From the NCBI GenBank assembly GCA_022539475.1, contig VCMS01000317.1, forward strand, positions 1 to 42,980: DNA of 42,980 bases. Reading direction: 5' to 3'. Made by a program: the position numbers and the translations under genes. Each line of letters starts with the position of its first letter. The first letter of the stretch is position 1. Below, piece after piece: positions 1 through 42,980 of this stretch. The DNA is from Gracilaria domingensis (Eukaryota > Rhodophyta > Florideophyceae > Gracilariales > Gracilariaceae). The notes below the pieces were generated by a model that saw nothing but the letters and a program-made list of their open reading frames with translations, was not told the origin of the DNA and did not search any database.

Positions 1-69
1 CAGTTCCTTTGGACAAGTTGTGAACTTCAACACATTGCCGCGTGTTCGGAGCAGGACGAACTCAATTAG

Positions 70-2031
70 AACTGCCACGACTTCCGTTCAGAATCGATTG
101 CGGACGATGCTCAAGGTAATTCCGCCCCCGCACCAGTGAAGCAGTCCGTGACGAAGAGGAGGACTCCCGCTGCTGCTGCTGCAACATCTGCCAGTGAAGA
201 AGGGGAGCCGCGAAGAAGTGCACGAGAACGGGCGCAGGTGAGTTATAGGGAAATTGAGCACGGCCGAAATCGAGGTGCCATAGAAGTTCTGGATAGCTCT
301 GAAGAAGAACAGCGGGCTCCGCCGAGGAAGAAACGGAGAAAGACTTTCACACAACAGATGAGATCTACTCTGAACAGCATGACACCGGATGACCTGATGT
401 CTCAACTAAATGAACATGTGCTGAGAGGAAGGTCGATGAAGGTTCAGTTCGTGGCATTGGGAGAGGGAGCGAATGCAGAGAACGCAGGCAGTTCTGCATT
501 TGTGGATGACGAAGAGCTTCTTTCTGTGACAGTTCCACGGGTTGTCACCGTCGAGAAAGATGCTGCGCCAGACGATCAGCAAGAGACAGGTGGGGGGTCA
601 TTTGATGACGAGTTACCTACAGCTCTTCCGGAATCTGAGGAGCACGGACTTGTTCGAGGTGACCCATATGATGGCCCACTGAACCCATCATGGTGCGGGT
701 ATGCCAGGCTGAGACCGCAGGAATGGCAAGGGAAGAACGTAATTGAGCACAAGGACCCCTGGCTCAGAGTCATTCACTTGCCGAAGGGACATAGGTCGGA
801 GCTGCTAAGTGTCTCGAATCTCAGAGATGTACACCATCTTGTCTTTTGGCACGCTGCAAGGGCTGAACATCGCCTACGGGCGGAGACATTTGGTATGCAG
901 TATCCTCGTACTCGACCGACAGGTATGGATGATGAAGAGGTGCTGTGGGTTGCTGCGAAGGAGCATGACGAATTTGGGCAAATGTTCTTCGCCCGAATGC
1001 AAGCTGAGCTAAGGCAGAATGGATATTGCGTGCTTGATGGCTTTGCGACGGATAATGGTGTCCCTAAATGGGAGGAGTTGGAAGAAGTTCGGGAGTTCGG
1101 AGATGTGTCGGGGAAGTTGGTGGACTTCTTCGAGAATGAGTATGGAGCGATGCCGGATATACGGAAAGGAGAGGAACAGAAGTCGTTTGTTCAAATAATC
1201 AACGATGATGAAGGATGGAAGGACGGTAGCGATGGACCATTTGAGGGGAGAGTGATGTCGACACGTTGGGGTACGGTGGAGAAGCCGGAGGATAATGAGG
1301 AGCTCAGGTGGGTTGTAAGGTCGCGTGCTTTACTTGATGTTCGAATGGGTACAATTGCTGCGGCTTTGGGACTATGGGACAATGAAAGGGAAGCTGTGAA
1401 GATGTACACTCCGAAAACTGGTGGTCGATTTCTGGGGACGACGAGAAAGTGCAAGCGCCAGACGCTGCACACCGACTTCAGTGGTCTGGTTACGAAGGAA
1501 ACAATGAATACTGGCAACCCCGGATACTTTGTAATGGCCTCTGGGAAAGAGGGCTTTCCTCTCTGGGTGAGCGCTGGAAGCCATCAACTGGTGGGGATGA
1601 ACAACCAACAGTTGCGAGTGATGTCGGAGGTGTATCCAGCGAAGAAGATAATCATCCCACCGTACTCTGTATTCGTGGGCCGTGGTGATGTGACACATGC
1701 TGGAGCAAGTGGGAAGGACAAGGTGGATAGGCCCGAGTCTATGGATTTGCTGGTTAGATACCACATGTACATGGTACCAGAGGGCTACGCACTACCTGAT
1801 GCTGTTCATCGGGTGCGGGATTTCCGACCCACGTTTGTCAATGGTGACGAGGAGGAGGAGGCGGAGGATGAACTGTTGTCCGATAAGGAGGGTGGGGCGG
1901 TTGACATGGACGAAGACCAAGTGGTCGTGGAGATTGGTGTGGAAGCGGACGCCGGTAGAACCGAAGTGCTCGAGAGTAGTAGTGATGACGATTTGCCAAT
2001 AATGAGGCTGCGAGCGCCTCGAAGTGGATGA
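70..2031 (+). CDS. 2-oxoglutarate/Fe(II) oxygenase-like nuclear protein, 5' end unresolved
   Basis: The reading frame is open from the TAG at 67-69 to the TGA at 2029-2031. The first in-frame GTG is at 136 and the first in-frame ATG only at 358. A good 3' splice site (CTTCCGTTCAG, ending near 91) suggests that the true start is in an upstream exon. Counting from 136: residues 1-80 are basic and disordered, with an NLS-like PPRKKRRK. The middle is globular. HTD (His445, Asp447) and a GD-x-THAG motif (His521) give the H-x-D...H iron triad spaced as in double-stranded beta-helix oxygenases, followed by an RYHMY strand. The last 70 residues are very acidic (DEEEEAEDE, SSSDDD). A nuclear role is inferred from the NLS and the acidic tail; the substrate is unknown. 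No gene symbol can be justified. Confidence 0.55.
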   Translation, partial: NCHDFRSESIADDAQGNSAPAPVKQSVTKRRTPAAAAATSASEEGEPRRSARERAQVSYREIEHGRNRGAIEVLDSSEEEQRAPPRKKRRKTFTQQMRSTLNSMTPDDLMSQLNEHVLRGRSMKVQFVALGEGANAENAGSSAFVDDEELLSVTVPRVVTVEKDAAPDDQQETGGGSFDDELPTALPESEEHGLVRGDPYDGPLNPSWCGYARLRPQEWQGKNVIEHKDPWLRVIHLPKGHRSELLSVSNLRDVHHLVFWHAARAEHRLRAETFGMQYPRTRPTGMDDEEVLWVAAKEHDEFGQMFFARMQAELRQNGYCVLDGFATDNGVPKWEELEEVREFGDVSGKLVDFFENEYGAMPDIRKGEEQKSFVQIINDDEGWKDGSDGPFEGRVMSTRWGTVEKPEDNEELRWVVRSRALLDVRMGTIAAALGLWDNEREAVKMYTPKTGGRFLGTTRKCKRQTLHTDFSGLVTKETMNTGNPGYFVMASGKEGFPLWVSAGSHQLVGMNNQQLRVMSEVYPAKKIIIPPYSVFVGRGDVTHAGASGKDKVDRPESMDLLVRYHMYMVPEGYALPDAVHRVRDFRPTFVNGDEEEEAEDELLSDKEGGAVDMDEDQVVVEIGVEADAGRTEVLESSSDDDLPIMRLRAPRSG

Positions 2032-2295
2032 GAATGAGATGATTAGTAAATTATGTGTGTCTTGCGAGTATTAAGAGTAGTATACTATTACAAGGCTATA
2101 CATATGAACATAGAAAAGGTGCGGCAGGCTGGTAATTGAACAAATGTCAAACGTCTTTGGTCCAGTTGCGTCTAATTGCAACATGCCAAATGCTCGGTAT
2201 CGTTAACATCATTGGTGGCACCATTCAATTCGCAATTGAACATGTAGCGTCCTAACACTTCTGAAACTGCACTTAAGGTTGCTTTTAAGAGAAGT
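2032..2295. other. Short intergenic spacer
   Basis: About 260 AT-rich bases between the oxygenase-like gene and the first HAD gene, both on +. It should hold the first gene's 3' UTR and the second's promoter. I see no repeat or RNA gene. Confidence 0.5.
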
Positions 2296-3207
2296 ATGAA
2301 ACTGAGAAGTCTATACAGTTCCTGTCTATGCGGTACTTGTGGCAGTATGGTGACTGTATCAGGAAAAATGGCAGAGGAACAGAGAGACTTGGCGGAAATT
2401 TCACCAAATACCTTGTCTAAGTTCATATATGCCAATGGTTACGGTATATTAAGTTCCGTTGATGGAACGTTGAGAAGAGAAGGAGAGTCAATTCCAGAAG
2501 AAGTTGTGAAGTGTATGAAGTTCATTGACGAACGTGTTGGTTTCGGACTTGTCACAGGGGGTGATGTGGGCGACGTGGAGGGGAAAATGGAAGGACTCGG
2601 AGACTATAAGTTTGGTGTCTCGGCGAATCATGGAGCTTTCCTGCGTTTCTCTGACGAGAGGGAAATTAAGGGTGCATTCAATGATCACACCCTTGACCAC
2701 ACTGTTGACGGACTACTGTTCCTGGCAAGGGATTTGAATAGGAGGCATGGTATTGTGAATGATGATGACAAGGGGTTCGTGGAGACCAGAAGTGATAGTG
2801 GCCTTCCCAATTTCGTGTACAACAAACTGTGGCAGTGGAAAGAAGAAGTGGATTCTGCTATTGGGGACCTGTTGCAGAAGATGGATGCGTTTGTTATCTA
2901 TCCCGGCGATAAAAGTTGCGAAATTGTGGACAAGCGATACACAAAAGGAAGCGGAGGAGAAAATCTTGTGGATAATGAACCGAGATTTATTGATACGGAT
3001 GACGTCGTGACGTTCGGAAGTGCTTTGAGCGACGGGCCTTTGCATGAGGTAGGCGTGTACGGCGTTCACGTCAAAGAAGATTGTATCCCGCGTGGAGTAC
3101 ACAACCTGTTCGAAAGCGTGGAGGATGTACATTCGACAATTATGTTGGTGGCTCTGTTGTACGGCTACGAGGAAAAGCAGCACGATAAAAACCACCATGA
3201 TTCATAA
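2296..3207 (+). CDS. HAD-superfamily paralogue with degenerate active site (probable pseudoenzyme)
   Basis: A 303-codon ORF, ATG to TAA. It aligns along its whole length with the convergent gene at 3238-4248: NGYGILSSVDGTL against NGYAVISDVDGTL, SGLPNFVYN against SGLPNFTYN, and a shared KxSG block. HAD phosphatases use the first Asp of DxDGT as nucleophile; here it is Ser (SVDGT), which should abolish phosphotransfer. Motif II T-G-R-D is T-G-G-D, and motif IV GNASNDGPL is GSALSDGPL, which has lost the Asn-Asp pair. The frame is intact, so this is either a retained non-catalytic protein or an early pseudogene. A later in-frame ATG (the M of GKMAEEQ) is an alternative start. The substrate class, sugar phosphate of the Cof/trehalose-phosphatase type, is inferred from the fold only. 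Confidence 0.7.
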   Translation: MKLRSLYSSCLCGTCGSMVTVSGKMAEEQRDLAEISPNTLSKFIYANGYGILSSVDGTLRREGESIPEEVVKCMKFIDERVGFGLVTGGDVGDVEGKMEGLGDYKFGVSANHGAFLRFSDEREIKGAFNDHTLDHTVDGLLFLARDLNRRHGIVNDDDKGFVETRSDSGLPNFVYNKLWQWKEEVDSAIGDLLQKMDAFVIYPGDKSCEIVDKRYTKGSGGENLVDNEPRFIDTDDVVTFGSALSDGPLHEVGVYGVHVKEDCIPRGVHNLFESVEDVHSTIMLVALLYGYEEKQHDKNHHDS

Positions 3208-3237
3208 AAGGGTATTGAGATATATACGACACTTTTA

Positions 3238-4131
3238 TTACTGAGATCTCATATCATAGCTAAGTATTACAGGCATCGTAGCACTTGAAACAAATTCCAA
3301 GAGCATTTCTAAACCATTGACACTTGCATTTTCTGTACCCGTACAGTTCTGCCACCCTTCTGATGGTCTCATGCACGTCCTCCACCCATCAACAAGATAT
3401 GTTACCGCTGCTGGATGGTCTTCTCCCTTCACATGAACTGCCAGGGTTGCCATTTCATATAGAGGGCCATCATTGGAAGCATTCCCGAAAGCAACGATTA
3501 AATGTGTGTCGAACTGGGGGTCGTTTTCAACCAAGGCTAGCGCCCCACTATTTTTCGTGAAACGAATGTCCCCTATGTCACAGTTTTCATCTTGAGGGTA
3601 CGCAACCAGGTTCGGAAAGGATGTCAACACTTTTGAAATACCGGAGTTAACTTCTGTTTTCCACTTCGACAGTCCATTGTACGTGAAGTTAGGGAGTCCA
3701 CTGTCTTTTCTAGTGCTCACCACTGCTTGTTGACGCTCTTCGTGAAGTCCGTGCGATTCATTTAAGGAGAGTGCAAGTCTCTCAAGTTCGGCTGCACATC
3801 TTTCGTAACCTTCCCTGTCAAGGTCCTGATCAATTTCGGTACCATTGGATAATCTCACCCGTGCGCCTTGGTTTCCAGAGATGCCAAAAGTGTAGCCACC
3901 CAGGTGCTCCATGAAACTCTCGGCATCCTCTATATCTCGCCCAGTAGCAATTCCGAAACCAACGCGTGCGTTGATGTACTTCATGCATTTGACTGTTTCG
4001 GCAGGAATGTTCTCCCCAGCTCTTTTCAGAGTACCGTCAACATCACTAATCACGGCGTAGCCATTTTCGAATATTTCGTTAGCCAGCTGCTGAGGAGTTA
4101 CTTCTTGGGCTCTAACTTCCGAGTTATACAT
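3238..4131 (-). CDS. HAD-superfamily phosphatase (Cof/trehalose-phosphatase-like)
   Basis: The ORF runs on - from 4248, but the preferred start is the ATG at 4131-4129 (MYNSEVRAQEV), because homology with the neighbouring paralogue begins soon after and the preceding 39 codons look like 5' UTR. This gives 297 residues. The HAD motifs look complete: DVDGT (nucleophile and acid/base Asp), GIATGRD (motif II region), KNSG with a preceding Lys/Arg (motif III region), and FGNASNDGPLYEMA (motif IV, Mg-binding Asp). GISGNQGA is like the NGA element of Cof-type enzymes. It should hydrolyse a phosphorylated small molecule, probably a sugar phosphate; the substrate cannot be told. Its stop lies 30 bases from the stop of the paralogue on +, so the 3' UTRs must overlap. 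Confidence 0.8.
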   Translation of the reverse strand: MYNSEVRAQEVTPQQLANEIFENGYAVISDVDGTLKRAGENIPAETVKCMKYINARVGFGIATGRDIEDAESFMEHLGGYTFGISGNQGARVRLSNGTEIDQDLDREGYERCAAELERLALSLNESHGLHEERQQAVVSTRKDSGLPNFTYNGLSKWKTEVNSGISKVLTSFPNLVAYPQDENCDIGDIRFTKNSGALALVENDPQFDTHLIVAFGNASNDGPLYEMATLAVHVKGEDHPAAVTYLVDGWRTCMRPSEGWQNCTGTENASVNGLEMLLEFVSSATMPVILSYDMRSQ

Positions 4132-4248
4132 GTTTTGAAAGCTTTCGAAAGGGTTCGTTTTGCAAATGGGTGTGGGTATACGAATGAGAAGGATGTGATT
4201 GATGTTCACAAGGTGTTTCGTAGTATAAAAGAGTCTAAGAACGACCAT

Positions 4249-4707
4249 ATACGGGTATTGTAGTACTGTTTTAAAACGTTACTAGGAGGAGAAGTTTTTG
4301 CATCGATTTGAAGTAAAGAAAGGATGATTTAGTCATAAATTATATGTACGGGTTCAAGTGGGTAAAGAAAACTGTAAATATCTTTAACATGAGCTTAGAA
4401 ATCAAGAAGAGTAAAACAACCTCCATTATGGGTTGAAACCCATAAAAGGTTTACCTTACTTTATACGGGTGCCCCAAGTAATGCAAACGCTTAGTTCTTC
4501 AGAAATATCACAATTTTTGTACTTGTTTCGTTACTAGTATCGTGCACTTTAATGATATGGAATGACCATTTTCTATCTAGCAAAATCTTAGCGAAGTATT
4601 AGTGATAAGGGATGTAGGATTTAAAGGGGCATATTTGAACCACAGAAGGACGAACAATATAAGTAATGTAATAGGAACAGGTCATTTCGATAAAGTAACT
4701 TTTATGT
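4249..4707. other. AT-rich intergenic region
   Basis: Upstream of the HAD gene on - and downstream of the reductase gene on -. I see no ORF, RNA gene or repeat that I can support. It presumably holds the HAD promoter. Confidence 0.4.
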
Positions 4708-5657
4708 TTAACTATCTCTAAAAGGTTTACAACACCGAAAAGTCATGTGTTCTAACCTCAAAGCTGGGGAATGGGGAGGGGATAACTTTTCCTTAACAAC
4801 GTTGACGTAGTTTGTATGAAAAGGAGCGGGGTCACCGCCTACAATGTTTCTTTCTTGGCGGGAAAAGTCGTAGAAGTACGCGTTCCTAAACTGAAAGTCG
4901 GAGAAAGAAGTAGGGAAGCCAACGAGAGTTTTCCCATATGCAAGAAGTCGCCCAACGGTCTCTTCCAGGTTGAAAGTAGTACCTGTCTTAAGCGAAACTA
5001 TCTTCAACAGCTCTTTCATTATTGTGAGCACAACCGTACTGCACTCCGTAGCGACTACGTCCATAGGAATGAACCTCTTGAGGCCCCGACGATGTTGAAC
5101 GCTGATAGCCACACGAGCTTCTCATAATAGCTTACGAGAAATGTGTCTTCGTCGACAACCCCGCAAGTGAGACCCATAGACCTAAACCTGTCTGCAACGT
5201 TGGAGGCCCACTTTCCTGTTGCGACAGTGAGACCATCCGGACTTTGAGGAGTGACACCATCCTGCGGAGCTGCGTTTCTTGAGGGGACACCAACGTATAG
5301 GACAACTTTTGAACATTTGTCCACACCGAGCTTCGAAAGCAATGGTATGATGTCTCCATTCTGGAAGAAAACGAGATTCTCTCTGAGCGAATAAGGGCAA
5401 GCCTGAATTACGGTCTCCAGGGTGTTCGTTCTTCCACAAACTAGTATCGGTACATCAGAAAGATGAGAGGTAGCAGCCATGCTGCAGAATTCGTGTGCGG
5501 AAATGACCGTATCTTCTTCGTTCGCCAGCATGGTACCTATACGCCCCCTTCCAACAATAACGGCCCGAGTCCTTCGGGCGGGAGATGAGGCCTGAGGGAC
5601 GTCAGAGTATCTGGGACTCGGAGGCGGAGTCGGAGGCATGTCGGACTGGGAGTTCAT
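4708..5657 (-). pseudogene. Ketopantoate-reductase-like (ApbA/PanE) gene with a frameshift
   Basis: The preferred start is the ATG at 5657-5655 (MNSQSDMPPTPPPSP). The first frame gives about 200 residues: a Pro/Ser-rich leader, then AVIVGRGRIGTML (GxGxxG NADPH-binding turn), VPILVCGRTN, an ENLVFFQNG segment, and EKLVWLSAFNIVGAS, which matches the conserved Lys-containing helix of the ApbA/PanE family. That frame stops at a TAG at 5057-5055. The family's C-terminal helical domain continues in the next frame (DVVATECSTVVLTIMKELL...) to 4708. Together they reach the usual family length of about 300 residues. A one-base shift near 5060-5075 would explain the break; it could be real decay, a short unseen intron, or a sequencing error. 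The family reduces 2-dehydropantoate to pantoate with NADPH, but many members act on other 2-keto acids. Confidence 0.55.
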
Positions 5658-6055
5658 TGCAAGTGTTCGATTGTTTTTGTGTGACGATAAAAAGGGAAGA
5701 TGGGGCGGAGAACTGCTGGGGTAAAGAGTGATACGTAAGTACAAACGGTTGGGAAGCGCAGAACGGGAACATGGTTCACTTTGTGAAAGTGAGCGAAATG
5801 TATGATATGTGATTGTACTGAATGAATGATAGGGCTTGTATGAGACGACAAGCCACAAAGTGTGATGATGTTTTATGAAAGGTAGGTGGAAGAGTAGAAA
5901 GTGTGCAATGAATGAAACTGATTTCGAACCTGAGTTGTAAAGTAGTTGTAAAGTACGAGTTACGGGGAGCTTGAATACAGGATGAAAGGAGCCATTTTGG
6001 CTTCATAAATGAGGTGAACGGGTTTTATAGCTTCACTCGGATTGCCATAATTAAA
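5658..6055. other. Divergent spacer
   Basis: Lies between the reductase-like gene on - and the epimerase fragment on +. The open frames here on - are upstream extensions with no family resemblance. I found no N-terminal half of the epimerase in it. Confidence 0.4.
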
Positions 6056-6375
6056 AGGATGGAGTTGGATTGCGCCCGAATACGTCTATAAAGGTCGTAG
6101 AAGCACTTATGAAGGAAGGAGTTGTAGACATGTTATTGTTGATGACGGTGGAGCCAGGGTTTGGAGGACAGGCGTTTATGGAGGGTGTTCTTGATAAGGT
6201 GCGACATGCAAGGGAGTTGTACCCAAGAATAGGGATACAGGTGGATGGAGGTATTGGACTGAGTACTGTGAAAGGAGTAGTGAAGGCCGGTGCAAACATT
6301 TCAGTTGCAGGATCTGCCATCTTTGGCTCGAGTAACCCAGCTCATGTCATAGCTGGTTTTCGAAAGGTTGGTTAG
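6056..6375 (+). pseudogene. Ribulose-phosphate 3-epimerase, C-terminal half only
   Basis: The frame opens at about 6056 just after an in-frame TAA, and has no ATG before the homology begins (GVGLRPNTSI). It then reads DMLLLMTVEPGFGGQAFM, a phosphate-binding and active-site region, IQVDGGI with the second catalytic Asp of the family, and AGANISVAGSAIFG, to the TAG at 6373-6375. The normal enzyme is a TIM barrel of about 220-230 residues that interconverts ribulose-5-P and xylulose-5-P in the Calvin and pentose-phosphate pathways. Only about 105 residues are present, and the half with the first catalytic Asp is missing. It is either a truncated duplicate or the last exon of a gene whose earlier exons are not next to it. 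The frame and motifs are undamaged, so the truncation is probably recent. Confidence 0.75.
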
Positions 6376-6439
6376 AGATAGTAGCATAAATTTATTGTTT
6401 ATTACATTGTTACCTTTACGTGTTATCACGACTAAATTC

Positions 6440-6790
6440 TCCGTCTCCATTGGAGATGTATTTCTCTTGTATGACAACCGGGAAAGGATGTGAGAGAACA
6501 TCAATATATCCCCAGTGGACGCTGAGAGGGAGGATGAACTACTCTACGTGCTACCATTGTTACCCATCCGGTGTCGAGTGGTGACATATTCTTTTTTTGT
6601 CACAACCCACAAAGGATGTGACGGAAGAAGAACATGCCCCCAGTCGAGACAGAGGGTGAGCAACTCTAAGTACAATCACTAGTCCCTAGCTTGCCTCCAC
6701 TGGCAATATCTTCCTGTTTTGCTATAACCATCGAGTGGGGTTATGGTGGAAGAGAAAAATATCGCCGGTCGAGGCGAGGTGGGTGGGGAC
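6440..6790. repeat. Three diverged direct repeats, about 125 bp apart
   Basis: Blocks beginning with an ACAACC/ATAACC element near 6472, 6601 and 6723 are followed by similar purine-rich text (AAAGGATGTGA, AGGATGTGACGG, then more diverged) and by a CCCAGTGGACG / CCCAGTCGAGAC / GCCGGTCGAGGC element. They lie between the epimerase fragment and the coiled-coil gene. Function unknown. Confidence 0.35.
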
Positions 6791-7008
6791 TATGTGAAGA
6801 GGGGACAGAGAGATGGCGCTTAAATAGTGGAAGGTGCGGAGGTGTACAGTGGATGTTTTGGCGGGAAACGGGATGAGGGAAACAGGGACAATCATGGTGC
6901 TGGATATAGCCCGTGTGGTTGGACAGTGGGGGTGGACAGCACAGTTTAGCTCGATTGCACTGTATCGCAGCGGAAACTTCGATCCAACTTCTACTTCTTT
7001 TTCTGAAG

Positions 7009-7938
7009 ATGTCGAACGGATACGTGAAGGATGAGGAGCTGTGGGTGCTGTTGGAGGGGAAGGAGGTACCGCAGACGCCGTCACCAAATCGGGAAGAGGA
7101 CGTGATTACGGCGGCTGGTCGGATGTCGCAGAAGAAGGAAGTGGCTGAGGAAGGAAAGAAGTGTGAGGCGAGGAGAAGGGATGGTGATGAGGTGGAGAAG
7201 GGGGTAGAATTGGATGTGGAGGGGGTCGCAATGGAGAGAAGGGGTGCGGTGCATCTGAGTCAGTTAGAGGTTGGAGACCAGATAGAGAGTGGGGGCGGAG
7301 AGGGTGACAGGGAGATGCGGTTTGTGGGGGAGATGAAGGCGAGGGTGGGGATGTTGGGGTTGGTGATGAAGGAGCAACTGGACGATGGAATTGTGGAGAT
7401 TGTAACGGAAATGGGCGGTGTGGTGCTGAGTGGGGGTGGTAGTGGTGTTTCGGTTGAGGCGATTTCGAGCCTGCGGAATTCATTGTCGGTATTGGGAGTG
7501 GAGATGAGAAATCATGTGTATGGGATAGTGGAGTGTGCGGGAAGGGAGGTTGGAGAGTTGCGGGAGGAGAATAGGGTTCTGAACGAGAGGTTGGACGTGC
7601 TGGAGAAGGAGGTGAAGGAGCTGTGCAAGAGGCAAAGATTGGTGGAAGAGGAGAGGTTGAAAGGAGGTGTGGAGGGAAAGACGGAGAAGGGAAGTGTGGG
7701 AAGGGTGGCGGTGCAGAAGGGGTCTCCTGTGACACCGAAGACAAAGGGTGGTGGGGTTGGGGATGGGAAGAGCCGTCTGAAGAAGAGGCGTAAGGAGATG
7801 AAGAAGGTGGTGGAGGAGGTGCCGCGGGAGGGAGTGGGAGCTCCGGTGGTGACTGGGTTTAGGAGTGCGGCGGAGGTAGCGCGGACTGCGAAGGGGATTC
7901 TGAGGGGACAGGAGGAGAGAAGGATGGGAGGGATTTGA
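7009..7938 (+). CDS. G-rich coiled-coil protein of unknown function
   Basis: The frame is open from 6913, but the ATG at 7009 (MSNGYVKDEELWVL) is a better start and gives 309 residues. I recognise no family. Residues 1-110 are highly charged and low in complexity. Around 130-175 is a hydrophobic/helical stretch. Around 195-235 a heptad-like helix (ELREENRVLNERLDVLEKEV) is typical of a short parallel coiled coil. The C-terminus is basic (SRLKKRRKEMKKVVEE) and could bind nucleic acid or direct the protein to the nucleus. The coding strand is extremely G-rich and C-poor, so the opposite strand gives long Pro/Ser/His-rich shadow frames. The codon pattern is unlike the neighbouring genes. Confidence 0.5.
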   Translation: MSNGYVKDEELWVLLEGKEVPQTPSPNREEDVITAAGRMSQKKEVAEEGKKCEARRRDGDEVEKGVELDVEGVAMERRGAVHLSQLEVGDQIESGGGEGDREMRFVGEMKARVGMLGLVMKEQLDDGIVEIVTEMGGVVLSGGGSGVSVEAISSLRNSLSVLGVEMRNHVYGIVECAGREVGELREENRVLNERLDVLEKEVKELCKRQRLVEEERLKGGVEGKTEKGSVGRVAVQKGSPVTPKTKGGGVGDGKSRLKKRRKEMKKVVEEVPREGVGAPVVTGFRSAAEVARTAKGILRGQEERRMGGI

Positions 7939-8331
7939 AGCCGTTTTGGGGCGAGGCGGGTATACGAGAAGGGGGAGAGTTGTGCACCTGACTTCTACAA
8001 AATGAACGCGTGATGGGCGAGAAATGGGTAAATAGCGGGGGTGGTGTGGACTGGGAAGAAGTGATGGGATGATTGAGGTGGGATGAGTTGCGATTGGCAT
8101 TACAACATGGGAGAAAATGGAAACGCAAACTAGCACGAGTGCAGTTTTGAGAGAGGGTCGCGGAAAAGAGTGAATGGGGTGGTGCGGCGAAGTAGAACCT
8201 CTACAAAAACTAGGGGACCCAAGCACTAAACTGCGCGAAATGGAATTTAATATTCCAAAATTTCTTAATTTTTTGAGTGCCAGCCTCTGCTACCCCCTCG
8301 CGCGCCCCAAATAGCCCCAAAACTAGCTTAG
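7939..8331. other. Spacer between host gene and truncated gypsy element
   Basis: No supported gene. It contains a short AT-rich hairpin (TGGAAT-TTAAT-ATTCCA, near 8240-8256). The 5' truncation point of the gypsy copy lies at or near its right edge. Confidence 0.35.
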
Positions 8332-9716
8332 TTTCCAAAGCGAACAGACTATATTCCACTTTGCAGAACACAGACGTTCTCAAAGCTGGTACGGACTGTT
8401 CCGCTCAAGCGGATAACTGCTGCTGCTGTTGCTCAGGCGTTTGTTACCCACTGGGTCTTTGTCTATGGACCACCGGTACACGTGCTCTCCGACAACGGCT
8501 CCCAGTTCACGTCGAAATTCTTCCAAGACGTTTTTCGCATCCTCGACATTAGGAATCTGTTCACAACAACGTATCACCTCCAAACTAATGGTCAGGCAGA
8601 GAGATTTAATCGAACCATTCTTGGTGCATTGAGATCCTACGTTGTGGAACACCCCAAGACTTGGGATTTGTACACAAACGCCATTACATACGCGTACAAC
8701 ACCCAGATACATCGGGTAACGTTGTTGTCGCCTTTCGAGTTAGTCCTGTCAAGGAGACCACCTCCTCTTGTTATTGAGGCACAGCCAACCATGGACGAGT
8801 ACTCGACACCGAGGCTACACCGCGAAGCGTGGAAGAAATGGTTAACCACGATGGTGCCTATTGCTAAGCGCTCTATGGAGAAAGCTCAACTCGCCTACAA
8901 GCGCAATTTCGATAGCCGAATCCGTAAGCCGCTACCGCAGCTTCGGGTTGGTGATTATGTGTTCCTCAGGAAGGAGTACTACAATCCTGAGAAGGAGAAG
9001 CGCCATAAGCTCTCTCCAATCGCCAGTGGCCTCTATCGGGTTGTATCCATACAGGAGACTACCGTCGTGCTTGATATCGATAATCAGCACGAGCGGGTAT
9101 CGCGAGATCGAGTATATCGCGCACCGAGCCCTATACAGGAAGTTACCGCCGCGCCGGATACCGGAAACGGTGCATCGTCGCATCAAGTTACCGAACAGCC
9201 GGGTACTGCAGCAAACCGTCCATCAGTTTTGCCCAACCCGCAGCGCGGTCTCGCCGACTTGCCTGAAACAACAGAGTTGCTCAAGGATAACCCCGGACTC
9301 TCACGGGTTACACCTACACCCTCTACTGGGTTAGATGAGGTTCACCCCTCGTCTACGGTATTGGCGCGAAATGCGGAAGCCGTAGCGCACCCTAAGGAGG
9401 GGGAGGACAGTGTAAATCGCGCTCCGGTTGCTCCGGCATCCGCTGAACCTACCCGAGGTGCTGAGTCTCAGAGTGAGATGGAATCCCCCGCTGGGAACGA
9501 TCGCGCTGGCGCTACGTCGCGTGATTCCGAAACCTCGGCGAGGAACGAAGTCAGAAGAAGTGAAGAATTCCCTGCTGGGAGTGCTGCTGCTAAGGATGTT
9601 AGTGGCCCCATTGGGATGCAATCCAAGTCGCTGGGACGCGCTGTAACTCGCTCGCGCGAAGGTGCAGTATCCGCTGACCCCTTCGCGGGACGAAGCGGCA
9701 TGGAAAGTGACGCATA
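8332..9716 (+). pseudogene. Ty3/gypsy integrase, C-terminal two thirds
   Basis: The frame is open from 8332 after a TAG. It starts in the catalytic core (FSKLVRTVPLKRI); the region just before shows a small internal loss where a VDRFSK-type motif is expected. The core then has VLSDNGSQFTS (second catalytic Asp) and TNGQAERFNRT (catalytic Glu), the DDE arrangement of retroviral-type integrases. The first Asp and the N-terminal zinc finger are gone. A GPF/Y-like module follows (KLSPIASGLYRVVSI...DRVYRAP), then about 200 residues of Ser/Pro/Glu-rich disordered tail, to a TAG at 9714-9716. The chromodomain comes later in another frame. Confidence 0.85.
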
Positions 9717-10289
9717 GCCCACCTGGGAATGGCCCGCAGTGGGAGAGTTAAGAAGAAAAGAATCCTTGTGGATTGTGCTGGAAAGCCTTGGTCGGGAAGT
9801 GGAGAAGTCCCATGAAGGGCGCTGCTTAGCAGACGGAACGCTATGGTGCGTCGGACCCGGAATTACGGTAAATGGCACCGCGCGCAGTGCGCATGCGCAG
9901 CCCTATGGCGGGAGATTCGAGATTGAATACTGTAATCCCATGCCATTGCTGGAGAGTGGTGCCCGCCGCTTAGCGACCGCTTGTCGGAAACTGACACTGT
10001 AGATACCGTTCACGGGATGTGTGGCACACACGCGCGCCCCACCATCCAATGAAAATGGAGTGCACGGCCGGATATGCGCCGTAGCCCAGCGTTCCGCCGC
10101 CCTGCGCAGGGAGTGCTGTAGGCTACTTCTCCGTCGCAACGGCTCTTCTGCGACCAAAGTGAAAGTGGTTCCGCAAAACGGACGCTACCGTTCGTCGGTT
10201 GGCCGCCCGTTTGGGAAAGAAAGGAGCTCGCCGGACTCCGGAGATCGAGATTTTTCGGTTGAACTCACTTGTGAGGCAATTGGACGCCC
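9717..10289. other. Spacer between integrase and chromodomain in gypsy copy 1
   Basis: About 570 bases that have no counterpart in copy 2, where the integrase stop and the chromodomain frame overlap. It contains the 12-base palindrome TGCGCATGCGCA (9888-9899) and a CCAAT sequence near 10046, so it may be an insertion with promoter-like content. I cannot define its ends. Confidence 0.35.
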
Positions 10290-10670
10290 GTGTCGGGAGT
10301 TAGCGCACTCCGTCAGGACGGATTGAGAAGACCGAAGTCCACCTGTCCATGGCCCCGAAGATCGGTTCAACGCCTCCAAGGACCACTAACCGGCGTGGGT
10401 ACCACTGGAAATCACTGCCCAATGTCGGGAGAAGCACCAGGAGATGCCAAGGATGGCGTATACTCACAGGAATTCGTGGTAGATCGTATCGTGGAACACG
10501 AGAAAAGCCCCGAAGGGAAGCTACTGTATAGAGTCCGTTGGTACGGCTATCCCCCAGAGGAGGACACTTGGGAGCCAATTGAACACCTCCCTAGGTCCAA
10601 GGTGTTGTCGTATCATCGCGGGTCTCGGACACCATTGCCTCCAACGTTGGACAATGCGATGGTGGGGTAG
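10290..10670 (+). CDS. Chromodomain module of gypsy copy 1
   Basis: A frame from a GTG at 10290; its first ATG is at 10422. The C-terminal part is a chromodomain: FVVDRIVEHEK, then LLYRVRWYGYPPEEDTWEPIEHL, with the aromatic cage positions and the W-x-GY-x3-DTWEP signature. In chromoviruses this domain is fused to the integrase C-terminus and directs integration to methylated histones. Here it is in frame 3 while integrase is in frame 1, with 570 bases between. The conserved domain ends at 10670 with TAG. Confidence 0.8.
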   Translation: MSGVSALRQDGLRRPKSTCPWPRRSVQRLQGPLTGVGTTGNHCPMSGEAPGDAKDGVYSQEFVVDRIVEHEKSPEGKLLYRVRWYGYPPEEDTWEPIEHLPRSKVLSYHRGSRTPLPPTLDNAMVG

Positions 10671-11104
10671 CCCGTTAACCGGTGCAGTTTACAGTTCTCG
10701 TGCCCGCTCTGCGGTTTGAAGAAGAGAAGAGTGACGCTCAAGAAGAGAAGATGAAGTTAAGAAGTAGGAAGAGATCCTCTGTATAATAGGAGAGAAGGGT
10801 TAGTAGTAGTGACCACCGAATTATCGGGACAATGCCGCATTGCGGAAAAGTAGAAAATGCCTAAAAAGGAGAAAGAAGATATCTATGCCGAGAAGCCATG
10901 GAATGGAAGAGAAGAAGGATGCTAAGAATCCTATGGAAGGAAGAAGGAGAAGGTCCTGAAGAAGGAAGATGAAGAAGGAGATGAAGCAGAAGCTCGTTGC
11001 CGAGAAGAATCCCTAAAAAGGGCTAAGAAGAAAGCGCCACTAGCTGGCTTTACTCAGTACTACCTCAAGATACTATGGTGGGGAGAGTAAGACCTCTATA
11101 AGGT
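10671..11104. other. Purine-rich gap between convergent chromodomain and antisense ORF
   Basis: Made largely of GAAGA-type purine runs on +. Copy 2 has a matching run of GAAGA type on its own sense strand (about 24560-24640, written CTTCTT on +). It lies where pol transcripts and antisense-ORF transcripts would meet. No ORF is supported. Confidence 0.45.
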
Positions 11105-13162
11105 TTAGCCGCTGGTCGGAGGAGCCCCGCTTCCCGCGTTGGGATTCTGTGAGAAGTACTCGCTCGCGAGGGAAGCTAGCCTTGCGATGGTGTTCACGCC
11201 CGGAGTGATTGGCACGCCATGAGCCTGGAGATCGGCCCGAAGGGAAGCCACGCTTCCGGCCCAATTTGCTGGTTGTGCGGTGGGAGCTATCAAGGACCAT
11301 CCCTCAGGGGCAGGAGCGCCCTCCGTCGGGACCGCAGTTGCGTTCGGGTCCGTATTCGGAATGCCAGTGAGTTGGCCTGTTCCGGCAACGACGGCGATCT
11401 CATCGTTATCCACCATTGGATCAGGGACATCCGAGGGCACGGCATAGTCCTCAGGGAATACAAACCCAACTGGGTGACCTACCGGCATAGCGCGGGGAAG
11501 TGCGGCCATCGCGTTCGCTTGCTCTTGAGAGATGAGCTGGCGCTCCCACGGGTCGTAGTACACCCAGACCTCGGAACGGGTAGAAATTCGCCCCGGTGAT
11601 CGGTCGCGGAAACGCTGTCGCCTGTCAGGCTGCCAAGCTACCGGAACTCGGTCCCAATCGACCCTGTCGATTACATCCAACAACTCCCCAACCTCTTCCT
11701 GGTTAGCCTCGGAACCCAAGGGGGTAACGAGATCAATCCTTCGAAGGAGCCACCTCAAATTTGGAGGAAGATACCACAAGCGGAAGTGATCATAGACATC
11801 CCACAGGAGGTGAACCGCGACGCGGGCAGCCCACTCGGCGAGTACCAACGACCAATAGCCCGAGTCGGGATTTTCTATCAACCGCGAGCCGATATAGTAG
11901 ATGCTCGGCGGGAGTTCAGCAGAACACCCCGCAGGGACCTCTATCCGACTCCACCACGATGGAAGGCCCACGTATCGGGACGGTAAGGCATCGAAGCGCA
12001 AACGATCCACCTCCAAATTTGGATACGGAATCAGAAGTCCGCGACGGGAGCGCGCATTCCGCTCAAACCGGACCCGCCTCTCGAAATCATAGAGATCACG
12101 GTTGTGACGCCTACTCCGTGACAGGTATCGGAACTCTGCCCTCAGCAAGGGACGACTCCACAGGAGGATATCAGAATCCACTTCACCCAAGTGATACCGA
12201 TGCTCCGCTTCCGGAAACTCCGCCAACGCGTTGCCATATGAAACCTCCCCGTAGGTACGATAGTGCGACACGTCGAAGTCGAATTCTGCCGGAATCGGAT
12301 GATCATATCGCAACCTTCCAACCCTGGAATAAGCCAAACGAGCCATCTCCCCACGCGCTTGGTCAAGGGACTCCCCGCGTTCACATCGGAGCAAGTGAGG
12401 TTCTACCGCAATGCGGGTTCGCCACTCGCGGGAGCGTACTGCATCTCGGGGGATCCTACCTGGGAGCATTCCGTTCACGGCGTAAGAATCGATGAGAGCC
12501 TCATCGGCAACCGCTGTCGGGTGGAACAACGGCGCGCGGGAGAAGATAAGGCCCTCGCGGCGTATATCCCGATTCACGAGGGACTCACGACTAATCCACC
12601 CACGGGGGTTCACCGTCAACGGGACAGCCTGCTCGGCATTCCAAGCAATGGCGTTAGGATCGAAAGCCTGCTGAGTAGGAGCAACTGGAGGAGCCGAAGG
12701 CATCGGAAGAGGAGCACCCGGATGGGGATACGCCTCGTAGAAGCTGAAAGGAGCCACCGCTTGCGGGACCGGAGCTTGCGCTTGAGAAGGGAAGAATCCG
12801 AGATGGTTGTACCCCGCGTAGGGTTGGTTGAGCGTGCCACCGTACGGATTCCCTTGAGGGAGAGGAGCTGACTGAAACCCACCAAAGTATTGGGAGGGGC
12901 CTTGAGGAGGATGTCCTTGTTGTGACGCACTGCCCGAGGGCACCTCAGACGCCGCTTGCGGAGGTGACGATGAGTTCCCCGGGAGCGGGTTGGTATGGAA
13001 CGGGTTCGGATTCATTCCTGCTAAAGGAGGAGAAGAAGCAGTTGAGACTGGCAGCGAACGCCGAGGTATCGTAGGAGAAGGAGGAGTTATATCCGAAGTC
13101 GGAGGCGAAAGCCGCTTGCGTGGAAGAACCAAGTGGTCGGTAGAACCCTGAGGGGACGTCAT
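11105..13162 (-). CDS. Antisense ORF of gypsy copy 1, unknown family, intact 685 codons
   Basis: ATG at 13162-13160, TAA at 11107-11105. I recognise no domain. Residues 1-170 are Pro/Ser/Gln-rich and disordered. A globular part from about 170 to 560 is rich in Arg, Trp and Tyr, with motifs shared with the copy-2 protein: DSYAVNGMLPG, REWRTRIAV, ARGEMARLAY, YRTYGEVSYG, RPLLRAEFRYL, EVPAGCSAELPP, GYWSLVLAEWAARVA, YDHFRLWYLP. The acidic/Ala-rich C-terminus ends with a short helix and a Gly/Pro tail, also shared. No zinc knuckle, signal peptide or clear membrane segment is visible. The ATG is 57 bases from the polypurine tract, so transcription must start in or across the 3' LTR on the opposite strand. 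TATAAAT lies directly before the ATG, too near to serve that ATG. It is not RT, integrase or RNase H; an unusual Gag or an accessory protein is possible. Confidence 0.7.
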   Translation of the reverse strand: MTSPQGSTDHLVLPRKRLSPPTSDITPPSPTIPRRSLPVSTASSPPLAGMNPNPFHTNPLPGNSSSPPQAASEVPSGSASQQGHPPQGPSQYFGGFQSAPLPQGNPYGGTLNQPYAGYNHLGFFPSQAQAPVPQAVAPFSFYEAYPHPGAPLPMPSAPPVAPTQQAFDPNAIAWNAEQAVPLTVNPRGWISRESLVNRDIRREGLIFSRAPLFHPTAVADEALIDSYAVNGMLPGRIPRDAVRSREWRTRIAVEPHLLRCERGESLDQARGEMARLAYSRVGRLRYDHPIPAEFDFDVSHYRTYGEVSYGNALAEFPEAEHRYHLGEVDSDILLWSRPLLRAEFRYLSRSRRHNRDLYDFERRVRFERNARSRRGLLIPYPNLEVDRLRFDALPSRYVGLPSWWSRIEVPAGCSAELPPSIYYIGSRLIENPDSGYWSLVLAEWAARVAVHLLWDVYDHFRLWYLPPNLRWLLRRIDLVTPLGSEANQEEVGELLDVIDRVDWDRVPVAWQPDRRQRFRDRSPGRISTRSEVWVYYDPWERQLISQEQANAMAALPRAMPVGHPVGFVFPEDYAVPSDVPDPMVDNDEIAVVAGTGQLTGIPNTDPNATAVPTEGAPAPEGWSLIAPTAQPANWAGSVASLRADLQAHGVPITPGVNTIARLASLASEYFSQNPNAGSGAPPTSG

Positions 13163-13218
13163 ATTTATACTCCCGATGTCGGTACTTCGACGTCGCGCTC
13201 GCGCTCGTGCTCGAACCT

Positions 13219-13231
13219 AAGGAGGGGGAGA
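13219..13231 (+). other. Polypurine tract of gypsy copy 1
   Basis: AAGGAGGGGGAGA directly before the LTR start TGTGGAGCAA. The same purine run precedes the LTR start in copy 2 on the minus strand (22489-22477). This fixes pol as the sense strand and puts the antisense ORF inside the element. Confidence 0.7.
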
Positions 13232-14224
13232 TGTGGAGCAACGGCTTTCCGCTATCGGATGCATCACGGCTCTCATAATGAAATGGTACCGATGGCCGGT
13301 GACGTGGCTAAGTTATGAAAACTCCCTTTAATTTTGGGTATTGTTGGGATGGTTTGGTTGGACCCTTAATAGGTAGACCCTGCATGGGAAGTGCCTAGTG
13401 GGTGTGATAGTAGGCCACGTGGTGGAGCCGGCTAGTTAGATATTTGTGCCACGCTCGTTGGGGAATACCCCACACCCTGACAGTGGGTCGTCCACGTGTA
13501 TGACCCTCGGGAGGTGTGCATTGTAGATACCGTAGTAGTAATAGTATATATGCTCGGGTGATCTCACCCTGGAGCCGACGAGTAAATGGACAACTGAGTC
13601 GCATCCTGTTCAGGACCGGGCTATAGTAGACAGCTGCCTACGTAGGTTTACCACTCCCCTCGGAGAGTAATCACGATTGGTTTCGGCACTACTACCCCTC
13701 AGGGTCACTTAGGAAGCTTGCATCTTGCCATCTCTGGAACCTTTGTTATATTTACCGTTGTATCGGTCTCTTGTTGTTGTCATTGTATTTCGTTGTTCAC
13801 TTTCGTGACTGTTATTGTCACCCATTCACCTGGTTCAGGTATTGCTTCCGCCCCAGTATTGGGTATATCTTTGGCACGCCTTTGTGCGTCGCTCCGCTAT
13901 CGGACCTGTTTCCGCCGGTTGGCACGGTCCGTAGCTTCGCTCCGGTGGGTTGCACCGTGAGCTTTCCCCCCCGTTGACACGGTCCCCTTTTTCTCCATCT
14001 CTCCAGGTTCGGATCACACTTCACCTCTGGATCTACATGATCGTTCTTTGCATCTCACCTCTGTAGGTATATCCAGTCACCGGCTCCGGTCTTACACCCG
14101 GATTGTCTCGCGACTCGAGCACGGACAGAGGGTTCTGCCGCTGTTTCTATCCCATCCAGGGAGTAGGACTCGGACATCCCAGTGGAGATTCCCCATGGCG
14201 CCTAGCGCAGGGTTTTGCTCTACA
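13232..14224 (+). repeat. 3' LTR of gypsy copy 1
   Basis: 993 bases from TGTGGAGCAA to TTGCTCTACA, which are imperfect terminal inverted repeats (9 of 10). A TATA-like sequence (TATATA, about 13545-13550) lies in the first third. A block CCGGTCTTACACCCGG (14086-14101) matches the copy-2 LTR in the same relative orientation. The region after 13710 is rich in short TTGTTGTT runs, as expected for R/U5. No ORF is supported. Confidence 0.65.
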
Positions 14225-14510
14225 CTGTGAAGCTGCTGGTAGAACCAACTCCCATGTATGTTGACAACCAGGGCAGCATCGACCTTGCTCGAAATGGAGT
14301 GGTGAACAGGAGAACCAAACACATTGAGATTCGGTTCCACTTCACTCGAGAAGCTCTGCAGGCCAAGTCGATTGTACTGTTCTACTGCCCGACGGATTCC
14401 ATGGTTGCCGACATGCTGAATAAGCCACTTGCCCGAGTAAAGCACGAGAGGTTCCGTGAAGCCGGTGGAGTGATCCACATAGAAGTTTGAAGTCAGTGAC
14501 AAAGGGGGGG
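14225..14510 (+). pseudogene. Copia family A RNase H tail (truncated upstream copy)
   Basis: From 14225 the sequence is nearly identical to 20152-20415 of the full copia A: KLLVEPT, MYVDNQGSIDLARNG, TKHIEIRFHFTRE, ADMLNK, GGVIHIEV, then TGA at 14488-14490 and a G-run polypurine tract up to 14510. This is the C-terminal quarter of RNase H. It joins directly onto the LTR at 14511, so a second copia A copy once lay upstream and has been cut at 14224 by the gypsy LTR terminus. Confidence 0.85.
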
Positions 14511-15288
14511 TGTTGGATGTTGACCCTGTGCTGTCACTGAAAACCAAAAGTGCTGGGGAGCATGGGCTGTTTTGGAGGGTGCCGTTGGAAAAGCGCATAT
14601 GCGCCTCTGCGCAAACTCAACGTGAAACGGGCTTCTGATTGGCTACAGCAAATGGTCATATGCATTGTTGTTCGTACAAGTGTTGTGGCGCTAATGGGTT
14701 GTTTCCAGGGTACACGTTTGTAGCTAGTACAGTGGGCATACTGTACATGATGCACAGGGTACACACGTATGTACGTGGACATGTAAGACAGCTTGATGTA
14801 ACTTGGGCACTATGGTGAAGAGCTGATGCGGTGTCAAGAGGATTACAGTGTGGTGTTCTTGGTGACGTAGGACTTGGAGTGAGTTTGTGGTGAAGTGTTG
14901 TTGGTGAGCTTGTACGTAACTGTTATGGTGTGGTGTAGGGATTACAGTGTGTTGGCACTATGTGAATCTGTGCATGGTCATGGTTGTGTGTAGGCACGTA
15001 AGTTGTTGTGCACTGTTGTGCACTGTTGTGCTTTGTTGTTGTAAGCTGCCATGATAGTGTGGGAGTGTTACCATGTTATGTTAGAAGATGATTTGTAGTA
15101 TTGAATGTCTCTAGCTAGTAGTTTAGGTATTGCTTGGAGTTGGAGGTTTGCGATGGTTGCGCAAAGTAGTTCTATATAAGCGGTGACTCGAGCACCTCCA
15201 AGTAAATTCCGAGCCAGAGCTGGCGAACTTCCTTTCATTCCCCCCATCCTTCCTCTCAACCTTCCCTTTCCAGCTATAACCTCCATCA
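14511..15288 (+). repeat. Copia A LTR (5' LTR; also 3' LTR of the truncated upstream copy)
   Basis: Begins TGTTGGATGTTGACC and ends CCTCCATCA. Contains GCGCATATGCGC (14593-14604), an inverted CCAAT box (TGATTGGCTA, about 14636-14645) and a TATA box (TATATAA, 15173-15179), leaving about 85 bases for R-U5 after the expected start site. GTTGTGCACT repeats lie near 15003-15035. Confidence 0.9.
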
Positions 15289-15302
15289 GGTTATGGGCCC
15301 AG
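15289..15302 (+). other. Copia A primer-binding site, half-tRNA type
   Basis: GGTTATGGGCCCAG follows the LTR directly. It is the complement of the anticodon stem-loop of eukaryotic initiator-Met tRNA (CTGGGCCCATAACC), not of a tRNA 3' end. Drosophila copia is known to prime from a 5' half of this tRNA cut in the anticodon loop. Confidence 0.7.
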
Positions 15303-16379
15303 CCCCGCTGACCTCTGCCGTTATCGTTCGTCTATCGCCGCTCTCCCTCACCGCCGTTCATCCGTTTCGCTGTTTTCCTTCTCGTTCTCTTCTTCGTTGC
15401 ATCGGGTGTGTTGACCGTGTTGTTGATTGGTGTTGGTCTTCTCTTTTTGGTCTTGCGTTCCTCCCTGAGGGCGTTGTGGTGGTAGTGGTTCGACGTTGAT
15501 TCTGTATTGTGATTGTGTTTGGGCGCTCGTTGTTGCCCGTGTTGTCGATGGCTATCCCTCTCGTTTGGTCTCCCTCTGTCGTTATTGTTGGGATACCCGC
15601 GTTGTGTTGCGGGTTCTGATCCGAGAGGTTGAGGACCTTGTGTTGTTGAAGTCTGTGCACTTCGTGTGTGCTCAGCTGTTGTTGAAGTCTGTGCACTGTG
15701 TGTGCTCAGCGTTTGGGGTTTGTTACCTAAGGTCCAGCGACGAGCGGTTGATCCGAGCAATCGGGGACGTTAGTCTGGCGGCTTGAACCAAAGCGGACGT
15801 GCTGTCTAGCGGGCTCCTACCGGTCCTTCGGGGCGGATAACGGTGTCGGTCGGAAGACCTGGTAGTACCGCGAGTGCTGAAGTGAACGGGGTGCCGTGGC
15901 GCACTGTTGGACTGGGGTGACTCACCTTTGTTGTTGTTGACCTGAATTTGTGTCGGGTTCTTGATCTGTGGTGAAGGCAAACCGAAACGAGCTTTTGATC
16001 CGTGCAACCTCGGTTGAGCGCGGAGGCGACGTACCGAAGGCTGACCTCCTTTTCAGGATCAGGCCGCGTGTGGGCATTATTGTCTGCTCGTTAGGAGCGT
16101 ACCTTGGTTTGTCATAGTAGCTGCAGTTTCGAGGTCGCGCAAGTTCTTGCAAGAGGCCAGATTGGGTTAAGTGGTGAAGACATATCTTTGGTCATTAACC
16201 ATCTTTTGGACGGGTACTGGGAATTTAGTTCCTGCCAGTGGTCCCGACTATTGAAGTATTCTTTCTACTATTTGTTGTTGTTGTTGTTGTTTGTTGTCGT
16301 TGTTTGCTGTTGTTGTCTGCCGTTGCTGCCTATTTCCGTCTGCCGTGTTTGACTTTATCAGCAGTTCCTCTCTTACATT
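15303..16379 (+). other. Copia A leader
   Basis: About 1.08 kb between primer-binding site and gag ATG with no supported gene. It holds a 35-base tandem duplication (15641-15676 and 15677-15710, TGTTGTTGAAGTCTGTGCAC...CTCAGC) and two motifs also in the copia B leader: CATATCTTTGG (16181-16191) and CCTGCCAGTGG (16231-16241). A TTGTTG run is at about 16273-16292. Confidence 0.6.
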
Positions 16380-18128
16380 ATGGACTCGTTTAGTGGGCTC
16401 AAGATCGAGAAGTTGGGTGAGGATAACTTCCATACTTGGAAGCAGAAGAATCAGTATGTACTTGCACTGAAAGACCTCAAGAACCATCTCACCACTTCTG
16501 CACCCACGGATGAAGAGGAACTGGTAAAGTGGCAAATCCGGGACGAAAGGGCCAGAGCTATCATTGGACTCACGCTTGCCGACGAGCACTTGGATCACAT
16601 TCGAGACATCGAGACTGCTGCTGACGCATGGAAGGCCATTTGCAATGTGTTTCAACGTAAGACTCTTCTTAACCGAATCAACGCCAGACGTGCCTTCTAC
16701 TCTGTCAAGATGCGCGAGGACGAGAAGATGTTGCAATTCATCAATCGTGTTCGGCACTTGGCCTCCGACCTCAAGAGTATGGATGTCAACGTTGAAGAAG
16801 AGGACATTGCTATGGCTGCTCTATGTGGACTTCCGGAACGTTTCGAACACCTCATTGTTGCAATTGACACCACGATCGGAGATCGCCAACTCAGTATGGA
16901 GTTTGTGAAGAGCCGTCCATTGCAAGAAGAGCAACGTATGAGTGATCGTGCCAAGAAGGAGTCCGGTGTTGATGCTGCACTCTTGGGACGCCAGTTTCGT
17001 AGGAAGTCATTGAAGTCGGCTGTGTGTTACTATTGTGGCATAAAGGGTCATATCCAGAAGAACTGTTTCAAAAAGCAACGTGATGGGGCCAACAAGGATC
17101 AGATCGATGCTGCTCACCCAAGTGTACATACCACGCTCAACGATGAGCAAGGTACGGGCGGCAGCGATTCTGACTTTGTATGCCTCATTGCGAATGGTGC
17201 TGACAAGGCCACTAACAGTAACTGGATTGTTGACTCTGGAGCTACTGCACACATGACTTATCATGACTCAATGTTCCAAACGTACGAGAAAAAGGTGTCG
17301 TCGGGTGTGAGTATCGGCAATGATTCCAAGTTGCAGTCTGTTGGTCACGGAAGTGTGGAGCTCGATCTGACAGTTGAAGGGTCCAAACGTAAGTGCAAGC
17401 TAAAGCAGGTGCTGCACGTGCCCAACTTGCGGTACCACCTGTTGTCAGTGTCGCAGATATGTGATCTGGGCTGCACGGTAGTGTTTGACAAAGAAAAGAT
17501 ATGTGTGTACAAGGGGTCAAAAGTGGTTGCCGTTGGGCGCCGCGTCAAAGACCTGTACTACCTTTGCACTGCTGCAGATCAGTTCACGGATACGGACCGT
17601 GCCCTTGTGTCAGACTTGTCTCTTTGGCATGCTCGAATGGCTCATGTGAATGTTGAAGGCATCAAGCAGATGGCTCGAGACGGTGTTGTGTCAGGTCTGA
17701 ATGTGGATGTGGCTCACAAGGTGGATGTGTGTGGCTCATGTGTAGTGGGCAAAGCAACCCGAGCTCCGACTCCCAAGCAAAGTGGGGAACGAGCTGAACA
17801 CGTACTGGACCTGTTACACTCTGATATATCGGGTCCAGTGAACGTGAAGTCCTTGGGAGGCTCGCACTACTTTGTCACATTCATCGATGACCACAGCCGT
17901 TACTGCTTTCTGTACATGCTCAAGACGAAGGATGAGGTGTTCCGGATGTTCATCAAGTGGCTCAGGTTTGTGGAGAACCAGATGGGCAGGAAAGTGTTAA
18001 CCATCACCGCTCGCAAGAGTGTGTTGCGTGCATTACGCACTGACAATGGTGGTGAGTACTTGTCCAATCGGTTCTCCGAAAAGCTTGAGCAGTACGGTAT
18101 TGAGCATCAGCCGAACTGTGCCTTATAA
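16380..18128 (+). pseudogene. Copia A Gag-protease-integrase (first frame)
   Basis: ATG at 16380. Residues 1-190 are Gag with the copia-type LGEDNFHTWKQKNQ start and a UBN2-like middle. A CCHC zinc knuckle is at 216-229 (CYYCGIKGHIQKNC). The aspartic protease motif is VDSGATAHM with Asp285. The integrase zinc finger has H417, H422, C451 and C454, followed by GKATRAP. The core has HSDISG (Asp482) and RTDNGGEY (Asp555). The frame then runs into TAA at 18126-18128 because of an extra base near 18115. The catalytic Glu follows in the next frame. Confidence 0.88.
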
Positions 18129-18606
18129 TCCACAGCAGAACGGGCTTGCCGAGAGGTTCAACCGCACACTCATGGACTTGGTCAGGTCAATGTTGCATCA
18201 CAAAAATGTGCCAAAAAGCTTTTGGGCTGAGGCTCTGAATGTTTCTGTGTATGTGCGCAACAGAGTGACCTGCAAAGCGCTTCCGAGTGACGTGACTCCG
18301 TTTGAGCTGTGGCATGGACAGAAGCCTGATCTGAGCAATCTGCGTGTGTTTGGTAGCCGTTGCTGGTACAAGGTGGTTGATCACAAGTTGAAGAAGCTGG
18401 AAGAGCGTGCAGTGGAGGCCATCTTCATTGGGTACACTTCAGGCTCCCACGGGTACAAGTTGTGGGACAGCCAGAAGAAGAAGGTGATTGTGTCACGAGA
18501 TGTGAGGTTTGACGAGTGCTCTGGAACTGAAAGTGACGAGCACTCTGAACACGAGGACTACGCGGATATCGACTTGGTCGACAAGTCGGGAGCTGCTGAA
18601 GCCTAA
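18019..18606 (+). pseudogene. Copia A integrase C-terminal part (second frame)
   Basis: Continues integrase after the frameshift, from about 18115: VPYNPQQNGLAERFNRT (catalytic Glu), then the copia integrase tail (KSFWAEALNVSVYVRNR, LRVFGSRCW, FIGYTSGSHGYKLWD) and an acidic linker. A TAA at 18604-18606 interrupts the frame; the same frame continues into RT. The part before 18115 in this frame is a shadow. Confidence 0.88.
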
Positions 18607-19602
18607 ACCTCTGACACATCCATTGATGATTCTGAAGATGACCCTTCTGCACCAGCTTCTCACGAGAATACCACGAATGCCAGTACGGATGAACACACCA
18701 CACCAGACACACATGATGAGCCAGGAGTGCCAGAGACGCAGCCCCTTCGTAGATCCACACGTCAGAGAAAGACGACATCCTCATGGTGGCGTAGTGCCAG
18801 TGCTTGCCTTACAGCCATTGATGATACTCCTTCGTCGTACGGTGACGCAGTGTCACGTCCTGATTCCGAAGCTTGGAAGAAGGCGATGAAGAGTGAGTAC
18901 GAGTCATTGATGGAGCATGACACATGGGATCTAGTGCCAAGGCCAGCAGACAGCAACGTGATTTCGTCCAAGTGGGTGTATGTGCAGAAGTATGAGGCTT
19001 CGTCATCTGGTGAACCGACAGTGCGTTACAAGGCTCGTGTGGTTGCAAGAGGCTTCCTCCAGATCGAGGGTGTGGACCTCTCAGAGACATATGCACCTGT
19101 GGTGAAGTTCACATCCATCAGGATGATGCTGTCAGTGACTGCCGTACGAGACTTCCACTTGCACCAGATGGATGTGAAGACTGCCTTTCTGAACGGTGAC
19201 CTTGACGAGACAGTGTACATGGAGCAGCCAATGGGATTCACACAGCAGGGAAAGGAGGACTTGGTGTGCCGACTGAAGAAAGCGATCTATGGGCTTAGAC
19301 AAGCACCAAGACAGTGGCACGCCAAGATATACGCCTTCCTTGTTGGTGAAATGCACCTCAAGCCGAATGACGCAGACGAGTGTGTCTACACCGGGATCAT
19401 ACTAGGTTTCTTGGTTATCATTGCTCTGTATGTTGACGACTTGCTGATTGCGAGTCCGAGCATGAAAACCGTGGAACGTGTGAAGGCAGAGCTGTCAAGT
19501 CGTTTCCGCATGAAGGACCTCAAAGAAGCTCGCATGGTTCTTGGATTTGAAATCCATCGAGACAGAACCAAGCGAGAGCTGTACTTGACTCAGTCAGCGT
19601 AA
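18607..19602 (+). pseudogene. Copia A reverse transcriptase
   Basis: Same frame as the integrase tail, reopened after the TAA at 18604. The linker leads into RVT_2-type reverse transcriptase: AWKKAMKSEYESL, KWVYVQKY, YKARVVARGF, TYAPVVKFTSIR, DVKTAFLNGDL, KKAIYGLRQAPRQWH, and the active site ALYVDDLL (YVDD at 19429-19440). A second in-frame TAA at 19600-19602 falls at the usual Q-S-A-Y position shortly before RNase H, so the Tyr or a neighbouring codon has probably mutated. Confidence 0.9.
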
Positions 19603-20415
19603 ACGAACAAGATCCTGGAGCGATTTGGCATGCAGCTGTCGAAACCCGTTGACACTCCTATGGAGTGCGGTGTGGACTTGTCTGTTGAGGAGGAAGTGCT
19701 CACGCATGTACCGTATCGTCAGGCGATTGGCTGCCTGATGTATCTCTCTGTGGGAACTCGTCCAGACATCTCATATGCTGTGGCTAAGCTGGCCAAGTAT
19801 GTTGAGAAGCCGGGAAACACTCACTGGAAGGCGGTCAAGCGTATTCTTCGCTACCTCAATGGCACTACCACGTTCGGGTTGACGTATGGCTCCAACACCG
19901 ATTTGCAACTGCACGGCTATGTGGACTCTGACTGGGCTGGCGATGTTGCCAACCGCAAGTCCACTAGTGGATACTTGTTCATGATGTGCGGTGGTGCTGT
20001 GTTGTGGTCGTCTCGTCAACAGGAGGTAGTGGCTCTGTCGAGTGCGGAGGCTGAGTACGTGAGCTTGTGCTCTGGCACTAAGGAGGCGATCTGGCTTAGG
20101 CGACTTTGGAACGGCATTGGCAGTGTGATTGGCATGGAAGCAGACGGGTCTGTGAAGCTGCTGGTTGAACCAACTTCCATGTATGTTGACAACCAGGGCA
20201 GCATTGACCTTGCTCGAAACGGAGTGGTGAACAGGAGAACCAAACACATTGAGATTCGGTTCCACTTCACTCGAGAAGCTCTGCAGGCCAAGTCGATTGT
20301 ACTGTTCTACTGCCGGACGGATTCCATGGCTGCGGACATGCTGAATAAGACACTTGCGCGAGTGAAGCACGAGAGGTTCCGCGAAGCCGGTGGTGTGATA
20401 CAGATAGAAGTTTGA
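19603..20415 (+). pseudogene. Copia A connection and RNase H domain
   Basis: The same frame continues: KILERFGMQLSKPVDTP, YRQAIGCLMYLSVGTRPDISYAV, then RNase H with YVDSDWAGD (first Asp), SSAEAEYVSL (Glu), MYVDNQGSIDLARN (Asp) and TKHIEIRFHFTRE. It ends with TGA at 20413-20415, about 20 bases before the 3' LTR. These motifs are the normal catalytic set of copia RNase H; this part alone is undamaged. Confidence 0.9.
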
Positions 20416-20435
20416 AGTCAGTGACAGAGGGAGGG

Positions 20436-21211
20436 TGTCGGATGTTGACCCTGTGCTGTCACTGAAAACCAAAAGTGCTGGGGAGCATGGGCTGTTTTGG
20501 AGGGTGCCGTTGGAAAAGCGCATATGCGCCTCTGCGCAAACTGAACGTAAAACGGGCTTCTGATTGGCTACTGCAAATGGTCATATGCATTGTGGTTCGT
20601 ACAAGTGTTGTAGCGCTAATGGGTTGTTTCCGGTGTACACGTGTGTAGCTAGTACAGTGGGCATACTGTACATGATGCACAGGGTACACACGTATGTACG
20701 TGGACATGTAGGACAGCTTGGTGTAACTTGCGCACTATGGTGAAGAGTTGATGCGGTGTCAAGAGGTTTACACTGTGGTATTGGTGACGTAGGACTTGGA
20801 GTGAGTTTGTGGTGACGTGTTAGTTGGTGAGCTTGTACGTAACTGTTATGGTGGCGTGTACGGATTACAGTGTGTTGGCACTTTGTGAATCTGTGCATGG
20901 TCATGGTTATGTGTAGGCACGTAAGTTGTTGTGCACTGTTGTGCACTGTTGTGCTTTGTTGTTGTAAGCTGCCATGATAGTGTGGGAGTGTTACCATGTT
21001 ATGTTAGAAGATGATTGGTAGTATTGAGTGTCTCTAGCTAGTGGTTTAGGTATTGCTTGGAGTTGGAGTTGTGCGATGGTTACGCAAAGTAGTTCTATAT
21101 AAGCGGTGACTCGAGCACCTCCAAGTAAATTCCGAGCCAGAGCTGGCGAACTTCCTTTCATTCCCCCCATCCTTTCTCTCAACCTTCCCTTCCCAGATAT
21201 AAACTCCATCA
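20436..21211 (+). repeat. Copia A 3' LTR
   Basis: Starts TGTCGGATGTTGACC after the purine run GACAGAGGGAGGG and ends AACTCCATCA. It carries the same GCGCATATGCGC palindrome (20518-20529), inverted CCAAT box and TATATAA as the 5' LTR, with scattered differences. Confidence 0.9.
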
Positions 21212-21393
21212 CAACTTATATAGCACTTCCTCGCTACACTATCATGCGACTCCAACTCTGACCAACATGCAACTCACTAACCAGAGACACTCAATACTAC
21301 CAATCATCTACGGACATAACATGGTAACAGTGCCAAACCACTTACAACAGCAGTGCACAACAACGAACAACAATGCACAACAACGCACAACAA
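21212..21393 (-). repeat. Diverged copia A LTR fragment in inverted orientation
   Basis: Directly after the 3' LTR the + strand reads as the reverse complement of the LTR's TATA-to-GTTGTGCACT section: CTTATATAG, CTCCAACTC, AGAGACACTCAATACTAC, ACATAACATGGTAACA, then AACAGCAGTGCACAACAAC. It is much more diverged than the two full LTRs, so it comes from an older copy. It faces the 3' LTR tail to tail. Confidence 0.65.
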
Positions 21394-21622
21394 TCCCGTA
21401 CACCACTGAAAGGCAACACAAATCTCTCTTTATTTCTCGTCAAGGATGTGCAATGTCTACATTAAAGAAGCACAGACCCTTCTGGATGTTTCTGAACGAC
21501 ATGTTTAAGAGTTTGGAGACTAACCTATAAGTTCTAGAAGCTCTCTCACAAATTGTTAGAAATGATTCAATGTCTGGGAGCTTCAGAGAAGAAAGTAGTA
21601 AGGCATTCGTAATGCACCAAAG

Positions 21623-22476
21623 TGTGGTGCAATCCCACGAGTGGGCAAACAAGAGTCGCGTCGCGGAAAGCGCACCGACAGAGTGTTCGAAACCTGCTCT
21701 CTATAGGGGTAGATGCAGGAGTAGAACTCTCTGATAGGGCCAGCGCGATGCCCGGTGTAAGTCCGGGTGGCCTCGATCTGACCTTGCAGTCAGAGGTGAA
21801 GGGGAAGAATCGGCGTAAGTATCCGGTTGTTCCGGCGAGCCACAGCAAGTGGAGATATCCAGCCTAACGGTAAGGAGTGACAGGGGACCAACGAACAAGC
21901 CGCACTGCGGAGCACTGACTCGTGATAAACGGGAATAAGTCCCGAGACTAGTGGGCAAAAACCTGTATAAGAGGGCAGAGAAACGAGAGCCGTATGACGG
22001 AAATAATAACAAAGAAACAACAAAAGATGCCGTAACGACGGTCTAGAACTTCTCAGTGGTAGAGGTCGGATGACTAGCCCGGAATTGTGGCGGCTTGCCC
22101 GGTTAGGGACGAAGACCGTTCACAAGCGGCAAGAAAGTCGAAGCCAGAAGCCTCCTTGAGGTTTACTTCCCGTACAGTGGCGGCAAATGCCGCCACTTAT
22201 ATGCGGCACTTGAAAATATCAATTGAAATATCAAAGTACCCGGCGATGCCGGCCAATACACTACAGATGTGCACCCGTGGCAGGCTTGCCCCGGCGCACC
22301 CGCTATCGGGACAACTTGGCACACGTGTGCAGAAATACTACCCTTTCTAGGCCTACCCCAAAATAGGGCCACTACCACAGAAGCCTTTCATAACCTGAGG
22401 TGTCGAAGCCGGCAACGGATCAACAAACTATGAAAAACACCTCGGGGCATCCCCACAAAGGGCGTTTTGCTCTACA
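21623..22476 (-). repeat. 3' LTR of gypsy copy 2
   Basis: About 854 bases, reading on - from TGTAGAGCAAAAC (22476) to the reverse complement of TGTGGTGCAA (21623). These ends are imperfect inverted repeats and resemble the copy-1 LTR ends. The block CCCGGTGTAAGTCCGG (21751-21766) matches the copy-1 LTR in the same element orientation. The sequence next to the polypurine tract (TTGCTCYACATCTCCCCC on the outer strand) is also conserved. No ORF is supported. Confidence 0.6.
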
Positions 22477-22489
22477 TCTCCCCCTTCTC
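22477..22489 (-). other. Polypurine tract of gypsy copy 2
   Basis: GAGAAGGGGGAGA on the minus strand, next to the LTR start at 22476. It corresponds to the tract at 13219-13231 in copy 1. Confidence 0.65.
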
Positions 22490-22529
22490 AGGCTGAGACA
22501 CCGACTCCGTCCGCTCGATACGCCTTGCG

Positions 22530-24331
22530 ATGGAGTTATATAGAGAAGTCTCCCAAGACGGGTCTGCCGAGAACTATTCGGAGCCACCAACACCTCCGGT
22601 GTCAGTAGCAAACCTCGCCATAACGAGCCTTCCCGCGATGTCCAACGCACCGAGCGGCCCTTCGTCCTTGACGGCAAGTATGCAAGTGTCCAACCCGCCG
22701 TTCCGGTCTGTACCTCTTCCGCAGTCGGCGGCTGCCTCTCAACCGGGTTCTTCCGGAATCACGCTCCAGCTCAAGCTGGCTCTGCGCCCGTATGGGACTG
22801 GTTCAATGCCGAAGTGCCCGCATCTCTGGGTGATTGGCCTACAGCAGGCGCGTTACATATCCGGGACCCTCACCGGCAAGACTTCCTGTTTGCTCAGGCT
22901 CCGTGGTTTGACGCCGATGCTGTCTCGGATACTGAGCTCGTTGACTCATTCGCCGTTGATGGTCTACTCCCTGGTGGGCTTCCGGCAGATGTGACCCGTT
23001 CGTGGGATTGGAGAACCCGCGTCGCGGTCAGCCCGAGTTTCCTGTTCGTAGATCGGAATGAATTGAGACAATTTGCTCGCAACGAGATGGCCCGCATCGG
23101 GTATGCCCGACACTTCCGGACTCCTAACGAGTATCCGGTTGCGGCACAGTACCAGTATGATGTGGCAAGATACCGAACGTTCGGCGAGGTCGGCTATGGC
23201 GACCATCTAGCCAACGCATTGGACGAGATTGACCGATATTCGGACACTGTTCAGCCTCATCAGGAGTTGACACTGCGGGCACGGCCCATTCTTCGCGCCG
23301 AGTTCCGGTATCTCCGCCCTCCAGGACGGTCTCAGTTCCACGAAGGCCTCCGTTTCGAGAGGAAGTGGGGTTCCCGGTTCGGGATATTGGCGGCGTACCA
23401 ATGTACGGAAGTTAAACAAATCACTGGACACTCCCGTCGTGGGCGCTACTTGCCGCTGCCATCGTTCTATCCTGCGGTGGAAGTCCCGCGAGGGTGCCAT
23501 GTCGAGCTCCCGCCCTGTGTTACGTACATAGGGTCATACTTCTTTCACGATCCGCCTCGCGGCTTGTGGAGCCTCCTAGCCACTGAATGGACCCTCCGTG
23601 TAGCGGCGTTCCTCTTCATGGAGGCATACGATGCGTTCCGTCTCTGGCATATTCCGGACCTCATCCGGCAGTTTATCCGAAACCTGGACATTTTCGAAGT
23701 ACTCAGCTCAGTTCGCAATGCGCGAGAAGCCACCGCATTGGTGAACGTCATTGACCAGATCGTCTTGGATGAAGTGCCTTCGAGTCAGATATCCGGCGGA
23801 GTCCGACGGCAAAACGATCGCTCTCCGGGGCATAACGTTAACGCCGGGGACTTCCTCTACTTCGACCCATGGGTTCGGGAGGTGATTGGACCCGTCGAAG
23901 CGGCTGAGCGTCCCCAAGAGGACCGATACATCCCCGAGGGGCACCCACGAGGGTTCGTCTACGTCGATGACGACGGCAAGGACCCTGCCGAGGGAGGAAG
24001 CCTCATAGATGAGGGAAGCCCAGAGGGCGTGGAGAACGAACCAGAGCTCGAATCGATGAGAGACGACGACGAGGCAGTTGTCGTCGAGCCACCGGCGCGA
24101 GCGGCTCCTGTTTCAACTTCCCCCTGGGCTCAGGTCGAGGCTTCCGCCGGAGACGGCAACACTACGCTCACACCGTGAGCGGCGGTCATCCGCGACTTCC
24201 TTCGAGGCGTGGGCGTGGCCGTTCCTGATACGGTAACCGACGAGTCGGATCTGCAAGCCATCGCGGCGCAGCACTTCTCCGGTGCCCCTGGCGGTGGTAT
24301 CCTCACACATGCTGGGCCTTCGGGTGCTTAG
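22530..24331 (+). pseudogene. Antisense ORF of gypsy copy 2, homologue of 11105-13162
   Basis: ATG at 22530, 41 bases inside the polypurine tract. The Pro/Ser-rich N-terminal part is in one frame until about 22740-22770. The globular part continues in the next frame (WDWFNAEVPASLGDW onward) to a TGA at 24176-24178. The same frame then goes on, with a C-terminal helix like copy 1's, to TAG at 24329-24331. Shared blocks with copy 1 include DSFAVDGLLPG, DWRTRVAV, ARNEMARIGYAR, YRTFGEVGYG, RPILRAEFRYL, EVPRGCHVELPP, GLWSLLATEWTLRVA and FRLWHIP. Length, order and gaps agree, although many residues differ. One frameshift and one stop make this copy non-functional. It lies opposite to pol, as in copy 1. 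Function unknown. Confidence 0.7.
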
Positions 24332-24848
24332 CTTCCTCTTTACGGGGCTCCCGGTCGGGCGTTGTAGCCATTAGTAGACCCCGATGAGGCGCAGAGCTCC
24401 ATAGTTAGAGGTAAACTTCAGCCTGATTAGGCGTGGCTCATGAATTTTTCTTCTTGACCTCCCCCTTCTCAGCCTGCAATACATCAGTAGAGGCTGTTGC
24501 GAATGGCCCACGAGAGAGGGGTAACTTTCTGCAGAAGCGGCTGTAGCGATAAAACTTCTTATTCTTCCTTCCAGTGTCCTGGCTTCTTCTCCTTCTTCTT
24601 AGGCTTCTTTCTTCTTCATCTTCTTCTCCACTGTAAGTGGCTTCCGCGTTTCACGGCTTGTCTGTTCAGACAGAGACTGTCCGCAAAGAGCGGCATCTTG
24701 CTGCTTTCCAGTAGCGTCTGCCTAGGGCGGCTTGTTAGTATCAACATCGTTGCATCCGCGTGAAGCGGCACGTTTTGCATGATGCAATTCCATCCGCGTG
24801 AAGCGGCATATTCCGTTCGAGACGGCATAACTCACTAGTTGTGGGTGG
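24332..24848. other. Gap between convergent antisense ORF and chromodomain in gypsy copy 2
   Basis: No gene. It contains a long CTTCTT-type run on + (about 24560-24640), purine-rich on the element's sense strand, as in copy 1, and a direct repeat CATCCGCGTGAAGCGGCA (about 24757 and 24791). Confidence 0.45.
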
Positions 24849-25160
24849 TCAACCCACTTGGACTCTGTCCAGCGTAGCCAATATCGGTGTCCGTGTGCGG
24901 CGGTTGCACTGTAGGACCTTAGAGCGAGAAAGATGCTCGATAGGCTCATGTGTATCCTTCGAAGAAGGACAGGCGTACCAACGGACTCGATACAATAGCT
25001 CTCCATCAGAGGCGTAGCCGTGACTAATCAGGCGGTCCATAAAGTACTCCCTGTCGAGGACACGGCGCTCAGTGTGCGGTTCCGTTATTGTGCCCTCTTC
25101 TGGGGTGTCCTTGGTTGCTTTCCCGTCGTGGGCGTCGCTAAAGTCCTGACGGCGGTGCAT
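24849..25160 (-). pseudogene. Chromodomain module of gypsy copy 2, degenerate
   Basis: ATG at 25160-25158. The C-terminal half is a chromodomain: YFMDRLISHGY, LLYRVRWYACPSSKDTHEPIEHL, SKVLQ. Compared with copy 1 the Gly-Tyr of WYGYP is Ala-Cys, and DTWEP has become DTHEP, so the methyl-lysine cage is probably lost. The frame overlaps the end of the integrase frame (stop at 25138), so here too the chromodomain is in a different frame from integrase. Confidence 0.75.
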
Positions 25161-25186
25161 TCTGCACGCCAGGTGGTCTTGGTGAA

Positions 25187-25191
25187 GATTG
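25187..25191. repeat. Target-site duplication, left copy
   Basis: GATTG directly before the copia B 5' LTR; the same five bases follow the 3' LTR at 31691-31695. Confidence 0.8.
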
Positions 25192-25919
25192 TGTTGATGT
25201 TTGGATAGAGTCGAGTGCCTGGCAGTCCTTCAATGTGTCTCCAATTACCTGGAACACAAAGTTGCAGGGGAGCATGGGCACTTTTGGGCAACCTCGCGCG
25301 AAAAGCGCATATGCGCCTCTCCGAAAACCCAACGTGATACTGCAATATGATTGGCTACTGCAAATGCGTGTATGCAACATAGTATGGACAAGTGTGCCTG
25401 GCTGTATGGGGCAGGAGTGGCGGATGCTACAAGTGGTGCGCTATGATTGGCTGAGTGTGCTAGTGCTGGCCAGTTATGCAGTAGCTGAGAATGTGCGAGA
25501 ACAGGCTGTTCTAGGCGGGTTTTGCTTTATGTGCGATTCTAAGCTAGTACGAAGGGTTTTGGAGCGAATGTGCGATTCTGAGCTGCGCGAGGGGGTTTGT
25601 TGCGCCAGATGGAAATTGTTGATTTTTTAGAGCGATTTATGGATCATGGAGTTGGCATTTGATTTGGCGCGGTTTGATTTAGTTGTTTTGAATTCGTATT
25701 ATGATTTGCGCGCGCTTTCGTTGTCAAGGGGTACACTTTGACAGCGTGTGCTGTTATGTCGCATGCAGCGACGGCGGCGGTGCGCGTCTAGTACTAGTAG
25801 GTTGCGATCGTCCCCGATCACTAAACTCGGTCGAAGGCGGCCTACCCCCTTTGTTTGTTTTACCCATCTTGTTCACATTTTTCTCACTTCCCTTTGTCTA
25901 ACCTGCGCATGCTGCGTAA
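25192..25919 (+). repeat. Copia B 5' LTR
   Basis: Starts TGTTGATGTTTGG and ends at or next to CTGCGTAA, so it does not have the usual terminal CA. It contains GCGCATATGCGC (25305-25316) and an inverted CCAAT box (TGATTGGCTACTGCAAATG) in a block shared with copia A. No clear TATA box. Confidence 0.88.
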
Positions 25920-25933
25920 GGTTATGGGCCCAG
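25920..25933 (+). other. Copia B primer-binding site, half-tRNA type
   Basis: GGTTATGGGCCCAG directly after the LTR, identical to the copia A site, and complementary to the initiator-Met anticodon arm. Confidence 0.7.
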
Positions 25934-26629
25934 AGCGTCGACTCTTCGCAGACATCACGCTCTTCTACTGATTTCTCCTTTGGATTCTACGAAGTTTTGT
26001 TTTCTTGCGACAGGTACGCGTTGCGAGCGAGCGAGCGAGCGAGCGAGCAGAAGGACCTCGCTGATTTCCCGCAAGCGACTAGCAGGGGCTAACTGTTGAA
26101 CGCATATCTTTGGCTACTAACCTCCCTGGGACGTCTTGTGGGGATTGTAAAGCCCCTCGCTCTGAAGTACACAGAGCAGGGTAGGTCGAGAAGAACTCAT
26201 GCCTCACCTGGAGAGAGTAACCAGGGACCAGAGGTTCGGACCTCTAGGGTAACCGGATATTAGATCCTGCCAGTGGACCCGCTGCTTCTTCTTCTTCTTC
26301 TTCTTTCCGGGTTGAGTTCTGTCTCACCCGTGAGTATACTCCAGGCGTCGAGTACCCGAACTCCGCCAGTGATCGCGTACGGGACGCGTCCCGACCAGCG
26401 TTGTAGACCTGGTTACACGGTCTCCGCTGGCGCCCTCGCTGTTGAGTGTTCAGAATACTCCACTCCAGCCTTTACCCTCTTGTGTAACTGAAGCGTTGAT
26501 TCCCTCTTTCCGCTTCTTTGTTTGTGTTTTTGAGATTTGTTCTTCACTTCCGAGCTGGTTCTCTACTTTTCTTGGCTTGGTTGCTACCTGTTTTTCTGAT
26601 TCTGGCTGTCCTTCACCAGGTCTTTCGTC
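25934..26629 (+). other. Copia B leader
   Basis: About 700 bases without a supported gene. Microsatellites (GCGA)n at about 26028-26047 and (CTT)n at about 26285-26303. CATATCTTTGG (26103-26113) and CCTGCCAGTGG (26267-26277) are shared with the copia A leader at a different spacing. Confidence 0.6.
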
Positions 26630-28654
26630 ATGTCTGACTCCGAAAAGGAAACGGATACCAACTATGGTGTGAAAATTACTCGCTTCCATGGCGAGCGTGG
26701 TGAGGATTACGCACTCTGGAGGCACCGACTTCGTGCCTTCTGTCGCATCAAAGGTGTCTGGAATGTGGTTAACACTGATGCTGAGCAGTCTATTTCAACT
26801 GAGACGACCGGTACTGATGGTCAGAGATCATCTGTTGATGCCATTTGCACATTATTCAAACTGGAGAAGGGTTGTGGAATCATCATCTGTGCACTTGGTG
26901 ATGCTTCTTTACTTGTGGTTATGGACGTGGATGACGATCCAGCAAAGATGCTCAAGTTGCTGGATGCACGTTATGCTTCGAATCGTACGGTTTCTAGGAT
27001 TGCCGTTCAGACCCAACTATTCCGTATGACATATAATGGGCAGAACATGTCCGAATACGTCGACCAATTCACGGCTCTCTTCTCGCAGTTGGATCGTATG
27101 GGCAAGGATGCTGCCATTCCCGAATCTCAAAAAGCTCCGATGTTTTTGGCTTCTATTGATCCGCACACCTCACTGGAGTCCACGGCTGCCGCATTACGTA
27201 CCAAGGAGATCTCTGAGTTGAGGTGGGACTATGTTGCTACCACCCTCATCGATGAATATAATGCACGTCATATGACTACTGGTCGCAGTCGCAACCGCAA
27301 GAAAGGGAAGGGAAGAGGTTCCAACAAGTCTCATGGTACCTCTTCTATCACACATCATCGAGATGGTTATGATTCTGATGATGTTTCTGGCACACATGCA
27401 CTTGCAGCAGCCAGTGGCAGCGGGTATCACTGTGACTTTTGTGGTCGAGATGGACATACCAAAGACCGTTGCTTTGTAAACCCGGAAAATCCTGACAACC
27501 ATCTGCCTCAGAGCATACTCGACAAGTTGGCTTTGAAGGCGAAGGACAAGTCCGGAGGATCTAAAGCGTCAGCAAAGTCGGCTGGTAAGTCCTCCAAGAT
27601 AGAGATTGCAGGCATGTCATTTGAAAAGGCAACAGTCCTGCCACCTGCACAACGGGAAATGGACACTTATGAAGACAGTGGAGCAACTTCTCATTACTTC
27701 CACTCTGCAGCTGCCTTCGTTCCAAGCTCATTGCACGATGTGGAGGAGCGGCACATACGGTTGGCGGACAAGAGTACTGTGTCTGCGACGAAGTGTGGAG
27801 ATGTTATTCTGCCTTTTGAAAAAGTGAATCTAAGGTTGACTGACGCACTACTCGTGCCTGACATGGAGTACAACCTAGTTTCTGTTGGGAGCCTTGCCGA
27901 CAAGTCTATTGAGTCTCGGTTCCGTGCACGTGAAGTTCGCCTGATTCATGAAAATGGCTTTGTGGTCGGGTGCGGACAGCGCGATAAACGTTCTGGCCTG
28001 TATACTTTGCCCGAAGCAGTCATGCATTTCGGCGCGGAGCACGCATTACTCGCTGGTGAAGCTGAGCTGCAGTGCGTGTTGAAGGCATCATTACCGGAGT
28101 TGACTCAACTATGGCACCGCCGACTGGCGCACATCAACCCGAGAGACCTTCAAATGGTGCACAAGCATGCAAGTGGTGTGCCACAGCTCACAGACATGAA
28201 GGAGGTATGTCACCCCTTCCGTCTCGGGAAAGCACACAAACTTCCATTTCTTGGAGTATGTACGCCTGAATCCGAGGTTGGTGACATTGTGCACTCCGAC
28301 ATAATAGGTCCACTCACCCTGTCCTTCCCTGACCGATTCAAGTACGCATCAGCATTTGTGGATGATCACTCGCGTTATGTCATGGTAGGGTTCATGAAAA
28401 ACCGCAGTGAAATCAATGATGTGTATGATGGAGTGGCGCAGAAGCTCAAGCAGCTTGGAGGAGCTGTGGTGAAGAAGGTACACTCTGATGATGCAAAGGA
28501 GTACATAGCTATGCAGGACAATCCGGAGAACTCCTTCGACGATACATCTTTCTTTGCCCCATACACTCCGGAACATAACGCCAATGCCGAGCGCATCCAC
28601 CGTACCATGGAAGAAGCTGCTCGAGCTTTGCTCATTCAAGCAAATCTACCATAG
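26630..28654 (+). pseudogene. Copia B Gag-protease-integrase
   Basis: ATG at 26630. Gag occupies about residues 1-260, with an Arg/Lys-rich stretch (RSRNRKKGKGRG). A CCHC knuckle starts at residue 268 (CDFCGRDGHTKDRC). The protease motif DSGATSHYF has Asp349. The integrase finger has LWHRRLAH, but the second Cys of the CxxC pair is replaced (CHPFRLGKAHK), which should destroy zinc binding. The core triad is present: HSDIIG (Asp557), HSDDAKEY (Asp620), NAERIHRTMEE (Glu654). A TAG at 28652-28654 interrupts the frame, which goes on unchanged in the next feature. Confidence 0.88.
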
Positions 28655-30244
28655 TGCTTGTGGCCGTTCGCACCCAAACATGTTCTATATGTGCGTAACC
28701 GTGTACCCCACTCTACAACCGGGAGTACGCCGTTCTTGTTGTTGACTGGAAACAAACCAACGTTGAAGCACACTCGCGTGTTCGGTTGTTCCGCATTCGT
28801 CCTGAAGATGACTGGTGGAACCAAGTTCGATTCTCGTGCACTTGAAGGGGTGTACTTGGAGACTCTTGAGCATGGTGTCTACGACATTCTTGTTGCTGGC
28901 GATGATGGACTGCCGCGCATCATGCGTTCCCGTCATGTCACATTTGACGAAGATTCATTCCCTGGTGCAGAGTACTTAGAGGAGTACATGGAGGATGAAA
29001 GCGCATATGATACTGATTTCACCTTGGATTCAGAGTCTCACAGCACCGACGAGGACTCAAGCACAGGTTTTGATTTCCATGATGAGCTCTGCGTTGATGA
29101 TATCACCAATGCTCTCGATACCACGCCAGAAGAATCTGAACCTGATGCTGCAGTCTTTGAAGCTGCGCCAAGTGTCCAGTCAAGTAACAGTGACTCTGGT
29201 GCTCACGAGAGTGAAGATGATGGCTCCATTGACTCCGATGTGGACGATGACACCGATCAAGCCACTACTGTGCAGCAAGATCGGTCTGTACAGCAGGAGT
29301 CACGCTACCCACAGCGCACTTGTCGTGCACCTCGTAGGTGGTTCATGGCTGGTTCTGCAACCTCAGCTGGAGTCCAGGTCACTACAAGTGATGAACCAAC
29401 GCTCAAGGAAGCAATGTCCGCAACGCCTACGCAACAAAGCCTGTGCCGCGCCGCTATTGAGGAAGAGCTGGCACCTCTCGAGTCGAAGAAAACCTGGAAG
29501 GTTGACCAGTCCCCAGCTCAGCAACCACTTCCCACACATATCATTCTCAAAGTTAAACGTAATGCGGATGGGTCTGTGGATCGCTTCAAGGCTCGAGTTG
29601 TCGCTCGTGGTAATCACCAAACCTTCGGGGAGAACTACATGGACACATATGCTCCAGTGGTTTCATTTAGTTTGGTGCGGTTCTTCCTCTACCTGACGCT
29701 GTGCTTGCAGATGTTTCTGGCTCAAGTCGATGTGAAGACTGCCTTCCTCAATGGCGACCTCGAGGAAGACGTGTGGGTCATATCGCCGCGTGGCGTTCCG
29801 GGTCTTGGTTCATGGTGCTACAAACTTCAGAAAGCCATGTATGGATTGAAGCAAGCCCATTTGGCGTGGCATACTAAGTTCACACGTGCTCTACACTCCA
29901 TTGGTTTCCAGGAACTACCGAGTGCCCCATGCGTCTCTCGGAGAGCTAGTGAGCATAATGGATACTGCTATATCCTTGTGTACGTCGATGACTTGCTCAT
30001 CTTCACCCCCTCTGCCAAGGAACGATCTGGGATCTTGGAGGAGCTCAAGCGGTTGTACGAGATTCGTGTTGAGAACAAAGTGACACTCTACCTCGGTGTA
30101 GAGTTGACATGGAGCATTGATGACGATGGTCGTGTCAATGGAGTGCACCTTGGTCAGACGCTCTACATCGAAGAAATTCTGCGACGCTTCGGTCTGGACA
30201 ACTCTAAGCCAGCTCGTAGTCCAATGATGGAGTCCTTCTTCTAG
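28655..30244 (+). pseudogene. Copia B integrase tail and reverse transcriptase
   Basis: Same frame as the preceding feature. YVRNRVPHSTTGSTPF and RVFGCSAFV are the integrase tail. A long acidic linker of Ser/Asp-rich text follows, then RT: KVKRNADGSVDRFKARVVARG, TYAPVVSFSLVR, DVKTAFLNGDL, KAMYGLKQAHLAWH, and the active site VYVDDLLIF (YVDD at 29981-29992). The Pro usually found in QAPRxWH is His-Leu here. A TAG at 30242-30244 follows a position where the frame plainly continues. Confidence 0.9.
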
Positions 30245-30967
30245 GGTCTCGCTGCCGAGGAAGACAAGTCACCCCAGGATGTGCAGCTGTACCAGCAGAT
30301 GATCGGGTCTCTGCTGTACTTGGCACTGTGCACGCGCGTGGACATTCTGGCCCCGGTGCTCATCCTCGCTCGTTTCCAGAGCAACCCCACGGCATACTGC
30401 CACAGGGCGGCGAAGGGAGTGTTGCCTTACCTGCAAGGAACTCGCAGACATGGCTTGAACTACGAGGCTGGATCCCTGGACATGCAAGCCTATGTGGACT
30501 CCGACTACGCGGGTGACACCTGCGATCGCAAGTCCATGTCTGGGTACATGATCAAGTTCGGATCTGCAGTGGTATTCTTTGGTGCGAAGAAGCAGGCTTC
30601 GGTTGCTCTGTCTACTGCTGAGGCCGAGTACTACGCACTAACCATGGCTGCGCAGGAGGTTGTTTGGATGAGGCGTGTACTCTCTGAGATTGGTCTGGAT
30701 AGTCCCCGGGCTGTTCCTATGCACTTTGACAATCAGATTGCCATAGACTGGAGTGCAGGCGAGCGTTGTCCATCTGGTCGTGCCAAACATATTGATGTCA
30801 AGCTGCACTTCATTAGGGAACTGGTCAAGGAGTCTGTTATTGTGGTGCTGTATGTCCCAAGTAAATTGAACGACTCGGACATTTTCACAAAGCCTCTACG
30901 TCCCCTGGACGCCCAGGCCATTATGGAAAGAATTGGTCTTGGTCAGAAACTCGAGGAGGAGTGTTGA
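30245..30967 (+). pseudogene. Copia B connection and RNase H domain
   Basis: Continues the pol frame: YQQMIGSLLYLALCTRVDI, then RNase H with YVDSDYAGD, STAEAEYYAL, MHFDNQIAIDW, AKHIDVKLHFIRE, SDIFTKPL. The last Cys codon and TGA (TGTTGA, 30962-30967) are the first six bases of the 3' LTR, and the purine run GAGGAGGAG that codes the last Glu residues is the likely polypurine tract. Confidence 0.9.
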
Positions 30968-31690
30968 TGCTTGGATAGGGTCGAGTGCCTGGCAGTCCTT
31001 CAATGTGTCTCCAATTACCTGGAACACAAAGTTGCAGGGGAGCATGGGCACTTTTGTGCACCCTCGCGCGAAAAGCGCATATGCGCCTCTCCGAAAACCC
31101 AACGTGATACTGCAATATGATTGGCTACTGCAAATGCGTGTATGCAACATAGTATGGACAAGTGTGCCTGGCTGTATGGGGCAGGAGTGGCGGATGCTAC
31201 AAGTGGTGCGCTGTGATTGGCTGAAGTGTGCTAGTGCTGGCCAGTTATGCAGTAGCTGAGAATGTGCGAATACAGGCTGTTCTAGGCGGGTTTTGCTTTA
31301 TGTGCGATTCTAGGCTGGTACGAAGGATTTTGAAGCGAATGTGCGATTCTGAGCTGCGCGAGGGGGTTTGTTGCGCCAGATGGAAATTGTTGATTTTTTA
31401 GAGCGATTTATGGATCATGGAGTTGGCATTTGATTTGGCGCGGTTTGATTTAGTTGCTTTGAATTCGTATTATGATTTGCGCGCGCTTTCGTTGTCAAGG
31501 GGTACACTTTGACAGCGTGTGCTGTTATGTCGCATGCAGCGACGGCGGCGGTGCGTGGTTAGTACTACTAGGTTGCGATCGTCCCCGATCACTAAACTCG
31601 GTCGAAGGTGGCCTACCTCCTTTACTTGTTCTACTCTTCTTGTTTGTCTCTTTCTCACTTCCCTTCGTCTAACCTGCGCGCCTTGCGTTA
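30962..31690 (+). repeat. Copia B 3' LTR
   Basis: Starts TGTTGATGCTTGG and ends TTGCGTTA, followed by GATTG. Carries GCGCATATGCGC at 31075-31086. It differs from the 5' LTR only by scattered substitutions and one-base indels. Confidence 0.88.
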
Positions 31691-32384
31691 GATTGTGTGT
31701 TTCTGACGTTCAGGCTTCCAGATTTCTGGCTTTCCACCCCGTTTTGTCGGGCTGTGACCTTACTTTGGTCTTCTCGAATAGCGAGCTTCCGGCGTTCCGG
31801 CGGGATCTCCCGTCGTGAGGGTGAACGGTCCGCCTTGCGTTGCGCCAGCGAGTGGTGCTGGTGTGCGCGCCGTGGCGCCGTTTCGCCACTCACTGCTGGT
31901 GATGGAGCCTGCGCCGTTGCACGGCTGTGCGCTGCCGAATCGAATTCGGAATTTCCGTTTTCGGCGGCCGCAAGCCTTACAGCAGGCACGTGCCCGGCTC
32001 GTGTGCTGTTGTCCTCCACTGGAGGCGGGTCGCCGGCGAAGCCAGACACTTGGCGCAATGTGCGCGCGTGTGCAGCGTTGTGCTGCTTCCCACTTACTGT
32101 GGCGTATCGGCTCGCCATATCGGCGGTTTTCTCCGTTTTTTCAACGGCTTCATCACTCGTTGCTTGACTGAGATCTCCCGAAGTCGGGTCTGCCCTTACA
32201 ACACGGTCTCTTTTGACTAACTTTTCTTCCGGAATCGCGGCTCTCTTCAGCACAGGTGCGCTACCGCTGTCGGGCTCTGGCTGCGGCGAGCGGGTATATT
32301 CCGCATTTGACGCGGCTGTTGCTATGGTTGCGACATTCTTTTCCGGCGTGCCGGTCTCACGCTGCACAGCTGGTGTAGGCTTCC
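31691..32384 (-). pseudogene. Integrase C-terminal tail of gypsy copy 2
   Basis: The open frame on - begins after a TAG near 32384, reads about 225 residues of Ser/Ala/Arg/Glu-rich text, and passes into the copia B LTR, where it would stop at 31669. It resembles the disordered tail after the GPF/Y module in copy 1. Across the insertion the same frame continues at 25191 and stops at 25138. The integrase core is not present, so the element is truncated here. The GATTG target duplication is at 31691-31695. Confidence 0.6.
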
Positions 32385-32662
32385 CCTATGAACAACTGTT
32401 GTGGGCAATAAATGTACTGTAGAGAGCCAAATAATGGTCAAATAATTACTCGAGGTGCCGAATCATGTACGCAAGATGGCCACGGGGCCCAGACTGATTT
32501 TTTGAAATTAAGTCATTGGGTCGGAACATGTCCGCATCGAGATCAACGGATTCCAAGAGGCCAGAGAGCAGCCTTAGGATAGCCGCTTCATTCTGCCAAA
32601 GTCATTTCCGTCTACTTTTCATCTTCTGGTAATCTCGGTGATTCACCGATCATTCTTAAAAA
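32385..32662. other. Spacer between retrotransposon block and DET1-like gene
   Basis: About 280 bases with no repeat or gene that I can support. It should contain the promoter of the DET1-like gene. Confidence 0.4.
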
Positions 32663-34705
32663 ATGTCGTCGAGCTGTTACGCCTCAAATCAAGTCGCGCA
32701 GCATACTCCGCGCTGGTATCTACCAGGCTGGTAGATACCAGCGCTGAGTACCAGTGGTAGTACCAGCCCTATAAAGAAACCGCACGACATCTTCATCCCT
32801 GTGCAGGCCTTCCACAACCTCTGTTTTCGGCGCTTCACCGGGTGCGGCAACTGTCTCATTACGCTGGATCCCAGCAGTCCATCGTCTTTACGGTTTGAGA
32901 CCGGCCAACGAAAGATCGAATCGACCGGCGCTGCTCCATTCTCTCACCCTCACTTGTATGAAATTTCTGCCTTTCCGCCGCCTTCCCCGCCCCTCCAGTT
33001 CGACCGGATTCCCCAGCTCGCTGTCGGCGCCGAGCTGCAGTTGCTGTCACAGTCTAGTCGGGCCGCTTCTCTCCTGTTATTCTTACCTGTTCCTCTCTTC
33101 GCGTCCGTTTCAGAATAGCCGCACTCCGCTTCACATGCACACCATCCGTCCTATACCTGCCACTTTGCACAGGTTTTCACCCATATGTATACAAAGTCCA
33201 TAGTCGCGCCCACCGCCCATATTGCAAGAGACGTTTCAATAACTACCGCCAGGGGCGGGTACCTTATACTTGCTTCCTATCAAACTCACGATCAACCGCT
33301 TCACCCTCCCCCGCAAACGAATCCGCTACCGGCCATTTCAACCCTTCCGTCCATGACCATCACTTTTTATCTGCTCGAGGTTAGCACTGGTGTCGTTGCC
33401 GATCGTTTTGTAATTTTGGATGATTACGTCAGGTTTGCCTCACATGAAGGCGTCCATTTTTATGGCGACATGCTTTGTATTCTGTCCATGAGACATCAGC
33501 TCTTGCATATCGTCAAGATACAGGAGACGCTGGGAAAGCTTACCGAGGAGCGATGCATTGGTGCCATGTGCGACAGAGATGACTATCAGGTCATTGCGCG
33601 TGCGCGAGGGGCACAAAATTCATATGTGGCTCAGCGCCAACAAAGGACCCATTCTGCATCGCAGCAACCCTCACTTTCAAACCAGTCGCAGAACAGCGAG
33701 CGTGATCGAAACGTACCGGACCCGGTGCCTGCTCCTGCGCCAGATGCCGAGGATGACGACGAAAATCAACCCGAGCACAATAAACCAAAGGAGACTGGCT
33801 TGGGTAATGGAATGCTCAAGGATACGTTTGACGTCCGGCTCATGAGAAGGTTGCTGGTATATGTGTATAGACGCATGAATTCTGAGGGTAATGCATCACT
33901 ATTTTATCGCCACATCGGACAGTACAGCCTTCTGGTGATGCAAAAAGCACAGTTTTTGGATGATGGTCATCTCTTGATTCGTTTGGAATCATTCAATGGT
34001 AGTGAACATGGTACTCAGCAGCAGAATGTGCTGGCGAGAGAGACCTGTTTCTTTGTCGTCTACTGCATGTCCATCACCCGCATTATAAACTTGTTTGAAA
34101 ACAGATCTATCCAACTTTTGCGAACGATTCACATGTACAGAGAGGATTTTGTAGGCGATGAAATGGAGGCGGCATCATTACCGCCTGTGCGAAACAGTGT
34201 GCTGGACGAACAGGACGGCAGGGAGAGGCCTGGCGCTAATGAAGGAAGCGCTCCTCGTAGGAATGGCACGAACGAAAGAGTAGAGCGGTCGTGGACGGAC
34301 TCCGCAAATCGACGAGGCACTTCTGACAGAGTAAGAAGGACCAGGCTGGAGTTATCGCGTATTCCTGTGTCCAAACAGGTGCGGATGGTATCGCCTTATC
34401 TGGGCCGCTCATTGTTATCGTATAATCCGGAGAGAAGCAATGTCCTGACTGCTCGGCGATTTGCTCCTGCCAAGGATTTAGGCAGTGTTAAGTTTATGAG
34501 CGCTGAAACAGGCGAATTGAGATTCAAGTTGGCGACCGAGTTTAGTTTGCTGGATGGGAAAGCGGAAGGAGAGAGAGGTGTGACGGAAAATGAGGACGTT
34601 GGTCTCCGACGAAGAATGTTTCTTTTTCACCCGCTCTTGCCGTTTGTTATGGCAATGGAGGGACATCGGCCCGTGAACTTTCATGTTTACAGGCATGCCG
34701 AATGA
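32663..34705 (+). CDS. DET1: DET1-like light-signalling protein (CUL4-DDB1 partner)
   Basis: The main exon frame runs to TGA at 34703-34705. Family blocks in order: CFRRFTGCGNCLI (near the N-terminus), HIARDVSITTARGGYLILASY, FYGDMLCILSMRHQLLHIVKI followed by IGAMCDRDDY, a disordered Gln/Ser/Asp insert, MRRLLVYVYRR, QKAQFLDDGHLLIRLES, CFFVVYCMSITRIINLFEN, SPYLGRSLLSYN, VKFMSAETGELRFKL, and the terminal FLFHPLLPFVMAMEGHRPVNFHVYRH. In plants DET1 works with DDB1 and COP10 in a CUL4 ubiquitin-ligase complex that represses photomorphogenesis, in the nucleus. An ATG at 32663 joined through a possible 51-base intron (32716-32766) keeps frame with CFRRFT. A second intron must remove the TAG at 33116; its 5' site is unresolved. 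The ATG at 33185 would lose conserved sequence. Confidence 0.75.
32710..32744. repeat. Perfect 17-base inverted repeat in the 5' part of DET1
   Basis: GCGCTGGTATCTACCAG, one G, then its exact reverse complement. Further TACCAG copies follow to 32766. The left arm covers the putative 5' splice site GTATCT at 32716. Confidence 0.9.
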
Positions 34706-36264
34706 TGATCACCGCATATGACGATTTTTACGGGCGGAAGTAGTCTGCGGATCTGAACTGCTGCGCAATACATACATACATGGATTGGCAATGTACCCAA
34801 CGTTGTCTTTCTTCATATAACTTTTTCGTTCATGACGAATCTGGCCAAGTGCGATTCATTCTATCCCTATCTACACAAACGGACTCCAGATACTGATTTG
34901 AGGGCACGGTCAATATTGGTTTTCTCATTAACGCTTTTCTCACATATGACGTCGTCAACGGGGCGAAATTAGCGAAAAGCTAACTACTTCAGGTCGAACT
35001 GCACAGTGCGGCCCTGTAGACTCGCAATAGATTGCATCAAAGCTCTGCAGTTCACTCCATTTGTCCCTCTTAAGCTTGAAAGGAATCACAAAAGCACCTA
35101 AGTGTATAACTCCGATATAGAAATTTCATTGAAGTTGATCACGATGGTGAACGGAACTTTTGTATCCAAAATTATTGGAAGGAGTACAGATTAGTTTGAG
35201 TTGCTGTGTGACCCACCGGACTTTAGCTCGTGTACTTGCTAGAGCATGAAACGGGGGTAGTAATCGTACAGAGAGTGGAATACGACCCATGGCAGTGAAC
35301 GCAGGGCATCCGGAAATGAACGGGCTCGAGTGGTGGAAGATGAACAGCTACAAATGCCGTTCCCATGTGCGCTGCGGGTTACGGCAGCACCAAGGCAAAT
35401 ATGTTTAGTGAAACTCAAACGCGCTCACGACAGCCTCCTATGATCACCTAAACATTTCTCTTACCCTGTAGCGCCGCTAGCGCTTTGTCTGCTCTAACAA
35501 TCTGCACCACCGTCATATCGAAGCCACCAACTTGCAAATTGCTGAGTGGATATAAGGGTGATGAAACTTGTACTTTTTCTAAGGTACACCTAAACCTATT
35601 CTTCGGGTTTAGGAAAAATATTCGCTTTACTCTGAGTGGTATGTAAGAGATATGACGTCCACAATGGATGAAGCTGTTTTATGCTCCAGAAGGAAGTGAT
35701 TTTGTTCAGTGACGAACCCTGGGCGTGGGAACGGTCTGTTACTTTAAAGAAAGCACAAGCGCTTCGGAACTGATGTCTAAATAGAGACATTGTCTACCAC
35801 ATGGAGCAGTTTCTTTCATTGCGTGCGACACGTGCTGCCGACGAAGTAATCTTCGCTCAGACAAAGTTTTGATTTAAGATATACCTTTTCGACTACTTGC
35901 AAGGTTAGAGTGTCAAATTGGAACTCAGCCATCGCAGAAGTTCATGGTCTGTACAGGATAGTTCTGCCCGGACTCAGACCCTGTACAGCTACTGTTCACG
36001 TCAACTAACCCTTAATGACTTGTATGGCGATTGTGAAATTTATTTGGCAACGGTGAATGCGGGGAAGGTTACGATTACTAATTAGAAGCTAAAGGAGACG
36101 TGCCGTGTGTACATTGATTATGTCTCGAAGACATATCTCCGGATGGCTTTCGCCGCGATCATAGTACTTAAACTCGCTCTTCCGTGTCCCAGTACCCTCA
36201 ATACTTCTCTTGCTGGGAATCTTAACAAAAGCTGTCCACCGAAACTAAGCGTTTGGCGATCAAG
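34706..36264. other. Non-coding or decayed stretch
   Basis: About 1.56 kb downstream of DET1. Only short ORFs without family resemblance on either strand, no long repeat seen, and base composition is AT-richer than the genes. I support no gene here. Confidence 0.4.
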
Positions 36265-36754
36265 ATGGATATGACTCGCAACGTTTCGTCCTTTGCCGCA
36301 GAGATGTCCAAAAGAGTGCAAGACTGCGTTTCAGAAGCAGAAATGATGATATCTTTGTTGAAGGAAGTGACCAAAGGTGAGTCACCGCTTGGAAAGGTTA
36401 TTACGAAGATGATCTTGGACGCGATCAAAGGATTGCCGGATGTTTTAAGAGCAGTGGAAAGAGGGCTGCTTGAAGCTCTTGTGGAAGAATTGACAGAGTT
36501 TTGCTTGCGGTCTCAGAACGAGCACTGGTCGTTCTCTGGGCAACCTGCAACAGGAAGCTGCTCTTCCAGCAGACATTGAGAAAGTCCGCGAAGACGACTG
36601 TATGATGGTCGTGGATGAAAATACCGAAGATGAGGGAGAAACTTCGGTAATCTATGGCAAGCAGCATTCTAAACCTTTCGAAGAGAAACGTTGCACATAT
36701 CATCAAGTCGTCGCTGGAAAACCGTTGGACGGAAACGGAAGCTGTCTGAACTAA
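36265..36754 (+). pseudogene. Unknown helical protein split over two frames
   Basis: From ATG 36265 about 90 residues of amphipathic-helix text (MTRNVSSFAAEMSKRVQD, KGLPDVLRAVERGLLEALVEELTEF). Near 36530 the next frame takes over with equally protein-like text (LGNLQQEAALPADIEKVREDD, VVDENTEDEGETSVIY) to TAA at 36752-36754. It reads as one gene with a single frameshift, or with a short unseen intron. I recognise no family. Confidence 0.3.
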
Positions 36755-36840
36755 CTACCTTCGGTAGGACAACTATTAAAGCGGTGGACAGAGTTACAGG
36801 CAAGTGAAGCACGTTTTACTGATGTCTGTTTGAGTTCAGT

Positions 36841-37110
36841 CTAGTCGGTGGGTGCTTGTGCTTGAGGTTCTTCCAAGCCCACACCGCGCATCCAGCACTT
36901 TTTATAGGCCTCTGGGCTCCGCAAACCTCTCCCGCTCTTATGCACTAACGCACGCCACGCAATGCGCTGAGCGCTAAGACTTACATGGTGCGGACACGCA
37001 ACCGTAGCATGACCTCTCCGCAATTGTTCGTGTATCAAGACGCACTCTTCTGCATTTGGTGTTACATCATTGCCACGCTCATCCGCCAAGTGCATTTGCT
37101 TGCATTTCAT
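36841..37110 (-). CDS. Small hypothetical ORF, 89 codons
   Basis: ATG at 37110-37108, stop at 36841. Cys/His-containing and basic (ECVLIHEQLRRGHATVACPHH, RIAWRALVHKSGRGL), with no recognised family. It is not a shadow of any longer frame. It could be a remnant of a larger gene. Confidence 0.25.
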   Translation of the reverse strand: MKCKQMHLADERGNDVTPNAEECVLIHEQLRRGHATVACPHHVSLSAQRIAWRALVHKSGRGLRSPEAYKKCWMRGVGLEEPQAQAPTD

Positions 37111-37672
37111 ACTGACCCCTCTTGGAAATGATACTAACTTCTAGACTGACTTGAGCTCGTTGAAATCGCGGATGAAAAGTCAATAGATATCCTTCCGTCC
37201 TACAGCATCAGGTCCAGACTTAGGTTCATAGGGTTTCGAAAAGGATAAGGAGAGTCGGGCGGCTTTCTGCTCAACATACTACAAACCCAGGAAAAGGCGT
37301 ACACTTCGGTTCCATTACCTTCGAAGAAAGCCCGCAGAAAAGAGAAGTCTTGGTCAGTGTATAGCGCAGAGTTATGCCGCAAAGGAAGACAGCATGAAAG
37401 CATATTATGATTTGTACTACCGGTCCGCTAAGAAGAGAAAGCCCAATGCAATCGACGGCCGTCAGGACGTTTTGAACTATTGAAGCTCACGCTAAGTTTG
37501 ACGGCTTCATCCGTTGGAGTGCATTATTTGGAGGGATCAGGAGCTCAACTACACATACCGACAAATACTGTCGCTGTTAAACCTTCGCTTACTTCAAGAA
37601 AGCCATGTTTTGAAGTTACGTATCATGCGTGATGTCGGTTTGTTTAACGAATGAAACAGATGCTAATTAGTG
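37111..37672. other. Region with no supported gene
   Basis: Only very short open frames, among them a 30-codon ORF near 37393-37482 (MKAYYDLYYRSAKKRKP) too small to defend. No repeat seen. Confidence 0.35.
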
Positions 37673-38091
37673 ATGATCGTCAAGCACGGAGCGATTTTTG
37701 AGACTTTTGCGGGACAAGAAATGACGTTCTGGGGATGGGGTGAGGAATCTTTCGATGAGGGGTCGATTTGCCCTCTGGGCCCTGCAGTGTGCGGTTCTTC
37801 TAGACATTGCGCCTTCGAAGATGATCTGCGCGTGCTTTCAAGCAAACCTGAAACAGACTCTGTGAGTGGACGAGTGATGCTGAGGATGAAGCCGAGCGTC
37901 TTTTGCACACGTTGGCAATGGCTTTCTTCGGAGTAGGACTGCTATGTTCAGCTAGTCGAATTATGGCTAGTCCTGAGTTTTGGTCCACCGCAAATGCGGA
38001 ATGTGTTTGCGATGATTGCAAGACGCGCACACTGTTCACAGAGGGCGGGGACGTCTTGTTGCAAATGGAGCGGCGTGTCCCGAGAGTATAG
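37673..38091 (+). pseudogene. Unknown gene remnant in two frames
   Basis: ATG 37673 opens a frame (MIVKHGAIFETFAGQEMTFWGWGEE...) that loses protein-like character at about 37850. From there another frame reads CEWTSDAEDEAERLLHTLAMAFFGVGLLCS and a Cys-rich ECVCDDCKTRTLF, to TAG at 38089-38091. Frameshift or intron; family unknown. Low confidence. Confidence 0.22.
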
Positions 38092-38302
38092 TGGTGATTG
38101 TCTGGGTGGTGTGATGGATAATGTTATCATAGGGCTAGAACTGCTTGCTGCATGAGCCAGTTCATAGTGAACTGATGAGTGCAAGGACGTGACGAACGAC
38201 GTGAGGGGAAGCAAAAGTTTGTTGTCATGAAGAAGTTAGAATTTTCCACTGGAAGAATACCACATGTAAAACGCTTTACTGTTAGTTATCATTCGTCGTA
38301 TC

Positions 38303-38533
38303 ATGTCGTGTTTTGTCTGGCGTGGTAGGTCAGCTCCAGAGCTGGGTGCGGATGAGATTCTGTGGAGAAACTATATAGAGAATCATCCCATCCTCGGTAG
38401 GGGGTTGGGCATCTGCGGGAGATATGTATCAATCACGCAAGGCAAAATGGATACGCAAGGTTGCAGACGAGGCAAAAGGCTTCGAGCCACGGCACGCGGT
38501 GGCACCTTCTTTTCCAATCAACGTAACTTGTAA
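38303..38533 (+). CDS. Small hypothetical ORF, 76 codons
   Basis: ATG to TAA, Gly/Arg-rich, no recognised family (MSCFVWRGRSAPELGADEIL). It lies upstream of the CpG-rich segment and might be a chance ORF. Confidence 0.15.
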   Translation: MSCFVWRGRSAPELGADEILWRNYIENHPILGRGLGICGRYVSITQGKMDTQGCRRGKRLRATARGGTFFSNQRNL

Positions 38534-38584
38534 ACAAACCAAACGGTGCGAGAGATGCGTCGGGGATAGATACCAGGGGTATCC

Positions 38585-38939
38585 TTAGCGCGCACGGCGG
38601 CAGGCGGCAGCCAGCAAAGAGGGTGGAACCCACCGGCCTCGGGCGGATGACCGGCTGCGCGCGAGGTTCAGCGCGGCGCGCGCGCGGCCCGTTACGCGCG
38701 TGGGAGCGCGCCGGCGCGCGCGACGCGCTGAGCGGTCGCCGCGCGCAGCGACTCGCTTACAGCGCGCCACGCGTGCGCGCCATTGGCTGCGTCGTCAGCG
38801 CTTTTGATCCGCACGTGGCGCGGGCGCCGCGCTGGTAAAGGCGAGCCGCCGCCCGACTGCATCGCTCGCGCTCCGCCCGCCCACCCTCCCCCGTCCTCCC
38901 GAGTGTGTGTGTGTGAGTGTGCGAGTGAGACGCACCGCC
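38585..38939. promoter_or_regulatory. CpG-rich promoter-like segment
   Basis: A run of about 300 bases made largely of GCGCG text, far richer in GC and CpG than anything else in the window, ending with a (GT)n tract just before the ATG at 38940. It probably contains the promoter and 5' UTR of the coiled-coil gene. No ORF here is supported. Confidence 0.45.
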
Positions 38940-40718
38940 ATGTCCACGGGCGCCTCTGGCTTGCTGCGCTCGTTCCGGCGCCACCGCCACGAGCGCGCCC
39001 GGTCCACCAAGAAGCTCACCTCCAGGAAGCTGCCGTCGAACGAGCAGCTCTCCACGTCTTCCACCCTGTCGAACGCCACGGACGAGCCCGATGAGTCGCC
39101 CGAAAAGCAGCGCGGTCGCTCACTCTCGGCCTCGTCCGCCTTGCACGACACCTATAGCCCCGTTTCGCACCCGTCCCCGTGGCAGGACGGCAATTCCATG
39201 TCCACCGACGTGTCGAATTCTTTCAAGCGAGCCTTTCAGCAGATGGCCACGGAGCGCGAGGCGCTCAAGGAGCAGGTCCGCTCGCTGAGTACCGCTGCGG
39301 AGGAGCCCGACCGCCTGCGCGAGCTCTTCGACAAGCTCAAGGAGCAGCTGGAGGATGCAAAAGCCGCGTTGGAGAAGGAGGGGCAGCGCGCCGATGTGTC
39401 GGCTAATGCCGTGCGCTCCCTGCAGAACTCGCTCGCTGATATCAAATCCGAACTGTCCGCGAAGACCTCCCAGATTGCCAAGCTCAATAAGGAGCTCGAA
39501 AATGGCGATCAGAAGAGTGTAAAGGAGCTCATGCAGCGAGAGAAGGCCGCTGAAAGCGCAATGTTGCGCAAGAGTCGCGAGATTACTGAACTCAAGTCTC
39601 AGCTGCACACCATTGACGCCAAACTGAAAGACGCCTTGAATGACTGTGTCGGCCTTCAGAAGTCCGCCAAGAAGGCCGCCAAGAACGTGGAAAACTTGCA
39701 AGACGCCCTCAGGCAGGAGCAACTAAAGCTCTCCAACAAGACATCCCAACTTGAACGTGTGGAAACCGTTGCGTCGGAGAGACGCGGTGAGCTCAACAAC
39801 GCTAACGAACAGCTGCACAAGCTTCAACAACAAAATTCGCGCGTTCAGCGAGAAATGCTGGCGCTGGAGAAAGGCTTGCAGAGCGCGAAGGGAGAAGGTA
39901 GTGACGCCGCTGCTAGAGTCTCCGAACTTGAGCGCCAGCTCTGCCTTCGCACAGAGAAAGTCAAGGCCGCTGAGAAATCCTCCGAAACCGCCCAACAGCG
40001 TGTTGATGAGGCCACGAGCCGTGTCAAGGCTTTGGAACATCAGTGGGAAGAAGCAAAGAAGGCCGCTTTCGAAGCTGAGGAGAAAGGAAAGCATATTGCC
40101 CAGCAGCTGTCGCAGACTTCCGATGATAAAGTCATGGACATGAAGCGCGAGCTGGAGAAGCTATCGAAGCAGCTCAATCGCGAGCGGAGTGCCTATGAAT
40201 CTGAGAAGGAGCGCCTGGAATCTGCTAAAGTCGACGAAGTCTCTCAGCTAGAGAAGAAAGTTGAACAACCAAGGTCCGAATATGCTGATTCCAAATGTTC
40301 ATGGAGCAAAGAAAGACGTGAGCTCACTATCCAGCTTGAACAACCACAGAATTCGTTGGCGGCGAAGACGAGGGAGGTGAAGAGCTTGACCACCAAGGTG
40401 GAGGCAAGTCAGCAAGACGTTGAGGATGCTCAATGGCCTCTTGAACGTTCGAATTCAAAGATTGCTGACTTGAAACTTGCTACGAAGCACGCAGAAGACG
40501 AACTCACAAAAGAAATCATGGAGATGAGCGGTAGGCAGATTGAACAGCAAGCGTCCAGGAGGGAAGCTGAACGTAAGGCCCGCTTGGCTGAAAGTGCGAC
40601 GGAGGACTTCAAGGTCGAGGTTGAGGCCTTGGCTCAGAAGCTCGCTGCATCGGGCCGAGAGCTCAAGGAATCCAAGGGATTAGTGAACAAGATCCAGTCC
40701 GATATAGAGAACAAGTAG
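38940..40718 (+). CDS. Long coiled-coil protein, intact N-terminal part (592 codons)
   Basis: The preferred start is the ATG at 38940 (MSTGASGLLRSFRRHRHERARS), because the frame before it is a GT microsatellite. Residues 1-90 are basic and Ser-rich, then disordered. From about 95 to the end is continuous heptad-like coiled coil (REALKEQVRSL, RLRELFDKLKEQLEDAKAALEKE, KSELSAKTSQIAKLNKELEN), of the kind seen in golgins, myosin tails and SMC-like structural proteins. I cannot assign a family because such sequence is compositionally biased. The frame meets TAG at 40716-40718, yet coiled coil goes on in the same frame, so this may be a truncated product of a longer ancestral gene. The 5' part is clearly more GC-rich than the 3' part. 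Confidence 0.65.
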   Translation: MSTGASGLLRSFRRHRHERARSTKKLTSRKLPSNEQLSTSSTLSNATDEPDESPEKQRGRSLSASSALHDTYSPVSHPSPWQDGNSMSTDVSNSFKRAFQQMATEREALKEQVRSLSTAAEEPDRLRELFDKLKEQLEDAKAALEKEGQRADVSANAVRSLQNSLADIKSELSAKTSQIAKLNKELENGDQKSVKELMQREKAAESAMLRKSREITELKSQLHTIDAKLKDALNDCVGLQKSAKKAAKNVENLQDALRQEQLKLSNKTSQLERVETVASERRGELNNANEQLHKLQQQNSRVQREMLALEKGLQSAKGEGSDAAARVSELERQLCLRTEKVKAAEKSSETAQQRVDEATSRVKALEHQWEEAKKAAFEAEEKGKHIAQQLSQTSDDKVMDMKRELEKLSKQLNRERSAYESEKERLESAKVDEVSQLEKKVEQPRSEYADSKCSWSKERRELTIQLEQPQNSLAAKTREVKSLTTKVEASQQDVEDAQWPLERSNSKIADLKLATKHAEDELTKEIMEMSGRQIEQQASRREAERKARLAESATEDFKVEVEALAQKLAASGRELKESKGLVNKIQSDIENK

Positions 40719-42147
40719 GAGAGCATCGAAGGGCTTGTGACAGAGAAAGGAAAGCTTAGAGAAGAGGTTTCAAGTCTCCGGGAGGAATTCCAGGAAGCTG
40801 AGGAGAACCTGCGAACAGTTGAGGAAGAGCGCCATGAATTGGAAATCCATCTTCAGAAACTAGAAGAGGACTTGAAGGCGTCCAGGAAGGATGCTGACGA
40901 GGCCCATGAACAATGCAGAAAGTTGATGGAACGATCGACCGAATTATCTCGTGACCTTGAAGATCGAAATGCTACGGTTGCGGAACAAGAGACCGAGCTC
41001 AAGAACCTTAGAACTGAAGCCCAAACCCCGCGAACACTACAGGTGCTTGTACAAGAGCATGAGGCAACCATTGGATAAATGGAGACCGAGATGTCGCAAA
41101 GTGAAAAGAAGTCGTCTGATATGCACTCGAGAAGCATTGACGCAGATCAGAAGATGGCCACACTCACATTCCAGCTCAGGGAGAGTGCATAGAAACTGGC
41201 ATGTGTCGAGCAGAGACTTTCTAAGACTTAGAGTGAGAAGGAGACTCTCGTGAAGCGGGGTGGAGAGTCTGGGCAGAACGTCGGGGCTTTGAACACTGAG
41301 ATTTCGACAACGCACTCCCAAATTTCTACGTTGGAAGGAGAGCAGTCACAACTGGCGGCTTAGATTGAGAAGCGACGAAAAGAAGCTGACGAGGCCTCTG
41401 GCCGCTGCGATGAGTTGACGAGCAAGTATGCGGAACTTACTGACCTGATATCCTCTCTTGAGTTCCAGAGGCAAGAATCCGAGTCAAATACGAAGCGTCT
41501 GGAAAGCGAACTATTCACTGCAAATGAGAAGGGCACTGAACTTCGGAAGTCTCTGAAGAAATCTATTGGTCAAGTTGCGAAGCTGCATGCAGAGTGGCGT
41601 TCGTCTTAATCAGCAGTCCAAGATGGGGAACAAACCCGGATTTCTATGCAGGGTGTTATCATTGAGAAGGGAAAGCTTATTGAGCCTGGAATCAGAAAGA
41701 GTATCTGAATCGACTCGGAATGCAGACGAAGTACGTAATGTTCAGGGCGTAAACAACGGTCTAGCGCATGAGCTGAATGCTTTTAAGCAGAGGCTTGTGG
41801 AACTGGAGTCTGAGGCTGCTAGTACAGAGGTTCGTCATGTTGAAAAGGTCACTCAAATGAGTGAGTCGTTTTCGAGCATGCAGAGTGAGATAAAATCGGT
41901 GGCTGATGAACTTACAAGTGTTTCAAAGAAGCTTTCAGACTGTGAGGAGGACGTTGAAACTCTTTAGGAGGAGAAGAAATCTTTGTCCCAACAGCTCGAG
42001 GAGCTCACTGAGGAGGCTGAATCCAAGGTGGACGCGATCACTGCAGATCGCGATGACTTGGCTGCCGAACGTGACGAACTAGTGGCGACCAGGACGGAGC
42101 TAGAGAGGCAGAGTACGGAAGCGGATGAGGACAACGATTCAACTTGA
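40719..42147 (+). pseudogene. Continuation of the coiled-coil gene, interrupted by stops
   Basis: The same frame continues as coiled coil (KLREEVSSLREEFQEAEENL, ELEIHLQKLEEDLKASRKDADEA) with stops at 40716 (TAG), 41076 (TAA), 41190 (TAG), 41229 (TAG), 41361 (TAG) and 41607 (TAA). A frameshift near 41660-41690 is followed by more coiled coil in the next frame (ESERVSESTRNADEVRN, LVELESEAAS), a further TAG at 41965 and a final TGA at 42145-42147. Every interrupting codon is TAG or TAA and stands where Gln would fit. The full ancestral protein would have been about 1,070 residues. Confidence 0.6.
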
Positions 42148-42171
42148 GCATGATTGCTGCGCAAACCATCT

Positions 42172-42903
42172 TTATTCATTCCTTTTCTCAGCTGTACAAC
42201 TTTCATTCACCATAATAACTTCACGATCCCCGTGTTTATTAGAATGCAGCTCGAGGAACCTAACTCCCTTCTCATGACGAACTTCATTTGAAGCATCAAA
42301 TGTGTGAAAACAACGACGAACCTCATACACGTCTGTAACGGTATGAACTTTGTACACACCCTGACAGTTCTCATGAGAATACCTGCGAGCCTTCTCTTTA
42401 TCCCCTGCTGGTTTGATAAGCAGTGGCCCCTGCCTTTTGCGCAGAGATCCTGCACTGCTTGAAACACCGCTGCTTGCCACCTCTTTTCGTCTATGATATC
42501 GGCTCCTTGCGTTCAAATTATCTCTTTCTTTATGCTTGTACCGATACCTTCGAACCTTTTCAAGATTCCGAAGTCGTTTGTCTATATGCAACTGTTTGTC
42601 ATTGCAGAAGGTTTTGAGGGGAGTACCTGAAAGTATCAGACGAGCACGTGCACAAAAGGCGCTCTCAGCAAGAATATCGGCTCCAGGAATGCAAACGTAA
42701 TGTACATCTCCAGAAAAATGTCTTCTTGTCGGAGGTTCACAAGTGTTTATATATGCAACCTCTTCACATTTAAACGGCACCAAATCGTTTATGACGTGCA
42801 AGGGGTACTGATCGTGGTTGTCGCTTGCCACATTATTTCTTTCCGTTTCTGCAACGTCCTTTAAAATTTGATTACAATCATTCCTTCTGCTGAATTCTTG
42901 CAT
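42172..42903 (-). CDS. Hypothetical basic protein, 243 codons
   Basis: The preferred start is the ATG at 42903-42901 (MQEFSRRNDCNQIL), stop at 42172. Convergent with the coiled-coil gene, 24 bases between stops. No family recognised. The middle has a strongly basic helix (RRYRYKHKERDNLNARSRYHRRK), which recalls both bZIP basic regions and the Tyr/Arg repeats found near HNH nuclease domains. There is no clear leucine zipper and no HNH motif. The N-terminal part has several Cys (FKCEEVAYINTCEPP, YVCIPGAD). Nucleic-acid binding is a guess. Confidence 0.4.
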   Translation of the reverse strand: MQEFSRRNDCNQILKDVAETERNNVASDNHDQYPLHVINDLVPFKCEEVAYINTCEPPTRRHFSGDVHYVCIPGADILAESAFCARARLILSGTPLKTFCNDKQLHIDKRLRNLEKVRRYRYKHKERDNLNARSRYHRRKEVASSGVSSSAGSLRKRQGPLLIKPAGDKEKARRYSHENCQGVYKVHTVTDVYEVRRCFHTFDASNEVRHEKGVRFLELHSNKHGDREVIMVNESCTAEKRNE

Positions 42904-42980
42904 ACGGAGCAAGACTACAGCTCTCTAACGACCTATCGGCTGCGTATACTCTCTTTTAAGAGAGAGTTGGAGAGTGCCGC

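Follow-up and report, generated by a model that had tools for sequence, protein, structure and literature searches.

Ty3/Gypsy elements of the red alga Gracilaria domingensis carry, reversed between pol and the 3' LTR, a real gene whose protein is under purifying selection. The gene is present in a young, complete element, and in six subfamilies (A to F) it lies convergent with the remains of pol and a chromodomain frame. By domain order and the presence of a chromodomain, we assign the carrier to the Ty3/Gypsy chromodomain elements (chromovirus type). The gene was noticed in a stretch of 42,980 nucleotides, contig VCMS01000317.1, which is referred to here as the window and which holds two partial copies. 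An earlier note on the window, made from the letters alone, had proposed Gypsy elements with a conserved antisense gene in this position, and the complete element and the six subfamilies bear this out.

Two copies of the gene in the window

Copy 1, of subfamily A, is the 3' half of an element, and its similarity to the three copies compared starts at position 8366. Its 5'-truncated pol remnant, the integrase part (8366–9717, + strand), was assigned by this DNA similarity and by an rve match; in the frame at 8332–9717 (+), the match in the Pfam profile search (E 2.8e-06) stays under Pfam's cut-off because the domain is truncated. Downstream are a chromodomain frame (10275–10670, +; PF00385, 2.2e-13) and a purine-rich spacer, read from the sequence (10690–11100, +), that separates it from the convergent antisense gene (11105–13162, −). 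The antisense frame is open for 703 codons, 685 when counted from the first ATG, and runs opposite to integrase and chromodomain as the earlier note had it. The first ATG lies about 70 bp from the 3' LTR, with a TATAAA box (13164–13169, −) and a polypurine tract, AAGGAGGGGGAGA (13219–13231, +; read in the sequence), in between. The 3' LTR (13232–14224, +) has TG...CA ends, as read, and matches the LTR of the complete copy at 96%.

Copy 2, which belongs to subfamily B, is inverted and damaged. Its 3' LTR (21623–22476, −) is 82.5% similar to that of the subfamily-B copy in contig C16, and it is followed by a TATATA box (22537–22542, +) and the core frame of the antisense gene (22544–24178, +), the N-terminal part of which is in another frame. 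The homologue reported earlier at 22530–24331 is a true relative, with 37% identity to the copy 1 protein over 480 aa (E 1e-90), but no single frame spans the interval, since the open core and the first ATG (22530) are in different frames. The chromodomain frame (24849–25229, −; PF00385, 3.6e-05, slightly under the curated cut-off) matches the subfamily-B element up to 25133. A Copia element (about 25191–31679), with terminal repeats that are 95.8% identical, interrupts the pol of copy 2, which resumes at 31697–32381 (−; 83% to L037 4526–5212).

A second Copia element lies at 14225–21211; both Copia elements have gag and integrase domains and sit in or beside the Gypsy copies. The window also contains a host DET1 gene at 33185–34705 (PF09737, 2.9e-48). 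Spacers of GAAGAAG type, purine-rich on the sense strand, are seen in both Gypsy copies (10690–11100 and 24500–24640), where they could possibly serve the convergent frames as a shared terminator or be a second polypurine tract.

A young, complete element and its relatives

The subfamily-A copy in contig C187 (L033, L034) is a young, complete carrier of the antisense gene. It has the features by which LTR retrotransposons are recognized: two 989-bp LTRs with TG...CA ends, 100% identical over their full length, a 5-bp target duplication (ACATC) and the tract AAGGAGGGGGAGA ahead of the 3' LTR. Its sense frames are, in order, a 743-aa frame in gag position, a 362-aa frame, an RT frame (316 aa; RVT_1, 2.2e-40), an RNase H-integrase frame (836 aa) and the chromodomain frame, after which the antisense frame of 703 codons precedes the polypurine tract and 3' LTR. 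The 743-aa frame has a CCHC-like motif by eye and no Pfam gag match in the profile search. Directly adjoining this element is a 134-codon frame with a DDE_Tnp_4 match (L033 2543–2947; PF13359, 5.6e-11), and the element may have inserted into a DNA transposon or beside one.

The subfamily-B copy in C16 (L037, L038) has an LTR pair as well, 99.5% identical over 861 columns. Its pol is a single 1737-aa frame that covers RT, RNase H, integrase and a chromodomain (8.1e-07); its antisense frame has 610 codons. The order RT, RNase H, integrase with a chromodomain downstream, typical of chromodomain elements, is found in A and, within one frame, in B. Pol, chromodomain frame and antisense gene follow one another in the same order in subfamilies C (L039; chromodomain Pfam match 4.6e-13) and F (L042; 2.4e-11). 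Subfamily D has pol and the antisense gene (L041 and L043), with a chromodomain-like frame recognized by eye at L043 1817–2170, and subfamily E has a pol fragment, a chromodomain-like frame, also by eye (L040 2822–3121), and the antisense gene. Runs of N stand beside two copies, at L037 1–858, beyond the 3' LTR of the C16 copy, and at the end of L043; these may be assembly gaps.

Copy number and linkage to integrase

We searched the genome (77.9 Mb in 680 contigs) with three proteins, and the numbers of matches include fragments of single copies. The copy 1 protein gave at least 68 matches (65 of 1304 candidates scored), of which at least nine cover the full length and have no stop. At least 80 were obtained with the copy 2 protein (80 of 1396 scored), 59 of the 80 listed being free of stops in the matched stretch, and at least 78 with P0001 (75 of 1334 scored). 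Such repeated matches to three queries in one genome are more than chance.

The earlier note had looked to further elements with the same arrangement, and these were found. Downstream of at least 58 of 103 integrase matches, a convergent antisense-gene match lies within 8 kb (median gap 1424 bp), compared with a single same-strand case (1 of 103); for 44 of the 103, none was present among the matches listed. These counts draw on matches to the copy 1 protein and P0001, with those to the copy 2 protein left out. Three of the 44 unpaired integrases were inspected: the gene is intact in C17 (L043), reduced to a 147-codon remnant in C329 (L044), and present by DNA similarity at C137:22091. Conversely, 57 of the 68 subfamily-A gene matches listed have a convergent integrase match.

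The derivative L044 (C329:31000–35999) combines a subfamily-A-like integrase with the antisense remnant, which is D-type by eye. Four integrase matches at 84%, three of equal score, represent this type in three contigs (one copy was inspected). Given that such copies have multiplied or were duplicated, the gene may be dispensable in cis, and these derivatives hint at recombination and supply in trans.

Selection on the antisense frame

Nei-Gojobori dN/dS was calculated over 22 of the 30 subfamily-A copies fetched. Median ratios were 0.58 for pairs with dS below 0.02 (16 pairs), 0.31 for dS 0.02–0.05 (48 pairs), 0.56 for dS 0.05–0.15 (13 pairs), 0.28 for dS 0.15–0.3 (49 pairs), 0.17 for dS 0.3–0.6 (51 pairs) and 0.16 for dS above 0.6 (54 pairs). 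The high values between near-identical copies fit the decay of single copies after insertion. Coding capacity has been kept despite divergence, as had been claimed from the two window copies: in the 105 pairs with dS above 0.3, the medians of 0.16–0.17 are far below 1. In subfamily B, the pair formed by copy 2 and L037 gave 0.20.

Variable columns with at least two minority copies number 109, 63 and 267 of 685 at codon positions 1, 2 and 3, respectively. The other five frames have medians of 11 to 29 stops per copy in subfamily A. The ratio is also low in one frame on the pol strand (0.28, and 0.25 for divergent pairs); since the stops in this frame reach a median of 29 per copy, we read its ratio as an echo of shared variable sites. 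By region, the 105 divergent pairs gave 0.67 for codons 1–48 (dS 0.21), 0.21 for codons 49–186, 0.12 for codons 187–560, the folded core (dS 0.60), 0.14 for codons 561–636 and 0.19 for codons 637–685.

Start codon and putative promoter

Translation probably starts at 13015, 49 codons inside the 685-codon frame and not at 13162, given that codons 1–48 evolve unlike protein; the product of copy 1 would then have 636 aa. The TATAAA box occupies −7 to −2 relative to the first ATG (13162) in 23 of the 26 subfamily-A copies examined, and this ATG therefore lies where transcription would hardly have begun. In copy 1 the next in-frame ATG is codon 50 (MNPNPFHTNPL), at 13015, and methionine is found there in 26 of 26 copies. 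The site resembles in-frame ATG sites of D, E, F and P0001 (MNPNQF, MNPFPT, MNHFPT and MNPNHN).

The distance from the end of the LTR to the box is 62 nt in A, 60 nt in B (TATATA, two copies) and 59–61 nt in C (TATAAA). Across subfamilies A to F, exact boxes are limited to A, B and C; AT-rich variants are seen by eye near its site in E and in one of two D copies, and in F no placement was achieved. Among 18 pairs of diverged A copies, divergence in the 120 nt round the box is 0.03–0.10 per site, compared with 0.18–0.23 in the 60 nt around codons 34–53, and the flanks upstream and further downstream vary widely (0.04–0.40). Because a TATA box recurs at an equivalent position in A, B and C, and the start codon appears to lie further in, the antisense gene probably has its own promoter, just within the internal region and firing towards pol.

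A protein without recognized relatives in the profile databases searched

The predicted protein, of about 560–640 aa, consists of a proline-rich head and an acidic stretch, where model confidence is low, a helical core and a C-terminal helical hairpin. AlphaFold gives a confident, mostly helical model of the core, and no match to this model was found in the PDB. The C-terminal part is acidic (pI 4.1) in all five subfamilies computed, and the same number showed no transmembrane-like stretch (maximum KD19 1.52). The protein had been described as unlike Gag, RT, integrase and Env, and the profile searches agree: it has no significant match in Pfam, PHROGs, NCBIfam or PDB sequences. PF04195 (TRP28) was not matched by proteins of subfamilies A to F in Pfam hmmscan at E<=1 (two plus five proteins) or, for one more, at E<=0.01.

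Relatives were found in Gracilariopsis chorda (P0002, 43% identity over 88% of the query core) and, in part, in Agarophyton chilense (P0010, 55% over 42%), with others in further sequence records. These two named relatives and the DET1 gene of the window agree with a gracilarialean red alga as the host. The protein is also a lysine desert, with one lysine against 67 arginines in 703 codons, where about 11 lysines are expected from base composition in A. Lysines number 1 to 10 in the five subfamilies counted, and the gag and pol frames carry many. This scarcity could mean that the protein escapes ubiquitin-dependent turnover, or that the sense strand imposes a constraint.

Comparison with known antisense genes

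Antisense ORFs between pol and the 3' LTR have been described in Grande, RIRE2, Retand, PvRetro13 and Boty (PMC7264820, PMC11963269), so that the arrangement itself, already known from flowering plants and fungi, is not new. In these papers, recently active flowering-plant elements show this layout, and Grande gene23 has an upstream promoter of its own and encodes a nuclear protein (PMC7264820, PMC11963269). According to the same papers, antisense ORFs of the Retand lineage mostly have the TRP28 domain PF04195, and Retand is a non-chromovirus lineage that, among the plants surveyed, occurs in eudicots and Liliopsida only (PMC11963269, PMC7264820). The algal elements resemble this lineage in where the antisense ORF lies, after pol and ahead of the 3' LTR (in C187 and C16, and on the pol side in further subfamilies), but they differ in having a chromodomain, a red-algal host and another protein family, without PF04195.

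The Boty/BcGypsy1 element of Botrytis cinerea has the antisense gene brtn (PMC7264820, PMC8365987) and is likewise a Gypsy element with an additional antisense gene outside plants; it is, however, fungal, and the comparison with brtn made here is one of layout. The deltaretrovirus genes HBZ and APH-2 lie on the minus strand close to the 3' LTR and have an antisense promoter, which in HTLV sits inside the 3' LTR, as these sources outline it (PMC11963269, PMC7264820). The likeness is one of layout alone, a minus-strand protein near the 3' LTR with an antisense promoter that is putative here, whereas the algal TATA box stands outside the LTR, about 60 nt into the internal region. Neither the red-algal chromodomain lineage nor this protein family turned up in the literature searched, and both lineage and protein differ from the known cases.

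Possible role of the gene

We favor an accessory antisense gene of a Ty3/Gypsy chromodomain element, with its own promoter and with a protein that serves as a trans-acting nuclear regulator against silencing, a reading to which we give an even chance. In this scenario, transcription would begin at a promoter just inside the 3' LTR boundary and proceed towards pol, and yield a short mRNA distinct from that of gag-pol. Acting in trans, the protein would influence the expression or integration of its own element, most likely as a nuclear regulator by which transcription is kept up in the face of host silencing. This choice was made because of the apparent promoter, the acidic and proline-rich parts of low model confidence, the lack of membrane segments and the similar case of Grande. 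Against it weigh the restriction of the exact TATA box to three subfamilies, the spread of derivatives that keep a mere remnant of the gene, and the high dN/dS between close copies, although this last is expected if single copies decay. Neither fold nor sequence points specifically to DNA binding or anti-silencing, and the regulatory or anti-silencing role is one that we infer with doubt and confidence about equal. A broader proposal is tentative and, in our opinion, rather doubtful: the protein would be an undescribed family with a new fold, long carried by red-algal chromodomain elements, the lysine-poor, trans-acting product of an independently promoted gene would keep the element expressed, as an anti-silencing factor or an activator, and the gene would be a third independent origin after Retand and Boty.

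Alternatively, the protein could have a non-regulatory role in the life cycle, as a component of the particle or pre-integration complex or as an additional structural protein, in each case translated from a separate mRNA. Selection on the protein, a frame that is open in the copy with identical LTRs and a core predicted to be mostly helical would all suit this role. However, a frame with a CCHC-like motif already occupies the gag position, and it would be strange to express a protein required in bulk separately and in antisense; the missing fold match counts weakly against it, and overall we think this role unlikely. Still less probable is a protein that limits the element, as in copy-number control. 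Antisense transcription would converge with pol, and derivatives without most of the gene exist, but strong long-term purifying selection across subfamilies is easier to maintain for a product from which the element benefits. A protein of Env type, or one for cell-to-cell movement, would fit the location between pol and the 3' LTR, where it would be reversed; env-like genes are recognized by sense orientation and transmembrane segments, whereas this gene is antisense and its protein has no transmembrane-like stretch in the five subfamilies computed and no significant Pfam match, which makes such a function very improbable.

If the antisense RNA were what matters, through dsRNA or interference with pol, the open frame would be a by-product, and the promoter-like element at a matching place would be expected. 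The selection test contradicts an RNA-only reading: dN/dS is 0.12–0.21 over codons 49–685, third positions vary in excess, and proteins remain similar between subfamilies though synonymous sites are near saturation, so that we see very little chance for it. The earlier note had also allowed for a host gene captured separately by each copy, to which may be added an artefact of two neighboring head-to-head elements; in their favor is the lack of known relatives and nothing else. Separate capture is not borne out, because the reversed gene follows the chromodomain frame in six diverged subfamilies, and both versions, which we consider the most improbable of all, are contradicted by this shared position and by the complete element with identical LTRs, as well as by the linkage of subfamily-A genes to convergent integrases.

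Whatever the role, the red-algal elements add a further lineage with a reversed gene, with a different protein family, many copies in a single genome, a very young intact element, clear selection and a candidate promoter. If it is true that unrelated proteins have repeatedly settled in the reversed position, this position probably serves a shared need, namely a regulator uncoupled from gag-pol transcription. Many such genes may sit in the catalogues of these algae as hypothetical proteins, one example being P0002 of Gracilariopsis chorda.
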